Positions 1 through 64,000 of a DNA stretch of 64,000 nt are shown in pieces (positions within the stretch are counted from its first letter, which is position 1; the number at the start of each line of letters is the position of its first letter). Origin of the DNA: a virus; the IMG/VR virus record IMGVR_UViG_3300006793_000017, positions 1-64,000 of that record. One strand, written 5' to 3'. Below the pieces are notes generated by a model. That model was given only the letters and a program-made list of their open reading frames with translations, searched no databases and was not told where the DNA came from. The translations under genes and the position numbers were made by a program.

Positions 1-1
1 A

Positions 2-334
2 TTTACAGGATTAGCAGATGCGGCTAATATTGTTTCAGGAACTACTACTACAAACTCCGTATACGGAACTGATTTTAGTTGTAGAATGAACTTATTAGCA
101 GAAACGGTAACAGTAGTTCAATTCTTATCGCAAGGAATTGGATATCAACAAGGCGACCAGATCGTAATTCCAGGAACTAGACTTCCGGGTGGTTCTAGTC
201 CAGCCAACGATATCACTTTAACAGTAGGCGCACAGGCCAATGATGGCTACGCAGTAGCAACTGGTGGTGGTGCTGAAATTAGTGAATCACTAATGGAAGA
301 TTTAGGTGACGTATATAGCCTTATCCTCGGTTAA
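2..334 (+). CDS. C-terminal part of a virion/tail fibre-like protein (5' end outside window)
   Basis: The frame is open from the first bases of the window, so this is the last 110 residues of a gene that begins upstream; an internal Met at base 86 is not a convincing start because the frame continues before it. The fragment has the motif GIGYQQGDQIVIPG followed by ANDITLTV. Both giant fibre proteins downstream carry the same kind of motif (GGAGYAVGDTLTILG and a variant), so I infer a fibre or baseplate-periphery structural protein. It ends in SLILG, resembling the SYALMLG end of the next gene. Exact function is unknown. Confidence 0.7.
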   Translation, partial: FTGLADAANIVSGTTTTNSVYGTDFSCRMNLLAETVTVVQFLSQGIGYQQGDQIVIPGTRLPGGSSPANDITLTVGAQANDGYAVATGGGAEISESLMEDLGDVYSLILG

Positions 335-347
335 TTAAGACAATTTG

Positions 348-354
348 CTAAATA
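348..354 (+). promoter_or_regulatory. candidate T4-type late promoter element (CTAAATA)
   Basis: CTAAATAC lies just after the upstream stop codon and about 97 nt before the next ATG. It resembles the T4 late octamer TATAAATA, and the same CTAAATA variant precedes the tail sheath and the 49523 gene in this window. Assignment is by motif only. Confidence 0.4.
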
Positions 355-360
355 CTACTG

Positions 361-433
361 TTAATGCCGACCAAGCATTAATCTTTTACTGTGGTTAGCC
401 CGCAATGTAAGGTGGCTAGAGGGACAGGATCCC
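361..433 (+). other. leader with three small inverted repeats
   Basis: The gap between the first two genes holds three successive hairpin-forming repeats: TTAATGC (361-367) with GCATTAA (375-381) followed by TCTTTT, TAGCC (396-400) with GGCTA (414-418), and GGGA (421-424) with TCCC (430-433). The first could be a weak terminator or processing site. No tRNA or known RNA family is recognised. Confidence 0.35.
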
Positions 434-451
434 CGTGAAAAGGAGAGCGTA

Positions 452-1504
452 ATGGCAATTGGTCGTATTTCGGGTCCGCTCTTAAAGGCAAATCTCGTTA
501 GAAACGGGGTTGATTTAGCTTTTGAGAACGACTTACTTTACATAGACGTAAACAATGCTCGTTTAGGAGTAAACAACTCTTCTCCCACCACGGATATCGA
601 TGTTGTAGGTACAACAAGATCAACAACACTCACAGTAGACAATCAACTAGATGTAGGAAATTTAAGCATTACTGGTAACACTATTTCCAGTACGCTTGAT
701 ACCATTTCATTTGCACCTTCAGGTTCAGATCCAGTAATTTATAATTCTAAGTTACAAGTAGATGATTTGCAACTTACAGGTAACACAATTTCAACAACAG
801 TTTCTAACACTAATTTAGAACTTCGTCCTAACGGCGCAGGTACATTAGAAGTTATAGGTAACACAAATATTACTGGTGACTTGTATGTTACTGGTAACAT
901 TAATACAGGCGGTGATATCACTATTGGTGGTAACATTGTTATTGGTGACGCAGATACAGACACTATCGAATTTAATGCTGCGATTGCAAGTGATCTTATT
1001 CCAGAAACTGACAACACATATACGTTAGGTAACGCTACAACAAGATGGAAAGAAATCCATGTTGCTGATTTATATACAACAACATTGAATCTTCCAACAC
1101 TTGACATTGGCGACTTAACATTTAGAGATAGCACAATTACAGCAGCGTCTGGTACTGACTTTACTATTGAAGGTAATGGAACTGGTGGTGCTAGATTAGG
1201 TAACTTTAGATTTTCAGGAAATACAATTACTAACGTACAACCAGGTGGCATTACACAGATTGTACAAAGCGGAACAGGTTATTTTAAAATTGATACTAAC
1301 AACGGTTTTGTTCCACCAAGAGGTAATGACGCACAACGTCCAACTTCATATGCAGTTGCAGGCATGACAAGATATAACACAGATGCAAAAGCAATTGAAA
1401 TTTGGACAGGTACTGCATGGGCAAGTCCAGCAGGTGCATCAGGAGCGGTATCAGAAATTCAAGCAAACACAATTGCATCATCGTATGCATTAATGTTAGG
1501 ATAG
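452..1504 (+). CDS. tail fibre-like virion protein (350 aa)
   Basis: Starts at ATG 452 behind an AAGGAGAG ribosome binding site. The N-terminus (RISGPLLKANL, then LLYIDVNNARLGVN) is of the type found on many marine T4-like fibre and structural proteins and probably anchors the protein in the virion. The body is Thr/Asn/Gly-rich with quasi-repeats such as TGNTIS and NITGDLYVTGNI, which fits an elongated trimeric beta fibre. The C-terminal 60 residues have the fibre-tip-like pattern DAQRPTSYAVAGMTRYNTD...IEIWTGTAW. No enzymatic motif is seen. Its place at the head of a block of surface genes supports a fibre role; receptor specificity cannot be told. Confidence 0.65.
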   Translation: MAIGRISGPLLKANLVRNGVDLAFENDLLYIDVNNARLGVNNSSPTTDIDVVGTTRSTTLTVDNQLDVGNLSITGNTISSTLDTISFAPSGSDPVIYNSKLQVDDLQLTGNTISTTVSNTNLELRPNGAGTLEVIGNTNITGDLYVTGNINTGGDITIGGNIVIGDADTDTIEFNAAIASDLIPETDNTYTLGNATTRWKEIHVADLYTTTLNLPTLDIGDLTFRDSTITAASGTDFTIEGNGTGGARLGNFRFSGNTITNVQPGGITQIVQSGTGYFKIDTNNGFVPPRGNDAQRPTSYAVAGMTRYNTDAKAIEIWTGTAWASPAGASGAVSEIQANTIASSYALMLG

Positions 1505-1515
1505 AGGAAGATAGT

Positions 1516-1848
1516 ATGCCAACAGTATTTAAACAGAGCGTAGTAACAGACATTGGAACAACACCTACTGACGTATTACAGATTCAAGAAGGTGTTAAAG
1601 CAACCGTAGTAGGTTGTAACCTTGCAAACAATTCGGATTACGATACAGTTGTTGTTGACGTACAAGTAGTTGACGAAAATTCAACAGTTGGTAACTATGC
1701 TAGATCAGTACCGATACCTCCGGGTTCGAGTGCTAAAGTAATTACGCAAGGTGAAAGATTAATTTTGCCAGCAACGGCTGGTTTAAGAATAACAAGTGAT
1801 ACGGAATCAAGTGTTGATGCAACAGTTAGTTTCGTAGAGATATCATAG
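1516..1848 (+). CDS. small beta-rich virion protein (110 aa)
   Basis: Start chosen at ATG 1516 because AGAGGAAG lies just upstream; a longer open frame back to 1402 would overlap the previous gene and gives an unlikely Cys-rich N-terminus. The product has alternating hydrophobic beta-strand patterning, few charged residues and no catalytic motif. It resembles in size and composition the 106-aa protein at 15747, which sits on the other side of the giant fibre genes. A small fibre-cap or decoration role is inferred from context only. Confidence 0.6.
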   Translation: MPTVFKQSVVTDIGTTPTDVLQIQEGVKATVVGCNLANNSDYDTVVVDVQVVDENSTVGNYARSVPIPPGSSAKVITQGERLILPATAGLRITSDTESSVDATVSFVEIS

Positions 1849-1861
1849 GGAGGAATAGAGT

Positions 1862-2227
1862 ATGCCAAATCCATATTATTTCGGACAAAGCCCAGATGAA
1901 TCACTAGGTGATAGCCCTAGATATTTTTATGCAATAAGAAGAAATGAGGATGGTGAATTATATCTTCTAAGAAGTGATCAATTGAAAGATAAAGATTCAA
2001 TTGATATTAACTTACCTGGTCCACCAGATGAGACTTTTGAGGACTTGGAGCCAGGTGTTGACTTTTTTGACGGTATTAATGTTAACCATATTAAAGACAA
2101 AGAGAATATGTATTGGACTCAATATAAATGGGACCAAAGAAGCATATTATATTACGTAGACGATGAAGGTATGTTAGTTCAGCGAATTAACCAGAACTAT
2201 GCTTATCCGTCAGGAACATCAAGTTAG
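1862..2227 (+). CDS. conserved phage protein of unknown function (121 aa)
   Basis: Preceded by a strong GGGAGG ribosome binding site and followed 10 nt later by the first giant fibre gene. The protein is acidic and aromatic-rich (PRYFYAIRRNEDGELYLLR, later MYWTQYKWDQ), with no recognised domain. Its position between two structural genes with short gaps suggests a small baseplate- or fibre-associated component. I cannot name a family. Confidence 0.6.
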   Translation: MPNPYYFGQSPDESLGDSPRYFYAIRRNEDGELYLLRSDQLKDKDSIDINLPGPPDETFEDLEPGVDFFDGINVNHIKDKENMYWTQYKWDQRSILYYVDDEGMLVQRINQNYAYPSGTSS

Positions 2228-2237
2228 GGGTAGATAA

Positions 2238-5200
2238 ATGGCAGAGTTTAAGATAAGTCGAATTAGATATACTTGGAAAGGACCATGGACAACTTCAACT
2301 GCATACATCATTGATGATGTTGTACAGTATGGAGGTAGTGTATATATTGCACTTAGAGGACACACATCTGCAGACTTTAAAGCAGATATAGATTACGTTC
2401 CACCAGGTGATACAATCGGACAACCAGCATGGTTGAAAATGTCTGATGGTAGAGAATTTAAAGGTGCATGGACACCATCAACGACTTATTATAACGGAGA
2501 CATTGTAGATAACGGTGGTACTCTTTTCATCAACACAACAGGACACACATCAACAGCAGACTTTAATGCTGACATTGCTAATTGGGCAGTGTTTGTACCT
2601 GGTGCAGACTGGGGGAGCGACTGGACTGTAGCAACTACATATGGTGTAGGAGATGTTGTTAACTACGGCGGTATTGTTTATAAATGTGTTACTGCGCATA
2701 CTTCAGCAGCAACAGCAGCATTAGGTTTAGAAGACGACCAATTTAAGTGGGCAACTTACTACTATGGTAAAACTTACAAAGGTGAATTTGCTAGTGATAC
2801 TAGATATAAAGCACAAGACCTTGTTAAGTATGGTGGATCACTTTTAAGAGTTTTAACAGGACACACATCAACAACTAATTTAGCAGCATCAAACTTTATT
2901 TTAGAAGCACCAGGTGCTAAAATTAGAGGAACATGGACAGGTGCTGAATATTATGGCATTGGTGATGTTGTACAACACGGTGGTTATGTTTATCAATCAC
3001 TTACAAATAACTATGCACGTACTCCTGGAGATTCAATCTATCAACCAACAGAAGTTGATTGGGCAGTAATTTCAAAAGGTGTAAATCTTGCAGGTACATG
3101 GGCTACTGGAACACAATATAAAACAGGTGATGTTGTTGAAAGAGGTGGATCAATTTATGTTGCTACACTAGATTCAACAGATGACGGAAGTTCATTAGAC
3201 TATCTTGATGCAGGTAACTGGGATCTTATTATTCAAGGTCAAGCATGGAAAAATGCTTGGACTATTTCAACAGTTTACGCAGTAGGAGATGTAGTTACTT
3301 ACAGAGGTAGCGCATATAAAGCAAACGTAGAACATACAGCAGGTTCTGAAAACTTCCCAGGAGATAACGGTAGTGGATTTGAATATTGGGATCTTTTATT
3401 AGCTGGTGCAGAAAATGTTGGACTTGTTAATCCAGGTGATTTATTAACATTTGGTTTAAGCAGAACTATTGCTGGTGACGGATCTACATTAGGTGCTACA
3501 AATGTTCCAATTGATACAGCAGAAAAACTTTTACAAGTTGGACCAGATGATACAATTGAATACGACAACTGGGGAAGAAGTGCAAGATTTTTCCATGTTG
3601 ATCCGATAATTGGTGTTGACGATAGATCAAATCCTAACGCAGGTATTGATCCTTTCAAACCAGTTAAAACAATTAGATTTGCAGCAGAACTTGCTGACGA
3701 TGGCTGGACAGGAACAAACACAATTCAATTAACAACTGGAGTATACGAAGAAATACTTCCAATTAGTTTACCTGCTAGAACAGTTGTACTTGGTGACGAA
3801 ATTAGATCTTCTAAAATTAAACCAAGACAAGCAATTGCTTCTATGGCAAGTGATGCTGTATATAGAAATGCTGTAGCAGTTCATTTACAAGGTGTTATTA
3901 GAAATATTTTAACAGGTACAAACTTTACAAAGCAATCAGGAAATGATGCTGAAGTTACAGTAATTACAGATGCTATTCCAACAGGAACATTTAATCCAGG
4001 ACCACCAACAGGAGACGGATTAGAAATTATTGACTATGTTCAAGTTACATCTGACTCAGTTGCAGCGAACTTAGTTGACAACGGATTATCTGCTTACATA
4101 CAGTACATTAACTTCCACGTACAAAGCACAGGAACTGATCCTGTTGTTACTGGTACTAATGAAATTACAGATCAAACAAACAGATTAAATGCTGCAAGAA
4201 TGATCGAAACAAACAAAGACTTCTTAATGAAAGAAGCAACAGCATATCTTGACAACACATTTAGTGATTACGTATATGACAGTGCAATTTATAACGATGA
4301 CATGCACAGAATTTGTAATGCACTTGCATATGATTTAAGATATGAAGGAAACTATAGAATTTTAAGAGAAGGTAAGTTTTACAAAAGCATGGTACAAGGT
4401 AGTCAACTATCAGACATGTTCTATGTAAGAGATGCTTGTGGTGTTAGACAGTGTACACTAGATGGTTTAACAGGTACACTTAATCCGCCAAACGTTTTTG
4501 AACAATATCAAAGACCAACTGGACCTAATTATATTTCACTTGATCCAGGTTGGGGTACAGCAGATAGCAAAGTTTGGATTACAACACGTTCTCCATATAT
4601 TCAAGGTGTATCTACATTTGGTAACAATTGTACAGGACAAAAAATTGATGGCGCATTACACGCAGGTGGTAACAAATCAATTGTGTCCAACGACTTTACA
4701 CAGGTAATTAGTGATGGTATAGGCGCTCACGTTCTTAACAATGGTAGAGCAGAACTTGTATCAGTGTTTACGTACTATGCACAGGTAGGATATCTAGCAG
4801 AAAACGGTGGAGTAATACGTGCTACAAACGGTAACTGTTCATATGGTTACATTGGTGCATTAGCAGATGGTACTGATCCTTCAGAAACACCAATTACTGC
4901 TACACTTAATAACAGATTAGAAGAAGCACAGATTGTATCAGCATTTGCTGGAGAAGTAAATGACGAAATTCTTGCACTAGAGTTTAGAACTTGCGGTCAA
5001 AACTATACAAATGCAGAATATACATTTGTTGGTTCAGGTACAAACGCAGCAGTTATACAAGAAGATTATAGAGATGACTCTATGTTTGAAGCAAGAATTG
5101 TTACAGGTGAAGCATCTTCCGCAGCAGGTGGAGGTGGATTTACGCTTATTGGTAACAATGCTCAGACTGGTGACGATTTAACAGTTACAATTGCTACTAA

Positions 5201-7826
5201 CGATGATAACGAAGAAGCAAACTTATTAGGTTTAAGAATTATTTTAACATCAGGTCCAGGTACAGGACAGTACGGTTATGTACATGCATACAACAGTACT
5301 TCAAAAGTTGTAACAGTTTACAAAGAATCTGATAGCACACCAGGTTGGGATCATGTAGTTCCAGGTACACCAATCTTAACACAGTTGTTAACAGGTACAA
5401 CTTATAGATTTGAGCCTAGAGTTATATTTGATCAACCACCATTTAGTCATGCAGTATCTACTCTTGACGCAGGTACAACATGGGGTGGAGTTACTTACGG
5501 TGAAACATCAGGAGTGTTTACATCTATTTCAGCAACAGGTACAGGAACAGGTACTACAATTGGTGTTCCAGCAGCAAATCCAACATTTGATATTACTAAA
5601 CTTGGTAAAGACTATACAATTACACTAAGGAATGGTGGTGCTGGTTATGCAGTAGGTGATACTCTTACAATTTTAGGTACTAGTTTAGGTGCTGGCGACG
5701 ATAACAACATTACTATTACAGTACACAGTGTAACTGACGATAGTACAAACAGTATTGTTACATTTGAACACTCAGGATTTGCAGAAAGCGGTAGATTTGT
5801 TGCTGTTGCAAGTACAGGTACTACTGTTAACTATTCATTAAATGGTACATCGTGGTCAACTACAAACTTACCATCCTCAGGTGTATGGAATTCAATAGCA
5901 GCAGGTAACGGAAGATTTGTTGCAATTAAAGATTCATCAGATGTAGGTGCTTACAGTTTAAATGGTAACACATGGACACCATTTACATTACCAGCATCAA
6001 CTAACTGGGCAGATGTTGCATTTGGTAATCCAGTATATGACGAAGTACAAGCAAACTTATTTGTTGCAGTTTCAACATCAGGAAACAATGCTGCATTATC
6101 CACTAACGGTGGAGCAACTTGGTCAGCAATTAACTTTCCAGCAGCAGGTGACTCAACAATAAACCAGTGGACAAGTGTTACTTACGGTAAAGGACAGTTT
6201 GTTGCAATTGCACAAAGTAATAACCTAGCAGCAGTAGGTACATGGAACGGTTCAACTATTAGTTGGACTACTTACATTATGGATGTTATTGCAGACAGTT
6301 CGCAAAGAGACTGGAAACGTGTTGCTTATGGTAACAACAGATATGTTGCAATAGCAGACACAGGCGAAATTGGTTATTCATTCGATGGACAAACTTGGTA
6401 TCCTGCAACAACACCATTGTTAGACGGCTCAACATTATTACAATGGAATGATTTAAAGTATGGTCAAGGTGTGTTTATGGCACTTTACGATACAGCAGGT
6501 AGAGCAATTGCAGGCGATGCAACAACAGGACCTGTACAATACATTTACACATCAGAAGATGGAATACATTGGCAAGAAAGAGACCTAGAAGGAACAGGTA
6601 ACTGGAACAGATGTGCGTTTGGTAATCCAGATGCAGATCCTACAGACGGTGTTGATAACAGAAAAGGTAGATGGGTAATACTTGATAGAGATGTTAAATT
6701 TGCTCACAAGGTTGTTTACACAGGTAAACAAATTAAAGGTAGAGCAGATGTAGCTGCTGGTTCAATCGGAGTTGTAAAACTTTGGGATCCAGGTTCAGGT
6801 TATGATCCTGTTAATACTCCTGTTGGTTACACAGTTATTGATCCTAACAACACAGGTGAACTTGAACTTGATATGACAAGATTTGCAGACGGCGTATTAG
6901 CACAACCAAGTTGGACTAATAGAGGTAATGCATATAAAACAAGTACAACTACTGTAACAGTTACAGGTGATGGTTTTGCAGATATTATTCCAGTAGGTAA
7001 GTTTGTAACAGTTTCCGGAATGCCAGTTGTTATTGGCCCAGGTGCACAGTTAAGACTTAATGGTAACCCAGAACTTTACACTGTTGTTGTTATTGAACAA
7101 GAAAGTGTTGATACTGGTGGAACATTTACACTAAGATTTAGAGTAAGTCCTGAACTTAAAATTGAGGACGATCCTACAACAAATCACGGTAATGGTGTAA
7201 CAATTAATACAAGATATTCACAATGTAGAATTTCAAACCACGACTTCCTGGATATTGGTACAGGTAACTTTACACAAACCAATTATCCAGCATTGTACGC
7301 ACAGAATTATATTTCTTATCCAGAAAATGAAGTGCAAGAAATAAACGGTGGTAGGGTGTTCTACTCAAGTACAGACCAATCAGGTAACTTTAGGGTTGGT
7401 GAATTGTTTGCTGTTGAACAGGCTACTGGTATTGTTACTATTAGTGCTGACTTCTTCGACTTAGCAGGTCTTACAGAACTTGCACTAGGTGGTATTAGAG
7501 TTGGTGGTACTGGTACAATTATTAGAGAGTTCTCAACAGATCCTCTGTTTATTGCGGATTCAAATAATATTATCCCTACACAGAGAGCAATCAAAGCGTA
7601 CTTAACAAACAGACTTAACGTTGGTGGAGCGGACTTGCTAACAGCGAGCTTTATTGCAGGTACAGTTAAGATTGGTCCTGACGAAATTGGTAATACAGCA
7701 GGACAAGCAGTGAACGTCCCAGTGATGTTCGAATTACAAGGCCCGAAAGCGGGAATTGGTGGAAGTTATCTAGCCCAGGCTTTATTTTATCGAAGCTTTG
7801 AGCATAGAGGTATTAGGACTGACTAA
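2238..7826 (+). CDS. giant modular tail fibre-like protein A (1862 aa)
   Basis: Four regions are visible. Residues ~1-400 hold seven ~50-residue modules with the pattern W-x2-T-x-Y-x2-GDVV-x-YGG-x-VY, reminiscent of small carbohydrate-binding modules. Residues ~450-1000 look like a beta-helix/pectate-lyase-type stalk, with GVDDRSNPN, PFKPVKTIRFA and VVLGDEIRSSKI. Residues ~1180-1490 contain about six Asp-box blades (SLNGTSW, SLNGNTW, STNGGATW, SFDGQTWY, SEDGIHW), suggesting a beta-propeller. The C-terminus has GGRVFYSSTDQSGNFRVGE and STDPLFIADSNNIIPTQRA. The 7895 gene is a paralog with the same order. Likely host-surface binding, possibly glycan binding; no catalytic residues can be assigned. 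Confidence 0.75.
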   Translation: MAEFKISRIRYTWKGPWTTSTAYIIDDVVQYGGSVYIALRGHTSADFKADIDYVPPGDTIGQPAWLKMSDGREFKGAWTPSTTYYNGDIVDNGGTLFINTTGHTSTADFNADIANWAVFVPGADWGSDWTVATTYGVGDVVNYGGIVYKCVTAHTSAATAALGLEDDQFKWATYYYGKTYKGEFASDTRYKAQDLVKYGGSLLRVLTGHTSTTNLAASNFILEAPGAKIRGTWTGAEYYGIGDVVQHGGYVYQSLTNNYARTPGDSIYQPTEVDWAVISKGVNLAGTWATGTQYKTGDVVERGGSIYVATLDSTDDGSSLDYLDAGNWDLIIQGQAWKNAWTISTVYAVGDVVTYRGSAYKANVEHTAGSENFPGDNGSGFEYWDLLLAGAENVGLVNPGDLLTFGLSRTIAGDGSTLGATNVPIDTAEKLLQVGPDDTIEYDNWGRSARFFHVDPIIGVDDRSNPNAGIDPFKPVKTIRFAAELADDGWTGTNTIQLTTGVYEEILPISLPARTVVLGDEIRSSKIKPRQAIASMASDAVYRNAVAVHLQGVIRNILTGTNFTKQSGNDAEVTVITDAIPTGTFNPGPPTGDGLEIIDYVQVTSDSVAANLVDNGLSAYIQYINFHVQSTGTDPVVTGTNEITDQTNRLNAARMIETNKDFLMKEATAYLDNTFSDYVYDSAIYNDDMHRICNALAYDLRYEGNYRILREGKFYKSMVQGSQLSDMFYVRDACGVRQCTLDGLTGTLNPPNVFEQYQRPTGPNYISLDPGWGTADSKVWITTRSPYIQGVSTFGNNCTGQKIDGALHAGGNKSIVSNDFTQVISDGIGAHVLNNGRAELVSVFTYYAQVGYLAENGGVIRATNGNCSYGYIGALADGTDPSETPITATLNNRLEEAQIVSAFAGEVNDEILALEFRTCGQNYTNAEYTFVGSGTNAAVIQEDYRDDSMFEARIVTGEASSAAGGGGFTLIGNNAQTGDDLTVTIATNDDNEEANLLGLRIILTSGPGTGQYGYVHAYNSTSKVVTVYKESDSTPGWDHVVPGTPILTQLLTGTTYRFEPRVIFDQPPFSHAVSTLDAGTTWGGVTYGETSGVFTSISATGTGTGTTIGVPAANPTFDITKLGKDYTITLRNGGAGYAVGDTLTILGTSLGAGDDNNITITVHSVTDDSTNSIVTFEHSGFAESGRFVAVASTGTTVNYSLNGTSWSTTNLPSSGVWNSIAAGNGRFVAIKDSSDVGAYSLNGNTWTPFTLPASTNWADVAFGNPVYDEVQANLFVAVSTSGNNAALSTNGGATWSAINFPAAGDSTINQWTSVTYGKGQFVAIAQSNNLAAVGTWNGSTISWTTYIMDVIADSSQRDWKRVAYGNNRYVAIADTGEIGYSFDGQTWYPATTPLLDGSTLLQWNDLKYGQGVFMALYDTAGRAIAGDATTGPVQYIYTSEDGIHWQERDLEGTGNWNRCAFGNPDADPTDGVDNRKGRWVILDRDVKFAHKVVYTGKQIKGRADVAAGSIGVVKLWDPGSGYDPVNTPVGYTVIDPNNTGELELDMTRFADGVLAQPSWTNRGNAYKTSTTTVTVTGDGFADIIPVGKFVTVSGMPVVIGPGAQLRLNGNPELYTVVVIEQESVDTGGTFTLRFRVSPELKIEDDPTTNHGNGVTINTRYSQCRISNHDFLDIGTGNFTQTNYPALYAQNYISYPENEVQEINGGRVFYSSTDQSGNFRVGELFAVEQATGIVTISADFFDLAGLTELALGGIRVGGTGTIIREFSTDPLFIADSNNIIPTQRAIKAYLTNRLNVGGADLLTASFIAGTVKIGPDEIGNTAGQAVNVPVMFELQGPKAGIGGSYLAQALFYRSFEHRGIRTD

Positions 7827-7827
7827 C

Positions 7828-7908
7828 ATGGCACTAATATTAGAAGATAACAAATTAATGGTAAATACAATGGAACACTACGGAGTAGATAAACATGGCA
7901 GAGTTTAA
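7828..7908 (+). CDS. possible 26-aa peptide between the two giant fibre genes
   Basis: An ATG one base after the upstream stop opens a 26-codon frame (MALILEDNKLMVNTM...HGRV) that overlaps the start of the next fibre gene by 14 nt. It is too short for composition arguments and may only be a leader or a remnant left by the fibre duplication. The next gene's ribosome binding site (CGGAG) lies inside it, so it could couple translation. Confidence 0.25.
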   Translation: MALILEDNKLMVNTMEHYGVDKHGRV

Positions 7909-10900
7909 ATTAGGTAGAATTAGATTTGTTTGGAAGGGCGATTGGTCCGCTCCAACAGTCTACTACAAAGATGATGTAGTAAGATATGGCGGTAAAACGT
8001 ATATCTGTACTACTGGACATACAAGCGATTCAGATTTTTATGTAGACTTGAACGTAAGTCCTTCAAGATGGAACCAAATGACAGATGGTCAGGACTGGAA
8101 GGGCGACTGGGCTACATCAACATATTACAAAACAAACGACTTAGTTAAGTACGGTGGACAGATTTATATTTGTTCTACTCCGCATACATCTGCCGCTACT
8201 GCTTCATTAGGTTTAGAAAACGACTTAGGAAAGTGGACTGCTTTTGCAGAAGGATTTGACTGGAAAAGCGATTGGAACGTTTCTATAAGATATAAAATTA
8301 ACGATTTAGTTAGATACGGTGCAACAACTTATGTTTGTAACGAAGGTCATACATCTGCTGCTACTGCCAGCGACGGATTAGAAAATGATCAATCTAAATG
8401 GGATATCTTTAATCAAGGACTAGAATACAAAGGTGCTTGGACAGGTAACACAAGATACAAATATAACGATATTGTTAAGCAAGGTGCTGGTACATATATT
8501 TGTACTACACAGCATACTTCAAATGCATCAGACTTTACAGCAGACTCATCAAACTGGTCACAGTTTATTGAAGGCTTTGAATATGAAAATGCTTGGAGTA
8601 ATTCAACAGTATACCAACCAGGTGATGTTGTATCATACGGTGGTAACCAATACGTAGCAAAAGTATATCACACAGGTTCAACTAATCCTTCAACTGATAC
8701 TACAAACTTTGCATTATTTGGTAAAGGTTTTGACTTCCAAAATAATTGGAGCAACGCAACAGATTATAAAGTTGGACAAGTTGTAGCAGTTAATGGTCAG
8801 TCATATGTTGCTACAGTTGATTCACCAAGCAACGACTTTACAATATCAGAATCAAGTAACACAACAAACAAATTTACAACAGCATCCACAACTGGAATGG
8901 CAGTTGGTATGTCAGTATACTTTAGCGGTGCTGTTTATGGTAACGTTAACGAAGGTGCAACATACTACATTAAAACAGTTGATGATGCAACAACATTTAC
9001 AATTTCAATTGCACATGGTGGAACGGTATTTACACCAGCATTAGGTACAGGTTCAATGACTGCAAGAGTTGCAGCTCATCCAATTGAACCTAACTACTGG
9101 AGCAAACTGTCAAGTGGTTTTTACTGGGCAGGTACATGGCAAGATGATTACGAATATGAAGTAGGCGATTGTGTTAAGTTCGGCGACAACGCATACGTTT
9201 GTATTAGCAAACATAGATCAGAAGGCGATGACGGATCAACAATTGGTGCAGCTGGTGGTGGAGCAGACAACAGTCGTCCAGACCAAGACACAACAGGTAC
9301 TTACTGGAACCAAATGATTACAGGTAGTGAAACTTCACTACTAACAACAAAAGGTGATTTGGTTTACTACGGTGGTGCTGGTGTTGCTAGACTTCCAATT
9401 GGTGTAGAAGGACAAGTTTTACAAGCTGGAGCAAATTATCCAGAATGGCGTTCAATGGGCGCAAACGATTATGTTTACTATGTGGCAACACACGGTAAAG
9501 ATGCTCCGTATCCAGTACATGGTGCAACTATTGATAAACCATTTAAAACAATTAGATATGCTTGTGAAGCAGTATTACACGGACCAAGACATCCAGAAGC
9601 AAGACACTTGCTTGAAATGAACAGAGCGTTTGTACAACGTGAAGTTACAGAATGGATTACATATCAAATTGCAAATGCTGCAAGTGGTAGCATTTGGGAA
9701 AACTTTGATTACGAAGATGATCGTTGTGAAAGAGACGTTGGACTAGTATTAGATGCTATGATCTATGACATGTGTCATGGTGGTAACAAGAGATCAAGAG
9801 GTGCTGCAAATGCATTTGTTGGAGCTCTTTACGAAGCACCTTACAACACAGGTCCATACTCAAACTTAGCAACAGAAGCAGCAAACTCAGCAGAAGCATA
9901 TGCATATATGTCAACATTGGTTGATCATGTATTAGCACAAACTGATCCAGCAGTAAATTATCAAACTACAAACGGTGATAATTCAACTGCTATTGTTTCA
10001 CAATTTAAAACATCAACATTGATTGCAGAAGCAAGTTCAAACACTGTACTTGCAGCAAACTTAAAAATCATTACTGATGCAATTGCAGCAGGTAATGCAG
10101 ATAACATTCCTGCAAGATATGTTCCACAGAACACTATTAAAATTAAAACAGGACAGTATAGAGAAATTGGACCAATTATTGTTCCAGAAAATACTGTTGT
10201 GCTTGGTGATGAAGTTAGATCTACAAACGTTGGACCTTCAGGACCAATTACAGATAAAACTGATGCACGTTATACAATGAATGCTTTAGGACACTTAGAG
10301 CCAATCATTGGTGATATTATTAAAGGTGCAAGTGTTACTAAAACAACAGGCAATGCTTACTCACAAGATATTGCTGTTCCTTTTGCTGACACAGTAGAAG
10401 AAACACACGTTGAGCGTTTAGTTAGAACAATGCAACAAAACATCGACTTTAGAGTTGGTGAATTTGAATTAAGAAACAGTGCTGATCCTACAGGATATAA
10501 CAGCTCATTCTTAAGCGGATACGGTGATGCAAGAGCTAGACTTAGAGAAAACAAACATTTCTTTAAAGAAGAATTAATTGCATTTATTGCTGCTAACTAC
10601 CCGAATGTAAAATACAGCAAAATGAAATGTCGTCAAGATGTAGGTTACATTGTTGACTCTATTTGTTATGACTTAACATACGGTGGTAAGAGCCAATCAA
10701 GAATTGCTGCTATGGCATACTATGATGGTGCAGCAGGTGCATTACAAATTGACAGCACAGAAACAGCAGCAACTATTGCAGCGTACAATAAATTAAAAGC
10801 AATAATGCAAGATGCTGCAACTAATACTACTATTACAGCATTACAAAGTGTTGTTCCACAAATAAGAGGAACAGCAGGTAGCGCAGGTGCTTCAACATTT

Positions 10901-13900
10901 ATTGGTACTTCGATTGATATTATTACAGCAGTAATTGCTGATGTTAACGATCAACCAAACGTTACAATTACAGCAGCATCAAGTAATACACTTACTGCTA
11001 CAAATCACGGATTAGAAGTTGGTGACGCAATTGTAATGAGAGCTACGCACGGTACAGGTAGCGGAGCATTACACAAAACACGTAAGTATTGGGTTAAAAC
11101 TGCTCCAAATGCAAACACATTTACATTGTCTGCAACATTTGGTGGTAGTACACAAACAGTTACAGACGGATCAAGTTTAACAGTTGTAGCAAACGCTATA
11201 AACTATCCTACACTAACGAACGGTGTAACTAGTACAACTGCATTGATCACCGCTGTAGAGACCTTAGACGCAGCGCAAGAGACCGTTGTAACGGGAGTTA
11301 TCAACCACTTAAATCCAACTAATTACCATACTGACTTTACAGTACAGGCTGTTCCTAGCACAACTAGAATTGAAAGTTATGTTGGAACAAGTGCATATGC
11401 ACACACATATGTAAGTGGTGGTATTGTTACTAAAGGTGACGGAACAGTATTAAACATTACAGCAGTTACATATAATAACAGCACAGGTGTAATGGATATT
11501 ACTGTTGATGCAATACACGGATTAGCAATTGAAGATACTTACACACTAGCAAATATTGTGTTTAGTTGTAACTCTCCAAGCGGAGCAGATGTTGTATATC
11601 CAGGTGCTACTAAAACAGATGGCACTACACCAAAAGTATTATACAACCAAAGCAAATGTTTACGTGATACAAGATTAATTATGGAAGCAGTTATGTTTGA
11701 CGTTGCTACAAATAGTAACGAGCAAACAATGAGAGCTGCACTTTCATACTTGAGATCAACAGCAAAAGATGTTTATGACTTAGATCAGAAAGCAACTACA
11801 AGAAGTGCTTTTGAATATGTAAGAACACAAGCTATTGCAAATGTAGGCGGAGACGCTACAGCAATTGCACGTATCAACACACTAATGAAACACTTAGACG
11901 ATGTTGTGTACAGTGGTTCAAATGAAGGATCACCTTGTATTACTGAAGTAAGAAATGCACATCATGCTATGTTACAGATTGAAAGAAACAGAAACTTTAT
12001 TGTTGCTGAATCTACTGCATGGGTACAAGACACATACAAAGATACTGCAACTGCAACAGCAGCATCAGATGACGCTGTAACAATTAGTGATACTAGTTGG
12101 TTAAGAATTGGTACTGCAATTAAAGTTAGCGGAACAATATTAAGTGCTCCAGCAACAGTAGGCGGAAATGGTTTTGAAACAGGTGTAACTTACTATGTAA
12201 ACAAAATTATTTCAGGCACTAAATTTACAGTTGCAAAAACTAGAAACGATTCGACACCAATGTCAATTGATGATGACACAGGATCAATGACTGTTATGCT
12301 TGATTACAGCAGTGAGAAATGTGAAAGAGATATGAATAGAATACTTGACGCACTCAAGTATGATATACAATATCACGGTAACTACAAATCATTAATGGCT
12401 GCAAGATACTACGGTAACGCAGTACATGGTGTAAGAGATGGCGAAGACTTCTACTACGTAAGAAATGGTACAGGTGTTAGAAACCAAACTCTTGCAAACA
12501 TGGCAGGTGACTTACTTGCTCCAAATGCATTAGGAACTTCAAGAGTTTCAGGTGGTGCTTATGTATCACTTGATCCAGGATATGGACCAGATGATTTCTC
12601 AACATGGATTATTGAACGTTCACCATACGTACAAAACGTAACAACACTTGGTGCTGGTGCAATTGGTCAAAAGATTGATGGCGCACTACACAACGGCGGT
12701 AACGATTCGATTGTTAGTAACGACTTTACACAGGTTATATCAGACGGTATTGGTGCTTGGGTAACAAACAATGGTAGAGCAGAGCTTGTATCAGTGTTTA
12801 CATATTACTCACACGTAGGTTACTTGTCAGAAAACGGTGGTAGAATTAGAGGTACAAACGGTAACAACTCTTACGGTGACTTTGGTTCAGTAGCAGAAGG
12901 ATTTGATTCAACTGAAACTCCAAACACTGCAATTGTTGATAACAAATTCCAATTTGAAGCAACAGTTGGAAGTGTACAAACTGATAACGCACAAGAAGTT
13001 TACGCATTTGAATTTAATAATGCTGGTAACGAATACACTAACGCAAGTTGGTTAATTTCAGGTGCTGGTACAGGTGCAACAGCAGAGCCAGATGAATTTA
13101 GAGATGGCGGTGTACACCAAATTTTCCTACAAGATAACGTAGACGATAGTACTAATGCTCCAGAAGCAGATGGTAACTTCGGTGGATTTGGTTATATTAC
13201 TAACTCAAACACTGCACAGGCTGGTTCTTCAACAAGCATTACACTTGCTGCAACAGACGCAGAGATTAGTTCAGCATACCTTGGTATGAGAGTTAATGTT
13301 ACAGGTGGTGCTGGTGTTGGACAGTACGGTATTATTGCTTCATATAACAGTGGTACTAAAATTGCAGGAGTTACTAAAGAGTCAACAGGCGCAGCTGGAT
13401 TTGATCACATTGTAGCTGGTACAGCAATTGTTGCTCCGGATGCTTCGTCAACATACACAGTTGAACCAAGAGCGGTATTTAGTGCTCCAACTGATAGTTC
13501 AGAAGGTGTAACACTTCCTACAAGTGGTGCATGGCAAGATGTATTGCATGGCGGACGCACAGGAGTTTACTTACCAAGTGCAACATATAATAACAGTGGT
13601 GGTTCAGGTGCTAGTTTCCAAGTTGTTAAAAACGGTGGAAAATACATTACAACAATTGTAAGTGGCGGAACAAAATATACACGTTACGATACATTTACTA
13701 TTGCTGGTAACAATGTAGGCGGCGCAGCAACCACAAACGATATTACAGTAACAGTTGTGTCAGTAGATGCTAACGGTGTAATTTTAGAAATTGAAACAGC
13801 AGGACAAGCTCAAGAAGGTGTATGGGTAGCTGTTAAATCAAGTGCAGCAGCAGGTGCTTACAGTACCGATGGTAAAACTTGGACAGCAAACGTTATGCCA

Positions 13901-15721
13901 AATGCTAACTGGACATCAATAGCACACGGAATGATCGACGATGGATCAACTGTAGCATTGCAAAGTAGATTTGTTGCAGTAGCAACAGGTAGTGCAACAG
14001 CAGCATACTCCGATGACGGTGTTACATGGTCAACTGCTACTATGCCATCAAGTGGAACATGGACTGATGTTACATATGGCGAAGGCAAGTTTGTTGCAGT
14101 ACAAGCAGGATCAGCTACAGTTGCTATTTCATTAGATGGTGTTGAGTGGGATATTACAGGAACACTTAACAACACTGGACATACAAGAATTGTATACGGT
14201 AAAGGATTGTTTGTAGCAATTAAACCAAGTTCAAATACAGTTGAATATTCAACTGACGCTGTAACTTGGACAGCATCAACACTTCCAGCAAGTAGTGCTT
14301 GGACAGATGTTTCATGGGGTAACGGACACTTTGTTGCAGTTGCAAGTGATACAAACACAGGTGCTATGTCGTTAGATGGCGCAACATGGGTAGCGATGCC
14401 AATGGGTGCTCCAGACTCAACAGCAGTTTCAGGATTGCAAAGAGTTGAATACGGACAAGGGCAGTTTGTTGCTACAGCATATATTGATGGACTAGACGGC
14501 TTTAACGATGTTGCTACATCGCAAGACGGATTTAACTGGACATGGAAATCACTAGAAGGTGTAACTGGAGATCAAGTAGGTGAAGGTTACCAAGCATGTG
14601 GATTTGGTGTATCAGATAGAAAAGGTTACTGGGTAACAATACCAGTTGTATCAGGAGCAATTGCTTCAAGATCAAGACTAGGTGTTACTGCTAGAGCAAG
14701 AACATTTGTTGCACAGAACAAGATCTTTTCAGTTAGAATATTAGAGCCTGGATCAGGATACGATAGTGTTCCAACACTAACAATTACTGACCCAAGTGAA
14801 ATTTACGCTGTACCATTTGTAGTTAGAATTGGTAATGGTGTGTTAGCTAACCCAACATTTATTAGCAGAGGAACTGGATATGTTTCAGCTTCCGCTGACT
14901 TAGTAGGTGGTGATGGATTTGCTGACTTCTTCCAAAGCGGTACGTTCATTGCTGTTAGACAACTTACAGATATTCCGGTAACAGGATCAAATGTTGTGTT
15001 TGGACATTTACCAAATGAAACATTTAAACTTGTTAACATTGTAACACAACTTGGTACAAACCCAGGTGCGTACACATGTTTCTTACAAATATCACCGGAC
15101 ATGAAAGTTATTAATGTTCCTGCACACGGTACTAGTGTAACAACTAGAATTAAGTACTCGCAGGTACGTTTAACAGGACACGACTTCCTAGATATTGGTA
15201 CAGGTAACTTTACTGAAACCAACTATCCAGGACTTCCAACACAAGATCCAATACAAGCTAACGAAACTAGGGAACGTGCTGGTGGTAGAGTATTCTACAC
15301 AGCAACTGACCAAGATGGTAACTTTAGAGTTGGTGGATTGTTTAGTGTTGAACAGTCAACTGGTGTTGCAACATTGAATGCTGATGCATTTAACATTGCA
15401 GGACTACAAGAACTTACACTTGGTGAAGTTACGCTAGGTGGAGGATCTGCTTCAATTGAAGAATTTAGTACAGACCCATTCTTCACAGCAGATAGTGATA
15501 GTGTTGTACCAACACAAAGAGCTATTAAGGCTTACATCAGTTCACAAATTGGTGGCGGTGGTGCATCACTTAACGTAAATAGTGTTACAGCAGGTGCAAT
15601 TTATATTGCTGGAACACAAATAACTACAACTACACAAGCGCCAATTCAAGTTAATGCTAACATGAATTTCAAAGGTGGAGTTAGAGGACTACCAATTGCT
15701 TGGTCGTACTTCTTAAACTAG
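7895..15721 (+). CDS. giant modular tail fibre-like protein B (2608 aa), paralog of A
   Basis: Same order as the 2238 protein but longer. Residues ~1-420 hold seven W-x-Y-x-DVV-YGG modules (for example YYKDDVVRYGGKTYICTTG). A long beta-helix-like centre contains VVLGDEVRST and the shared block SIVSNDFTQVISDGIGA. About six Asp-box blades follow at ~1975-2250 (STDGKTWT, SDDGVTWS, SLDGVEWD, STDAVTWT, SLDGATWV, SQDGFNWT). The C-terminus carries GHDFLDIGTGNFTETNYPG and GGRVFYTATDQDGNFRVGG. The extra ~750 residues lie mostly in the central region, which has repeated helical segments such as KCRQDVGYIVDSICYDL. A tandem duplication with later expansion is the simplest origin. Inferred role is receptor recognition. 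Confidence 0.75.
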   Translation: MAEFKLGRIRFVWKGDWSAPTVYYKDDVVRYGGKTYICTTGHTSDSDFYVDLNVSPSRWNQMTDGQDWKGDWATSTYYKTNDLVKYGGQIYICSTPHTSAATASLGLENDLGKWTAFAEGFDWKSDWNVSIRYKINDLVRYGATTYVCNEGHTSAATASDGLENDQSKWDIFNQGLEYKGAWTGNTRYKYNDIVKQGAGTYICTTQHTSNASDFTADSSNWSQFIEGFEYENAWSNSTVYQPGDVVSYGGNQYVAKVYHTGSTNPSTDTTNFALFGKGFDFQNNWSNATDYKVGQVVAVNGQSYVATVDSPSNDFTISESSNTTNKFTTASTTGMAVGMSVYFSGAVYGNVNEGATYYIKTVDDATTFTISIAHGGTVFTPALGTGSMTARVAAHPIEPNYWSKLSSGFYWAGTWQDDYEYEVGDCVKFGDNAYVCISKHRSEGDDGSTIGAAGGGADNSRPDQDTTGTYWNQMITGSETSLLTTKGDLVYYGGAGVARLPIGVEGQVLQAGANYPEWRSMGANDYVYYVATHGKDAPYPVHGATIDKPFKTIRYACEAVLHGPRHPEARHLLEMNRAFVQREVTEWITYQIANAASGSIWENFDYEDDRCERDVGLVLDAMIYDMCHGGNKRSRGAANAFVGALYEAPYNTGPYSNLATEAANSAEAYAYMSTLVDHVLAQTDPAVNYQTTNGDNSTAIVSQFKTSTLIAEASSNTVLAANLKIITDAIAAGNADNIPARYVPQNTIKIKTGQYREIGPIIVPENTVVLGDEVRSTNVGPSGPITDKTDARYTMNALGHLEPIIGDIIKGASVTKTTGNAYSQDIAVPFADTVEETHVERLVRTMQQNIDFRVGEFELRNSADPTGYNSSFLSGYGDARARLRENKHFFKEELIAFIAANYPNVKYSKMKCRQDVGYIVDSICYDLTYGGKSQSRIAAMAYYDGAAGALQIDSTETAATIAAYNKLKAIMQDAATNTTITALQSVVPQIRGTAGSAGASTFIGTSIDIITAVIADVNDQPNVTITAASSNTLTATNHGLEVGDAIVMRATHGTGSGALHKTRKYWVKTAPNANTFTLSATFGGSTQTVTDGSSLTVVANAINYPTLTNGVTSTTALITAVETLDAAQETVVTGVINHLNPTNYHTDFTVQAVPSTTRIESYVGTSAYAHTYVSGGIVTKGDGTVLNITAVTYNNSTGVMDITVDAIHGLAIEDTYTLANIVFSCNSPSGADVVYPGATKTDGTTPKVLYNQSKCLRDTRLIMEAVMFDVATNSNEQTMRAALSYLRSTAKDVYDLDQKATTRSAFEYVRTQAIANVGGDATAIARINTLMKHLDDVVYSGSNEGSPCITEVRNAHHAMLQIERNRNFIVAESTAWVQDTYKDTATATAASDDAVTISDTSWLRIGTAIKVSGTILSAPATVGGNGFETGVTYYVNKIISGTKFTVAKTRNDSTPMSIDDDTGSMTVMLDYSSEKCERDMNRILDALKYDIQYHGNYKSLMAARYYGNAVHGVRDGEDFYYVRNGTGVRNQTLANMAGDLLAPNALGTSRVSGGAYVSLDPGYGPDDFSTWIIERSPYVQNVTTLGAGAIGQKIDGALHNGGNDSIVSNDFTQVISDGIGAWVTNNGRAELVSVFTYYSHVGYLSENGGRIRGTNGNNSYGDFGSVAEGFDSTETPNTAIVDNKFQFEATVGSVQTDNAQEVYAFEFNNAGNEYTNASWLISGAGTGATAEPDEFRDGGVHQIFLQDNVDDSTNAPEADGNFGGFGYITNSNTAQAGSSTSITLAATDAEISSAYLGMRVNVTGGAGVGQYGIIASYNSGTKIAGVTKESTGAAGFDHIVAGTAIVAPDASSTYTVEPRAVFSAPTDSSEGVTLPTSGAWQDVLHGGRTGVYLPSATYNNSGGSGASFQVVKNGGKYITTIVSGGTKYTRYDTFTIAGNNVGGAATTNDITVTVVSVDANGVILEIETAGQAQEGVWVAVKSSAAAGAYSTDGKTWTANVMPNANWTSIAHGMIDDGSTVALQSRFVAVATGSATAAYSDDGVTWSTATMPSSGTWTDVTYGEGKFVAVQAGSATVAISLDGVEWDITGTLNNTGHTRIVYGKGLFVAIKPSSNTVEYSTDAVTWTASTLPASSAWTDVSWGNGHFVAVASDTNTGAMSLDGATWVAMPMGAPDSTAVSGLQRVEYGQGQFVATAYIDGLDGFNDVATSQDGFNWTWKSLEGVTGDQVGEGYQACGFGVSDRKGYWVTIPVVSGAIASRSRLGVTARARTFVAQNKIFSVRILEPGSGYDSVPTLTITDPSEIYAVPFVVRIGNGVLANPTFISRGTGYVSASADLVGGDGFADFFQSGTFIAVRQLTDIPVTGSNVVFGHLPNETFKLVNIVTQLGTNPGAYTCFLQISPDMKVINVPAHGTSVTTRIKYSQVRLTGHDFLDIGTGNFTETNYPGLPTQDPIQANETRERAGGRVFYTATDQDGNFRVGGLFSVEQSTGVATLNADAFNIAGLQELTLGEVTLGGGSASIEEFSTDPFFTADSDSVVPTQRAIKAYISSQIGGGGASLNVNSVTAGAIYIAGTQITTTTQAPIQVNANMNFKGGVRGLPIAWSYFLN

Positions 15722-15746
15722 AAATATATAAACGGAGAAAAAGAAA

Positions 15747-16067
15747 ATGGCAACAGGAATTTTAGGGACAGCAGACCTTGCAGCGGCTACTGATACTACC
15801 CTATACACAGTACCTGCAGATCACTTTAGCGTAGTAACGGTAAATATCTGTAATAGGTCTTCAAGTGCTGCAACAGTAAGGATAGCAGTTAGTTCATCTG
15901 GAACACCAGCAGACGCAGATTATATTGAATATGATTCTCAAATTTCTGCAAACGGTGTACTAGAAAGAACAGGTATAGTGCTTGACGCATCTAAGGTCGT
16001 TGTTGTAAGATCAAACGCAATTAACGTATCAGCTGTGTGCTTAGGTATTGAAACTTCAACAGCATAA
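15747..16067 (+). CDS. small beta-rich virion protein (106 aa)
   Basis: ATG 15747 follows ACGGAG at good spacing. The sequence is a compact beta-sandwich-like protein (HFSVVTVNICNRSSSAATVRI, trailing strands to VCLGIETSTA) without signal peptide, membrane segment or catalytic motif. Small proteins of this size and composition often cap or decorate phage fibres. It lies between fibre B and the 152-aa fibre-like gene with gaps of about 12-25 nt, so it is probably co-transcribed with them. Function is inferred from context. Confidence 0.6.
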   Translation: MATGILGTADLAAATDTTLYTVPADHFSVVTVNICNRSSSAATVRIAVSSSGTPADADYIEYDSQISANGVLERTGIVLDASKVVVVRSNAINVSAVCLGIETSTA

Positions 16068-16079
16068 GGAGAGATAAAC

Positions 16080-16538
16080 ATGGGAAGAATAGTAGGACAA
16101 GGACTTAACGATCAGCCAGTTATTGCATCTGGCACTACTGCTCAACGCCCTCCTAGTGCTAACTCTGGTGCTTTATATTATAATACTTCTAAAAATATTT
16201 TAGAAATTTATAACCATAACGCGGTACAATGGCACGTAGTTGGAGAATTACCGAGAGTAGTAATTACATCTGCAACAGCAGCTATGTCAAATACATTCTA
16301 TATTGTTAACAGTGCAGGCGGACCAGTTACGGTAACATTACCGGGTTCTCCAGTCGAAGGTGATACAGTTAAGTTTCAAGATTACTCAGGAACATTTGGT
16401 AGTAATAACTTAACAGTTGGAGCCAACGGTAAAAAAATTATGCGTACAAGCGACAATATGACTGTAAGTACTAATGGTGCATCATTTACACTAGAGTACA
16501 CTGACGAAGCAAGTGGTTGGTTAGTAGCATCAATTTAA
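16080..16538 (+). CDS. fibre-like structural protein (152 aa)
   Basis: Begins 12 nt after the preceding gene behind AAGGAGAG. The N-terminal half has the fibre signature TAQRPPSANSGALYYNT followed by ILEIYNHNAVQWHVV, the 'label then plain text value' pattern common at phage fibre tips. The C-terminal half (TVTLPGSPVEGDTVKFQDYSG...GWLVASI) resembles small beta-barrel domains appended to phage fibres. Probably a short fibre or fibre-tip protein; no receptor can be named. Confidence 0.6.
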   Translation: MGRIVGQGLNDQPVIASGTTAQRPPSANSGALYYNTSKNILEIYNHNAVQWHVVGELPRVVITSATAAMSNTFYIVNSAGGPVTVTLPGSPVEGDTVKFQDYSGTFGSNNLTVGANGKKIMRTSDNMTVSTNGASFTLEYTDEASGWLVASI

Positions 16539-16555
16539 CAGGAGCATAGAAGAAA

Positions 16556-17407
16556 ATGGCATTTGATTATCAAAGTTTGAAAAAAGTTACAGGGGCTGCA
16601 ATTGTGGACGGTAGTCTAGCTCAGGCAGACTTAGCGAATACAACTGTAACAGGAACAAACATTGCTACCGGAGCCGTTGGGTCTGACGAAATGGCAACAG
16701 GTGCTGTTGATCTTGGAAGTGCTAAAGCAACAGGTGCATTATCAGTTGCACAAGGTGGTCTAGGTATTAACAGTGGTAGCGGAGCATATAGAGCTGTAAG
16801 AAGCACAGGCTCAGCACTAACTACTGATCAACATGGTATTGCAAGTATGAATGTTTATACAGGTAATAGTACATGGAGTAGACCAAGTGGTGTACGATAC
16901 ATTAGAGTACAAGTACAAGGTGCTGGTGGTGGCGGAAGCGGCCACGGAGAAGGTGGTGCTGCTGGCGGATATGCAGAAAAATTTATTGATGTAACAGGAA
17001 TTAGTTCAGTTTCAGTTAGCATTGGTGGTGGAGGTGGTGGTACATACTACTCCGGTGCTGGTGGTAATGGTAATGGTTCTAGTTTTGGTCCATATGTAAG
17101 TGCAAGTGGTGGACACGGAGCAAACAGACAAAACCAACACAGTGGTGGAGTTAGCGGAAATGGATCAGGTGGTAACTTGAATATCCATACAGGTGGCGGA
17201 TTTAGTCACCACGCTTATAGTGCTCAGAGTACAGCAAACACATACTTTGGTGGAGGTGCTCCAGGTAATCACCCACAAGGTGGACACTTTGCACACAATC
17301 ATCAAAATCATTGTACACAAGGTTCAGGCGGAGCAGGAGCTCACTTCCATGGACATAGGGGTTCAGATGGTAGACCTGGCATGATTATTGTGACTAACTA
17401 CTATTAA
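16556..17407 (+). CDS. glycine/histidine-rich adhesin-like fibre protein 1 (283 aa)
   Basis: First of three tandem paralogs. Residues 1-85 are a fibre-type shaft of short pseudo-repeats (NTTVTGTNIATGAVGSDEM). From ~100 on, a conserved strand GVRYIRVQVQGAGGGG leads into a glycine-rich domain with GGGGGG and GGNGNGSSFG runs. The end is His-rich: HPQGGHFAHNHQNH, then HFHGHRGSDGRPG. Glycine-rich motifs of this kind form the polyglycine-II sandwich of some T-even gp38 adhesins, so receptor binding is likely; the His clusters could bind metal, but that is inference. Confidence 0.7.
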   Translation: MAFDYQSLKKVTGAAIVDGSLAQADLANTTVTGTNIATGAVGSDEMATGAVDLGSAKATGALSVAQGGLGINSGSGAYRAVRSTGSALTTDQHGIASMNVYTGNSTWSRPSGVRYIRVQVQGAGGGGSGHGEGGAAGGYAEKFIDVTGISSVSVSIGGGGGGTYYSGAGGNGNGSSFGPYVSASGGHGANRQNQHSGGVSGNGSGGNLNIHTGGGFSHHAYSAQSTANTYFGGGAPGNHPQGGHFAHNHQNHCTQGSGGAGAHFHGHRGSDGRPGMIIVTNYY

Positions 17408-17422
17408 GGAGTATGAGAGAGA

Positions 17423-18280
17423 ATGGCATTTAATTATCAAACACTGAAAAATTTAACAAATACCTCCTTAGATGGTGCTACAGTTACTGGTGCAGATTTA
17501 GGCACAGATTCAGTTACAAATGCAAAATTAGCGAACGGTGCTATTACTAGTGATAAGATGGCAGCTGGTGCTGTTAACTTAGGCGGTAGTGTAGTTTCTG
17601 GTACAGCGGCATTTAATAAAGGTGGTACAGGACAAACTAGTGTTGGTGGAGCATACCAAGCACTAACAATGAATTCAAGTAATAACAACTTAACCTTTAC
17701 ACCAACAGGTATTAGAGGTATGAGTGTTTATACAAGTACAGGTACTTGGAACAAACCAAGTGGCGTACGATATATTTTAGTACAAGTACAAGCCGGAGGC
17801 GGCGGTGGTTCAGGACATGGTGAATCAGGAGCAGCAGGTGGATATTCAGAAAGAGTACTTGACGTAACAAGTATTAGCTCAGTGAGCTGTAATGTTGGCG
17901 GTGGAGGTGGTGGTACATACTACTCTGGTGCTGCCGGTAACGGAAGTGGATCAAGTTTTGGTCCATACTTATCAGCTGGTGGCGGACACGGTGCTAATAG
18001 ACATAATCAACATAATGGCGGATTACCTGGTGTTGGATCAGGTGGTAACCTAAACATCTATTGTGGTGCAGGCGGAAGTCACGAACAACGTTCAGCAGGA
18101 ATGGGTGGTGCTAGTTTCTTTGGTGGACCAGGTCCATCAGGACACCCACAAGGTGGACACTTTGCACATAACCACCAAGGACATAGTTCACCAGGAACAG
18201 GTGGAACATCAGGATACTTTAGTGGACACAGAGGTGCTGACGGTAGACCGGGAATCATAATTGTAACGGAGTTCTATTAA
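17423..18280 (+). CDS. glycine/histidine-rich adhesin-like fibre protein 2 (285 aa)
   Basis: Paralog of the neighbours on both sides, collinear over its full length. Shaft ~1-85 with NAKLANGAITSDKMAAGAV, conserved strand GVRYILVQVQAGGGGG, then glycine-rich loops and a His-rich C-terminus (GHPQGGHFAHNHQGH, GHRGADGRPG). The segment before the His cluster (IYCGAGGSHEQRSAGMGG) differs from copies 1 and 3, so divergence is concentrated where receptor loops would be expected. Good AAGGAG ribosome binding site. Confidence 0.7.
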   Translation: MAFNYQTLKNLTNTSLDGATVTGADLGTDSVTNAKLANGAITSDKMAAGAVNLGGSVVSGTAAFNKGGTGQTSVGGAYQALTMNSSNNNLTFTPTGIRGMSVYTSTGTWNKPSGVRYILVQVQAGGGGGSGHGESGAAGGYSERVLDVTSISSVSCNVGGGGGGTYYSGAAGNGSGSSFGPYLSAGGGHGANRHNQHNGGLPGVGSGGNLNIYCGAGGSHEQRSAGMGGASFFGGPGPSGHPQGGHFAHNHQGHSSPGTGGTSGYFSGHRGADGRPGIIIVTEFY

Positions 18281-18281
18281 A

Positions 18282-19136
18282 ATGGCATTTAACTATCAAA
18301 CACTAAAGCAGTACACAGGTGATGCATTTATTGATGCAACTCTAACAGGATCAAAGATAGCAGCAGGCGCAGTTGCAGCAGACGACATTGCATCAGGTGC
18401 TGTTGATGCAAACAAATTAGCAGACGGTGCAGTTAACTTAGGTTCAAATGTAGTTACAGGTACAGTTCCAGTAAGTGGAGGTGGTACAGGACTTACAAGT
18501 GTTGGAGGAAATAATACTATTCTTTCTGCAAACTCTTCAGGTAACGCATTAGAATATAGAAACGAAGGTTTCTCAGGTATTCAAGTTTTTACAGGTAACG
18601 GTACTTGGAACAGACCAAGTGGCGTAAGATACATTAGAGTTAAACTAGTTGGCGGAGGCGGTGGCGCAAGTGGTCACGGAGAGTCAGGCGGCGCTGGTGG
18701 ATACTCAGAAAGAATAATGGATGTAACAGGAATCAGCTCAGTTGGTATTACAATTGGCGGTGGTGGCGGAGGTACTTATTACTCTGGTGCTGGTGGTAAT
18801 GGTAACACAACTAGTTTTGGGCCTTATATGTCAGCAGGCGGTGGACATGGGGCTAACAGACAAAACCAACACTCGGGTGGTGTAAGTGGAAACGGTAATG
18901 GCGGAAACTTAAATATTCACCAAGGTGGAGGTGGTTGTCATCACCACTCGTTTGGTCCAGGTGGATCAACATATTTCGGTGGTGCAGCACCGTCAGGGCA
19001 TCCACAGGGTGGACACTTTGCACACAATCATCAAGGACACAGTGCGCCGGGTACAGGTGGTACAGGCGGGTATTTCCATGGACATAGAGGTTCAGACGGA
19101 AGACCAGGTATTGTAGTCGTTGAGGAATATAAGTAA
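18282..19136 (+). CDS. glycine/histidine-rich adhesin-like fibre protein 3 (284 aa)
   Basis: Third paralog, starting only one base after the stop of copy 2, with CGGAG about 10 nt upstream of the ATG. Shaft repeats (DDIASGAVDANKLADGAV), conserved strand GVRYIRVKLVGGGGG, glycine-rich loops, a variable insert with GGGGCHHHSFGPGGSTYFGG, and the shared end GHPQGGHFAHNHQGH...FHGHRGSDGRPG. Tandem copies of an adhesin could give alternative receptor-binding subunits on one virion or a reservoir for recombination; which applies cannot be told from sequence. Confidence 0.7.
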   Translation: MAFNYQTLKQYTGDAFIDATLTGSKIAAGAVAADDIASGAVDANKLADGAVNLGSNVVTGTVPVSGGGTGLTSVGGNNTILSANSSGNALEYRNEGFSGIQVFTGNGTWNRPSGVRYIRVKLVGGGGGASGHGESGGAGGYSERIMDVTGISSVGITIGGGGGGTYYSGAGGNGNTTSFGPYMSAGGGHGANRQNQHSGGVSGNGNGGNLNIHQGGGGCHHHSFGPGGSTYFGGAAPSGHPQGGHFAHNHQGHSAPGTGGTGGYFHGHRGSDGRPGIVVVEEYK

Positions 19137-19143
19137 TAAATAA
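19134..19143 (+). promoter_or_regulatory. candidate late promoter element (TAATAAATAA)
   Basis: ATAAATA overlaps the stop codon of the third adhesin gene and lies about 25 nt before ATG 19168, with an AGGAG site in between. Matches the T4 late octamer except its first base. Confidence 0.5.
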
Positions 19144-19167
19144 AAGACAATAGGAGTATATTAAACC

Positions 19168-19683
19168 ATGAAAAAAGCACTTATAGGATATCAAGGTTGG
19201 GTTCAAGACATTAGAGAGCCCGGCGAAGAATTTGAAATCTACAATGGTCCTGACGCATCAATCCAGTGGGTAGATGCTCCAGATGAGATCACTTTAGATT
19301 GGACATTAGAATGGTCCCCACAACAACAGCAAATGATTTGGGTAGAAAGAGACGGCCCATACACACAAGATTCAGAAGCACGTAGAGTTGCTTATGGTGA
19401 AGTTGGTGAACAGTTAGATATGATTTTCCACGAAGTTCAAGAATCAGGAAGTATTTCTGCTTCAGGACCGTGGGCATCACACATTTCTACAGTAAAATCA
19501 ATGATTCCAGCACCAGCAGCACCAGAACTAATCACTGAAGAAGAAGCAATGGTTAGAAGAAATACTACAGAACCAAGCGAAAATAAGCCATGTAATTCAA
19601 GCACTTCGGACTTACCAGCTTGGAAAAGATACAGCGGTTGGACTGATAAATCAAACGATCCAGTTCCAGGCATTAACCAGTAA
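19168..19683 (+). CDS. probable tail/fibre assembly chaperone (171 aa)
   Basis: The core has the pattern VAYGEVGEQLDMIFHEV...WASHISTVKSMIP (residues ~70-115). Phage tail-assembly chaperone-like proteins commonly carry the equivalent YGSIGDQLDMLYHD...W..HI..VK, often just downstream of fibre genes. The N-terminal ~65 residues are aromatic and acidic; the C-terminal ~50 are low-complexity and hydrophilic. It is the last gene before a strong terminator and directly follows the three adhesins, consistent with helping fold or assemble them. The chaperone role is inferred from the motif. Confidence 0.55.
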   Translation: MKKALIGYQGWVQDIREPGEEFEIYNGPDASIQWVDAPDEITLDWTLEWSPQQQQMIWVERDGPYTQDSEARRVAYGEVGEQLDMIFHEVQESGSISASGPWASHISTVKSMIPAPAAPELITEEEAMVRRNTTEPSENKPCNSSTSDLPAWKRYSGWTDKSNDPVPGINQ

Positions 19684-19707
19684 AAACGTAAGTATACTCC
19701 AAATATT

Positions 19708-19732
19708 AAAAGGCTCTTCGGAGCCTTTTTTT
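19708..19732 (+). terminator. rho-independent terminator with UUCG loop
   Basis: Stem AAAAGGCTC / GAGCCTTTT closed by a C-G pair around a TTCG tetraloop, followed by a run of seven or more T. It separates the fibre module from the halogenase/oxygenase operon. Confidence 0.9.
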
Positions 19733-19754
19733 ATTTCTGCCCTCTCTACCATAG

Positions 19755-19763
19755 GATAAATAA
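19755..19763 (+). promoter_or_regulatory. candidate late promoter of the plus-strand halogenase/oxygenase operon
   Basis: GATAAATAA lies between the upstream terminator and the halogenase ATG, about 37 nt before the start, with AAGGA at normal distance from the ATG. No sigma70-like -35/-10 pair is seen here, so late expression is the likely mode. Confidence 0.6.
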
Positions 19764-19799
19764 TAGTAGTATATTATAAAATACACCAAAGGAAAAGAT

Positions 19800-21422
19800 A
19801 TGAAAATTAAAACAGTAACAATTGTTGGAGGCGGCTCTTCCGGTTGGATGACAGCAGCAGCACTTTCTAAATGTTGCCCACACTTAGATATTACATTAAT
19901 TGAATCTAAAACAATTGGCACAGTTGGCGTAGGTGAAAGTACATTAGGACATATTAATAGATATCTTCAAATGCTTGATCTTAAAGATGAAGATTGGATG
20001 CCAGCATGTAACGCAACATATAAAAACTCAATTCAATTTACAAACTTTAGAGAAAATAAAGGCGAAGTATTTCAATATCCGTTTAGTGATGGATTCGATT
20101 ATACTGATAAGCCAGGTGGCATGGAAAACTGGAGACAGTTAGCAGCACTAAAACCTGAACAATATACTCCAGAAGAATTTGCAAGATTCTTTTGTACAGG
20201 TAATACATTACTTGCTGAACAAAACAAGCAAACTAAAAACGAAGATGGTGTTTTAAGAAACTTTAATTTTGATTGGGATACTGCATATCATTTAGATGCA
20301 GCAGCATTTGGTCAATACTTAAAAGATAAAATTGCTATTCCTAACGGTGTAAAACATATGTATGGCGAAGTACATTCCCATATGAAAGACAATACAAACA
20401 GTTACGTTACACAAGTATTATGTGCAGACGGAACTAAGTTAAACAGTGACTTGTATATTGATTGTACAGGTTTTGCATCTATTATGCTAGAAGGTTGGAT
20501 GGGTTCACACTTTATGAACTTTGAAAAACACTTAGCAAATGATAGAGCATGGGCATGTAGATTACCTTATACTGATAGAGAAAAACAAATGCACAACGTA
20601 ACTGATTGCCATGCACTTGGTAATGGTTGGGTATGGAACATTCCTTTATGGAATAGAATTGGTACAGGCTATGTTTACTCGTCAAGGTTTACAACACCAG
20701 AAAAAGCTCAAGTAGAGTTTAGAAAACATCTTGCAGAAGCACATACACCAGAAATTGCTGAAGCAGCAGAAATGTTTGAAGTTAAAATTAAACATGGTTA
20801 TAGACATAGAGCATGGAAAGGTAATGTAGTAGGTGTAGGACTTAGTTACGGATTTGTTGAGCCATTAGAATCAACAGGACTATTAACTACACACGAAAAT
20901 ATTATTAAACTAGTTGATATATTAAACACAAGAGACGGCCATGTAACTAGAACTGAACGAGAAGGCTTTAACTTTTCTTGTGAATATGATGTTAAAAAGT
21001 TTAGAGACTTTGTATCACAACACTATGCATTCTCTATGAGAGAAGACACTCCATACTGGAGATGGTGTACTGAAATAAATGAATATGATCCGCTTATGCA
21101 TTCAGATGAAATGCAAAAACATTCACAGTATGTTGCTATGATTGGTAACATTGTAGGCGGACATGCGTACGATGAAACATATACAGGAAATTGTTTTATT
21201 ACAGCGGGAATGGGCATTAGAGCGACTGCTACACCTGAGTTAGTTTTACGAGGATCTAGTCGTAGATTCGAAGTAGATATACAAGAGGAAATAGGTGCAG
21301 TTGATCGCATGTATCAACAGTATAAAAATTTTGTATTAGATCATCTAGAGAATCTACCTAGTCATTATGAGTACTTAAAAGAAAACATATATGGCGGGAA
21401 AGATGATTACGAGCTTGATTAA
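19800..21422 (+). CDS. flavin-dependent tryptophan halogenase family protein (540 aa)
   Basis: FAD-binding GGGSSGW at residues 10-16, GVGEST at 43-48, a Lys at 75 in the position of the halogenase catalytic lysine (NATYKNSIQF), and an intact W277-V-W279-N-I-P (WxWxIP) motif, the family signature. Length matches PrnA/RebH-type enzymes (~510-540 aa). Family members use FADH2, O2 and halide to make HOX, which travels to the lysine and halogenates an aromatic substrate; a cyanophage member (VirX1, cyanophage Syn10) has been shown to iodinate diverse substrates. It heads the island and overlaps the next gene. The native substrate is unknown and the family also includes non-halogenating members. 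Confidence 0.85.
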   Translation: MKIKTVTIVGGGSSGWMTAAALSKCCPHLDITLIESKTIGTVGVGESTLGHINRYLQMLDLKDEDWMPACNATYKNSIQFTNFRENKGEVFQYPFSDGFDYTDKPGGMENWRQLAALKPEQYTPEEFARFFCTGNTLLAEQNKQTKNEDGVLRNFNFDWDTAYHLDAAAFGQYLKDKIAIPNGVKHMYGEVHSHMKDNTNSYVTQVLCADGTKLNSDLYIDCTGFASIMLEGWMGSHFMNFEKHLANDRAWACRLPYTDREKQMHNVTDCHALGNGWVWNIPLWNRIGTGYVYSSRFTTPEKAQVEFRKHLAEAHTPEIAEAAEMFEVKIKHGYRHRAWKGNVVGVGLSYGFVEPLESTGLLTTHENIIKLVDILNTRDGHVTRTEREGFNFSCEYDVKKFRDFVSQHYAFSMREDTPYWRWCTEINEYDPLMHSDEMQKHSQYVAMIGNIVGGHAYDETYTGNCFITAGMGIRATATPELVLRGSSRRFEVDIQEEIGAVDRMYQQYKNFVLDHLENLPSHYEYLKENIYGGKDDYELD

Positions 21423-22200
21423 AAAGTTTTTTAATAAGCAAAAGCCACACTTGCGGTTCTATAGTCTGTATCCTGGAGTTGCAGATGTTTATCCTATTTT
21501 TCAAGCATCTAAATTACCAAGAAACTTTACAAAAAATCAACCCCCTCCGCAAGTTGAAAGACTAGAAGCTAACGTTGCTAAGTGTCCTGGAATACGAAAA
21601 GTTGCTATGACAGGATGGATAGTACCAGCACCAGCAGACTTTATTATTAGAACAAATGGTGACGGTGTTAGTTTTGAATGGCGCGAACCGATTAAGTTTG
21701 ACAAAGAAATGCCAGGTACTGAATCATATATTATGATGCATACTGAAAGTCAAACTGTACCTGTGCTTGATGATGTTGAAAACACATTAAGGACAACAGT
21801 AAAAGTAGAAACTCCTTGGAGAGTTGAAGCTTCAGACGATATTGTATTGTTACAATTACCACTTACATATGCTAATGAGCCTAGGTTTACATCAGCACAT
21901 GGTATACTAGATCCAATGCAATCACACGTAATAAACTTACAACTGTTCTGGAATGTTTTAGAAGGAGAAACATTAATTAGAGCAGGAACACCATTAGCTC
22001 AGTACATTCCTATTAAAAGAAGTGAACTGAATTATAGTGCGTACGATTATTCAGTTGCATCACAACCAACTGAAGTTGACATACAGAGAGAAAAAGCATA
22101 TAATTATGCTGCAAACTGCTCGTTGCTAGATAAAGACACTTTAGCATCAAGATTAAAAAGGGCAAAGGCAGTCTTAACTAAGTATAAACACAAAGGATGA
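21403..22200 (+). CDS. unknown protein of the halogenase operon (265 aa)
   Basis: Start placed at ATG 21403, with GGCGGGA just upstream; an in-frame ATG at 21391 would add four residues. Either start overlaps the halogenase 3' end. The protein opens with a basic segment (LIKKFFNKQKPHLRFYSL) and then reads as a soluble alpha/beta protein containing MTGWIVPAPADFIIRTNGDG, PGTESYIMMHTESQ and NLQLFWNVLEGETLIRAGTPL. I do not recognise it securely. Its constant company with halogenase and oxygenase genes suggests a substrate-handling or partner role, but no HxD/H triad is visible. Confidence 0.6.
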   Translation: MITSLIKKFFNKQKPHLRFYSLYPGVADVYPIFQASKLPRNFTKNQPPPQVERLEANVAKCPGIRKVAMTGWIVPAPADFIIRTNGDGVSFEWREPIKFDKEMPGTESYIMMHTESQTVPVLDDVENTLRTTVKVETPWRVEASDDIVLLQLPLTYANEPRFTSAHGILDPMQSHVINLQLFWNVLEGETLIRAGTPLAQYIPIKRSELNYSAYDYSVASQPTEVDIQREKAYNYAANCSLLDKDTLASRLKRAKAVLTKYKHKG

Positions 22201-22205
22201 TTACA

Positions 22206-22469
22206 ATGACAGAAAAAAATAGAAATGTTGTCACTAAGTTGGAAGCTGTAAAAGCTCAACTTCAAGCTGACATGACTAAAAGCAACGAAGAACTTGCCAA
22301 ATTAGAAGAAGAATTTGCTGATTTAAAATTAAATCCGTATGGTATTACTTCTATTGACTTTGCAAAGAGACAAGAACTTTCAACTGATGTTCTAAAGATG
22401 GAAGGCACACTTATGGGTTTAGATTTAGCGATTGAAACCTATGAGGAAGAACATGGTAAGTCCGACTAA
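22206..22469 (+). CDS. small coiled-coil protein (87 aa)
   Basis: Start chosen at ATG 22206, eight bases after AAAGGA; an ATG at 22197 lies directly on that site. Residues 5-45 (VVTKLEAVKAQLQ, then NEELAKLEEEFADL) form a heptad-rich coiled coil, and a second helix follows with MEGTLMGLDLAIETYEEE. No catalytic motif. It is inside the oxygenase operon and overlaps the next gene, so it may act as a scaffold or adaptor; that is speculation from shape and position. Confidence 0.6.
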   Translation: MTEKNRNVVTKLEAVKAQLQADMTKSNEELAKLEEEFADLKLNPYGITSIDFAKRQELSTDVLKMEGTLMGLDLAIETYEEEHGKSD

Positions 22470-23040
22470 TGAGGGAGGCATACACCTCTTTCCGCCTACA
22501 ATTTGGAAATACAGTTATAACTTTCCATATGACGAAATAGAACAATCAATAGAAGAAGTTTTTGATTCAGTTGAGAGAAATTCTAGTTTAGAAAAAGGCG
22601 CCGCCCTATCTACTGTAACTTTGCCTGAAAGACAGCAGCCCCACACTTGGGAAGAACTTGCTGAATTTCACCATTGGCTAGGCACTAAGTTAACAGGAAT
22701 AAAAGAAGAATTAAATTTTTACGAAAGACAGTCATCGGTTATCGGTTCTTGGTTTAATAGACATTACAAGACAGGATATACTGAAGAGCATTGTCACAAC
22801 TATAGTACGTTTGTAGCAAGTTGCTATATCAAATGCCCACCCGATAGCGGCAATATTGTTTTTAGAAATCCTTTAGAATATCACTTCACAAACTTTCCTA
22901 TAGTAAACGAAACACAAACATTGCAAGAAGTGCAATGTAAAACAGGAGATGTTATTATTTTTCCTAGTTGGTTAAAACACTTTGTTACAGAAAACAAAAC
23001 AGACCAAGAAAGAATTGTAATGACTATTAATATTAAATAA
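22453..23040 (+). CDS. putative 2OG-Fe(II) oxygenase (195 aa)
   Basis: Start at ATG 22453, chosen because GAGGAAG sits just before it; it overlaps the coiled-coil gene. The metal-site region EEHCHNYSTFVASCYIK gives H113-x-H115, followed by GDVIIFPSWLKHFV with a distal His176 and an Arg at 187 that could bind 2-oxoglutarate (QERIVMTINI). This layout matches the phage oxygenase family that uses an HxH...H set (2OG-FeII_Oxy_5 type), as does its FPPTIW N-terminus. Substrate unknown. Confidence 0.65.
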   Translation: MVSPTNEGGIHLFPPTIWKYSYNFPYDEIEQSIEEVFDSVERNSSLEKGAALSTVTLPERQQPHTWEELAEFHHWLGTKLTGIKEELNFYERQSSVIGSWFNRHYKTGYTEEHCHNYSTFVASCYIKCPPDSGNIVFRNPLEYHFTNFPIVNETQTLQEVQCKTGDVIIFPSWLKHFVTENKTDQERIVMTINIK

Positions 23041-23843
23041 TGGACTTTAAAATTTGTTATCCAGATGCAAACACTATCGATAGTGTTATAAAGGTAAAGT
23101 CCTTAGAGGACTTTAAAGCCGAGTACTTTGACTTAGGTGAAGGTATTGGATATTGGATTGCTGATAATCCTTTTTATGATGACGGCTTTAATTTTTTTAA
23201 AGGCTTAGTAAAGTCTTTTCCTATTGTAAAAGATAACAATGCAGAAGGTAATTTAGATCCTAATCCATTTGATACAATACATTTACCAGACTGGACATAT
23301 AAAAATATATGTTTCTTATTGCGTGATTTTTATTTAAAAAATGTAGAAAGCAATATGTTTGATCCGCAAATACATGAATGGGGTAATGTATATTATAAAG
23401 AAAGAGCTAAACCTATTAGTTGCTGGCGAATTCCGCATGTTGATTATCCTAAAGGTTTAGTAGGTAATTTATGGTTTACAGGACACGACTTAGTAGATTC
23501 TTGTACAAAACTTTACAAGTACGAAGGAACTGTAAAAGATAGTCTATACGATTTTCAAACAGATAAAGATCATCCTATGTATGAGCGTTGGTCACAAATT
23601 GCAGATAAACCACAAAGAGCAGATGCTTGGTTCAATATGTCAGACGAAGAATTAGCACAATGGGGATTTAAGTATATGGGATCAGCGCCATCAGTAGAAG
23701 GCAAAATGACAATGTATAGAGCAGATATTAGTCATGCAGCAGTTATTTCATCTAAGGTAGATTTTAGATGGAGTCATACATTTGCATTTTCAGATGATTT
23801 TCCTCCTGAAGTTAGAATGGGCGACTTGGAGTTAAGGTTATGA
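23040..23843 (+). CDS. putative 2OG-Fe(II) oxygenase-like protein (267 aa)
   Basis: Starts in a TAATG overlap with the preceding stop. A possible facial triad is visible: IPHVDYPKG (H133-x-D135) and DISHAAV (H232), with Arg243 in FRWSHTFAF as a candidate 2-oxoglutarate ligand. The ~95 residues between the triad halves are longer than in the neighbours. The N-terminal 120 residues are Phe/Asp-rich and unassigned. Assignment rests on motif order and operon company rather than clear family similarity. Confidence 0.55.
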   Translation: MDFKICYPDANTIDSVIKVKSLEDFKAEYFDLGEGIGYWIADNPFYDDGFNFFKGLVKSFPIVKDNNAEGNLDPNPFDTIHLPDWTYKNICFLLRDFYLKNVESNMFDPQIHEWGNVYYKERAKPISCWRIPHVDYPKGLVGNLWFTGHDLVDSCTKLYKYEGTVKDSLYDFQTDKDHPMYERWSQIADKPQRADAWFNMSDEELAQWGFKYMGSAPSVEGKMTMYRADISHAAVISSKVDFRWSHTFAFSDDFPPEVRMGDLELRL

Positions 23844-24466
23844 TGAATATGGATATGTTCTTTCCTACTCCAGTTTGGTGGGAGCAAACAGAACTAGACA
23901 ATACAGACATGCTAAAACTTTGTTATCAACTGCACAAAGAAGATGACAATGGAAGAGTACTAAGTAATCAAGGAGGCTGGCAATCAAAAGATTTTAGGCC
24001 TGATGCATACGATTCAATGAAACCATTACACGATGCAATTATGCAACAAGTAAATCAGTGTATTAGAGATTACGGTTATTACGAAGAATATTGTTATCCT
24101 ATAATGGAAAACTTTTGGTTTAATATTAACAGGCAAGGTAATACTAATTCAGTACATATACACGATAATAGTTTTATATCTGGTGTGTACTATGTAAGTG
24201 CAAAGCCAGGACAGGGTAATTTAAATGTTTACAAAAATCATATGCAAGATTTTATTATTGCATCAGCAGCACCAATGAAAAACTATACACCTATTAGTGC
24301 AGCAGCAATTGCTTATGAACCAGTATCAAGTAAATTAATATTGTTTCCGGGTTGGTTACCGCATGGTGTTGAAAGAAATACAACAGAAGAAGATAGAGTA
24401 AGTGTATCTTTTAATGTTAAATTAATAAGGACAGATGATGAACGACTTCAGCAGAAGAATACTTAG
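23840..24466 (+). CDS. 2OG-Fe(II) oxygenase, FPTPVW/HIH type (208 aa)
   Basis: Classic features of the 2OG-FeII_Oxy_5 (TIGR02466-like) family: FFPTPVW near the N-terminus, GGWQS at ~46, VHIHDNSFISGVYYV with H106-x-H108, and LILFPGWLPHGVERN with H175, then R186 in DRVSVSFNV. Overlaps the previous gene by ATGA, which suggests translational coupling. Members are small stand-alone dioxygenases common in marine phages; substrates are not established. Confidence 0.8.
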   Translation: MMNMDMFFPTPVWWEQTELDNTDMLKLCYQLHKEDDNGRVLSNQGGWQSKDFRPDAYDSMKPLHDAIMQQVNQCIRDYGYYEEYCYPIMENFWFNINRQGNTNSVHIHDNSFISGVYYVSAKPGQGNLNVYKNHMQDFIIASAAPMKNYTPISAAAIAYEPVSSKLILFPGWLPHGVERNTTEEDRVSVSFNVKLIRTDDERLQQKNT

Positions 24467-25154
24467 CGAAACAAACTTAGCGTTTGAAGATAAGCCACAC
24501 TTCTTTAAGAAGTTGCTTGACAATCCTAGCGAATTGGTTACTTGGCAAGATATTGAACAGCACACAAATAAAACAGAACGTTATAACTTTGAACTTATAA
24601 GTCCAGATAGCAGTAAAATTGAAATACCTGTTAGTAGAAAAAATTGGATTTATGATAGAGGTGTGCAAGATAAAGGTTTTATATTTGATAAAGTAAATGC
24701 TGGTTACGGATTAATCTGTTTAGATTACGGATTTCATAATCAAAAAACAATGGATTTTTTAAACGTATTTGAAAATATGTTTAGTATACATGCTGCAATA
24801 CATGTGTATTGTGGGCTAAAAGATTCTAAGTCTTTTACAATACATGATGATTATCCTTGTAATTTTATTATTCAAGCAGAAGGAAAAACTAGATGGAAAG
24901 TGTATAAAAATAAAATTTCTTACATGCATAGAACAGGATTAATGAATGGTAAGTTACAAGATAAAGACATGGAAGTAGATATTGACGTAGAATTAGAACC
25001 GGGAGATGCATTATATATCCCCTCAAGACAGTATCATTGTGCATATCCTAAAGGCAAACGAATATCTCTAAGTATTCCATGCTGGCAGAAACTGCCAACA
25101 GAGCCAATGGAAAATGCAGTAGATAGAAATTATTATAGGATCAACAATGTTTAA
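24435..25154 (+). CDS. JmjC/cupin-type 2OG oxygenase (239 aa)
   Basis: The core FTIHDDYPCNFIIQAEG (H137-x-D139) and LEPGDALYIPSRQYHCAYP (H201) form an HxD...H triad in a cupin barrel, as in Cupin_4/JmjC ribosomal-oxygenase-like proteins, many of which hydroxylate protein side chains. The N-terminal ~70 residues (PHFFKKLLDNPSELVTWQDIEQ) look like the helical lead-in seen in that family. It overlaps the previous gene by 32 nt, and a second ATG at 24438 is equally placed. If the family analogy holds, its substrate is likely a protein; this is inference. Confidence 0.7.
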   Translation: MMNDFSRRILSETNLAFEDKPHFFKKLLDNPSELVTWQDIEQHTNKTERYNFELISPDSSKIEIPVSRKNWIYDRGVQDKGFIFDKVNAGYGLICLDYGFHNQKTMDFLNVFENMFSIHAAIHVYCGLKDSKSFTIHDDYPCNFIIQAEGKTRWKVYKNKISYMHRTGLMNGKLQDKDMEVDIDVELEPGDALYIPSRQYHCAYPKGKRISLSIPCWQKLPTEPMENAVDRNYYRINNV

Positions 25155-25728
25155 ACCGATTGAAATAGAAAATGTAATTGAAAAAGATTACCAAAAACAA
25201 ATATTTGATGTAGTGACTGATATCACTTTTGATTGGCATTTTATGGAAGATACAACATTTGAAAAGAAGGATACTCTTAATACATCTACACCTAGTTTTG
25301 CAAATCTAGTATATCATCCTAACAATAAAGAAAATCCAGGATTAGAATTTTTTACTCCGTTGTTACAGAATACTTGTGCAAAAGCAGGTTTAGAACTAGA
25401 CCAACTGTTACGTATGCGCTTAGGCTTTTTACTTAATACAAAGTATATGATGCCGCATGTAAGATATCAACATAACACACCGCATGTAGATTTTGAAGTA
25501 GATCATTATACTGCATGTTACTATGTTAATGAGTGTGATGGTGAAACTGTTGTATTTCACGAAACAGAAGAGGCAGAAAAATACAAGCCTATGCATAAAA
25601 GTATGCCACAGCAAGGTAAAGTATTAGTATTCAACGGAAGACACTATCATGCAAGTACATGTCCTAAGATGTTTACAAAAAGGATTGTAATGACTATGAA
25701 CTTTACAGCGAGACAAATAGATGGATAA
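25147..25728 (+). CDS. 2OG-Fe(II) oxygenase, prolyl-hydroxylase-like (193 aa)
   Basis: NTPHVDFEVDHYTACYYVN gives H113-x-D115; QQGKVLVFNGRHYHAS gives the distal His (168), and R179 in TKRIVMTMNF is the expected 2-oxoglutarate anchor. The spacing and the 'YYVN(E/D)CDG(E/D)T' strand are shared with the 26931 gene, so the two are paralogs. Overlaps its neighbours by 8 nt on both sides. Substrate unknown. Confidence 0.8.
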   Translation: MFKPIEIENVIEKDYQKQIFDVVTDITFDWHFMEDTTFEKKDTLNTSTPSFANLVYHPNNKENPGLEFFTPLLQNTCAKAGLELDQLLRMRLGFLLNTKYMMPHVRYQHNTPHVDFEVDHYTACYYVNECDGETVVFHETEEAEKYKPMHKSMPQQGKVLVFNGRHYHASTCPKMFTKRIVMTMNFTARQIDG

Positions 25729-26428
25729 AGAGCAGTATATAAATGAATTACTAGAGCGTGACAAACAATCTAGTTCTCGTATTGTTTCTCAAAATCTAAA
25801 GGATAGATTTACATATCCTTACCTACCTACTATGGTAGTTGATAATTTTTATGAAGAGCCTGATCAAGTAAGAGAATATGCACTTAGTTTAGAATACTTT
25901 AAAGGTGATAGAGGAAGTTGGCCAGGTGTAAGAACTAAACTGTTTCATGAATTTGATCAAAAAAGTTTAGACTTTTTTAGTAAAAAATTACTAGTATATC
26001 TTAAAGATTATGGTTATACAGGGTTTGACGAAATACAAACAGCGTTTCATAGTACACCAGAATCATACACACGTGGCTGGGTACATGACGATGATCCTAA
26101 ATTAAATGTAGCAGGAGTTGTATACTTAAACAAAGAAGCACCTCAAGGAACAGGAACAGTAATATACGAAGATATGGATTTTGATGGTGGCAAATATGCA
26201 GAAGTGTTTATGCAAGATGTATTAGATGTTCCAGCAAAAGAAAAAGAAGAATTTAATCAAATACGCGAAGCACAAGTTGCAGAATTTAAAAAAACAGTAA
26301 CAATGGAAAGTGTATATAACAGAGCTATTATTTTTGATACTAGGCTTTGGCATAGTCCTGAACACTTTTATGGTAATACTATTAAAGACTCAAGGCTTAC
26401 ACAAGTATTTTTTGCGAGGGCAATATGA
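25721..26428 (+). CDS. 2OG-Fe(II) oxygenase-like, DUF6445-type (235 aa)
   Basis: Begins its conserved part with MVVDNFYEEPDQVREYAL and SWPGVRT, the pattern of the DUF6445-like oxygenase group. Triad candidates are H122-x-D124 (GWVHDDDPKLNVAGVVYLN) and H211 (DTRLWHSPEHFYG), with R225 downstream. Residues 1-35 are a charged helical extension. The next gene is a shorter, degenerate relative. Substrate unknown. Confidence 0.7.
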   Translation: MDKEQYINELLERDKQSSSRIVSQNLKDRFTYPYLPTMVVDNFYEEPDQVREYALSLEYFKGDRGSWPGVRTKLFHEFDQKSLDFFSKKLLVYLKDYGYTGFDEIQTAFHSTPESYTRGWVHDDDPKLNVAGVVYLNKEAPQGTGTVIYEDMDFDGGKYAEVFMQDVLDVPAKEKEEFNQIREAQVAEFKKTVTMESVYNRAIIFDTRLWHSPEHFYGNTIKDSRLTQVFFARAI

Positions 26429-26934
26429 TTAGAAATATTACACAACCTGTAAAAGTTATTGACAACTTCTTTGAGCAGCCTTGGCTAGTAGAGCATCATG
26501 CAAATAAACAAGAGTTTGTTGACCAAGATAATTCTGTTTTTCCAGGATCACGTTCAGCAACACTAGATGAACTTGATATAGATATGTTTGAAAGATTACT
26601 AGGTAAACTTATTAAACATGTGCTTGGTAAAGAAATGTTTACATTCTTACATTGCGAATATCAAAAAATGAATGAAAGATGTATTGATCAAATTAAACAA
26701 ATCAGCACACAAGCAAATATTGCTGGTACAGTATTTTTAACAGAAAACACTGAACTAGATTCTGGTATTTGTTTTTATGATAATAAACATAATCCTACAA
26801 TAAACATAGAAAATGTTTACAACAGATGTGTACTATGGGATCCTAAAGAACATTATAAAATTCTAAAATACAAACCAAATACACTTATGTTAACGTTTTA
26901 CGGAACAGCAGTACAGAGGTATCCAACACAATGA
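26425..26934 (+). CDS. degenerate DUF6445-like oxygenase paralog (169 aa)
   Basis: Collinear with the 25721 protein: KVIDNFFEQPWLVEHHA and FPGSRS match its VVDNFYEEPDQVREYA and WPGVRT, IAGTVFLTENT matches its core strand, and VYNRCVLWDP matches YNRAIIFD. The HxD segment is replaced by ERCIDQIKQ, so the first metal-binding His is missing, and the distal region is shortened. It therefore probably does not bind Fe(II) in the usual way and may be a non-catalytic partner or a decaying copy. The reading frame is intact and ATGA-coupled to both neighbours. Confidence 0.65.
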   Translation: MIRNITQPVKVIDNFFEQPWLVEHHANKQEFVDQDNSVFPGSRSATLDELDIDMFERLLGKLIKHVLGKEMFTFLHCEYQKMNERCIDQIKQISTQANIAGTVFLTENTELDSGICFYDNKHNPTINIENVYNRCVLWDPKEHYKILKYKPNTLMLTFYGTAVQRYPTQ

Positions 26935-27542
26935 CAAATGATATTTTAATACTTGATGATGTAATTCCTAAAGATTATTCAGACCATATTAGAACATTAT
27001 TAACTGGTTGGGAATTTGGTTGGGTCTTTAATCAGAACATGGTTTCTCCTGATGCAGAACTACAAGGCGAAAGCAATCATGCAGGTTTTAATCACTTTTT
27101 TTACGAAAAACAACAAGCAGTAAGTCAACACTTTAATTTTGTATATCCGCTTGTTTTAAGCATTACTAGTGCGTCTAAGACGCCGTATAACAGGTTAATA
27201 CGCATGAGAGCTAACTTGACCCTACCTAACAAAACAAGCACGTTAGAATACCATATGCCGCACATAGACAGCTTCTTTGAACATTGGAATGCAATTTATT
27301 ATGTAAACGATTGTGACGGTGATACTATTATTTTTAATGAAACAAATGATACTTATGATCCTGGTACTGATGATATTATGCGTATCAAAGAGAACAAGTT
27401 TACAATTAAAGAACGTGTTACACCTAAACAAGGTAGAGTAGTTGTATTCCCAGGAAAGTATTATCATACTAGCAGTTATTGTAAAGATTCTGCATATAGA
27501 TCTGTTATTAACATTAATTTAGATAGGGTTCAACTAGGATGA
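26931..27542 (+). CDS. 2OG-Fe(II) oxygenase, prolyl-hydroxylase-like (203 aa)
   Basis: HMPHIDSFFEHWNAIYYVN carries H111-x-D113 and PKQGRVVVFPGKYYHTSS carries H179; R190 (AYRSVININL) is the likely 2-oxoglutarate ligand. Closely similar in layout to the 25147 gene, with an extra ~15 residues between triad halves. ATGA overlaps at both ends. Substrate unknown. Confidence 0.8.
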   Translation: MTNDILILDDVIPKDYSDHIRTLLTGWEFGWVFNQNMVSPDAELQGESNHAGFNHFFYEKQQAVSQHFNFVYPLVLSITSASKTPYNRLIRMRANLTLPNKTSTLEYHMPHIDSFFEHWNAIYYVNDCDGDTIIFNETNDTYDPGTDDIMRIKENKFTIKERVTPKQGRVVVFPGKYYHTSSYCKDSAYRSVININLDRVQLG

Positions 27543-28096
27543 GCGAATACTACTTACACCAAAGTCAATATATAATCGAGAATAAGACTCAGATTTTTGA
27601 TCATTTAGATAACGCACATGGTGTTTTTAAGAAAATATTTTCTGATAATAATGACAGCACATGGTCATATAATTTGTACAATGTGTTTGCACTAACTGCA
27701 CCTAGCACTATTTTTTATAACATATATAAAGAGCTTGGAACATTTGTAAGAAGTAATATAGGTGATGATCGACCACTGTGGATACAAGCATGGTTAAACT
27801 ATCATAGACCAGATGAATGCTTAACACGACACGGACATGAATTTGATTGGCACGGATATATTAGCATTGATCCTAAAAGTACACAAACTATATTTGATAA
27901 TTGGACTATTGATAACAAGCCAGGTCAAATATATTTAGGACCAGGACATGCTGAACACGAAGTTAAAGTACTAGAACCATATGAAGGTTATAGAACAACA
28001 ATAGGGTTTGATGTACATTCAATACCAAATAATTCTTTTATTAGAAATTATGAAGAAAGACCTTTTGGTAATATGGGGTTAATGCCATTACTATGA
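27539..28096 (+). CDS. putative 2OG-Fe(II) oxygenase (185 aa)
   Basis: WIQAWLNYHRPDECLTRHG begins a double-stranded-helix-like core: H98-x-H100 (TRHGHEFDWHGYISI), a distal His at 137 or 140 (LGPGHAEHEV), and R152 in EGYRTTIGFDV. The HxH variant and the WHGYISI strand resemble other phage oxygenase-like proteins. The N-terminal 75 residues are helical and unassigned. Coupled by ATGA to both neighbours. Confidence 0.65.
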   Translation: MSEYYLHQSQYIIENKTQIFDHLDNAHGVFKKIFSDNNDSTWSYNLYNVFALTAPSTIFYNIYKELGTFVRSNIGDDRPLWIQAWLNYHRPDECLTRHGHEFDWHGYISIDPKSTQTIFDNWTIDNKPGQIYLGPGHAEHEVKVLEPYEGYRTTIGFDVHSIPNNSFIRNYEERPFGNMGLMPLL

Positions 28097-28719
28097 TAGA
28101 AGATTACAAAATTATACGAGGCGCAGTATCAACAGAACTCTGCGAATTTCTTGCATTAGAGTACGAACTGATGGAAGAAGTTTGTAAAGTATTGTATGCT
28201 GGTGCCGACTTATCTGACCTTGAAGAAAACACTTTTGCGAGATACGCTCCCTTGATGTTTGAAACATTGATGGTAAAACTAAATCCTTTGGTTGCAAAAG
28301 AATGGGGTCATGAGTTGGTACCAGTGTACTCTTATGCTAGGATATATTATAAAGGATCGCAACTTAAAAAACACTTTGACAGACCTAGCTCTGAAGTATC
28401 GGTATCAGTTGCAATATCAAAAGAACCAGAATACAATTGGCCAATATACATTAAAAATGAAGATGGTGTTGAACACGAGATTAATTTAGATGTTGGTGAT
28501 ATTGTTATATACAGTGGACGTAGGCACGAACACTGGAGAAACCCGTATGAGGGTAACAAAGTAGTACAAGCGTTTCTACAGTACGTAGAAGCCGATGGAC
28601 CATATTCACATTTAAAATGGGATACGAAACCAGCATTAGGACTTCCTGCAGAATTTGTTCGTCAAGAGATAAAAGACGAAGTGCAGAATGTTAAAGATAT
28701 GCTTGGATTTAAGCGTTAA
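28093..28719 (+). CDS. 2OG-Fe(II) oxygenase-like protein (208 aa), last gene of the plus operon
   Basis: QLKKHFDRPSSEVSVSVAI gives H94-x-D96, and LDVGDIVIYSGRRHEHWRN gives the distal His (145 or 147). The YARIYYKGSQL strand before the triad is typical of phage prolyl-hydroxylase-like proteins. The expected Arg after the distal His is a Lys (156) or is displaced. The stop codon abuts the stop of the convergent 52-aa gene with no space for a terminator between them. Confidence 0.75.
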   Translation: MIEDYKIIRGAVSTELCEFLALEYELMEEVCKVLYAGADLSDLEENTFARYAPLMFETLMVKLNPLVAKEWGHELVPVYSYARIYYKGSQLKKHFDRPSSEVSVSVAISKEPEYNWPIYIKNEDGVEHEINLDVGDIVIYSGRRHEHWRNPYEGNKVVQAFLQYVEADGPYSHLKWDTKPALGLPAEFVRQEIKDEVQNVKDMLGFKR

Positions 28720-28878
28720 TTAGTCGCTGACTTTAGTAGGGCCTGCAACGATTTTTGCTGGACCGTGACGCTCTTCAAAGATTTTTGCTGCTGCTTCTTT
28801 GCTTGATGCTTCACAAGTGTCCTGAGTAATAGGCGCTTTACCTACCTCTTTTCTAATAATCATTTTGTAAGTTGCCAT
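28720..28878 (-). CDS. small conserved-looking protein (52 aa)
   Basis: A 53-codon minus-strand frame starting at ATG 28878 (MATYKMIIRKEVGKAP...ending in AGPTKVSD). It has a TAGGAG ribosome binding site at proper spacing and its own ATAAATA element 23 nt upstream, which together support a real gene. The product is basic and helical (ASSKEAAAKIFEERHG), with no known domain. It fills the whole gap between the two arms of the island. Confidence 0.6.
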   Translation of the reverse strand: MATYKMIIRKEVGKAPITQDTCEASSKEAAAKIFEERHGPAKIVAGPTKVSD

Positions 28879-28899
28879 ATTTGTATAACTCCTATATCT

Positions 28900-30444
28900 T
28901 TATTTATCAATATTCTTAATCCATTCATCGATTGTCCAGAATGGAGCCACAAGCTCTTTGTAGCGTTTTACGTTAGTATTTAGCACGTTTCTGCCTGTTT
29001 CAAGTTTATCTTCAAACGCAGTGCTAAAGTATGTGTTAGAAAATATATGTAATCCCTGTATTACTTGCATCCATGCTGCTGGCGAATAACCGTTAAAAAC
29101 AGGCTCTACACCAACAAGTCCTTGCCAATAATGATCCCAGTCTTTTAGTTTCATTGCTAATGATTCTGGAATACGTTCTGGGTCATGTATATGACTTTTC
29201 CAGAAGTCTGTGTCATCTCTACGTCCTCTAAAATGTAATGCAATAAAGTCTTTAATATCTTCATAAACTGTATTAACTCTATGATTAAATCTATCTCTGT
29301 ACAGCGTGTGATCTCTTCTAGTAGGATCCCACAAATCTTGCATAGCATAAAGTGACTCACAAATAACTGCAATACCGTTTGCTTCTAATGGTTCTAAGAA
29401 ACCACTGCTTAAACCAATTGCAAAAACATTATTTTTCCAACTTTCTTTTGCTACTTCGGGTGTGTATGTAAATGAAGCAATAGGTTCTATATGTTCACCA
29501 CATACACTTCTTGCTTCCTCTAATGCTTGGTCTGCTGTAATATAATTGTTGTCATAAATGTAACCATTACCAGATCTGTGTTGCAAATTAATATTCCAAC
29601 GCCAACCATATTTCATTGCTGTTGCATTTGTTGTTACTGAATACTTGGGTTCGTCCCACCATGCAATAACAGAGTTGTGTGTAAAATGATCTGAGTAATC
29701 AGAGTATTCTGCTCCTAATTTTTTTCTAATTAGTAACTGTGCAAATCCAGTACAATCAACAAACCATTCTCCTTCAATTTCTCTGTTATCATCTAAAATT
29801 AAAGTTGTTATATCACCTTTATCATTTTGTTTGGCATCTACGTATGTGCCTTCGATCAATGTAATATCTCTTTTAAGAGCCACTTCTTTCAAGTATGCTG
29901 CCGTTGCTCTACTCTCATTGTGCCACATAGCAATAATTGGTAGTTCTGATTTAGAAGCACCAAACGGAACTTTATTTTCTTTAATAAAATAGTTTGCATA
30001 GAATGCATCTGCTAAAGGAACATCATTACCTAGCAGTGTAGCCTGATATAAATTCTTTTGCCTTTCAGCTGCTATTATACCGGTAAATTGTCCTAAGTTC
30101 ATATTAAAGACACTAGCGTCAGGATTGTCTGACCATCCATCTAACCAAGGTGCATAATCTGTTTGCAAACAATGAATAAATTCACTACCTACTCCTGACC
30201 AATCTTTAAAACGTCCACCTAGTTTTGGTGTAGCATTTGCTTTAGCAACAAAGTCATCAAAATCGATATCAAGATACTTTAACATATCAACAAATGTAGT
30301 TGTACCGCTTTCACCAGCAATAATAGGTGGCTTATTAGGATCTTCAACAACAGTAATATTCATACTAGGTCTTGTCTTTTTTATTAGTAGTGCAGTTAAC
30401 CAGCCTGCAACGCCACCGCCTAATATAACTGTATTAGAGTTCAT
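28900..30444 (-). CDS. halogenase-family flavoprotein with altered motif (514 aa)
   Basis: FAD-binding GGGVAGW (9-15), AGESGTTTF in place of GVGEST, Lys74 in NATPKLGGRF at the catalytic-lysine position, and the central motif W281-R-W283-N-I-N, where the usual Pro is Asn. FVDCTGFAQLL and IGLSSGFLEPLEANG are standard for the family. It is the most divergent of the four copies here. A GGAGGT ribosome binding site precedes the ATG. Activity as a halogenase is less certain than for the copies with WxWxIP. Confidence 0.75.
   Translation of the reverse strand: MNSNTVILGGGVAGWLTALLIKKTRPSMNITVVEDPNKPPIIAGESGTTTFVDMLKYLDIDFDDFVAKANATPKLGGRFKDWSGVGSEFIHCLQTDYAPWLDGWSDNPDASVFNMNLGQFTGIIAAERQKNLYQATLLGNDVPLADAFYANYFIKENKVPFGASKSELPIIAMWHNESRATAAYLKEVALKRDITLIEGTYVDAKQNDKGDITTLILDDNREIEGEWFVDCTGFAQLLIRKKLGAEYSDYSDHFTHNSVIAWWDEPKYSVTTNATAMKYGWRWNINLQHRSGNGYIYDNNYITADQALEEARSVCGEHIEPIASFTYTPEVAKESWKNNVFAIGLSSGFLEPLEANGIAVICESLYAMQDLWDPTRRDHTLYRDRFNHRVNTVYEDIKDFIALHFRGRRDDTDFWKSHIHDPERIPESLAMKLKDWDHYWQGLVGVEPVFNGYSPAAWMQVIQGLHIFSNTYFSTAFEDKLETGRNVLNTNVKRYKELVAPFWTIDEWIKNIDK
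28901..28907 (-). promoter_or_regulatory. candidate late promoter (ATAAATA, minus strand) for the 52-aa gene
   Basis: TATTTAT on the plus strand reads GATAAATAA on minus. It overlaps the stop codon of the upstream halogenase gene and precedes the ribosome binding site of the 52-aa gene. Confidence 0.5.
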
Positions 30445-31939
30445 GGTTTACCTCCAAGTAACGATCTTTTAATATGTTTAATGCTTCTCGATGTGTGTAA
30501 ATTTTTTCATCTGGCCAATCTGCTAATTGTTTTTTCATTAAATTTGTTAAACTTTCATTGTGTCTTTCTGCAAAATTTTCTTCCCAAAACTTTTTACAAG
30601 CATCATAATCAAAAAGATGTAAGCCGTGCATAACTTGTATCCAATTAAGATAACTGAACATAAGAGACGGATCAACAAAGTGTCCTGAATTAGGATAAGC
30701 AGTTTTAAATGACTGTAGTGTTTCTTCGTTGAATGGTGTTAGAACAATACCTTCATCACACCAACGCCAAAACTCTGAGTCGTTACGTTTTGTAAGATAA
30801 TGTATCTGAATAAAGTCAATAATGTTAGTAGCAATTAAATTCATTCTTTCATTAAATCTTTTTGCAACAGTATCATCATTTTTTCTATAGTACAATAAAT
30901 TACCTACAAGTATATTAACTTGTTGTATTGTTGAACCTATTGATGTTGCTTCTAAAGGTTCTACAAACATAGCACTAAGCCCTAATGATACACAATTCTT
31001 TGTCCAAAATTCGTTAACATATCCAGCATTAAATTTTACACGTTTACCTATTTCTAAATCTTTAATACCTAAATGCTTTTCATAGTGCTGCGATACTTCA
31101 TCATATGCTTGTGTTTCGTTAATAAATTGATCACTAAACACATAACCATTTCCATATCTATCTTGTGTAGGAATTCTCCAACACCAACCACTGCTTAGTG
31201 CAGTTGCTTCTGTATAAGATGGGATGTCTTCAGTTCTAGCAGTAGGAAACGCAATAGCACTATTCATAGGAAGTTGATGTCCACAGTCTATCCATTTTTG
31301 TCCTAGTTTACTTGATATAACTCTATTAAATCCACTACAGTCAATAAAGAAATCACTAGCATGTTTTGTTCCAGCTTCGTCAACTAGCTCTTTAACATTA
31401 CCTGTTTCATCTAAAATTACATCTTCAATATCAACATCTAATACTTCGATTCCTCTTTCTACACATAATCGTGTAAAGAATTCATTTAATTTATTTGTAT
31501 CAAAATGGTATTGAGCAAAACTATCATGAAAAGGTTCAGCATGTAAACTACTAGCAGTTCTTTTCCAAACAGTATCAATAGGATCCCAATTTTCAGCAAT
31601 CATTCTCATCCATTGAACAGGTGCTTCACTAAGTGGATCTAGTGCTGCAAACTGTTCTGTTAAACTATGAAAATAATGTTTCCCATCTCCTTGCCAATTA
31701 GTAAACTTAATACCGATTTTAAATGTTGCTCCTGTTTCTCTAACAATCGTTGGAACATCAACATCAATGTGGTGCATAAATCTTTGCCAGTGTTCTGTAC
31801 TACCTTCACCAACACCAATAATACCAATCTTACTTGATCTTAAAAGTTTTAATTTTAATAGAGGGTGAGATTTTCTAAGTGTTAGTGCTGCAACTAATCC
31901 ACTTGTTCCGCCACCTAATATTGTTAGAGATTTTATCAT
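30434..31939 (-). CDS. flavin-dependent tryptophan halogenase family protein (501 aa)
   Basis: GGGTSG (9-14), IGVGEGSTEHW (41-51), Lys74 (GATFKIGIKF) and an intact W252-C-W254-R-I-P. FIDCSGFNRVI and LGLSAMFVEPLEATSIG are family hallmarks. Very similar in layout to the next upstream gene (31936), implying recent duplication. Starts in an ATGA overlap with that gene and runs 11 nt into the next halogenase gene. Substrate unknown. Confidence 0.85.
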   Translation of the reverse strand: MIKSLTILGGGTSGLVAALTLRKSHPLLKLKLLRSSKIGIIGVGEGSTEHWQRFMHHIDVDVPTIVRETGATFKIGIKFTNWQGDGKHYFHSLTEQFAALDPLSEAPVQWMRMIAENWDPIDTVWKRTASSLHAEPFHDSFAQYHFDTNKLNEFFTRLCVERGIEVLDVDIEDVILDETGNVKELVDEAGTKHASDFFIDCSGFNRVISSKLGQKWIDCGHQLPMNSAIAFPTARTEDIPSYTEATALSSGWCWRIPTQDRYGNGYVFSDQFINETQAYDEVSQHYEKHLGIKDLEIGKRVKFNAGYVNEFWTKNCVSLGLSAMFVEPLEATSIGSTIQQVNILVGNLLYYRKNDDTVAKRFNERMNLIATNIIDFIQIHYLTKRNDSEFWRWCDEGIVLTPFNEETLQSFKTAYPNSGHFVDPSLMFSYLNWIQVMHGLHLFDYDACKKFWEENFAERHNESLTNLMKKQLADWPDEKIYTHREALNILKDRYLEVNHEL

Positions 31940-33423
31940 AACTTATAGGTAGTCCTTCCTTTTAATGTTTCTATTGCTTCTCTACATTTCATCCAGCCGT
32001 TACCTGGAGTTTGTGGTAGCATAGATAATTGTGCTGTATCTTCTGCACGATATTTACTATAACGCTCATTATATAATTTTTTAATGCTAGGAATATCAAA
32101 CATACGCAATCCATGCATAATCTGTATCCAATTTAAATTATCGTAAATTCTAAAACTTCCGTGCATACCATCTTCGGGTAATAATATTTGATTTACAAAT
32201 TGTTTTTTAAAATTTTCTAAGTTTTGTTTATTAAAAGGAGTAACTTCTATTTCATTTTTACACCAACGCCAAAACTTTGAATCTTCTCTTTGTGTAAAAT
32301 AATGCAATTGAATAAAGTCTAACACATTACTTAAACAGTCATCAAATATCCTATTGTATTCATTTATAGTTGCTTGATCGCCACGTTCCCAAGATGCTAG
32401 TGCGCCAACTAATGCTCTTGATTGTTGTATAGTTGTTGAAATACTACTTGCTTCTAAAGGCTCTACAAAGTTACTGCTAAGTCCAATGCTAACACAGTTC
32501 TTAATCCAAAACTTATTAACCTTACCTGAAACAAAATTAATTTTTCTACCTATATTAATTGTATCTGAAAATAAAGATTGTATTTCTGCTATGGCTTCGT
32601 CTTCAGAAATAAATTGATCACTAAACACATAACCGTTACCAAAACGTTCTTGTACAGGACTACGCCAATGCCAACCAGCACTTAATGCTTTAGAAAGTGT
32701 GTAAGGTGGTATCTCTTCTTGGCGTGGTGTTTGAAAAGCAATAGCACTATTCATAGGTAAAAATGATGACCAGTCTACCCATTCAGCACCTAGTTTACTT
32801 GCAATAACTCTTTTGAATCCACTACTATCAATAAAAAAGTCTGCGGTGTGTGTTCGTCTTTCTATGTCGACTACTGAGTCTACAAAGCCCCCGTCACCAA
32901 TGTTAACATCTACAACTTCTGTAGTTATAACGTTAATACCTGCTTCAATGCATCTCTTTTCTAAAAATGCATTTAATTTTTCACTATCAAAATGGAACTG
33001 ATAGTAATCTTCAAATGGCGGACTTACATATCCTTGCATAGGTAAATCCCAATGCAACGATTCAGAATCAACACCTTCTGAAATCAATCTCATCAATGTA
33101 TGTGCATCACCTGTGTATGCATCTACAAATATATATGGTTCTGCTAAACTGTGATAGTAGCTGGTTTTGTCACCGTGCCAATCTTCAAACTTAATACCAA
33201 TCTTAATAGTTGCACCACATTCTCTTGCAAGATCAGTCATTGTAATACCTACTGCATCAGCGAATCTTCTCCAATGTTCAGTACTACCTTCGCCAACACC
33301 AATAGTTCCAATTTTATCAGATTTAATAAGTGTAATGTCTAAGTTGTCAATAGACTTTTTATGATATAGTGCAGTCATTAGTCCAGCATTACCGCCACCT
33401 AGCACAAGTAATTTTTTAATCAT
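31936..33423 (-). CDS. halogenase-family flavoprotein, WHWRSP variant (495 aa)
   Basis: GGGNAG (9-14), IGVGEGSTEHW (41-51), Lys74 (GATIKIGIKF), and W251-H-W253-R-S-P, where Ile of WxWxIP is Ser. FIDSSGFKRVI replaces the usual DCSGF cysteine with Ser. Both it and the 30434 paralog have matched sequence over most of their length (MNSAIAF, GNGYVFSDQFI, FVEPLEA). ATGA overlaps on both sides tie its translation to its neighbours. Confidence 0.8.
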   Translation of the reverse strand: MIKKLLVLGGGNAGLMTALYHKKSIDNLDITLIKSDKIGTIGVGEGSTEHWRRFADAVGITMTDLARECGATIKIGIKFEDWHGDKTSYYHSLAEPYIFVDAYTGDAHTLMRLISEGVDSESLHWDLPMQGYVSPPFEDYYQFHFDSEKLNAFLEKRCIEAGINVITTEVVDVNIGDGGFVDSVVDIERRTHTADFFIDSSGFKRVIASKLGAEWVDWSSFLPMNSAIAFQTPRQEEIPPYTLSKALSAGWHWRSPVQERFGNGYVFSDQFISEDEAIAEIQSLFSDTINIGRKINFVSGKVNKFWIKNCVSIGLSSNFVEPLEASSISTTIQQSRALVGALASWERGDQATINEYNRIFDDCLSNVLDFIQLHYFTQREDSKFWRWCKNEIEVTPFNKQNLENFKKQFVNQILLPEDGMHGSFRIYDNLNWIQIMHGLRMFDIPSIKKLYNERYSKYRAEDTAQLSMLPQTPGNGWMKCREAIETLKGRTTYKL

Positions 33424-34037
33424 TTCTTTTCCTTGGTATGTACTTCTAAACTTGCAACAGAGTCTGTTGCTAGATTAAAATTTATATCCCCATATGGCAT
33501 TGTATTAAAACTTATAATGTATCTATCTTTTTCTCCGAAGTGTGGAGTTGAACTATGAAATAACCAACTAGGAAATAAAACAAGTTTTCCAGCTTCAGCA
33601 TCACTAAACCAATGCGGACTATAATCATGTCTAAGTACTTCTAGTTGTGCTTCTGTTCTATGCTTAACAGGATCTTCAAATACTGTTGCAGCACCTTCAG
33701 TAACATAATACACCCCACTCAAAAAACTCATAGAGTGTCTGTGATATTGTAAACGCATACCTTCTCTAGGCAATGCTCTATTAAACCAACTGCTTGTAAT
33801 TTTAAAACCATCGCAGTCAAATTTTTGTTGTACGTGAACTTGCTTTATGCAATCATTAATCCATGTAAACAATGGATTCAATTCTTTTTTGTCATGTAAG
33901 TTTCTCATAGAACTAATTGTATCAGAATGTTTTACATGATCTGCATACTGCTCACACAAAGGAATCAAAGCATCGTTGTCAAGCTCTGTGTTCTTAAATT
34001 CAAATAGTTCTGTTGGAAACGTAGGTATTACTTTCAT
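33420..34037 (-). CDS. 2OG-Fe(II) oxygenase, FPT/HRH type (205 aa)
   Basis: Same family as the 23840 gene: TFPTELFEF at the N-terminus, LQYHRHSMSFLSGVYYV with H99-x-H101, and GKLVLFPSWLFHSSTPHF with H161, then R172 (KDRYIISFNTM). It lies between the first gene of the minus operon and three halogenase-family genes, with 1-4 nt overlaps. Substrate unknown. Confidence 0.8.
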   Translation of the reverse strand: MKVIPTFPTELFEFKNTELDNDALIPLCEQYADHVKHSDTISSMRNLHDKKELNPLFTWINDCIKQVHVQQKFDCDGFKITSSWFNRALPREGMRLQYHRHSMSFLSGVYYVTEGAATVFEDPVKHRTEAQLEVLRHDYSPHWFSDAEAGKLVLFPSWLFHSSTPHFGEKDRYIISFNTMPYGDINFNLATDSVASLEVHTKEKK

Positions 34038-34615
34038 TAAAACTCAACCCAGCCTGTTAAAAGATATTTTTCACCACTTAATGGCGGATTGCCTCTGTGA
34101 GTATGCGTGTAACTTGCGGGCCAAACAACTAAGGTTCCTTCAGTAGCAGCAATACGCTTCTTTTGGTACAACCATTCTGTTTCTCCGCCTTCGTCAACTG
34201 TATTAAGATACATTCCCCACGCTGCAATTCTACCTGACCTTTCTTTTGTATCTGATTCAAAATGCCAAGTATGATATCCTTCTCCTGGAAGGGTTTTTTG
34301 AAGTTTCATAAAGTAAACTCTGTGATCGCCGCACTCGCCTAACACACTATAATGTGCAGTATATTGCTTCCAGCAATCAATAAATCTATTCATAAAAGTA
34401 TGTATAGTAGGATTGTCTGTTGACATATTCAATGCAGGTTGTTCAAGAAGAAACGCAGCATGATCTGCTTTATTATGTGCTGAATTATCTCCTAAAGTTT
34501 GACGACTAGCAGTTAAATGCAAGTCGTTCAATTTTTCATAATATTCAATAAGGGCTGCACATTCTTCGGGTCTCATAACGCCGGTCCATGTTGCAATATC
34601 GTTCTCTATAATCAT
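34037..34615 (-). CDS. 2OG-Fe(II) oxygenase, phage prolyl-4-hydroxylase-like (192 aa)
   Basis: Start at ATG 34615 (MIIENDIATW), which sits exactly 5 nt after an ATAAATA element; the longer open frame to 34708 gives a Cys-rich, unlikely N-terminus. The core GEGYHTWHFESDT has H118-x-E120, DEGGETEWLY is the family strand, and VVWPASYTHTHRGNPP has the distal His, followed by K183 and GWVEF. This HxE-bearing WHxE type is widespread in marine T4-like phages. No Shine-Dalgarno site. First gene of the minus-strand operon. Confidence 0.8.
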   Translation of the reverse strand: MIIENDIATWTGVMRPEECAALIEYYEKLNDLHLTASRQTLGDNSAHNKADHAAFLLEQPALNMSTDNPTIHTFMNRFIDCWKQYTAHYSVLGECGDHRVYFMKLQKTLPGEGYHTWHFESDTKERSGRIAAWGMYLNTVDEGGETEWLYQKKRIAATEGTLVVWPASYTHTHRGNPPLSGEKYLLTGWVEF

Positions 34616-34620
34616 ATTAC

Positions 34621-34627
34621 TATTTAT
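34621..34627 (-). promoter_or_regulatory. late promoter (CATAAATA, minus strand) of the oxygenase/halogenase operon
   Basis: Plus-strand TATTTATGG reads CCATAAATA on minus and ends 5 nt before ATG 34615, the same geometry as seven other genes here. It faces away from the plus-strand ATAAATA at 34664, forming a divergent late promoter region. Confidence 0.65.
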
Positions 34628-34663
34628 GGCCAGTTTATTAATGACATGAATAGTCTGAAAGCA

Positions 34664-34671
34664 GATAAATA
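34664..34671 (+). promoter_or_regulatory. late promoter (GATAAATA) for the 577-aa fibre gene
   Basis: GATAAATAC lies 30 nt before ATG 34702, leaving room for a short leader with GGATGAA. Paired with the opposite-strand element at 34621. Confidence 0.6.
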
Positions 34672-34701
34672 CTTTACAACAACAGTGGATGAACTCATAA
34701 T

Positions 34702-36435
34702 ATGGCAAATTTACCTATCATTAATAACCTTCGTGTAGTACCTAGAGATGCAGAATTTCTGGATAGAAAAACAGGTGCTCGTGGAGAAATATTCTATGAT
34801 AAAGACAATAATACAATTAGACTGTACGATAGTCAGATTGTAGGTGGTTTACCATTAGCAAGAGGCGATTTAACTAACGTTACTAACGCAATATTTGCAG
34901 CAAAAGCAACAGCAGCAGGCGTTGGTGGCGGTAGCGGAAGTGGTAGTATCGAAGTTAGCCAATCTGCACCAAGTACGCCGGAAGAAGGTACAATTTGGTT
35001 TAACAGTACTAATGGTACACTGTATGTCTATATCAATGATGGAGATAGTAACCAATGGGTACAACCAGTATTAGGTTACCCGGCTATTCCGTCAAATTTA
35101 CAAGATTTATCAAACGTAACTATTACATCACCAAGTGCTGATCAAGTTTTAAAATGGAACGGCAGCGCATGGATTAACGCAGCAGCACCAGCAGCTGGAT
35201 TAGATCAAGCAGCAGTTAGGTCAAGTGTTTCAGTTGGCACAGAAGGAACTGCGGCAGGTGACGGAGCAGTTAGTTACGACAACGGAACAGGTGTGTTTAC
35301 ATATACACCACCATTACTAAACAGTTTAACAGTCAGTGGTAACTTAGATATGGGTAGTAATGATATTACTACAACAGGCAAAGTTTACTACGCAAACGTA
35401 TTTGCAACCGAAGGTGATTTACCTAGCGCCACAACTTATCATGGCATGTTTGCTCATGTACATGGAACAGGTAAAGGTTATTATGCTCATGCAGGTGCAT
35501 GGTCTAAACTAGCAAACGAAGCAACAACACTTGCTGGGTACGGAATTACAGATGCTGCAACTTCAGCACAAGGTACTAAAGCAGACAGTGCATTACAAGA
35601 TTTAACAACAACTTCTATTACAACACTTGCAGATGTTTCAACAAGTTCACCAAGTACTAACCAAGTACTTAAATGGGACGGCGCACAATGGTCGCCAGCA
35701 TCAGACGCAGTTGGTAGTGGTGCTATAACTGCAACTATTGGTGGAGCAACACAGGCAAATCCAGTTGTAATTAGTACAACTTCTGCACATGGATTCTACG
35801 AAGGACAACCTGTAACTATTACAGGTGTTGTTGGTATGACAGAACTTAATGGTAACGAATACTATGCAAACATTACTAGCACATTAGAGTTTGCTTTGTA
35901 TTCTGATAGTGGATTAACATCAAGTGTTAACGGTACAGGATTTACAGCATACACATCAAGTGGTACAGCAACAGGTGGTGCAACGGCTGCTGAAGTTGGT
36001 AACTTTGTATTCACAGGTTCAAACATTGACACTAGTGACAGTTCAGGAATAAACTTTACTCCAGGTGTGTTAATGCAAAGTGATCTAACTGTTGAAAACG
36101 ATTTAACTGTCAATAACTTGCTCACAGCAGCACAATTTTCAGTAACAGATTTCACAACAACAAATCATACAACAACTAACTTAACTGTTAGTGATACGCT
36201 ATCAGTAAAAACTATCGCTCAAACCGATACTGGAACGCCACAAATTACAAGTAGTTCAACTCTAGTTTTAGATACACAAGACGGTGTAAGAGTTACTGGT
36301 GCTCCGTTTAGATTACCTAGTTTTACAACAACAGAGAAAAATGCATTGTCGCCTGGGAACGGTGATATGATATATGATTCTACGTTGAATAAAGCACAGG
36401 TATATGAAAACGGTGCTTGGGCGAGTCTAGTATAG
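34702..36435 (+). CDS. tail fibre-like virion protein (577 aa)
   Basis: N-terminal part IINNLRVVPRDAEFLDRK, ARGEIFYDKDNNTIRLYD is a fibre module. It is followed by a flexible Gly/Ser linker (GVGGGSGSGS, ~75-85) and a second module (PEEGTIWFNSTNGTLYVYI). The middle repeats SSPSTNQVLKWDGAQW and SPSADQVLKWNGSAW. The C-terminus NALSPGNGDMIYDSTLNKAQVYENGAW is a typical phage fibre-tip label. No enzymatic motif. Followed 9 nt later by the protease gene. Confidence 0.65.
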   Translation: MANLPIINNLRVVPRDAEFLDRKTGARGEIFYDKDNNTIRLYDSQIVGGLPLARGDLTNVTNAIFAAKATAAGVGGGSGSGSIEVSQSAPSTPEEGTIWFNSTNGTLYVYINDGDSNQWVQPVLGYPAIPSNLQDLSNVTITSPSADQVLKWNGSAWINAAAPAAGLDQAAVRSSVSVGTEGTAAGDGAVSYDNGTGVFTYTPPLLNSLTVSGNLDMGSNDITTTGKVYYANVFATEGDLPSATTYHGMFAHVHGTGKGYYAHAGAWSKLANEATTLAGYGITDAATSAQGTKADSALQDLTTTSITTLADVSTSSPSTNQVLKWDGAQWSPASDAVGSGAITATIGGATQANPVVISTTSAHGFYEGQPVTITGVVGMTELNGNEYYANITSTLEFALYSDSGLTSSVNGTGFTAYTSSGTATGGATAAEVGNFVFTGSNIDTSDSSGINFTPGVLMQSDLTVENDLTVNNLLTAAQFSVTDFTTTNHTTTNLTVSDTLSVKTIAQTDTGTPQITSSSTLVLDTQDGVRVTGAPFRLPSFTTTEKNALSPGNGDMIYDSTLNKAQVYENGAWASLV

Positions 36436-36444
36436 GTATAAAGC

Positions 36445-38049
36445 ATGGCTGAAAAAGAATATATTGTCACAGTAAAAGCCGGTATTGATCTTAATGCATT
36501 TGATGCAGAAATGGTTGCATCATTTGGCGATGAAACTATTCCAAGCAGAAGCGTTGAAATTGCAAATGCACGTCCGGCCTCACAAAGAAACACACATTAT
36601 TACTTGTCAGATGATGAAGCAACTACACTTGCTAACGACAGCAGAGTAATAGCAGTTGAGATTCCACCAGAACAAAGAGATGATATTGAGATTACACTTA
36701 GAGCAAGGCAGTCAGGAACATTCTATAGAGGTTCCGGCAGCGCAGGTAACATTGATAACTGGGGACTTAAACGTTGTCAGAGTTTAACAGAAAACTATGG
36801 TAATGGTAGCACACCTTCCGGCGAACAGATAGTTACACAAATAACAGAAGATTACTTGTATCCACTAGATGGTACAGGTGTTGATGTTGTTATTCAAGAT
36901 TCGGGTATTGAACCCTTGCATCCAGAATGGCAAGATGCTAACGGTGTTTCTAGATTAGTTGAGCTAGACTGGTATGATGGATTCAGCGGCGGTGGCTCAA
37001 TGCCTGCAGAACATTACACAGACTATCATGGCCATGGAACACACTGCGCTGGCACAGTTGCAGGTAAAACATTTGGTTGGGCAAAGAATGCAAAAATATA
37101 TGCAGTAAAGATGATTCCAGGAACAGCAGATCCTAATGGTGGTATTCCTATTTCAGATTGTTTTGATGTTATTAGAGAATGGCACAATAACAAACCAGTT
37201 ACAAGCACAGGATATAAAAGACCAACTATTGTTAATATGAGTTGGGGATACGGAACTAATATTCCACAAGCAACAACGCCAGTAGGCGGAAGTTACAGAG
37301 GAACTAATTGGTTTTGGGGAACAACATACAATAATGTTTCCGACTTATGGGCAAACACAGGTGTTGTACCTTATGTAGGTTCAAGATGGAAAATACCTGT
37401 ACAGGTTGCATCAGTTGATGCTGATGTAGAAGAACTTATTAATGCAGGAGTACATGTCTGTATTGCAGCAGGAAATGATTATTACAAAGTTACAACTTCA
37501 GGAGAAATTGATTATAATAACACAGTTTCGTGGACTAGTTACGGAACACAGTTTTACAATAGACCTCCTTCTCCATATGCAACAGGAGCATTTAACGTAG
37601 GAAACATTGACAGTAGAATTCTTAACGATCAAGATGTAACAAAGCCAGACAGTATGAAAGGCCCAGCGGTAACAATATGGGCACCTGGTACAAATATTAT
37701 TAGTGCATGTTCACAGATATCAGAAATAGGTGGCCCAACACCATATAAATTAGATCCTGCATTTGGACAGCAATCTATTAGTGGTACAAGTATGGCATGT
37801 CCGCAAGTATGTGGTGTAGGAGCATTACATTTACAAGCAAAGCCTGAACTAACACCAGCACAATTAAAGCAAGAAATAGAAGCAAATTCGCCACAAGCAA
37901 TGTATTCAACAGGGCTTTCAAATGATTATAATGCATATACTACTAGTATTATGGGGTCTGAAGGTAGAATATTATACAACAAATATAAGACAGATGAGTC
38001 ACATAAAATTCAAGGTAGTGTTACTATCACAAACTTAGGTATCGCATAA
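36445..38049 (+). CDS. subtilisin-like serine protease (S8 family, 534 aa)
   Basis: A complete triad is visible: Asp152 (DVVIQDSGI), His197 (HGHGTHCAGT) and Ser449 (SGTSMACPQV), with oxyanion-hole Asn344 (AAGND). The first ~135 residues (EYIVTVKAGIDLNAF...VIAVEIPPEQRDD) look like an I9-type propeptide region. No signal peptide. Related S8 peptidases occur among virion genes of marine T4-like phages; position between fibre genes suggests a virion-associated or maturation protease, though the target is unknown. The ATG lacks an obvious Shine-Dalgarno site. Confidence 0.85.
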   Translation: MAEKEYIVTVKAGIDLNAFDAEMVASFGDETIPSRSVEIANARPASQRNTHYYLSDDEATTLANDSRVIAVEIPPEQRDDIEITLRARQSGTFYRGSGSAGNIDNWGLKRCQSLTENYGNGSTPSGEQIVTQITEDYLYPLDGTGVDVVIQDSGIEPLHPEWQDANGVSRLVELDWYDGFSGGGSMPAEHYTDYHGHGTHCAGTVAGKTFGWAKNAKIYAVKMIPGTADPNGGIPISDCFDVIREWHNNKPVTSTGYKRPTIVNMSWGYGTNIPQATTPVGGSYRGTNWFWGTTYNNVSDLWANTGVVPYVGSRWKIPVQVASVDADVEELINAGVHVCIAAGNDYYKVTTSGEIDYNNTVSWTSYGTQFYNRPPSPYATGAFNVGNIDSRILNDQDVTKPDSMKGPAVTIWAPGTNIISACSQISEIGGPTPYKLDPAFGQQSISGTSMACPQVCGVGALHLQAKPELTPAQLKQEIEANSPQAMYSTGLSNDYNAYTTSIMGSEGRILYNKYKTDESHKIQGSVTITNLGIA

Positions 38050-38052
38050 ATA
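38045..38052 (+). promoter_or_regulatory. late promoter element (CATAAATA)
   Basis: Overlaps the stop codon of the protease gene and precedes a GAGGAAC ribosome binding site and ATG 38072. Confidence 0.55.
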
Positions 38053-38071
38053 CAGTAGAGGAACAAATATT

Positions 38072-39700
38072 ATGGCACTAGCATTTCCAAACAGTCCTTT
38101 AGTAGGAGACCAATATACAAGCGGTGGCGTTACATGGCAATGGAACGGTACAACTTGGGATATCGTTATCTCTGGTGGAGGCGGTGGAGGCGGTGGTTCA
38201 AGCCTATCATTTGCTACTATTGCAGTATCAGGACAAGATAACGTTTCAGCAGATAGTGGAGCAGATACACTAACACTAGTTGCTGGTGCAGGAATGTCTA
38301 TCACTACAAATGCTAGTACAGATACAGTTACACTAACATCAAGCGGCGGCGGAGCAGGCGGAAATATATTTTCAACTATTTCAACTGATACAGGTGCAGA
38401 TGTTGTAGCAGATGCTTCAACAGATACATTAACACTTACAGGTGGAACAAATATTCAATCAGTAGGTGATGCAGCATTAGATAAAGTAACGCTTGATATG
38501 ATTCCTTTTTCAATTGATTTTTTATCAGATGTAGATACTACAACAACAGTACCAACAACAGGACAAGTTCTAAAGTGGAACGGTACATCTTGGGTGCCAG
38601 GTGTTGATAGTACAACAGGTGGCGCAGGTACTGATGCAGATACACTAGATGGTTTTGACAGTTCATACTTTTTAAATTATAATAACCTAAGTAACAAACC
38701 TAGTTTATTAGCACTTACAGCCTTAAGCGTTGGTGCTAATGCAACAGCATCGGGTAACGGTGGACTTGCATATGATGATTCAACAGGTGTGTTTACTTAC
38801 ACACCACCTAATCTTACAAGTTTCTTAACAAGTGTAGCATTTACTGACATAACAAGTAAACCAACTACAATTGCAGGTTACGGAATTACAGATGCTTTCG
38901 ATGGAGCATATAGCTCACTTACAGGTACACCAAGTATTCCATCAAATAACAATCAGTTAATTAACGGTGCAGGATACATTACAGGAATTGGTTCATTGTC
39001 TATTGATGCACTAAGTGATGTTGACACAACAACTGCTGCACCAACAAGCGGACAAGTACTTTCTTGGAACGGCAGTAACTGGGCACCTTCAGCATCCGGC
39101 GGTGGTGGAGATGTAAACCAAAATGCGTTCTCTACTATTATGGTAGCAGGACAAAGTGATGTTGTAGCAGACAATCCAACTGACACACTAACACTTACAG
39201 CCGGTACAAACATTACACTTACAACAAACGCAAGTGGCGATAGTGTTACTATTACAGCATCAGGTGGCGGAGCAACAGACTTTGACGACTTAGGTGATGT
39301 AACATCAGCAGGATTAAAAGTTTCAGATGTTTACTTGCCAGCAATTACACAATTGGTTGTTGGACACTCAGGTACTTCGTCATATAGTTTTGATCAATAT
39401 TCTGGGGGCAATCCTACAATTTATGCAATTAGCGGAACAACTATTGCATTTAACTTACAGGGTGTTTCATCAAGTCATCCATTCCAAATTCAAAACGCAG
39501 CAGGTTCAGCATACGATACAGGACTAGTACATGTAACAGATACTGGAACAGTAACTACAGGTTCTAGTGCAAATGCAAGAACTGGTGGAATATTATATTG
39601 GAAAGTTCCTGAAGGAATATCAGGTGGTTACAGATATCAGTGTACTAGCCACGCTGCTATGGTAGGTTCAATTAATATTAAGAGTTTTGGTTCAATCTAG
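38072..39700 (+). CDS. tail fibre-like protein with C-terminal cupredoxin-like domain (542 aa)
   Basis: N-terminal module FPNSPLVGDQYTSGGVTWQW followed by a G8 linker (~35-42). The central ~300 residues are fibre repeats (LSDVDTTT, SGQVLSWNGSNWAPS, IAGYGITDAFDGAY, SLTGTPSIP). The last ~110 residues have cupredoxin-like patterning: PTIYAISGTTIAFNLQ, SHPFQIQ with His469, then YQCTSHAAMVGSINI with Cys524, His527 and Met530, the residue types of a type-1 copper centre. Copper binding is inferred. It ends convergently on the minus-strand 87-aa gene. Confidence 0.7.
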   Translation: MALAFPNSPLVGDQYTSGGVTWQWNGTTWDIVISGGGGGGGGSSLSFATIAVSGQDNVSADSGADTLTLVAGAGMSITTNASTDTVTLTSSGGGAGGNIFSTISTDTGADVVADASTDTLTLTGGTNIQSVGDAALDKVTLDMIPFSIDFLSDVDTTTTVPTTGQVLKWNGTSWVPGVDSTTGGAGTDADTLDGFDSSYFLNYNNLSNKPSLLALTALSVGANATASGNGGLAYDDSTGVFTYTPPNLTSFLTSVAFTDITSKPTTIAGYGITDAFDGAYSSLTGTPSIPSNNNQLINGAGYITGIGSLSIDALSDVDTTTAAPTSGQVLSWNGSNWAPSASGGGGDVNQNAFSTIMVAGQSDVVADNPTDTLTLTAGTNITLTTNASGDSVTITASGGGATDFDDLGDVTSAGLKVSDVYLPAITQLVVGHSGTSSYSFDQYSGGNPTIYAISGTTIAFNLQGVSSSHPFQIQNAAGSAYDTGLVHVTDTGTVTTGSSANARTGGILYWKVPEGISGGYRYQCTSHAAMVGSINIKSFGSI

Positions 39701-39960
39701 CATTTAAGATCTTTCAATCTTTTATCAAGCATTTTTCTAACAACAGCAATGTCCTGACGTTGTTCTGTTGCTTGTGTCATAGCCTTTGCATCATATGCAA
39801 GGTTTGCATGAACTTCATCTAATTTTTTTACTACATTAATAAGTTTTTCAAGCAGTCCGTTGCATTGCGCTTTCTCTGCTTCGTCGAGTACGTTTTGAAT
39901 TCTTTCATGAAAATCTCTAACGTCTTTTTGAAATCTAGGTTCTTCAGATAGTATTAGCAT
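39697..39960 (-). CDS. small coiled-coil protein (87 aa)
   Basis: Almost entirely helical, with heptad patterning (FHERIQNVLDEAEKAQ, LLEKLINVVKKLDEVHANL) and a basic tail (KMLDKRLKDLKC). Overlaps the preceding minus-strand gene by 17 nt and shares a CTAG with the convergent fibre gene so that both stop codons use the same four bases. Function unknown; last gene of the gp14-gp15 operon. Confidence 0.6.
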   Translation of the reverse strand: MLILSEEPRFQKDVRDFHERIQNVLDEAEKAQCNGLLEKLINVVKKLDEVHANLAYDAKAMTQATEQRQDIAVVRKMLDKRLKDLKC

Positions 39961-40333
39961 CTTTGTGTAACTCCAAAATAGTTTCTATTTTTGTTCTTAT
40001 TAGATTATTATTTAATGTGTTTCTAAGTCCAGTATGTAAATTCTTGGGCAAGTAATTTAAATCACACCAACTCATTGTATTTGCTTTTGTAGTTAAAAAT
40101 TCTTTCTTTACTAAACAAATATAAGTTCCGTATTCAAAACCTTTATCTTGGCTCAAATACAATTCAATAGGAACAATTTTACCTTTAGAAAAATCTTCTT
40201 GTAATTCTAAACTGTCATCAATTACAGAAGTTTTTCTTGCAAACGTAGGAACAGACCACTTTTCATTCTCTAAGATTAGTAGTATTCGTTGAGTGTCTGT
40301 TGACAGATATAGTATTCCTGCTCTCTTTTGCAT
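39944..40333 (-). CDS. Nudix-like protein lacking a Nudix box (129 aa)
   Basis: The start AGILYLSTDTQRILLILENEKW and the later PIELYLSQDKGFEYGTYICL resemble the beta-strand frame of phage MutT/Nudix-like proteins. The catalytic GX5EX7REUXEEXGU helix is not present; the corresponding stretch reads SVIDDSLELQEDFSKGK. If related, it has lost hydrolase chemistry and may have another role. It lies within the neck/tail-completion operon. Confidence 0.45.
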   Translation of the reverse strand: MQKRAGILYLSTDTQRILLILENEKWSVPTFARKTSVIDDSLELQEDFSKGKIVPIELYLSQDKGFEYGTYICLVKKEFLTTKANTMSWCDLNYLPKNLHTGLRNTLNNNLIRTKIETILELHKDANTI

Positions 40334-40341
40334 TAAAATAC

Positions 40342-41838
40342 TTATGCTGGGTTAGGGTCAATTCTCCAATAACCTGGCGAGTATTCACCTTCGAATGATT
40401 TAAGCCATTCAGTACCCGTCCATTTATATTGGATGCCTGTTTTTAAATTTTGGAAATATGTTGGATTTGCTAGTGTGTTTGGATCAGCTAATGTAACCCA
40501 GTTTGTACCATTCCATTCAATAATAGCATTGGCTACAATAATAGGGTCTTCACCTGTTGTTCCTTTCCATGCATCAGGACCATCATACGCTTCATTGTAT
40601 GGAGTTTCTCTATAACTTTGTCCAACGTTATCACTATCGTTAATATTATCAAGAACTAGATATCGTGTACCTAGTGGTATTGCTGTATAACTTCCCCATT
40701 TCTCAATAGGATTAAACTTGTAAGGATCAATAATAGCATCAACAGTAGCACGGGCAGCAACGCCATTTACAGTTGAAGCAATAGTAGTATTAGTTGGAAT
40801 AGTATCTTGATCAAATGTTATTAACAATACTTTAGGGTTAGAAGGATTAACAGCATACGATCCAACCATTTCAAATCCTGTAGGCTGTCTAAAGTATATT
40901 CTTGCTCCTGCTTTAAATCCGCCTAATCTATCTAACACAGCATTCCAATCAATTTCTGTAGTTTTACTTTTTTGTTCTTTAACATCAATTCCTAAAGCAT
41001 TTACTGCTTCATCATCGTCTACAATAGTTAAGTCATAATCGAATGGTTGATTGTTGTTTGATTTAAACAATAACACACCGTAACGTGCATTCATGTATTG
41101 AGTAGATTGTGCTGTTGTAGCATCATAAACTAAGTCATTTAAATTTGCTACATCACCAGTCTCTGTAAATATGTTTGCAATAACACTTCTAACAACTCCA
41201 AGTTTTTTAACTTTAGTTGGCGGAGAAATGTATATTGGCATTGTAAATTCTAGTGTGCATACATCAATGTCGTCGTCAACTCCTGTAGGCACGTTACGTG
41301 ATGTAAAGTTAGTTGATTCTAAATTAATTACACTTAAACTGGTCCAGTCAATATAGTTGTCTGTTGTTTGAATAGCCATAGATGGATTAAACAACACTAA
41401 TATTTGTTCTAGTATTTGTAATTTTTGATCTGTATTAGAAGTCCAAATATCTGCTTTCATTGTTAAGATAAAAGGAGTAGGCATAAGTCTTTCAACAGTG
41501 TATGCGTTACCTTGTGCGCCTGTGTAGTTAGGCTCACCTGTGCTTTCGTCAAATGTAAAGTCTCTTTCTCTTACACTCATTTTACTAACAAATGAAGGAT
41601 CAGTTAAACGATCTCTATCAATTTGCAATCCTGAAATGTAACAAGACATACGAGGAACAGTAGGTAACTTGTTCTCAGAATTTTCTCTGATAATTGAAGC
41701 AACCTGTCTTGTAAGATCACCATACATAACAGGAATTGTTTGCTGAGTTTTATCACCTGCTTCATATTTAAAGCCTATGAAAGCTCTCATAAACTGAGTT
41801 ACGTATCTTCTTATTTGTCCGTCGTAAAAGAAATCCAT
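40342..41838 (-). CDS. gp15: gp15-like tail completion/sheath stabiliser protein (498 aa)
   Basis: The first ~230 residues follow the T4 gp15 pattern: FFYDGQIRRYVTQFMRAF, IPVMYGDLTRQVASI, LPTVPRMSCYISGLQID, then PTPFILTMKADIW and LVLFNPSMAIQ. gp15 caps the tail tube and sheath and joins the tail to the neck. T4 gp15 is ~272 aa; here ~250 extra C-terminal residues include WNGTNWVTLADPN and YKWTGTEWLKS modules like those on fibres. Abuts the gp14 gene, matching the T4 order 14-15, but on the minus strand. Confidence 0.7.
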   Translation of the reverse strand: MDFFYDGQIRRYVTQFMRAFIGFKYEAGDKTQQTIPVMYGDLTRQVASIIRENSENKLPTVPRMSCYISGLQIDRDRLTDPSFVSKMSVRERDFTFDESTGEPNYTGAQGNAYTVERLMPTPFILTMKADIWTSNTDQKLQILEQILVLFNPSMAIQTTDNYIDWTSLSVINLESTNFTSRNVPTGVDDDIDVCTLEFTMPIYISPPTKVKKLGVVRSVIANIFTETGDVANLNDLVYDATTAQSTQYMNARYGVLLFKSNNNQPFDYDLTIVDDDEAVNALGIDVKEQKSKTTEIDWNAVLDRLGGFKAGARIYFRQPTGFEMVGSYAVNPSNPKVLLITFDQDTIPTNTTIASTVNGVAARATVDAIIDPYKFNPIEKWGSYTAIPLGTRYLVLDNINDSDNVGQSYRETPYNEAYDGPDAWKGTTGEDPIIVANAIIEWNGTNWVTLADPNTLANPTYFQNLKTGIQYKWTGTEWLKSFEGEYSPGYWRIDPNPA

Positions 41839-43217
41839 TAATCGTCTGCCTTGGGTCTAAGAGCTTTACTCAAACTCTGTTTCTCTTCAATTTGTTTACC
41901 ACCTATATTATTAACTGTTGTGTTGTTAATAAATGAATCCTTACCTTTACTTATTGCAGGATCGTGTCCAGCAAAATCTTTACCTGCACCTACTTGACTT
42001 GGACCTAAGTTACTTCTTGTCATTCTTACATCATCTTCAGTTTTTCTCCAACGTATTCCGTCAAATCTAAACAAGCGTGTAGGTTTGTAATCAGTACGTA
42101 AGTGAAATTGTCCTTCAATAGGATTGAGAGGAAATGCTATACCTTGTGTAAACGGTGCACCATTTTCTGGTAACCCGTCACCAATTAGATAACCTTTATA
42201 TGCATTACCTTCTGGTGTTTGGTATGCAGTGTCAGCAGTAACAGACATATAAACTTCGTTACCTTTGTCATCAAGTAATGTATTACCATCTTTGTCTGTA
42301 CTAGGAATTAGTAAGTCATCACTGTCAGCTGTAACAAGTTCTGTGTTACCTTGATTGTCAGTTTGCATAGTATAAAATCTACTAGTGTCATAACCTGACT
42401 CTGGTGAATCTGCTTCAGCTTGATCAAGTACCGCTTGTGTAACTTGCATTTCTTTTTCATACGTACTCATAATATCTTTGAGTGTATCTGCAAGTTTGTA
42501 ATAAGTTGAGTTAGGTGGTTCAACACCTGTAACTTCTGATATAACTTGATACTTTTCACCATTAGGAGCAATAACTATATCTCCTGGGAAGTAAGTTGAC
42601 TCAGCATTCCAAGTACCTTTTAGTGCTTCTTGGTCTGCTATACCATCTAAAATTTGTTTGAATTCTTGTGAATCTACTAATGGTTTACACTTTGCTCTGT
42701 ACAAGTGTGGATACCATGTATTTGAAAATCCTTCTGCTGCACGATTAACATCTTCAATTACATAAAAACGTTTTAGTGCATAATTTAAATCATTAAGAGC
42801 ATGTTCGTCATCTAAGTGAGGCAATTCAATAACATCGCCTGACATAATTTTTCTACCTAGTTTTTCGACAGTATCATTAATATGAAATGTAATAAACACT
42901 GTATCATTTTGTAGAAATAAGCCAAACTGACTTAGATTAAAATCAATGTCTTGTACATTATATACACCACGTAATCTGTAAACATCTGGATCATACTTGC
43001 GATCTCTATTTTCTAAGAACAGCATATCCTGAATATTTGTAGGATCATCTGTACTATATGTTGGTGTTGATGGTGTGTTTTCCTGTGAATTTCCTGGGCC
43101 TATGTACTTGTGTACTAATACATCGGTACCGCCCACTTGGAACATTTCCCAAACGGTTTTATCTTGAAATTTGTAATCGTTCCCTTTTTCGGGTCTATAT
43201 AAACTGAGTCTTGGCAT
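41838..43217 (-). CDS. gp14: gp14-like neck protein (459 aa)
   Basis: Pattern of T4-type gp14: VWEMFQVGGTDVLVHKYIG, DPDVYRLRGVYNVQDI, FGLFLQNDTVFITFHI, GDVIELPHLDDEH, FYVIEDVNRAAEGF and LYRAKCKPLVDSQEF. It would form the neck with gp13 and gp15 after DNA packaging. It is longer than T4 gp14 (256 aa) because of a ~250-residue C-terminal part with linker sequence such as GTWNAESTYFPGDIVIAPNG. Transcribed away from gp13, with a GTAAATA element 8 nt before its ATG. Confidence 0.7.
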   Translation of the reverse strand: MPRLSLYRPEKGNDYKFQDKTVWEMFQVGGTDVLVHKYIGPGNSQENTPSTPTYSTDDPTNIQDMLFLENRDRKYDPDVYRLRGVYNVQDIDFNLSQFGLFLQNDTVFITFHINDTVEKLGRKIMSGDVIELPHLDDEHALNDLNYALKRFYVIEDVNRAAEGFSNTWYPHLYRAKCKPLVDSQEFKQILDGIADQEALKGTWNAESTYFPGDIVIAPNGEKYQVISEVTGVEPPNSTYYKLADTLKDIMSTYEKEMQVTQAVLDQAEADSPESGYDTSRFYTMQTDNQGNTELVTADSDDLLIPSTDKDGNTLLDDKGNEVYMSVTADTAYQTPEGNAYKGYLIGDGLPENGAPFTQGIAFPLNPIEGQFHLRTDYKPTRLFRFDGIRWRKTEDDVRMTRSNLGPSQVGAGKDFAGHDPAISKGKDSFINNTTVNNIGGKQIEEKQSLSKALRPKADD

Positions 43218-43225
43218 CGTATAAC

Positions 43226-43232
43226 TATTTAC
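43226..43232 (-). promoter_or_regulatory. candidate late promoter (GTAAATA, minus strand) of the gp14-gp15 operon
   Basis: Plus-strand TATTTAC reads GGTAAATAG on minus and lies 8 nt before the gp14 ATG. It is back to back with the gp13 promoter at 43249. Confidence 0.5.
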
Positions 43233-43248
43233 CTAAAGTTGCGAAAGG

Positions 43249-43256
43249 CATAAATA
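43249..43256 (+). promoter_or_regulatory. late promoter (CATAAATA) of gp13
   Basis: CATAAATACTTATATG: the element ends 5 nt before ATG 43262, and no Shine-Dalgarno site fits. This decides the start against the longer frame from 43211. Confidence 0.65.
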
Positions 43257-43261
43257 CTTAT

Positions 43262-44020
43262 ATGAGCCAAATAGAAACAGCAAAACAAGAAGTATTCGAC
43301 TATTGTAAAGCAATGCTAGGCGATGGAATGATCGATGTCGAGCTAGATCCTATTCACTATGATACAGGACTAAAACGTGCTTTAGGTGTTTTTCGACAGC
43401 GAAGCGACAATGCCGTTGAAGAAAGTTACATAACACTTACGCTAGAAAAAGATAAAAACGAATATATTTTGCCACATGAAATACAGCAAGTAAGGCAGAT
43501 ATATAGAAGAAGTGTTGGTAGTAGAACAGGTAACGGTACAGGCGGTACAGTGTTTGAACCTTTCAACTTAGCATACACTAATACATATTTGTTAAGCTCA
43601 ACTAACATGGGCGGACTTGCAACTTATGAATTATTTGCACAGTATCAAGAACTTGTTGGAAAGATGTTTGGATCGTTTATCAATTTTACTTGGAATCCTC
43701 AAAGTAAAAAGTTAATTATTATGCAGCGTCCAAGAGGAGAAGAACAAGTACTTCTTTGGGCATATAATGAAAAGCCTGACTATACAATTTTACAAGATGT
43801 ATATGCAGGGCAATGGATTAAAGATTATACACTAGCAAACTGTAAAGTAATGTTAGGACAAGCAAGAGAGAAATTTGCAAGTATTGCAGGTCCACAGGGC
43901 GGTACAGCTCTAAACGGACCATCGTTAAAAGCAGAAGGTACAGCAGATTTAGAAAGACTAACAATGGAACTTACAACTCAAGTTCCGGGTGGTCACGGTT
44001 ATAGTTGGGTTATAGGATAA
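43262..44020 (+). CDS. gp13: gp13-like neck protein (252 aa)
   Basis: Start set at ATG 43262 by the late promoter geometry. Helical N-terminus (ETAKQEVFDYCKAMLGDGM, then YDTGLKRALGVFRQRSDNA), ILPHEIQQVRQIYR, and the C-terminal LANCKVMLGQAREKFASI with GGTALNGPSLKAEG are features of T4-type gp13, the neck component that seals the filled head with gp14. The next gene starts inside its stop codon. Length is close to cyanophage gp13. Confidence 0.75.
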   Translation: MSQIETAKQEVFDYCKAMLGDGMIDVELDPIHYDTGLKRALGVFRQRSDNAVEESYITLTLEKDKNEYILPHEIQQVRQIYRRSVGSRTGNGTGGTVFEPFNLAYTNTYLLSSTNMGGLATYELFAQYQELVGKMFGSFINFTWNPQSKKLIIMQRPRGEEQVLLWAYNEKPDYTILQDVYAGQWIKDYTLANCKVMLGQAREKFASIAGPQGGTALNGPSLKAEGTADLERLTMELTTQVPGGHGYSWVIG

Positions 44021-44322
44021 TGAAAGCAGAAGAATTTATGTGGGAAGGCGAAGAACTATACGACGGTATGGTTTGGGGCAGAGGTAAGTCTACTGCAAGA
44101 GGCGGAACAGTTAAAATGAAGTTCCGTTGTCCATCAGGCCCACGCAAAAGCAGACAGGTATCACACCCGTCCAAATGTTGGGATCATCCTAACATTGCAC
44201 AAGCACAACGTATGAAAACTACTCGTGCTAGAACTGGCCCTCAACAGGCTAGACGTCAGTCACGTACCAAAAATATCAATACAGCAACTCGTTTGGTAAG
44301 AAGACTTAATAAATTCAAATAA
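44020..44322 (+). CDS. conserved basic phage protein (100 aa)
   Basis: Start at ATG 44020 in a TAATG overlap with gp13. The protein has KFRCPSGPRKSRQVSHPSKC followed by a strongly basic, helical C-terminus (RMKTTRARTGPQQARR, RLVRRLNKFK). This RC-GPRK-R-V pattern is familiar from marine T4-like phages, where the protein is unnamed. The charge suggests nucleic-acid or capsid-interior contact, but that is inference. Confidence 0.65.
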   Translation: MKAEEFMWEGEELYDGMVWGRGKSTARGGTVKMKFRCPSGPRKSRQVSHPSKCWDHPNIAQAQRMKTTRARTGPQQARRQSRTKNINTATRLVRRLNKFK

Positions 44323-44327
44323 AATAC

Positions 44328-44356
44328 TTGACATTCACTGTCTATCCTAGTATACT
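44328..44356 (+). promoter_or_regulatory. consensus sigma70-type (early) promoter
   Basis: TTGACA (44328-44333), 17-nt spacer, TATACT (44351-44356), which is five of six in the -10. It lies about 30 nt before gp1, with CTAGGAGAG as the ribosome binding site. It would let the host polymerase transcribe gp1 early inside an otherwise late region. Confidence 0.8.
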
Positions 44357-44386
44357 GTAAAGTATATTAACTAGGAGAGTATATTT

Positions 44387-45007
44387 GTGATTATTGGTGT
44401 ATGTGGTTTTATCGGTAGCGGCAAAGACACTGTCGCTGATTATCTAGTAAACTTTCACGAATTTAGAAGAGAAAGTTTTGCTGATACATTAAAAGATGCA
44501 GTTGCAGCAGTGTTTGGATGGGACCGAACTTTACTTGAAGGAAGAACAAAAGAAGCACGTGAATGGCGTGAAGAAGTAGATCCTTGGTGGGCAGAAAGAC
44601 TTGGAATGCCAACATTAACACCAAGGTGGGTATTGCAATATTGGGGTACTGAAGTGTGCCGTAAGAGCTTTCATGATGATATTTGGATTGCTAGTTTAGA
44701 GAACAAAATACGTAATTCTAAAGATGATATTATTGTAAGTGATGTACGTTTTCCTAATGAAGTAAAAGCAATTAAGAATCAAAATGGTAAGATGATATGG
44801 GTACAACGTGGACGTTTGCCTAAATGGTATGACACAGCACTTGAAGCAAATGCAGGTAGTAATATAGCAATTAATGATCTAAAAGTACAGAAAGTACATG
44901 CTTCAGAATGGGCTTGGGTAGGTACTAAATTTGACCATACTATTCACAATGATATGAAAATTGACGACTTATATAACGAAGTAAAAGCTCTAGTAGTCAG
45001 CAGTTAA
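44387..45007 (+). CDS. gp1: deoxynucleoside monophosphate kinase, T4 gp1-like (206 aa)
   Basis: Starts at GTG 44387 after TAGGAG. P-loop GFIGSGKDT (7-15) at the N-terminus, LLEGRTKEAREWREEVD and PRWVLQYWGTEVCR in the substrate region, and IIVSDVRFPNEV as the second phosphate-binding segment match the T4 gp1 family, which phosphorylates dNMPs to dNDPs for phage DNA synthesis. Length is typical. It overlaps the 3' end of the minus-strand HNH-like gene by 18 nt. Confidence 0.85.
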   Translation: MIIGVCGFIGSGKDTVADYLVNFHEFRRESFADTLKDAVAAVFGWDRTLLEGRTKEAREWREEVDPWWAERLGMPTLTPRWVLQYWGTEVCRKSFHDDIWIASLENKIRNSKDDIIVSDVRFPNEVKAIKNQNGKMIWVQRGRLPKWYDTALEANAGSNIAINDLKVQKVHASEWAWVGTKFDHTIHNDMKIDDLYNEVKALVVSS

Positions 45008-45325
45008 GTCGCCCTGTTTCCATTTAATACCTTCTTTAGAAAGCACAGAAATACAGTTAGCACACACTGTCTTTAGATTGCTGTGCCTACAGTTATCTAA
45101 GTTTCCATCTAAATGAAGTACTCTAAATACTTCAGGATGTGGTGACTTAAATCCACATTTATCACATGCTGACTTTTGTTTATATCCAGCACGAGCCCAT
45201 CTAGGTACACCTGTGTATTGTCCGTGATTATTACAAACTTCACACAGACTCCTATAGTAGGTACGCTTACCTTTCTTATAGTTAACAGCACGTGGCCGTA
45301 ATCCGCACTTACAAAGAGGTCTCAT
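44990..45325 (-). CDS. HNH-like zinc protein (111 aa)
   Basis: Cys pairs at 28/31, 54/57 and 88/91, with FRVLHLDGNLDNCRHSNLK giving the H-N-type core of HNH endonuclease-like proteins. Proteins of this size with RPRAVNY and LKTVCANC are frequent in marine T4-like phages. It could be a nicking enzyme or a structural zinc protein. The ATG lies 5 nt after TAAATA (minus strand) and has no Shine-Dalgarno site. Whether it is active as a nuclease is unclear. Confidence 0.65.
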   Translation of the reverse strand: MRPLCKCGLRPRAVNYKKGKRTYYRSLCEVCNNHGQYTGVPRWARAGYKQKSACDKCGFKSPHPEVFRVLHLDGNLDNCRHSNLKTVCANCISVLSKEGIKWKQGDLTADY

Positions 45326-45330
45326 GCTAG

Positions 45331-45337
45331 TATTTAC
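45331..45337 (-). promoter_or_regulatory. candidate late promoter (GTAAATA, minus strand) for the HNH-like gene
   Basis: Reads GTAAATACTAGC then ATG on the minus strand: element, 5-nt spacer, start codon. Confidence 0.55.
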
Positions 45338-45391
45338 ACCTTTTCAACCCCTTTTTCTAATGGTTAAACCGGGTAAATTTTATAAGATGTG

Positions 45392-45398
45392 CTAAATA
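45392..45398 (+). promoter_or_regulatory. candidate late promoter (CTAAATA) of the tail sheath gene
   Basis: GCTAAATAC lies ~58 nt before ATG 45457, with CCAGGAG as a ribosome binding site. The sheath is a late gene in T4. Confidence 0.5.
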
Positions 45399-45456
45399 CA
45401 ATTGCAACAAGTTTACGTAATAGACTGATACGAAAATATTACCAGGAGATAAAAAG

Positions 45457-48400
45457 ATGGCATTAACATCACCAGGCGTAGAAGTAACAGTAATAGACGA
45501 GTCGTTTTATACCCCAGCAGAGCCTGGTACAACTCCTCTAATTGTTATTGCTTCATCGCAAGATAAATTAAACGCAGCGGGAACGGCTACAGCAGCTGGA
45601 ACGCTAAAAGCTAACGCAGGTAAAGCGTACAAAGTTACCTCACAGAAAGAATTAGTAGATCTTTTTGGTGTACCAACATTCAAAAAGACAGCGAGCAACA
45701 CTCCGATACACGGAAGCGAATTAAACGAATATGGATTGCTTTCAGCATATTCATTATTAGGCGTTTCAAATTCAGCTTTTGTTGTACGTGCAGATGTTGA
45801 CTTAGACGAATTAGAAGGTTCTACAACTGCTCCGGGAGCGAATCCAGCAGACGGAAAGTGGTGGATCAACAGCGGTTCAAGTGCTTTTGGAATTCAAGAG
45901 TGGAACGGAGCAGCAGTTACCACAACAGGTGGTCAGAAGTTTGCTTCTAAAACACCTATCGTTTTAACAGACGATGATGCATCAAAAATTGATAATGGTG
46001 CACCTAAAACATCCGTTGGTGCTATTGGCGACTACGCAGTAGTATTTGAAACAGTTGACGGAAGCGGTTCATTTAGTGCAAGTAAAGAAAATGCAACTAT
46101 GTGGTATAAATCCGCAGGTAACGGTTCAACTGTAACACAAGGTTCTTGGGTTAAAGTAGGTAGCAATGATTGGACAGCTAGCCATCCAACAATTATTGGT
46201 ACTGCAATGACAGCAAGTTCAGGAAACTTTACTATTAACGGAACAAATTTCCAAATAACTGGCACATTAGATGACTTGGTAACAGCTATTAACGGTGCTA
46301 TTACAGAAACACAAGGAATTGTTGCAAGAAATGTAAGCGGTAGACTTTATCTTTATTCAGATGGTAGTTTAGATGACGGTGTAGGTGATTCATCCAAGTC
46401 AAATGCTATTATTATTGATGACGGTTTAAGTAGCCCACAAGTTACTTTTGCAGACTTAGGTGTTGCAAAAGGAACATACTACGGACCAGAACTACACATT
46501 GCACCACATACAAGTGTTCCAGAATTTAAAACTGGTGACTCAACACCACGTCCAACAGGAAGTGTATGGGTTAAAACAACTGAGCCAAACAACGGCGCAC
46601 GTTGGAGAGCAAGTAAGTGGTCAGCAGCTACTCTTTCATGGGTATCATATACTGCACCATTATATGCTAACAACTCATCTGCACTTTATACATTAGATAG
46701 AGCAGGCGGTGGTGTTAACATTCCAACAGATAGTTTATATGTACAAACTAACGCAGAAGAAAATAGCGGATATGACGAAAGTCCAATGACTGCTTCTTTC
46801 AGAGTGTTTAGAAGAGCTGCAACTGGAGTAACAAAAATTACTTCAGCAGTAGTAGACGCAAGTACATTTACTGTAGGTGGAAACACATTTACAATTGCAG
46901 AAAGTGTTAAAACTTCTGGAGCATTAGCAGCTGGTATAGCAGTGAACTTTACAGCAGCAGGTAATGCAGCAGATGCAGAATTAATGGCAGGTGCTATTAA
47001 CAGCGCAGGCTTTACTAACATTGAAGCAGCAGTAACAAGTTCAAACACAGTAGAAATTATGCACAAATTAGGCGGTGATTTTAGAATTACTGACGGAACT
47101 AATACTCCAGTAGGTGCTGCATTTACTGTATTCAATATTAACACAGGTTTAGGAACAGCAAACTTTTACACTGCACCAGCAGGCGCAAGTGAAAACTATG
47201 TTGCTTCTAACTGGAAGCCTTTAGCAGCAGATGATTTTGCAGCATCAAGTAACGCTCCATTAGCTGAACCAGCAGATGGACAACTTTGGTACAATCCAGA
47301 GTTTAGTGATGTTGACATGATGATCCACAATGGTACTACTTGGGTAGGTTACCATAACTTTAGTTCAGGATACGCTAACTGTTCACCAGATGGACCAATT
47401 GTTTCAGCAACTGAGCCAAAAGCATCATCAGGTCAAAGCGATGGTACTGCACTAGTAGATGGAGACCTTTGGATTTCAACTGCAAGTTTAGAAGACTTCC
47501 CAACAATTTACAGATGGGACGGTAATAACCTAGCATGGGTACTTGTTGATAAAACAGATCAAACAACAGAAGACGGCGTATTGTTTGCAGATGCACGTTA
47601 CGGTCTAGCAGGTTCTACTGGTAACACAGCAGCAACTATTAAAGACTTACTAACTAACAACTACTTAGATCCAGATGCTCCAGATCCAGCACTATATCCA
47701 AAAGGAATGTTGCTATGGAACTTACGTAGAAGTGGCGGTAACGTTAAGAAGTACAACAACAACTATATTGACTTAACAGCTGATAACACACGCTTTGGCG
47801 ACGAAGCAATGACAAGTTATGCTACAGACAGATGGTCAACACAATCAGGCAACCAAGAAGATGGTAGCGGATCATTTGGTAGACATGCACAGCGTATGGT
47901 AGTTGTACAAGCACTTAAATCAGCAATTGATACAAGCTCAGAAATTAGAGATGAAGAAACAAGAAACTTTAACTTAATTTCATGTCCTGGATACACAGAA
48001 ACAATGAGCAATCTTGTTAACTTAAACATTGACAGAGGCTTAACAGCATTTGTTATTGGTGACACACCATTAAGATTAGCAGCAGATGCAACTTCATTGT
48101 TAGCATACGGATCAAACAGTGCATTAGTTGTTGACAATAACGACAACGGACTTGTAACATACGATGAATACTTAGGTGCGTTTTATCCAAATGGATTTAC
48201 AACTGACTTAGGTGGCGCAAACGCAGTTGTTCCAGCATCACACATGATGATGAGAACTATTGCACTAAGTGACCAAGTATCGTTTCCATGGTTTGCTCCA
48301 GCAGGAACAAGACGTGGTGGAATTAGCAACGCTACATCAGTAGGATATATTGATTCAGCAACAGGCGAATTCCAAACAGTTGCACTTAATGAAGGTCAAA

Positions 48401-48813
48401 GAGATACACTGTACGGATTAAAAATTAATCCAATTACATTCTTTAACGGTGTAGGACTTGTAAACTACGGTCAAAAAACTAGAGCAAGAAATGCAAGTGC
48501 TTTAGATAGAATTAACGTAGCACGTTTAGTTGTGTACTTAAGATCACAACTTAATAAACTTGCAAGACCATATATCTTTGAACCAAATGATAAGATCACG
48601 AGGGACGAAGTTAAACAAGCAGTTGAGTCATTATTACTCGAGCTTGTAGGCTTAAGAGCTTTATACGACTTTGCAGTTGTGTGTGATGAAACTAACAACA
48701 CGCCAGCAAGAGTTGACAGAAATGAACTTTATGTTGACATTGCTATCGAACCGATTAAGGCGATTGAGTTTATTTACATTCCATTGCGTGTCAAGAACAC
48801 AGGAGAAATATAA
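45457..48813 (+). CDS. gp18: contractile tail sheath protein gp18 (1118 aa)
   Basis: N-terminus TSPGVEVTVIDESFY and GTTPLIVIASSQDKL, and a C-terminal third with PWFAPAGTRRGGISNATSV, INPITFFNGVGLVNYGQKT, LDRINVARLVVYLRSQL and DIAIEPIKAIEFIYIPLRV, are diagnostic of myovirus sheath. T4 gp18 is 659 aa; the excess lies at ~residues 130-720, which hold repeats of the type PADG-x-WW-x-N...WNGA and DGQLWYNPEF...NGTTWVGY, like fibre modules. These probably project from the sheath surface. Overlaps the tube gene by one base. Confidence 0.9.
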   Translation: MALTSPGVEVTVIDESFYTPAEPGTTPLIVIASSQDKLNAAGTATAAGTLKANAGKAYKVTSQKELVDLFGVPTFKKTASNTPIHGSELNEYGLLSAYSLLGVSNSAFVVRADVDLDELEGSTTAPGANPADGKWWINSGSSAFGIQEWNGAAVTTTGGQKFASKTPIVLTDDDASKIDNGAPKTSVGAIGDYAVVFETVDGSGSFSASKENATMWYKSAGNGSTVTQGSWVKVGSNDWTASHPTIIGTAMTASSGNFTINGTNFQITGTLDDLVTAINGAITETQGIVARNVSGRLYLYSDGSLDDGVGDSSKSNAIIIDDGLSSPQVTFADLGVAKGTYYGPELHIAPHTSVPEFKTGDSTPRPTGSVWVKTTEPNNGARWRASKWSAATLSWVSYTAPLYANNSSALYTLDRAGGGVNIPTDSLYVQTNAEENSGYDESPMTASFRVFRRAATGVTKITSAVVDASTFTVGGNTFTIAESVKTSGALAAGIAVNFTAAGNAADAELMAGAINSAGFTNIEAAVTSSNTVEIMHKLGGDFRITDGTNTPVGAAFTVFNINTGLGTANFYTAPAGASENYVASNWKPLAADDFAASSNAPLAEPADGQLWYNPEFSDVDMMIHNGTTWVGYHNFSSGYANCSPDGPIVSATEPKASSGQSDGTALVDGDLWISTASLEDFPTIYRWDGNNLAWVLVDKTDQTTEDGVLFADARYGLAGSTGNTAATIKDLLTNNYLDPDAPDPALYPKGMLLWNLRRSGGNVKKYNNNYIDLTADNTRFGDEAMTSYATDRWSTQSGNQEDGSGSFGRHAQRMVVVQALKSAIDTSSEIRDEETRNFNLISCPGYTETMSNLVNLNIDRGLTAFVIGDTPLRLAADATSLLAYGSNSALVVDNNDNGLVTYDEYLGAFYPNGFTTDLGGANAVVPASHMMMRTIALSDQVSFPWFAPAGTRRGGISNATSVGYIDSATGEFQTVALNEGQRDTLYGLKINPITFFNGVGLVNYGQKTRARNASALDRINVARLVVYLRSQLNKLARPYIFEPNDKITRDEVKQAVESLLLELVGLRALYDFAVVCDETNNTPARVDRNELYVDIAIEPIKAIEFIYIPLRVKNTGEI

Positions 48814-49454
48814 TGCCTATTACATCACTTAACAACTTTGGAGTACCAACAGACGCAGGCAACCAAGTGCTCTTGATGCCTAAACTAAAATATCGCTTTA
48901 GGGTGACACTTTTAGGATTTGGAGTTAGTGCTGCAACAGAACTTACTAAACAGGTTGTAGATGTTTCAAGACCAAAAGTAGGTTTTGAAGAAATGCAGTT
49001 AGACGTGTACAACTCAAAGGTATTCTTAGCAGGTAAGTATACTTTTGAAACACTAACATTAAACTTACGTGACGATGCTAGTGGCTTTGTACAGAAACTA
49101 GTCGGCCAACAGGTCCAGAAGCAGTTCGACTTTGTTGAACAAGCATCTGCTAGATCAGGTATTGACTACAAATTCTCAACTAAAATTGAAGTACTAGACG
49201 GTGGTAACGGTGCTAGTGAAAACGGAGTAAGCGTATTAGAAACAGCAAACATGTATGGTTGTTTCCTAACTAACGTAGACTACGGTGACGCTAACTACGC
49301 TACTAACGAAGCTATGCAAGTTGCACTTACTATACGTTTTGATAACATGGTACAGTGGGGCGCAGGCGAGCAAGGCGTTGGCGTTGGTATTGGCGCAAAC
49401 GTTGGCAGAACAATTGGTGAATCTACTACAGGTTCTTCAGGCGCTCAAGGCTAA
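48813..49454 (+). CDS. gp19: tail tube protein gp19 (213 aa)
   Basis: ITSLNNFGVPTDAGNQVLLM, KLKYRFRVTLLGFG, LTKQVVDVSRPKVGFEEM, LAGKYTFETLTLNLRDD and ALTIRFDNMVQW follow the T4 gp19 family throughout. It forms the inner tube that the sheath contracts around. C-terminal ~25 residues are Gly-rich and flexible. Coupled to gp18 and followed by a strong terminator, so sheath and tube form one unit. Confidence 0.9.
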   Translation: MPITSLNNFGVPTDAGNQVLLMPKLKYRFRVTLLGFGVSAATELTKQVVDVSRPKVGFEEMQLDVYNSKVFLAGKYTFETLTLNLRDDASGFVQKLVGQQVQKQFDFVEQASARSGIDYKFSTKIEVLDGGNGASENGVSVLETANMYGCFLTNVDYGDANYATNEAMQVALTIRFDNMVQWGAGEQGVGVGIGANVGRTIGESTTGSSGAQG

Positions 49455-49477
49455 GAGATTTTACAATCAAGTAGAAG

Positions 49478-49506
49478 AAGCCCGGTTTATTTTCCGGGCT
49501 TTTTTT
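49478..49506 (+). terminator. rho-independent terminator after the tube gene
   Basis: AAGCCCGG / CCGGGCTT stem with an 8-nt loop followed by a T run. The next gene's late promoter starts a few bases downstream. Confidence 0.9.
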
Positions 49507-49510
49507 ATGG

Positions 49511-49517
49511 CTAAATA
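49511..49517 (+). promoter_or_regulatory. late promoter (CTAAATA), 5 nt before ATG 49523
   Basis: Sits directly after the terminator T run; CTAAATA-ATAGT-ATG leaves no room for a leader. Confidence 0.6.
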
Positions 49518-49522
49518 ATAGT

Positions 49523-50626
49523 ATGGCAAATAAATTCACAAGATTCTTAGGCGATTTCGCAACAGGACTTACCCAACCTAAAGGTATTATGGGTAACTAT
49601 ACTCATGCCACAAGACTGTTCATTGATAACACAATGCGTCTTGCACCTAAGACTAAATTTAATTATTACGTTAGATTTGAAATGGATCCTATAGCAGTTA
49701 AGGCTGCTCACTTCAAAAGCAAACATGCTGAAGAAACAGGACTGTTAGTTAAAGGAGTAGACTTACCTAAGTTTACTTTCCAAATGGATACACTAAACCA
49801 GTATAATAAAAAGCATAACGTATATAAACGAATTCAATATGATCCTGTGCAGTTTACTATGCACGATGATAACCAAGGTGTTATAAGTGCTATGTGGGCT
49901 TTATACTATGGATACTACATTGCAGATAGATCTAATCCTACAGCAGCGTTTGATAGAGATCAATATAGAAATAAAGAAACAGGCAATTATGCATTTGGTT
50001 TTGATAACGGATCTACTGCGGACTTCTTTAAATCTGTTACTATCTTTACAATGGGACGTAGACGCTTTGTTGGCTACACACTAGTTAATCCAAAAATACA
50101 ACAGTGGACAGCAGGTGGTATGGAAATGGCAGCAGGTTCTGAAACTGCTGAAAGCACAATGTCATTACAATACGAAGCAGTGCAATACACAGCAGGAACA
50201 GTCAGTCAAGGTTCGCCCAAAGGCTTTGCAAACTTACACTACGATACAGTTTCATCTCCACTAGGTATAGCAGGAGGAGGAACAGGATTACTACTAGGAG
50301 AAGGCGGCGTACTTGACGGACTCGAAGCAGTGTTTGGTGCTGTTGGTAACGGTAGTGCATTTGATAGTCCTAAGTCATTTTTAGGTACAGCAATTGCCGC
50401 AGTTAACACATATAAAAATATTAGAGGATTAAGTAAAGAATCTATTATTAATGAAGGTGTTAATATTTTAACAAGCCCAGGTGGCATACAACAAATTTCA
50501 AATACAATATCAGGTGCAGCAGGAATATTCTTTCCGAAGAATGATGCAGCCAACGGAACTACTACTGCAAAGAAAAAAGTAACACGTGGCGGCACCGGCG
50601 TAGGAAGACAGGATATAGGAACATAA
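49523..50626 (+). CDS. tail-tube-fold protein, probable baseplate-tube junction (gp54/gp48-like) (367 aa)
   Basis: The first ~230 residues share the tube-type layout with gp19: FNYYVRFEMDPIAV, GLLVKGVDLPKFTFQMDTLNQYNKKH, YDPVQFTMHDD, RRRFVGYTLVNPKI and STMSLQYEAVQYTAG. The C-terminal ~140 residues are Gly/Ala-rich with hydrophobic helices (LLLGEGGVLDGLEAVFGAV). T4 has such extended tube homologs, gp48 and gp54, that start the tube on the baseplate. Position next to gp19 fits; which T4 protein it equals is not resolved. Confidence 0.6.
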   Translation: MANKFTRFLGDFATGLTQPKGIMGNYTHATRLFIDNTMRLAPKTKFNYYVRFEMDPIAVKAAHFKSKHAEETGLLVKGVDLPKFTFQMDTLNQYNKKHNVYKRIQYDPVQFTMHDDNQGVISAMWALYYGYYIADRSNPTAAFDRDQYRNKETGNYAFGFDNGSTADFFKSVTIFTMGRRRFVGYTLVNPKIQQWTAGGMEMAAGSETAESTMSLQYEAVQYTAGTVSQGSPKGFANLHYDTVSSPLGIAGGGTGLLLGEGGVLDGLEAVFGAVGNGSAFDSPKSFLGTAIAAVNTYKNIRGLSKESIINEGVNILTSPGGIQQISNTISGAAGIFFPKNDAANGTTTAKKKVTRGGTGVGRQDIGT

Positions 50627-50627
50627 C

Positions 50628-50993
50628 ATGCCTACTAATTTACCAGCAAAGGAAATACAAGATAGTGCAGCACGTACTAGACTTTACTTTGACCAATACG
50701 GTAAAGAACCTTTAGAATATAATGCTGTTGACTATGATGCAGCAATTGGATTTTTTAAATTAAAAGGTTTCGACGATAGTGCAGCATCAGTTGTTGCATC
50801 AGCATTATTAAAACAGGCAAAGTTAGAAAACATGCCTATAACAAAAGTGTTAGATGATATTACAGGTTTAGAACAATTACAAATCAGTGCTTTGGTTGCT
50901 GAAATTCTAAATAATAATAGACCATCAACTTCAACACTAGGCTATCGTACACCGGTAGAAGATGTCTCAAAACAACGTAATGTGAGTGCTTAA
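50628..50993 (+). CDS. conserved phage protein (121 aa)
   Basis: Starts one base after the preceding stop. Helical protein with YFDQYGKEPLEYNAVDYDAA, FFKLKGFDDSAASVVASALL and LEQLQISALVAEILN; no catalytic motif. Its place between a tube-fold gene and gp4 suggests a head-tail or baseplate accessory. I do not recognise a named family. Confidence 0.55.
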   Translation: MPTNLPAKEIQDSAARTRLYFDQYGKEPLEYNAVDYDAAIGFFKLKGFDDSAASVVASALLKQAKLENMPITKVLDDITGLEQLQISALVAEILNNNRPSTSTLGYRTPVEDVSKQRNVSA

Positions 50994-50994
50994 C

Positions 50995-51435
50995 ATGCCC
51001 AAGTTTGCTCAAGGCAAGTTTGAAATGAAAAACCCCAGTAAGTATATTGGTAATAAAACACCAATGGCTCGTTCAAGTTGGGAAACTGTTTTTATGAGAA
51101 TGTTAGATGAGCACCAAGGTGTTGCAAAGTGGGCAAGTGAAAGTATTCAAATACCTTATAGAAGTCCATTAACAGGCAAACATACAATTTACGTACCTGA
51201 CTTCTTTATTGTTTACGCAGATAAAAAAGGTAAGCAACATGCAGAAGTAATAGAAGTTAAACCTAAAAATCAAACCATGAGAGAAAATGTTGGCAAAAGT
51301 AGATACAATCAAGAACAGTATGTGCTTAATATGGCAAAATGGGAAGCAGCTACAGCATGGTGTAAGCAAAAAGGAGTACGTTTTAGAGTTGTAACTGAAG
51401 AAGATATTTTTCACACCGGACCGAAACGAAGATAA
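50995..51435 (+). CDS. gp4: head completion protein gp4-like (146 aa)
   Basis: Start at ATG 50995; a GTG-initiated version three codons longer overlaps the preceding gene. MARSSWETVFMRMLDEHQGV, WASESIQIPYRSPLTGKHT, YVPDFFIVYADKKGK and AEVIEVKPK follow the T4 gp4 (gp50/65) head-completion family, which has a TnsA/nuclease-like PD-ExK core (here PDFF and EVIEVKPK). In T4 it acts just before tail joining. Length matches T4 (~150 aa). Confidence 0.75.
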   Translation: MPKFAQGKFEMKNPSKYIGNKTPMARSSWETVFMRMLDEHQGVAKWASESIQIPYRSPLTGKHTIYVPDFFIVYADKKGKQHAEVIEVKPKNQTMRENVGKSRYNQEQYVLNMAKWEAATAWCKQKGVRFRVVTEEDIFHTGPKRR

Positions 51436-51443
51436 GTAATAAT

Positions 51444-51950
51444 ATGACAAAGAAATTAGAGGAACTTTTTAATTTGGAAGAACAGGACAAAGAGCCTAAA
51501 ATCGAAGAGCCAACAGAGGTTGAAACTTCGGTAGTTAAGGCTGAAGAAATGGAAGCCGAAATAAAAAGTGTAGATCAAAGTTATCAAGCAATCCAAAACA
51601 TTACTAAGGATTTACCCGCAGTAAAAGAATTGGATACTCTAGGTGAATCAGACCTAGATCACTTAGCTGATAAAGCTGAGAAAGCATATGATGATCTTAT
51701 GGATTTGGGTATGAATGTAGAGGTACGCTACAGTGGACGTATTTTTGAAGTTGCTGGAAGTATGCTTAAGAATGCAGTAGATGCTAAATCTGCTAAAATT
51801 GACAAAAAGTTAAAAGCAGTTGATTTGCAGATGAGAAAACTTAAACTTGACCAAGATTCACCCGAAGATCCCAATGAAATTGTTAATGGATCTGGGTATG
51901 TTATGCTAGATCGTAACGAACTTATGAAGAAATTAGGCGGAAAGGAATAA
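51444..51950 (+). CDS. gp16: probable small terminase subunit gp16 (168 aa)
   Basis: Acidic N-terminal 50 residues, then a helical hairpin-like core: LDHLADKAEKAYDDLMDLG, RYSGRIFEVAGSMLKNAV and KLKAVDLQMRKLKL. The arrangement (helix, R-x2-EVAG-x-LK-x-V, then K-rich helix) parallels T4 gp16 and cyanophage homologs, which recognise DNA and stimulate gp17. It is separated from gp17 by three genes, unlike T4, where 16 and 17 touch. Assignment rests on the pattern. Confidence 0.55.
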   Translation: MTKKLEELFNLEEQDKEPKIEEPTEVETSVVKAEEMEAEIKSVDQSYQAIQNITKDLPAVKELDTLGESDLDHLADKAEKAYDDLMDLGMNVEVRYSGRIFEVAGSMLKNAVDAKSAKIDKKLKAVDLQMRKLKLDQDSPEDPNEIVNGSGYVMLDRNELMKKLGGKE

Positions 51951-51953
51951 ATA
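51947..51953 (+). promoter_or_regulatory. late promoter (ATAAATA), 5 nt before ATG 51959
   Basis: AATAAATA-CTAGT-ATG, overlapping the stop codon of gp16. Confidence 0.65.
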
Positions 51954-51958
51954 CTAGT

Positions 51959-52540
51959 ATGAAAACGTTCAATGAATATTTGACAGAAAGCAAGAAAGTA
52001 TACAGCTTCAACGTAAAAGTAGCAGGCGAAGTTCCTGAAGGCTTTTGCGATAGACTAAAGGCCTGCATGGCTTCTAGAGAAGTAGTAACTTGCGAGGAAA
52101 TGAATAAGACACCAGTTACGGAAGTTCCTTTGGATTTTCCAGAGTTGTCTAATATGGAAGTAACTACATTTAATCTTGTTACAAACTATCCTATTACTCC
52201 ATTAGAAGTACATAAGGCATGTTGTGAAGATTGTGGTTGCGCAGCAGAACATTGTAAAGTAAGAAACAGTGCCAACCCAACTGAAGAGTATCAAGTTAAT
52301 GATGACAAAAGAGAAGGCGCACTATTACACGACAACGAATATAAAGAAGCAGGCAAAGTCAAATACAAAGACTACTTTGGTGATGAGTTTAACAAATCAT
52401 TTTTGAAAGACTTATCTAAAACTGCTAAAGAACGTAAAAAGGAATTAGGACACGACAAACTAAAAGCAGACGTTTTTGCAGATGTTCCTAAGATTAAAAC
52501 TGACAAAGCGGGTGCTAAGAGCCCTGTAGGGAGTAAATAA
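51959..52540 (+). CDS. unknown protein with prohead-type N-terminus (193 aa)
   Basis: Begins MKTFNEYLTESKKVYSF. Such a short amphipathic start with L-T-E matches the T4 prohead protease (gp21) cleavage rule (L/I-x-E), suggesting packaging into the prohead and processing. The middle has ACCEDCGCAAEHCKVR, five Cys in 15 residues that could bind zinc, and the C-terminal ~80 residues are Lys-rich and disordered-looking. No known family. Its late promoter fits a head-protein role. Confidence 0.5.
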   Translation: MKTFNEYLTESKKVYSFNVKVAGEVPEGFCDRLKACMASREVVTCEEMNKTPVTEVPLDFPELSNMEVTTFNLVTNYPITPLEVHKACCEDCGCAAEHCKVRNSANPTEEYQVNDDKREGALLHDNEYKEAGKVKYKDYFGDEFNKSFLKDLSKTAKERKKELGHDKLKADVFADVPKIKTDKAGAKSPVGSK

Positions 52541-53202
52541 TGAACTTTAATGAACTTATGCAAAGAATGCGTGAGCTTGATACAACTGATGCACCTGTCA
52601 CAGAGATGCCAGTTCCAATGCCACAGGCTCCAATGACAGCACCAGAAGGTAAAGACAAAGCAAGAATGAATGTTAACATCAGTGCTGAAGGTGATGCTAT
52701 CGAAGACGTATTAAAATTAATGACAAAGGTTAATCCAGATATGATTAACCAACCTGAAAAACCAGAAATGCCTGATATGCCAGACATGACTATTGCTATG
52801 CCAAAGCCAATCAACAAATTGATTCCAGACTTTGATGGCGATAATGATGACAAGCCAGGCGGTGATATGGATATGGACATGGACAAAGATGACCATGATG
52901 CAGATCACGATATGATCAAAGGTTTAGACAAAGACGACGATGGCGACCACGACATGGACGACCACGACGCAGAGAAAAAAGATAAAGAAGAAGCATATGC
53001 TAATGAGCCTGATGAAGACCACAGAGACATTGACTATATGCAAAACAAATTAGCAGGTGGAATGAACCGTCCTAAAGGTACACATCCTAAAGTAGCTGAC
53101 GGTGACAATCCTATGAAAAAAGTAAAAGAAGGTGATGACCTAAGAGCTCAAATTAAAGCTGAACTTGCACAACGTTTAGCAGAAGCTAAGGGAGAGAAGT
53201 AA
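52540..53202 (+). CDS. Asp/His-rich acidic protein (220 aa)
   Basis: Residues ~95-150 carry repeated DxDxD-type sequence (DFDGDNDDKPGGDMDMD, then DKDDDGDHDMDDHDAE), which could bind calcium or other divalent metal. The first ~80 residues are Met/Pro-rich, and the C-terminus ends in a basic helix (LRAQIKAELAQRLAEAKGE). No catalytic motif and no family recognised. It lies between the possible prohead protein and the 144-aa gene; an internal capsid or scaffold-type role is speculative. Confidence 0.55.
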   Translation: MNFNELMQRMRELDTTDAPVTEMPVPMPQAPMTAPEGKDKARMNVNISAEGDAIEDVLKLMTKVNPDMINQPEKPEMPDMPDMTIAMPKPINKLIPDFDGDNDDKPGGDMDMDMDKDDHDADHDMIKGLDKDDDGDHDMDDHDAEKKDKEEAYANEPDEDHRDIDYMQNKLAGGMNRPKGTHPKVADGDNPMKKVKEGDDLRAQIKAELAQRLAEAKGEK

Positions 53203-53636
53203 TGGCAGATTTAACACAATCAACAATCGGTGGCGGTAGCTCAGTAAAAGTTGCTGAAAACAGAAAACCATACGCTGACATGACAGCAATACATTACAAC
53301 GGTAACAAAACTTTAACAGTTTTTGAAGTTGCATGTGGCGCAGCAGTAAATGCTCAAACAGGAAGCGGTTTAGCAATTGAAAGCATTATGCGTATTGTCG
53401 AAAAATATTGTACTGTTGTTATTCGTGGCGCACTATATGGTACAAACCAAAAGTTTGCACTTGTAGTTGAGCAACCAAATGATTCATTAGATTATGATGG
53501 TGCAGGTGCTGAAACACTTGTTGAGCAAATCGAAGATGAGATTATTGCACTAACTGATTTATCAGGTGCTACACCAGCACAAATTGACTTTACTGGTGTT
53601 ACTTGTACAGTAAAAACTACACTAGAATTAGCATAA
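53202..53636 (+). CDS. conserved phage protein (144 aa)
   Basis: Starts in a one-base overlap with the previous stop. Soluble alpha/beta protein with IHYNGNKTLTVFEVACGAAV, ESIMRIVEKYCTVVIRG and FALVVEQPNDSLDYDG. No recognised domain. It is followed by a strong terminator that isolates gp17. Confidence 0.55.
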   Translation: MADLTQSTIGGGSSVKVAENRKPYADMTAIHYNGNKTLTVFEVACGAAVNAQTGSGLAIESIMRIVEKYCTVVIRGALYGTNQKFALVVEQPNDSLDYDGAGAETLVEQIEDEIIALTDLSGATPAQIDFTGVTCTVKTTLELA

Positions 53637-53655
53637 TACTGCTATTATAAGATTC

Positions 53656-53682
53656 AATAGCACCTTCGGGTGCTATTTTTTT
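53656..53682 (+). terminator. rho-independent terminator with UUCG loop upstream of gp17
   Basis: AATAGCACC / GGTGCTATT stem, TTCG loop, then a T run to 53682. gp17 has its own late promoter right after it. Confidence 0.9.
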
Positions 53683-53684
53683 GA

Positions 53685-53691
53685 GTAAATA
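53685..53691 (+). promoter_or_regulatory. late promoter (GTAAATA), 5 nt before the gp17 ATG
   Basis: GTAAATA-CTAGT-ATG immediately after the terminator; no Shine-Dalgarno site. Confidence 0.6.
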
Positions 53692-53696
53692 CTAGT

Positions 53697-55286
53697 ATGG
53701 CAAAGAGTTTAGATGGCGTTCAGATTAAGAAGGCCCACAGCAAACAAAAATATACGTTAGAAGAAGTCAAGCACTTAGAGGCTTGTATGGATCCTATTAC
53801 AGGACCTTTGTATTTCTGCGAAAACTTTTTATCTATTCAACACCCAACAAAAGGCTCGATGAAGTTTGTTCCTTACGGATTTCAACGAGAGCTAATACAA
53901 GCATACGCAGAAAATAGATACTGTGTTGCTATGTTACCAAGACAGATGGGTAAAACAACATGTGCTGCTGGATACTTATTATGGTATACTATGTTTACAC
54001 CTGAAGCACAAGTACTAATTGCTGCACACAAATATACAGGTGCGCAGGATATTATGAATAGATATAGATACGGTTATGAAACTTTGCCAGATTTTATTCG
54101 TGCAGGTATCTACACATACAACAGAAACACAATTGAATTTGATAACGGTAGTAGAATACAAGCAACTACCACAACAGAAGATACTGGACGTGGTAAATCA
54201 CTTTCATTAATATACTGTGATGAGTTTGCATTTGTGCAACCCCCAGAGAAAGCCAAAGAGTTTTGGACTGCACTTTCTCCTACACTGTCAACAGGTGGTA
54301 AAGCGATTGTTACAAGTACACCAAACTCAGACGAAGATCAGTTTGCTATGATTTGGACAGAAGCAAATAAAAAGTTTGACGATCATGGTAATGATATGGG
54401 AGTAGGTACTAACGGATTTTTTCCTTACTTTGCTCCTTGGACAGAACATCCAGATAGAGATGACGACTGGGCAGCACAAGAAAAAGCAAAGATTGGTGAC
54501 GAACGTTTTAGACGTGAATTTGATTGTGAATTCTTAATCTTTGATGAAACACTTATTAATAGTGTTAAGTTGGCTGAACTAGAAGGATCAGAACCTGTTA
54601 TGAATACAGGTCAAACACGCTGGTATAAGAAAATTAATCCTAAAGCAACATACTTAGTAAGTATGGATCCAAGTTTAGGTACAGGTGGTGACTATGGTGC
54701 TATTCAAATATTTGAAATGCCTAGTATGGAACAGGTAGGAGAATGGCGACATAATTTAACACCAATACAACAGCAAGTAAGAACATTAAGAGAAATATTA
54801 CAGTACATTCAAAGCGAATGTGCAAATGGCGGTAATCCAAATCCTACTATATATTATAGTGTAGAAAACAATACCATTGGCGAAGCAGCACTTGTTGTTA
54901 TTGCAGATATAGGCGAAGAAAACTTTAACGGCTTGTTCTTAAGTGAACCTATTAGAAAAGGACATGTTAGACGCTATAGGAAAGGATTTAACACTACACA
55001 CAAAACAAAGATTACTGCATGTAGCGGATTAAAGAACTTATTAGAAAAGAATAAGATGAAAATACACAGTAAACCGCTTATATCAGAGCTAAAAACATTC
55101 GTAGCACACGGTGTTGGGTACGGTGCAAAAACAGGTGAACATGACGATTTAGTGGCCGCAACGTTATTAATTGTACGTATGGCTAACGTATTATCTGATT
55201 GGGATCCTAAGATTTACGATAAAATGACAGAAAGAATGACGGAAGATCAGTTCCCAATGCCGATCTTCGTAAGTACAGGATTTTGA
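53697..55286 (+). CDS. gp17: terminase large subunit gp17 (529 aa)
   Basis: ATPase: Walker A PRQMGKTT (81-88), Walker B LIYCDEF (171-177), and coupling segment VTSTPN. Nuclease: SMDPSLGTGGDYG with Asp324, ENNTIGEA, and HDDLVAATLL near the C-terminus as the acidic triad. The motor packages DNA through the portal and cuts it at headful ends. Length is slightly shorter than T4 gp17 (610 aa). Leaderless-type start after a terminator. Confidence 0.95.
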   Translation: MAKSLDGVQIKKAHSKQKYTLEEVKHLEACMDPITGPLYFCENFLSIQHPTKGSMKFVPYGFQRELIQAYAENRYCVAMLPRQMGKTTCAAGYLLWYTMFTPEAQVLIAAHKYTGAQDIMNRYRYGYETLPDFIRAGIYTYNRNTIEFDNGSRIQATTTTEDTGRGKSLSLIYCDEFAFVQPPEKAKEFWTALSPTLSTGGKAIVTSTPNSDEDQFAMIWTEANKKFDDHGNDMGVGTNGFFPYFAPWTEHPDRDDDWAAQEKAKIGDERFRREFDCEFLIFDETLINSVKLAELEGSEPVMNTGQTRWYKKINPKATYLVSMDPSLGTGGDYGAIQIFEMPSMEQVGEWRHNLTPIQQQVRTLREILQYIQSECANGGNPNPTIYYSVENNTIGEAALVVIADIGEENFNGLFLSEPIRKGHVRRYRKGFNTTHKTKITACSGLKNLLEKNKMKIHSKPLISELKTFVAHGVGYGAKTGEHDDLVAATLLIVRMANVLSDWDPKIYDKMTERMTEDQFPMPIFVSTGF

Positions 55287-55292
55287 TAAATA
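55286..55292 (+). promoter_or_regulatory. late promoter (ATAAATA), 5 nt before ATG 55298
   Basis: TGATAAATA-GTTAT-ATG overlaps the gp17 stop codon. It supports ATG 55298 over the in-frame ATG at 55283. Confidence 0.65.
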
Positions 55293-55297
55293 GTTAT

Positions 55298-57679
55298 ATG
55301 GACGCAACTAACAACATAGCAACCGATCTGTTCTATAAAATTAGAAGCAGATTCAAAGGTTTAAAATTAGGAGATGCCGCTGGGTCAATTACTATAAACC
55401 CAGAGGAAGCCAGATTCTTTGACTTCGATTATAATGAAGGAGATAAGAACATTGGACACGTGAGTATTAGTCTTGCTGAAGCAAATTCAATGAAAGTATA
55501 CTTTTCAAATGGTATTACTGAAGGCATGGATGATTCACAAAAAGACAATTGGTACGGATTTTTAAAAGAATTAAGAAAGTTTAGTAAGCGTCGACTACTA
55601 GCATTTGATACTAGAGACATTGCTAAAGACAATCTAGACCAAAGGGATTATGCATTCCTAAGTCAATATTCAAATCCTCAAGCAGATAATGACACTATAG
55701 TAAAACCAGTCGGAGAGAATAAAATGAACGAGAGCACCTTATACGGGACTAAGAAACAGAGCTTCCAAAAATTGGAAGATACAAGATTAATTATTAAGCA
55801 CAGTAAAAAACTTGCTGATGATACAGAAATGAAGCCAGGTGATAGATCAAGAAATATTGCTGCTTTGTTTGTTGAAAACCAAGAAGGTGAAAGATTTAAA
55901 TATCCTTTCATTCACTTAGCAGGCGCAAGAGCTATGCAAAGACACGTTGCAAATGGTGGTGCTCCATATGATGCAATTGGTGAAAGCATTATTAAAATGA
56001 GTGAAGAGATTGCACAATTAAAAAGTTTCACAGGCTATGTTGTACGTAACGACTTAATGAACTCCGACACAAATTCAGTTGTTGAACGTAGCAAAGGCCA
56101 ACTTGATTCCCTTAGAGAAAGAATTGCAAAAATGTCTAAACAGGCTCACTACGAATCATATGTAGAAAGTTTCCAGGCACCAGAGGCAATGGAAGTTCCA
56201 GATGATGTAATGGAGCAATTTAAAGATCAATTTACAGTAAGAAATTTTAAAGAAGATTTAACATCAGTATTTCCTGTACTATACAGACTAATGAAAGAAG
56301 ATGAAATTGTAGGCTATGACGACATAGTCGAAATGACAAAAACTGAATCAGACAAGTATCATTGTAAGGATTGTGGAGATGTAATGCACAAACCTACAAC
56401 CGATTGTGATCATGACTCACACGATGAGAATGGAGGACATTGGGTTGATGATAATGGTAACGGCATACATGACATGGATGAATCTAGTGATCCGTTTGCA
56501 GCATTTGAAAATTGGGCAATGGCATTAGGTGAAGATTCACCACTTACAGCAGGCAGCGACGAAGAAATTAAAGAGGCAGTTGCAAGTCTAAATGAATTAG
56601 TAAGCCAAGACTTTCCAGTAGGCGTAGATGGCACAAATGCTATTCAAAGTTTAAAAGGTATTATCGAAGACAACAGACTGTTTAACGATATTAAAATGAA
56701 GGCAAAGGAAGATCCAAACGGCGATGCTCGTCCACTTGTTAAAGCATGGGTAGAAGAACATGCACCTGAGCAACTAGAAGCATTAGACTTTGGTGATATG
56801 GTTGATGAGCCAGCAGTAAGTGCTGATCAAGCAGAGCCACAACAAGAAGGTTTTATGCCAGACGAGTTCGAAGGCGAGTTTGAATGGGAAGGAACAGGCG
56901 ATGACGGCGAAATGACACCTTGCACTGTATCGTATAAAGCAAGTATTGAAGGCGATGACGGACCAGTAAGAATTGTAGTTGATCCTAAATCAATATCACT
57001 TGATTGCCAAATGGACGGTAACAGTAAATTAGGTTTTGATGCTGACATGGATCTTGAAATGCAAGACATGGACGAGTTAATGGCAGCATGTCAAGAGGAC
57101 GCACAAGAAACATACGATAACGCAGATCATAAACAACACGAAGGAACACAAAAAGAAGGTAGAGTAAGTGATGCGTTAATTGGTGCTGAAGAAATTTTAG
57201 GTGACTTTACAGACGAAGATCACAAATTAAAAATGCCAAAAGACAAAGTTAAAGATGCAATTAGAAATGGCAAGTATGACGCAGCTGATGCTATGTTTGC
57301 AATTGATATAGTTGACACAGACTTTGATGACGAAGGCAATCATATTGAAAAACAAGATGAGCCAGATTTTGGCGAAGGCAACAAGTTTTCAGGCGCAATG
57401 GATAAAGCCAAAAAAGCTGGTAAAAAGTCTTTCGAAGTTGATGGCAAGTCATATGATATTAACGAAGTAGCACAATTTATTGTAAGCATGTACGATAGAC
57501 AAAGTGGTACTTTTCCAAAAGGTCCAGAAGGTGTTGCTACTATGGTAGACAAGAAGTTCGGCGAACATGCAGGACAAGTTGCTCGTAAAATGGTAGAGCG
57601 TATGGCACCGGCACAAGAGCAAGGCGCAGAAGAAATCGAAGAACTCGAAAGAATCAAAACCTTAGCTGGTGCTTACTAA
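55298..57679 (+). CDS. large acidic protein of unknown function (793 aa)
   Basis: Start at ATG 55298 from the promoter geometry. Residues ~1-330 are mixed alpha/beta (FFDFDYNEGDKNIGHVSISL, RLLAFDTRDIAKDNL) with long helices. Near residue 355 there is HCKDCGDVMHKPTTDCDHD, a possible zinc knuckle, followed by a calcium-type loop (DDNGNGIHDMD). The C-terminal half is very acidic, and residues ~660-790 look helical (KKAGKKSFEVDGKSYDINEV). No family recognised; similar large proteins occur in marine T4-like phages. Its late promoter and position after gp17 fit a head or ejected protein, but this is inference. Confidence 0.55.
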   Translation: MDATNNIATDLFYKIRSRFKGLKLGDAAGSITINPEEARFFDFDYNEGDKNIGHVSISLAEANSMKVYFSNGITEGMDDSQKDNWYGFLKELRKFSKRRLLAFDTRDIAKDNLDQRDYAFLSQYSNPQADNDTIVKPVGENKMNESTLYGTKKQSFQKLEDTRLIIKHSKKLADDTEMKPGDRSRNIAALFVENQEGERFKYPFIHLAGARAMQRHVANGGAPYDAIGESIIKMSEEIAQLKSFTGYVVRNDLMNSDTNSVVERSKGQLDSLRERIAKMSKQAHYESYVESFQAPEAMEVPDDVMEQFKDQFTVRNFKEDLTSVFPVLYRLMKEDEIVGYDDIVEMTKTESDKYHCKDCGDVMHKPTTDCDHDSHDENGGHWVDDNGNGIHDMDESSDPFAAFENWAMALGEDSPLTAGSDEEIKEAVASLNELVSQDFPVGVDGTNAIQSLKGIIEDNRLFNDIKMKAKEDPNGDARPLVKAWVEEHAPEQLEALDFGDMVDEPAVSADQAEPQQEGFMPDEFEGEFEWEGTGDDGEMTPCTVSYKASIEGDDGPVRIVVDPKSISLDCQMDGNSKLGFDADMDLEMQDMDELMAACQEDAQETYDNADHKQHEGTQKEGRVSDALIGAEEILGDFTDEDHKLKMPKDKVKDAIRNGKYDAADAMFAIDIVDTDFDDEGNHIEKQDEPDFGEGNKFSGAMDKAKKAGKKSFEVDGKSYDINEVAQFIVSMYDRQSGTFPKGPEGVATMVDKKFGEHAGQVARKMVERMAPAQEQGAEEIEELERIKTLAGAY

Positions 57680-57683
57680 AAGA

Positions 57684-57690
57684 CTTAAAT
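57684..57690 (+). promoter_or_regulatory. weak late promoter-like element (TTAAATA)
   Basis: ACTTAAATAATA lies 24 nt before ATG 57714, with CGGAG in between; weaker match than its neighbours. Confidence 0.35.
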
Positions 57691-57713
57691 AATACTCATT
57701 AACGGAGACTAAT

Positions 57714-57950
57714 ATGTTTAACTGGATTAAAAAGCTATTCACTTCATCAGAAGCTCCCAAAGCAGAACCTTTGGTACTAAAGAACGAAGTGAAAGAAAAG
57801 GCCCCAGCGAAAGCTAAGAAACTAACTAAAGCTGAGTTATCAAAAATGACAAAAGCTAAGTTAGAAGAAATAGGTAGAGACAACGGCATTGAATTAGATA
57901 GAAGGCTGACTAAAGCAAAGCTAGTTGCTCAATTACACAAGGCACTATAA
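57714..57950 (+). CDS. small SAP/HeH-type DNA-binding-like protein (78 aa)
   Basis: N-terminal FNWIKKLF segment, a charged linker, then KLTKAELSKMTKAKLEEIG and RRLTKAKLVAQLHKAL, two helix-loop-helix-like stretches that fit the SAP/HeH fold seen in phage proteins. Basic. Placed between virion genes and gp32, before a terminator. A nucleic-acid-binding role is plausible from the fold guess. Confidence 0.5.
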   Translation: MFNWIKKLFTSSEAPKAEPLVLKNEVKEKAPAKAKKLTKAELSKMTKAKLEEIGRDNGIELDRRLTKAKLVAQLHKAL

Positions 57951-57973
57951 CAACAAAAAGTTATAATCTAAGT

Positions 57974-58000
57974 AAGGAGGCTACGGTCTCCTTTCTTTTT
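57974..58000 (+). terminator. probable terminator upstream of gp32
   Basis: AAGGAG(G) / (T)CTCCTT stem with a 6-8 nt loop followed by TCTTTTT. Confidence 0.6.
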
Positions 58001-58034
58001 GGCTGAATAAAACCACATTTAGTTAAAATAACAG

Positions 58035-58063
58035 TTGACAAGATAAATAAAGTTGCATATAAT
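58035..58063 (+). promoter_or_regulatory. composite gp32 promoter: consensus sigma70 element with embedded late ATAAATA
   Basis: TTGACA (58035-58040), exactly 17 nt, TATAAT (58058-58063): a perfect host-type promoter. The spacer contains ATAAATA at 58043-58049. Transcripts would start ~58070 (early) or ~58055 (late), both upstream of TAGGAGG and ATG 58121. Confidence 0.85.
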
Positions 58064-58120
58064 ATAACATATGCTTAGGCATGAAAGTGAAAACATATAA
58101 CAAGGCTATAGGAGGCACAA

Positions 58121-59128
58121 ATGGCATCACTCGCAGAAATAAGGGCTAAACTACAAGAGTCCAACAATCGTAACACTGGAAATTCTTCCGGTGGAGACAA
58201 CGCAATTTACCCACATTGGAATATGCAAGAAGGCAAAGAAGCAGTAATTCGTTTCTTACCTGACGCAGATCAATCTAATACGTTCTTTTGGGCAGAACGT
58301 GCAATGATTAAACTTCCGTTTGCTGGAGTAAAAGGCGACACTGACTCACGTCAGGTTATTGTACAAGTTCCATGTATGGAAATGTATAATGATGGAACAC
58401 CATGTCCGATCTTATCAGAAGTTCGACCATGGTTTAAAGATAAATCTTTAGAAGATATGGGACGTAAGTATTGGAAAAAACGTTCGTATGTATTCCAAGG
58501 GTTTGTTACTGAAGACCCGCTAAACGAAGAAAGTTCTCCGGAAAACCCAATCCGTAGATTTATTATTGGACCACAGATCTTCCAGATCATTAAAGGTGCA
58601 TTAATGGATCCTGAACTAGAAGAACTGCCAACAGATTATATGCGTGGCGTTGACTTTAGAGTTAAGAAAACTTCTAAAGGTGGCTATGCAGACTATTCTA
58701 CATCATCTTGGTCACGTAAAGAACGTGCATTAGATGACGCTGAAAAGGCAGCAATCGAAACGCATGGTCTTTACAACATGTCAGATTTCCTTCCAAAGAA
58801 ACCTGGTGAGGTTGAGTTAAAGGTTATGAAAGAGATGTTCGAAGCGTCAGTAGACGGTGAGGCATATGATATGGACCGTTGGGGTCAGTACTTTAAGCCA
58901 GCAGGTATGGCGTCACGTACTGGAGATCCTAACAAGGCATATACTCCAACAACACCAGCGGCTCCGGCAACACCGGCAGCAACTCCTGCAACTCCAGCAC
59001 CTGAAGCGGCTCCGGCAGCACCAGCGGCTGAGCCAGTAGCAGAAGCGGCACCAGCAGGTGAAGGCGATGGTTCTAACAGAGCGCAAGACATTCTTGCAAT
59101 GATTAGAAGTAGAAACGCTAGTAACTAA
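58121..59128 (+). CDS. gp32: single-stranded DNA-binding protein gp32 (335 aa)
   Basis: Follows gp32 throughout: N-terminal ASLAEIRAKLQ, OB-fold with YPHWNMQEGKEAVIRFLPD, SYVFQGFVTEDPL and RRFIIGPQIFQIIKG. Binds ssDNA during phage replication and recombination. The zinc site is incomplete: Cys85 and Cys95 match two T4 ligands, but the third (T4 Cys90) is Leu98, as often in marine homologs. A ~50-residue Ala/Pro linker (PAAPATPAATPATP) precedes an acidic/helical tail (AQDILAMIRSRN). Behind the composite promoter and followed by uvsX. Confidence 0.9.
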   Translation: MASLAEIRAKLQESNNRNTGNSSGGDNAIYPHWNMQEGKEAVIRFLPDADQSNTFFWAERAMIKLPFAGVKGDTDSRQVIVQVPCMEMYNDGTPCPILSEVRPWFKDKSLEDMGRKYWKKRSYVFQGFVTEDPLNEESSPENPIRRFIIGPQIFQIIKGALMDPELEELPTDYMRGVDFRVKKTSKGGYADYSTSSWSRKERALDDAEKAAIETHGLYNMSDFLPKKPGEVELKVMKEMFEASVDGEAYDMDRWGQYFKPAGMASRTGDPNKAYTPTTPAAPATPAATPATPAPEAAPAAPAAEPVAEAAPAGEGDGSNRAQDILAMIRSRNASN

Positions 59129-59135
59129 TTGTGTA

Positions 59136-59187
59136 TGTGGAAGTTCCGGCTAAAATCTCCGTTCGGTAACCAGCGAGATCTTCCACA
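59136..59187 (+). other. structured leader between gp32 and uvsX
   Basis: TGTGGAAG (59136-59143) pairs with CTTCCACA (59180-59187), and inside it ATCTC (59155-59159) pairs with GAGAT (59175-59179). The helices are continuous on the 3' side and separated by an 11-nt bulge on the 5' side, with a 15-nt apical loop. No T tract follows, so it is not a terminator; it may be a regulatory or processing element. No known RNA class is matched. Confidence 0.55.
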
Positions 59188-59216
59188 CCACACTTTAACA
59201 CATAGGAAAGGTAATT

Positions 59217-60290
59217 ATGGCGAAAGCATTTGATATAAGTAAATTCAGAAAGACAATCACTAAGAGCATTGACGGACTTGGTATTGGCTTTAATGATCCA
59301 ACTGATTGGGTCAGCACAGGAAACTATGCACTAAACTATCTTGTAAGTGGTGACTTTAATAAAGGTGTTCCACTTGGTAAGGTAACAGTGTTTGCAGGTG
59401 AATCAGGTAGTGGTAAGAGTTACTTCTGTTCAGCAAACATTGTAAAGGCTGCACAAGAACAAGGCATCTTTGTAGTTCTTATTGACTCAGAGAACGCACT
59501 TGACGAAGCGTGGCTACAAGCACTTGACGTAGATACTTCAGAAGATAAACTACTTAAACTTAACATGTCAATGATTGATGACGTTGCTAAAACAGTATCA
59601 GAGTTCATGAAAGAATATCGTGATATGACTGAAGAAGAACGTCCTAAAGTATTATTTGTAATTGATTCGTTAGGTATGTTATTAACACCTACTGACGTTG
59701 ACCAATTCCAAAAAGGTGATATGAAAGGTGACATGGGTCGTAAGCCTAAGGCATTGACTGCACTTGTTCGTAACACAGTTAACATGATTGGTAGTTACAA
59801 TGTAGGTATGGTATGTACTAACCACACGTATGCATCACAGGATATGTTTGATCCAGATGATAAGATTAGCGGTGGACAAGGGTTTGTATATGCTTCTAGT
59901 ATTGTTGTAGCTATTAAGAAACTTAAACTTAAAGTAGACGCAGACGGTAACAAAACTTCACAAGTACATGGTATTAGAGCAGCGTGTAAGGTAATGAAAA
60001 CACGTTACAACAAACCATTTGAAAGTGTACAAGTTGAAATACCATACGAAACAGGCATGGATCCACACAGTGGGTTGATTGAATTGTTCGAAGCAAAAGG
60101 ATATCTTAAAAAGTCAGGTAATAGACTTGAGTATACAAGTCCAGCAACTGGCGAAGTTATGCTAGAATATCGAAAAGCATGGACTGGAGATAAATTACAG
60201 ATAATTATGGACGATATCATAAATACACCTGTAACAGAGACACCTGTCGAGGTCGACGAGGAAGTCTTCGAAGAACAACCAACTGAATAA
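59217..60290 (+). CDS. uvsX: recombinase UvsX (357 aa)
   Basis: RecA-type core: Walker A GESGSGKS (61-68), LIDSENALDE, Walker B VLFVIDSLGM and the strand CTNHTY. The N-terminus (KAFDISKFRKTITKSIDGL) and length match T4 UvsX. It forms the presynaptic filament for homologous recombination and recombination-dependent replication. The acidic C-terminus (VEVDEEVFEEQP) is typical for contacts with partner proteins. Operon with the 84-aa gene and uvsY. Confidence 0.95.
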   Translation: MAKAFDISKFRKTITKSIDGLGIGFNDPTDWVSTGNYALNYLVSGDFNKGVPLGKVTVFAGESGSGKSYFCSANIVKAAQEQGIFVVLIDSENALDEAWLQALDVDTSEDKLLKLNMSMIDDVAKTVSEFMKEYRDMTEEERPKVLFVIDSLGMLLTPTDVDQFQKGDMKGDMGRKPKALTALVRNTVNMIGSYNVGMVCTNHTYASQDMFDPDDKISGGQGFVYASSIVVAIKKLKLKVDADGNKTSQVHGIRAACKVMKTRYNKPFESVQVEIPYETGMDPHSGLIELFEAKGYLKKSGNRLEYTSPATGEVMLEYRKAWTGDKLQIIMDDIINTPVTETPVEVDEEVFEEQPTE

Positions 60291-60304
60291 TGGAGTAGAA
60301 ATCT

Positions 60305-60559
60305 ATGCAATCTGATCTTATTGCTGACATTTGGAACGTAGTGTCAGAACATGTTCCTGAGAAGGAAAAACAAGAAGTAGCAAAAAACTTTGTTACTGCT
60401 TTAGTGGACCACGGAGTATCTGAAATTGCAATCAACGAACTCTTTGGTATTGACACATACTTGGATACTGCAATTGAGTATGTAACTGAAGACGAAGATG
60501 ACGGCGACACTAATTACGATGAAGACGTCGAAGATGCAATTTGGGACGATGAGGATTAA
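60305..60559 (+). CDS. small acidic protein between uvsX and uvsY (84 aa)
   Basis: VPEKEKQEVAKNFVTALVDHG and INELFGIDTYLDTAIEYV followed by a run of Asp/Glu (residues ~63-84). A protein of this kind is commonly found between uvsX and uvsY in marine T4-like phages. No enzymatic motif. Abuts uvsY with no gap, suggesting coupled translation. Confidence 0.65.
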   Translation: MQSDLIADIWNVVSEHVPEKEKQEVAKNFVTALVDHGVSEIAINELFGIDTYLDTAIEYVTEDEDDGDTNYDEDVEDAIWDDED

Positions 60560-61015
60560 ATGAACTGGTACGATCAAGTTTCTAAAGATATTTCGAAGAT
60601 ACCTGCCGCTGTGCAGTACTACGAAGCAGAATTATTACAGGCTAAAAAAGAAACAAATGTTGTTGGACGTCTTGAAAAAGCATCAGCACAAATGCCTGCA
60701 ATTGTAGAAACTAGATTTGGTCAGTTACAAGAGATCGAAGCAATACTCGAATATTTAAACATTGAGCTTCGCCGTTTACGTAGCACACACTTTAGAAAAT
60801 ATGTTGAAAATTATCAACGTCAATTAAGTTCTAGAGATGCTGAAAAATTTGTAGATGGCGAAGCTGATGTTGTAGACTTTGAAAAAATTATTAACGAGTT
60901 TGCATTATTACGTAATAAATGGCTAGGCATTATCAAAGGACTAGACATTAAACAATGGCAAGTATCTAATATCGTCAAACTAAGAACAGCTGGTTTGGAC
61001 GACGCAACCATTTAA
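60560..61015 (+). CDS. uvsY: recombination mediator UvsY (151 aa)
   Basis: Mostly helical: VQYYEAELLQAKKE, VVGRLEKASAQMPAIV, LQEIEAILEYLNIELRRLR and NYQRQLSSRDAEKFVDGE follow the T4 UvsY pattern (137 aa in T4). UvsY helps load UvsX onto gp32-covered ssDNA; all three genes are adjacent here. Confidence 0.85.
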   Translation: MNWYDQVSKDISKIPAAVQYYEAELLQAKKETNVVGRLEKASAQMPAIVETRFGQLQEIEAILEYLNIELRRLRSTHFRKYVENYQRQLSSRDAEKFVDGEADVVDFEKIINEFALLRNKWLGIIKGLDIKQWQVSNIVKLRTAGLDDATI

Positions 61016-61037
61016 TTTTCTTTACATAAACTGCGCA

Positions 61038-61045
61038 TATAAATA
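61038..61045 (+). promoter_or_regulatory. late promoter (perfect TATAAATA), 5 nt before ATG 61051
   Basis: CATATAAATACTAGT then ATG: full T4 late octamer with the 5-nt spacer; no Shine-Dalgarno site. Confidence 0.75.
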
Positions 61046-61050
61046 CTAGT

Positions 61051-61833
61051 ATGAAAAGAATCGTACTAGTAACAGGCGGGTTTGATCCCTTACACAGTGG
61101 GCATATAGCCTATTTCAAAGCAGCCAAAGAACTTGGTAACGAGTTATGGGTTGGTGTTAACAGTGACGAATGGTTAACAAACAAAAAAGGCATGCCGTTT
61201 ATGCCTGTACAAGAAAGAATTGCTATTATTAAAGAACTTGCTGTAGTAGACAATGTTATTACATTTGATGATGATAAGGAAGGATCTGCATGTGGTGCAA
61301 TAGAAGTAGCACTTAAAACATCTGAAACAATGCATGACATGATAGTGTTTGCTAATGGCGGTGATAGAGGTGAAGGCAATTCACCAGAAGTAACAAAATT
61401 TGCTGACAACAAAAGAGTAGAATTTAAATTTGGTGTTGGCGGAACAGACAAAAAGAACAGTTCAAGTTGGATTTTAGGAGAATGGAAAACACCTAAAACA
61501 AAACGCAAATGGGGTTGGTATAGAGTATTAGATCATCAACCTGAAAACAATTTTAAAATTAAAGAATTAGTAATTGAGCCAGGTGCATGTCTTTCTGATC
61601 AAAGACACTTTCAAAGATCAGAACATTGGTATGTACTAAAAGGCAAAGTTAAAATGCAAACAGAGTGGAACAACATTAGTGATACTGTAGAGCTTTTACC
61701 CTTAACAAAAGGATATGATATTTCAGTAGGTACTTGGCATAAAGCAAGTAACCCCACAGATGATTTAACACACATACTAGAAGTTCAATACGGGGAAGCC
61801 TGTGTTGAAGAGGATATTGAAAGACGTGACTAA
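61051..61833 (+). CDS. nucleotidyltransferase-cupin fusion (260 aa)
   Basis: N-terminal cytidylyltransferase/HIGH-type domain (1-145): GGFDPLHSGHIAYF with H15-x2-H18, GVNSDEWL and ANGGDR. C-terminal cupin (170-260): ELVIEPGACLSDQRHF, SEHWYVLKGKVKM and SVGTWHKASN, as in mannose-6-phosphate isomerase type II cupins. This pairing is found in marine phages and suggests making or altering an activated sugar or polyol for glycan modification. Followed by putative glycosyltransferases. Exact substrate unknown. Confidence 0.75.
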   Translation: MKRIVLVTGGFDPLHSGHIAYFKAAKELGNELWVGVNSDEWLTNKKGMPFMPVQERIAIIKELAVVDNVITFDDDKEGSACGAIEVALKTSETMHDMIVFANGGDRGEGNSPEVTKFADNKRVEFKFGVGGTDKKNSSSWILGEWKTPKTKRKWGWYRVLDHQPENNFKIKELVIEPGACLSDQRHFQRSEHWYVLKGKVKMQTEWNNISDTVELLPLTKGYDISVGTWHKASNPTDDLTHILEVQYGEACVEEDIERRD

Positions 61834-62635
61834 TTGGATTTTTGTAAGCAAGGGTAAAAAAGACCCTTATATAAATCGCTTTGCTAGAGGATGTAATCAA
61901 CCTGTTCAAGATTCAAACACGTTTGATTATGATGCTTCTGAAGATCCAATTGTATTACGAGGTATTCTAAAAAAGAAGTGGATGCATAGATGTTGGGAAG
62001 ATGGCAGAGATTTTTATTATATGGATACAGGATACTTTGGTAATGAAGTAAGTCCTAGTAATCCTAATGGTTGGAAATTTTGGCATCGTATTGTAAAGAA
62101 CAATCTACAACATAATAAACTAATTGACAGACCATCTCAGAGATTTGAAGGCTTCGGCAAAAAGTTTAGGCCATGGAATAAGAAAGGTAGAAAGATTCTT
62201 ATTGCAGCACCAGACGAAAAGCCTATGAAGTTTTATGATCTTGATTTAGAAGAGTGGTTAGCAGAAACTGTTAATACACTAAAACAACACACTGACAGAC
62301 CTATCGAAATTAGACAACGTAATAAACAAAGAGTAGATAGAATGCTACACAACACGCTAGAAGAAGCCTTAGACGACGATGTGTACGCTCTTGTTACATT
62401 TAATAGTAATGCAGCAGTTGAGAGTGTATTTCAGGGTATTCCGGTATTTACGTTAGCGCCTGTTAGTGCAGCAAACCCAGTCGGACTACAAGACTTATCA
62501 TTAATAGAAAAACCGTATTATCCAAGCAGTGATAAATTATTTGCTTGGGGCTGTCATTTAGCAGCAGGTCAATTTCACGACAGTGAACTACGCACAGGAA
62601 AAGCAAGAGCGTATTTGGAGGAACAATGGACTTAA
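61826..62635 (+). CDS. putative glycosyltransferase-like protein (269 aa)
   Basis: Start taken as GTG 61826 (TNWIFVSKGKKDPYINRF) overlapping the previous stop; TTG or GTG starts further upstream are possible. Two parts: residues ~20-90 with VLRGILKKKWMHRCWED, YYMDTGYFGNE and WKFWHRIVKNN, and a C-terminal GT-B-like half with RPIEIRQRNKQR and ALVTFNSNAAVESVFQGIPVF. The 63324 gene is a paralog. The role is probably sugar transfer or polysaccharide handling, inferred from fold pattern and neighbours. Confidence 0.55.
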   Translation: MTNWIFVSKGKKDPYINRFARGCNQPVQDSNTFDYDASEDPIVLRGILKKKWMHRCWEDGRDFYYMDTGYFGNEVSPSNPNGWKFWHRIVKNNLQHNKLIDRPSQRFEGFGKKFRPWNKKGRKILIAAPDEKPMKFYDLDLEEWLAETVNTLKQHTDRPIEIRQRNKQRVDRMLHNTLEEALDDDVYALVTFNSNAAVESVFQGIPVFTLAPVSAANPVGLQDLSLIEKPYYPSSDKLFAWGCHLAAGQFHDSELRTGKARAYLEEQWT

Positions 62636-63324
62636 AAGTATTCGTAGGATACGATACTAGAGAAGATATTGCATATCAAGTTTGCAGACACAGTATCTTA
62701 ACAAGAAATGAAAACGTATCAGTAACACCGTTAAAACAAAATGAATTAAGAGAACAAGGTTGGTATCATCGACCTGTAGATAAATTAGCGTCAACAGAAT
62801 TTACATTTACACGCTTTTTAGTACCAGAGCTTACAAACTTTGATGGCTGGGCATTGTTTTGTGATAGCGACATTATCTTTTTAACAGATATAAAAGAACT
62901 ATTTGATCAAGCAGATGACAAGTATGCAGTTATGTGTGTGCAACATGATTATACACCTAAGGAAGGTGTAAAAATGGACGGACAAAAACAAACTATATAC
63001 CCACGTAAAAATTGGTCAAGTGTAATTTTATACAACTGTGGACATCCTAGTAACAAAAAGATTACTATGGATCTTGTAAATGACCCTGCTATTACAGGTG
63101 CATACTTACATAGATTTAGTTGGTTAGATGACAGTGAAATTGGTGAGCTAGGTAAAGAATGGAATTGGTTAGTTGACTGGTATGAAGAAACAGAAGATAG
63201 TAAACCAAAAGCAATTCATTATACAGAAGGCGGACCTTGGTTTGACAATTATCGTAGATGCACTTACCATAAACAATGGAAAAGAGAATTATTTGAGATG
63301 ATGAAATTTAAGGTTAATCTTTAA
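62626..63324 (+). CDS. GT-A type glycosyltransferase (232 aa)
   Basis: KVFVGYDTREDIAYQVCRHSI at the start, WALFCDSDIIFL with the D80-S-D82 metal/nucleotide-sugar motif, NWSSVILYNC, and KAIHYTEGGPWF at the end match small GT-A enzymes common in marine phages. Lies between two paralogous putative glycosyltransferases, with 10-nt and TAATG overlaps. Acceptor (host LPS-like glycan, virion protein or DNA) unknown. Confidence 0.75.
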   Translation: MDLKVFVGYDTREDIAYQVCRHSILTRNENVSVTPLKQNELREQGWYHRPVDKLASTEFTFTRFLVPELTNFDGWALFCDSDIIFLTDIKELFDQADDKYAVMCVQHDYTPKEGVKMDGQKQTIYPRKNWSSVILYNCGHPSNKKITMDLVNDPAITGAYLHRFSWLDDSEIGELGKEWNWLVDWYEETEDSKPKAIHYTEGGPWFDNYRRCTYHKQWKRELFEMMKFKVNL

Positions 63325-64000
63325 TGGACAAAATATCTCCTGAAGAAATATTGGTAGAAGGATCAGGCAACAAACTAACTGTTGAATCGTCTGAAACTGA
63401 AAAGCCAATGGTCATCAGAGGGGTAATCAAAAAACAACATGCTGATAACTGTGTAAAAGAGAACAGAGATTATTGGTATATTGATACTGGATACTTTGGA
63501 AACTTTCCTAGTCCAGGTAATAAAAAAGGTGGAAAGAAATGGCATCGTATTGTTAAAAACGAAAACCAACTTTCTACTTTTAGACCCAACATACCAAACG
63601 ATAGATGGAACATGTTAGTTGAAGATGATCCAAGACTAGTGTGGAAAGGATGGAAAAATTACGATAAGAAAATTCTTTTAGTAATGCCTAATCCTAAAGC
63701 ATGTGTTTGGTATGACATTGATTACGATAAATGGGTCAAACAAACTACAAAGACTATTAAAAAATACTGCGACTTACCTATTGAAGTAAGAGTAAAAGGT
63801 TCACGTACAGAACGTAACTTTGAATATTCAATATATGACGCATTTGAAACTGGTGTGTATGCTACTGTCGCAATGAATAGCATGGCAGCACTAGAATCAG
63901 TACTATACGGTGTACCAGCATTTGTAAGTGTTCCTTGTGCAGCATCACCGTTAGCCTCAACCGATCTGAGTCAGCTTAGTAATCCTTACAAACCTGAAGC
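63324..64000 (+). CDS. putative glycosyltransferase-like protein (3' end outside window)
   Basis: Begins at ATG 63324 in a TAATG overlap and stays open to the last base (at least 225 residues). Paralog of the 61826 protein: MVIRGVIKKQHADNCVKEN, YWYIDTGYFGNF, KWHRIVKNEN, LPIEVRVKGSRTER and ATVAMNSMAALESVLYGVP align in order. Role inferred as for the paralog. Confidence 0.6.
   Translation, partial: MDKISPEEILVEGSGNKLTVESSETEKPMVIRGVIKKQHADNCVKENRDYWYIDTGYFGNFPSPGNKKGGKKWHRIVKNENQLSTFRPNIPNDRWNMLVEDDPRLVWKGWKNYDKKILLVMPNPKACVWYDIDYDKWVKQTTKTIKKYCDLPIEVRVKGSRTERNFEYSIYDAFETGVYATVAMNSMAALESVLYGVPAFVSVPCAASPLASTDLSQLSNPYKPE

Follow-up and report, generated by a model that had tools for sequence, protein, structure and literature searches.

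The region at positions 16556-34615 of the analyzed window (the 64,000-nt stretch comprising positions 1 to 64,000 of the IMG/VR virus record IMGVR_UViG_3300006793_000017, from an uncultured marine phage) contains three putative fibre-tip genes, followed by two blocks of tightly packed genes that encode four halogenase-family and twelve oxygenase-family proteins. The features are the following (genes are named below by their lower coordinate):

16556-17407, 17423-18280 and 18282-19136 (+): three paralogous Gly-rich fibre-tip genes, phrog_863 'tail fiber assembly' (E<=1e-47), Gly_rich_2; candidate substrates
19168-19683 (+): small phrog_1787 gene, found between tips and halogenase in every fibre-linked locus
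19708-19729 (+): intrinsic terminator-like hairpin (9-bp stem, TTCG loop, T run) separating the fibre operon from block 1; a similar element is present in close relatives
19755-19762 (+): T4-type late promoter motif GATAAATA, 37 nt before the first halogenase
19800-21422 (+): halogenase 1, VirX1 orthologue, PF04820 (2.8e-105)
21391-22200 (+): phrog_7084 protein without assigned function, which follows the VirX1-type halogenase in many cyanophages
22197-22469 (+): conserved 90-aa protein without assigned function
22432-23040 (+): 2OG-Fe(II) oxygenase, PF13759 (5.9e-18), HxH...H...R, ligands in 30/30 sequences; start codon uncertain
23040-23843 (+): DUF6445-like oxygenase (phrog_1644), HVD...H...R, 28/28
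23840-24466 (+): 2OG-Fe(II) oxygenase, PF13759 (6.5e-24), HxH...H...R, 54/54
24435-25154 (+): JmjC_2/cupin hydroxylase family, PF08007 (7.1e-18), HDD...H
25147-25728 (+): 2OG oxygenase-like (phrog_274), HVD...H
25721-26428 (+): DUF6445 oxygenase-like, PF20043 (8.8e-15), H122xD...H211...R225, ligands invariant with bacterial DUF6445
26425-26934 (+): DUF6445 paralogue that has lost the HxD ligands
26931-27542 (+): 2OG oxygenase-like, HID...H...R
27539-28096 (+): 2OG oxygenase-like (phrog_2696), His-rich ligands
28093-28719 (+): 2OG oxygenase-like, HFD...H (PHROG label 'ferrochelatase')
28724-28879 (-): conserved 51-aa ORF at the end of block 2, with its own GATAAATA at 28901-28908 (-)
28900-30444 (-): halogenase 2, PF04820 (2e-86), third lineage
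30434-31939 (-): halogenase 3, PF04820 (2.4e-97), sister of the 31936 group
31936-33423 (-): halogenase 4, PF04820 (2.7e-104)
33420-34037 (-): 2OG-Fe(II) oxygenase, PF13759 (6e-16), HxH...H...R, 23/23
34037-34615 (-): prolyl-4-hydroxylase-like 2OG oxygenase, PF13640 (7.7e-10), HFE...H...K

A preliminary description had reported four halogenase-family genes and about twelve oxygenase/cupin genes between fibre modules at 19800-34615, and this observation was confirmed. The four halogenase-family proteins match PF04820 with 291-353 bits against a curated cut-off of 21. In the whole 91.8-kb record, PF04820 has exactly these four matches and PF13759 has four, all of them inside the island. The flanks are fibre genes, as had been described, but the 51-aa ORF at 28724 had been missed. 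It was present in the two-block relatives checked that span the junction. Within each block the genes overlap or nearly touch, and they are under purifying selection, with dN/dS values of 0.05-0.30. Eighteen conserved ORFs in 15 kb, retained in dozens of contigs from different metagenomes, are far beyond chance and not an assembly artefact. A nucleotide-level search of the island against phage records gave no hits, and therefore, the comparisons were made at the protein level.

Next, the residues expected for catalysis were analyzed. In all four halogenase-family proteins, the GxGxxG-type motif and the catalytic Lys (K79) are invariant and the Glu-containing EPLE motif is kept. The WxWxIP motif is complete in 19800 and 30434, whereas 31936 has WHWRSP and 28900 has WRWNIN. 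In a phylogenetic tree, only 19800 grouped with VirX1 of cyanophage Syn10 (support 100/99), and the other three fell outside this clade. VirX1 (PDB 6QGM) was also the best PDB hit of 19800, with 653 bits and 54% identity. No PF01613 flavin reductase was found in the 91.8-kb record. For the oxygenase-family proteins, the HxD/HxE/HxH...H iron ligands are invariant or nearly so among relatives in 11 of 12 cases. The exception is 26425, in whose lineage the HxD was lost; it has the highest dN/dS of the cassette, and an intact second copy exists in L033, L039, and L040, three of the relatives numbered in our comparison.

Profile searches against the PDB did not yield uniform results. For 24435, the best hits were the protein hydroxylases NO66, MINA, and the L16 arginine hydroxylase (1e-14), and for 34037, prolyl 4-hydroxylases were nearest, but the match was weak (E=0.001). 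The profiles of the 21391, 25721-type, and 28093-type proteins gave no significant hits. The AlphaFold model of 21391 had a pLDDT of only 46, and thus no fold is claimed. In contrast, the predicted core of 18282 matches the fibre of cyanophage Pam3 and gp38 of syn9. The PHROG labels 'DNA endonuclease V' (phrog_274), 'ferrochelatase' (phrog_2954), and 'minor coat protein' (phrog_1644) were set aside because the genes carry oxygenase ligands and, in part, oxygenase or DUF6445 Pfam matches. A role in DNA hypermodification was also considered, but no glycosyltransferase or TET/JBP match was seen in the block. The idea that an X-P-G site in the tips tracks the prolyl-4-hydroxylase-like gene was dropped after inspection by eye of the loci at hand.

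The conservation of gene order was then compared between phages. In Syn10, VirX1 itself lies in the same kind of cassette, and its relatives do so in eight other cyanophages, with the order Gly-rich fibre tips, phrog_1787, halogenase, oxygenases and gaps of 5-40 nt between phrog_1787 and the halogenase. The S-CREM1 homologue of phrog_1787 is annotated 'stress response protein YorD', and a role as a fibre chaperone is only an inference. The two-block version, which has three extra halogenases, two oxygenases, and the 51-aa ORF in a convergent second block, is conserved across divergent uncultured contigs. The preliminary description had stated that genes scattered singly without co-conservation would speak against it; this was not the case for the block, which is conserved as a unit. 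Its statement that marine T4-like phages carry an occasional halogenase understates what is known, as Syn10, syn9, S-RIM44, P-TIM40, and P-RSM6 carry two adjacent halogenases next to oxygenases.

The window phage is not a typical cyanophage. Its terminase is 53% identical to that of a Pseudomonas jumbo phage and only 33-34% identical to those of cyanophages, whereas the cassette proteins are mostly 38-64% identical to cyanophage proteins. Therefore, fibre tips and enzymes appear to have travelled together. A cyanobacterial host was not assumed, as no psbA-type gene was found in 14 records, one of them 162 kb, although the records are fragments.

It cannot be excluded that halogenase and oxygenase genes with unrelated jobs were passively collected in a hypervariable fibre region. 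Cyanophages carry many 2OG genes, 24 in S-SCSM1 and ten in S-CREM1 (PMC9602691, PMC9964418), and the families duplicate readily, as exemplified by 25721/26425 and 30434/31936. However, order and content are retained at 40-60% identity across lineages, active-site ligands are invariant or nearly so apart from 26425, and all genes are under purifying selection, and thus passive accumulation seems unlikely.

The motif ATAAATA lies 4-80 nt upstream of a start, in sense, in 11 of 12 occurrences. It is found just before block 1 and is conserved in several relatives; in L033-L040, TATAAATA is found at the same place. This would fit late expression.

We hypothesize that the region is a late-expressed virion-maturation cassette. 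In this view, the T4-type late machinery would transcribe, after replication, the fibre genes and, from its own late promoter, block 1. The JmjC/2OG/DUF6445 oxygenases would hydroxylate side chains, and the halogenases would possibly halogenate aromatic side chains, on newly made virion surface proteins before or during fibre assembly. The most likely targets would be the receptor-binding tips, which are rich in Gly, His, Tyr, and Asn. A host flavin reductase would supply reduced flavin. The gene content, the catalytic residues, the conserved linkage to fibre-tip genes, the purifying selection, and the promoter motif were established by the analysis, whereas the late timing, the enzymatic activities including halogenation and hydroxylation, a protein as substrate, and the modified residues are inferred. 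We regard this explanation as about as likely as not.

Several lines of evidence are in agreement with this hypothesis, namely the fixed order in nine cyanophages, the presence of the same cassette in a distant phage lineage, the late promoter motif, and the similarity of 24435, and weakly of 34037, to protein hydroxylases. In addition, VirX1 has a large open active site and accepts bulky aromatics, and no natural substrate is named (PMC8407142). Bacterial halogenase loci with DUF6445, Cupin_8, and SapC genes also sit beside a surface protein, the TonB receptor, and share the DUF6445 ligands, but they contain few oxygenases per locus and no fibres. Mimivirus L230 is a viral 2OG oxygenase that acts as a collagen lysyl hydroxylase (PMC5802723), although this is a single enzyme of a eukaryotic virus without a halogenase. 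The ribosomal oxygenases NO66/MINA/YcfD share the JmjC_2 family and HxD...H with 24435, which is a shorter protein with an unproven substrate.

Nevertheless, the hypothesis is based on sequence alone, without substrate, mass-spectrometric, or expression data. Fibre modules are exchange hot spots, so the linkage could be passive. Some cyanophage halogenases lie far from fibre tips (Syn1, S-PM2, S-MbCM6, S-B64), and other 2OG genes sit near repair genes. In the window lineage, the terminator-like hairpin separates block 1 from the fibre operon. The published S-CREM1 virion proteome lists only 14 proteins, and no modifications are reported in the text found. Furthermore, sixteen enzymes are many for one target.

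An alternative would be that the enzymes make or modify a halogenated, hydroxylated small aromatic molecule that changes the host cell or its competitors during infection, as proposed for cyanophage PrnA. Characterized halogenases mostly act on free small aromatics, VirX1 works on many of them in vitro, and earlier authors proposed pyrrolnitrin-like antibiotic protection. However, no scaffold-forming gene (NRPS, PKS, tryptophan pathway) was seen in the block, and the late promoter motif, the fixed linkage to fibre tips in two phage lineages, and the resemblance of two oxygenases to protein hydroxylases, weak in the case of 34037, argue against it. This alternative is therefore considered unlikely. 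It is somewhat less likely still that host proteins (ribosome, surface receptors, defence proteins) are modified. JmjC_2 relatives hydroxylate ribosomal proteins and the bacterial relatives of the halogenases lie next to TonB receptors, but neither the late promoter motif nor the operon linkage to fibre tips would predict this, and host-takeover genes are usually early.

The least likely alternative is a ribosomally made, heavily tailored peptide, with 22197 or 28724 as precursor, the halogenases and oxygenases as tailoring set, and the neighbouring S8 protease (subtilase, 36445) as maturase. The conserved small ORF at the end of block 2, the protease, and the tailoring-type enzymes would fit. 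However, the small ORFs are charged or fold-like and conserved at both ends, without a Trp/Tyr-rich variable core, no transporter or leader-recognition domain was seen in the block, and the 28724 ORF was not found in block-1-only phages.

Taken together, the interpretation of the preliminary description was supported only in part. It had proposed a dedicated oxidative pathway that may modify virion proteins or make a small halogenated product late in infection. Conservation as a unit, linkage to fibre-tip genes in two distant phage lineages, and a motif that fits late expression were found, but one linear pathway, the occurrence of halogenation, and any specific substrate are not supported by the present data.

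The individual genes were already known. S-CREM1 ORFs 69-80 are the block-1 cassette, without a second block at that locus, and its authors noted the ten 2OG genes. The 2OG-oxygenase runs of S-CREM1 and S-SCSM1 were explained by their authors by host metabolism or antibiotic protection; the passages found do not link them to fibre tips. The cassette context was also not mentioned in the passages on VirX1 that were read, which did not include the primary paper, and no description of the conserved tip-halogenase-oxygenase cassette was found in the papers searched. A more far-reaching reading, which is possible but rather unlikely, is that phages of at least two distant lineages share a transferable module that makes hydroxylated and halogenated receptor-binding fibre tips, a chemical diversification of phage adhesins not known before, and that the fibre tip is the natural substrate of VirX1.

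VirX1 is a much-studied viral halogenase whose natural role was found nowhere stated in the literature searched, and 2OG oxygenases are among the commonest unexplained genes of marine phages. The conserved link to fibre tips, in cyanophages and in a jumbo-like lineage, gives both a specific, testable proposed function. If virion proteins are halogenated or hydroxylated, phage adhesins would have a post-translational layer that the genome sequence alone does not show.

The surroundings of the cassette and the affiliation of the phage were analyzed first, using the 91.8-kb record of the uncultured virus, of which the window comprises the first 64 kb. Upstream of the island lie two giant fibre proteins and three Gly-rich tip paralogues, while a fibre-like gene, a subtilase and a baseplate/fibre connector are found downstream. 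The following features lie outside the island.

2238-15721: two giant fibre proteins (1862 and 2608 aa) with six and seven CBM5/12 carbohydrate-binding domains
36445-38049: S8 subtilase (PF00082, 2.9e-29) inside the fibre module
61051-63324: heptose kinase/adenylyltransferase-like gene and neighbours, a possible sugar pathway

The terminase is 53% identical to that of the Pseudomonas jumbo phage PA5oct, and the sheath showed the best matches to Sinorhizobium, Agrobacterium and Pseudomonas jumbo phages. In contrast, the identity of the terminase to cyanophage terminases is only 33-34%, and no psbA-type gene was found in 14 records.

The gene content of the island was confirmed, with four PF04820 halogenases and twelve oxygenase-family genes, and the preliminary description of four halogenase genes and about twelve oxygenase genes held. 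The halogenases retain the Gly motif, the catalytic Lys and the Glu of EPLE. The iron ligands are invariant or nearly so in eleven of the oxygenases. In the remaining one, 26425 (genes are named by their lowest coordinate in the window), the HxD has been lost, whereas divergent relatives have an intact second DUF6445 copy at that place. All genes that were tested showed dN/dS values of 0.05-0.30. The PHROG names "DNA endonuclease V", "ferrochelatase" and "minor coat protein" cover proteins with oxygenase iron ligands (25147, 26931, 28093, 23040 and 25721). These labels appear in many cyanophage annotations and hide runs of oxygenases, and a 2010 review states that denV is absent from cyanophages. 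In addition, one small open reading frame without annotation was identified.

28724-28879 (-): conserved ORF of 51-68 aa (MATYKMI...VAGPTKV) with its own late-promoter-like GATAAATA, seen in the two-block relatives examined

The phylogeny of the halogenases was also analyzed. The 19800 protein falls into the VirX1 clade, whereas 30434 and 31936 belong to sister groups that arose from an old duplication near the P-SSM2/S-H38 halogenases. The 28900 protein represents a third lineage, but its placement is less certain because of long branches. Some relatives (loci L017, L018, L020 and L021) contain an additional halogenase before the VirX1 orthologue.

Next, it was analyzed whether the genes are conserved as a unit. 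In uncultured relatives down to about 50-60% identity, both blocks are kept in full order. Nine cyanophages (Syn10, S-CREM1, S-WAM1, P-TIM40, S-RIM44, P-RSM6, Sf-FR1, Sf-FP1 and S-SZBM1) retain the order tips, phrog_1787, halogenase(s) and oxygenases, in a shorter form or in the full form of block 1, with 5-40 nt between phrog_1787 and the halogenase. Halogenases elsewhere in cyanophages (Syn1, S-PM2, S-MbCM6 and S-B64) are not next to fibre tips and lack the run of oxygenases, while P-SSM2, S-H38, S-SSM7 and HTVC008M are intermediate, with one to a few oxygenases nearby. In S-SSM7, the halogenase lies amid 2OG oxygenases, carbamoyltransferases and sugar-nucleotide genes near a tail fibre, which might be a glycan version of the theme. 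Block 2 was found only in uncultured contigs. A distant phrog_7084 homologue is present in the Halorubrum tailed virus HRTV-7 (5746-6636 of the retrieved locus), next to thymidylate synthase and without halogenase or oxygenases annotated nearby.

The cassette proteins of the window are mostly 38-64% identical to those of Syn10 and S-CREM1. The lowest values were 33% for 25147 and 31% for a 27539-like gene, and the 34037-like match in Syn10 is 25%. For comparison, the values were 33-34% for the terminase and about 36-40% for short sheath matches. The likeliest reading of these results is that tips and enzymes moved together horizontally, in one direction or the other.

Sequence motifs that might drive expression of the cassette were also analyzed. 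The motif ATAAATA occurs twelve times in the window, and eleven of the occurrences are in sense and 4-80 nt before a start codon. Other orders of the same letters reach at most 29%, with the exception of TAAATAA, which overlaps it. By its form, this is a T4-type late promoter. It precedes block 1 at 19755, after a terminator, and TATAAATA sits at the same place in divergent relatives. Near block 2, a CATAAATA lies only 5 nt from the likely start of 34037, so its promoter is unclear.

Clues to the substrate were obtained from the nearest relatives of single proteins. For 24435, these are NO66/MINA histidyl, YxbC-type and L16 arginyl hydroxylases, and for 34037 they are prolyl 4-hydroxylases, although this similarity is weak. 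The core of the predicted tip structure, which has an overall pLDDT of 65, matches the fibre of cyanophage Pam3 and syn9 gp38. Bacterial halogenases of the same family often lie near TonB receptors and SapC, Cupin_8 and DUF6445 genes, with 16 Plug domains among 45 neighbouring proteins that were chosen from part of the 80 loci retrieved, and the bacterial DUF6445 shares HxD...H...R with the phage proteins. All of these are associations and not proof. Reviews ascribe cyanophage halogenases to antibiotic protection, and 2OG genes to repair or to 2OG levels. Literature searches for halogenases in connection with tail fibres and for hydroxylation in cyanophages found no paper describing this cassette, although most subscription journals were not covered.

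Taken together, the comparisons show a real and conserved cassette of tips, halogenases and oxygenases that, in the likeliest reading, is also mobile. The proposal of the preliminary description that the enzymes may modify virion proteins was partly supported. Gene content, conserved active-site residues and linkage to the fibre tips result directly from the sequence analyses, whereas enzymatic activity, late expression and the substrate are inferred. Modification of virion proteins late in infection is the best single explanation for the cassette, and it is about as likely as not.
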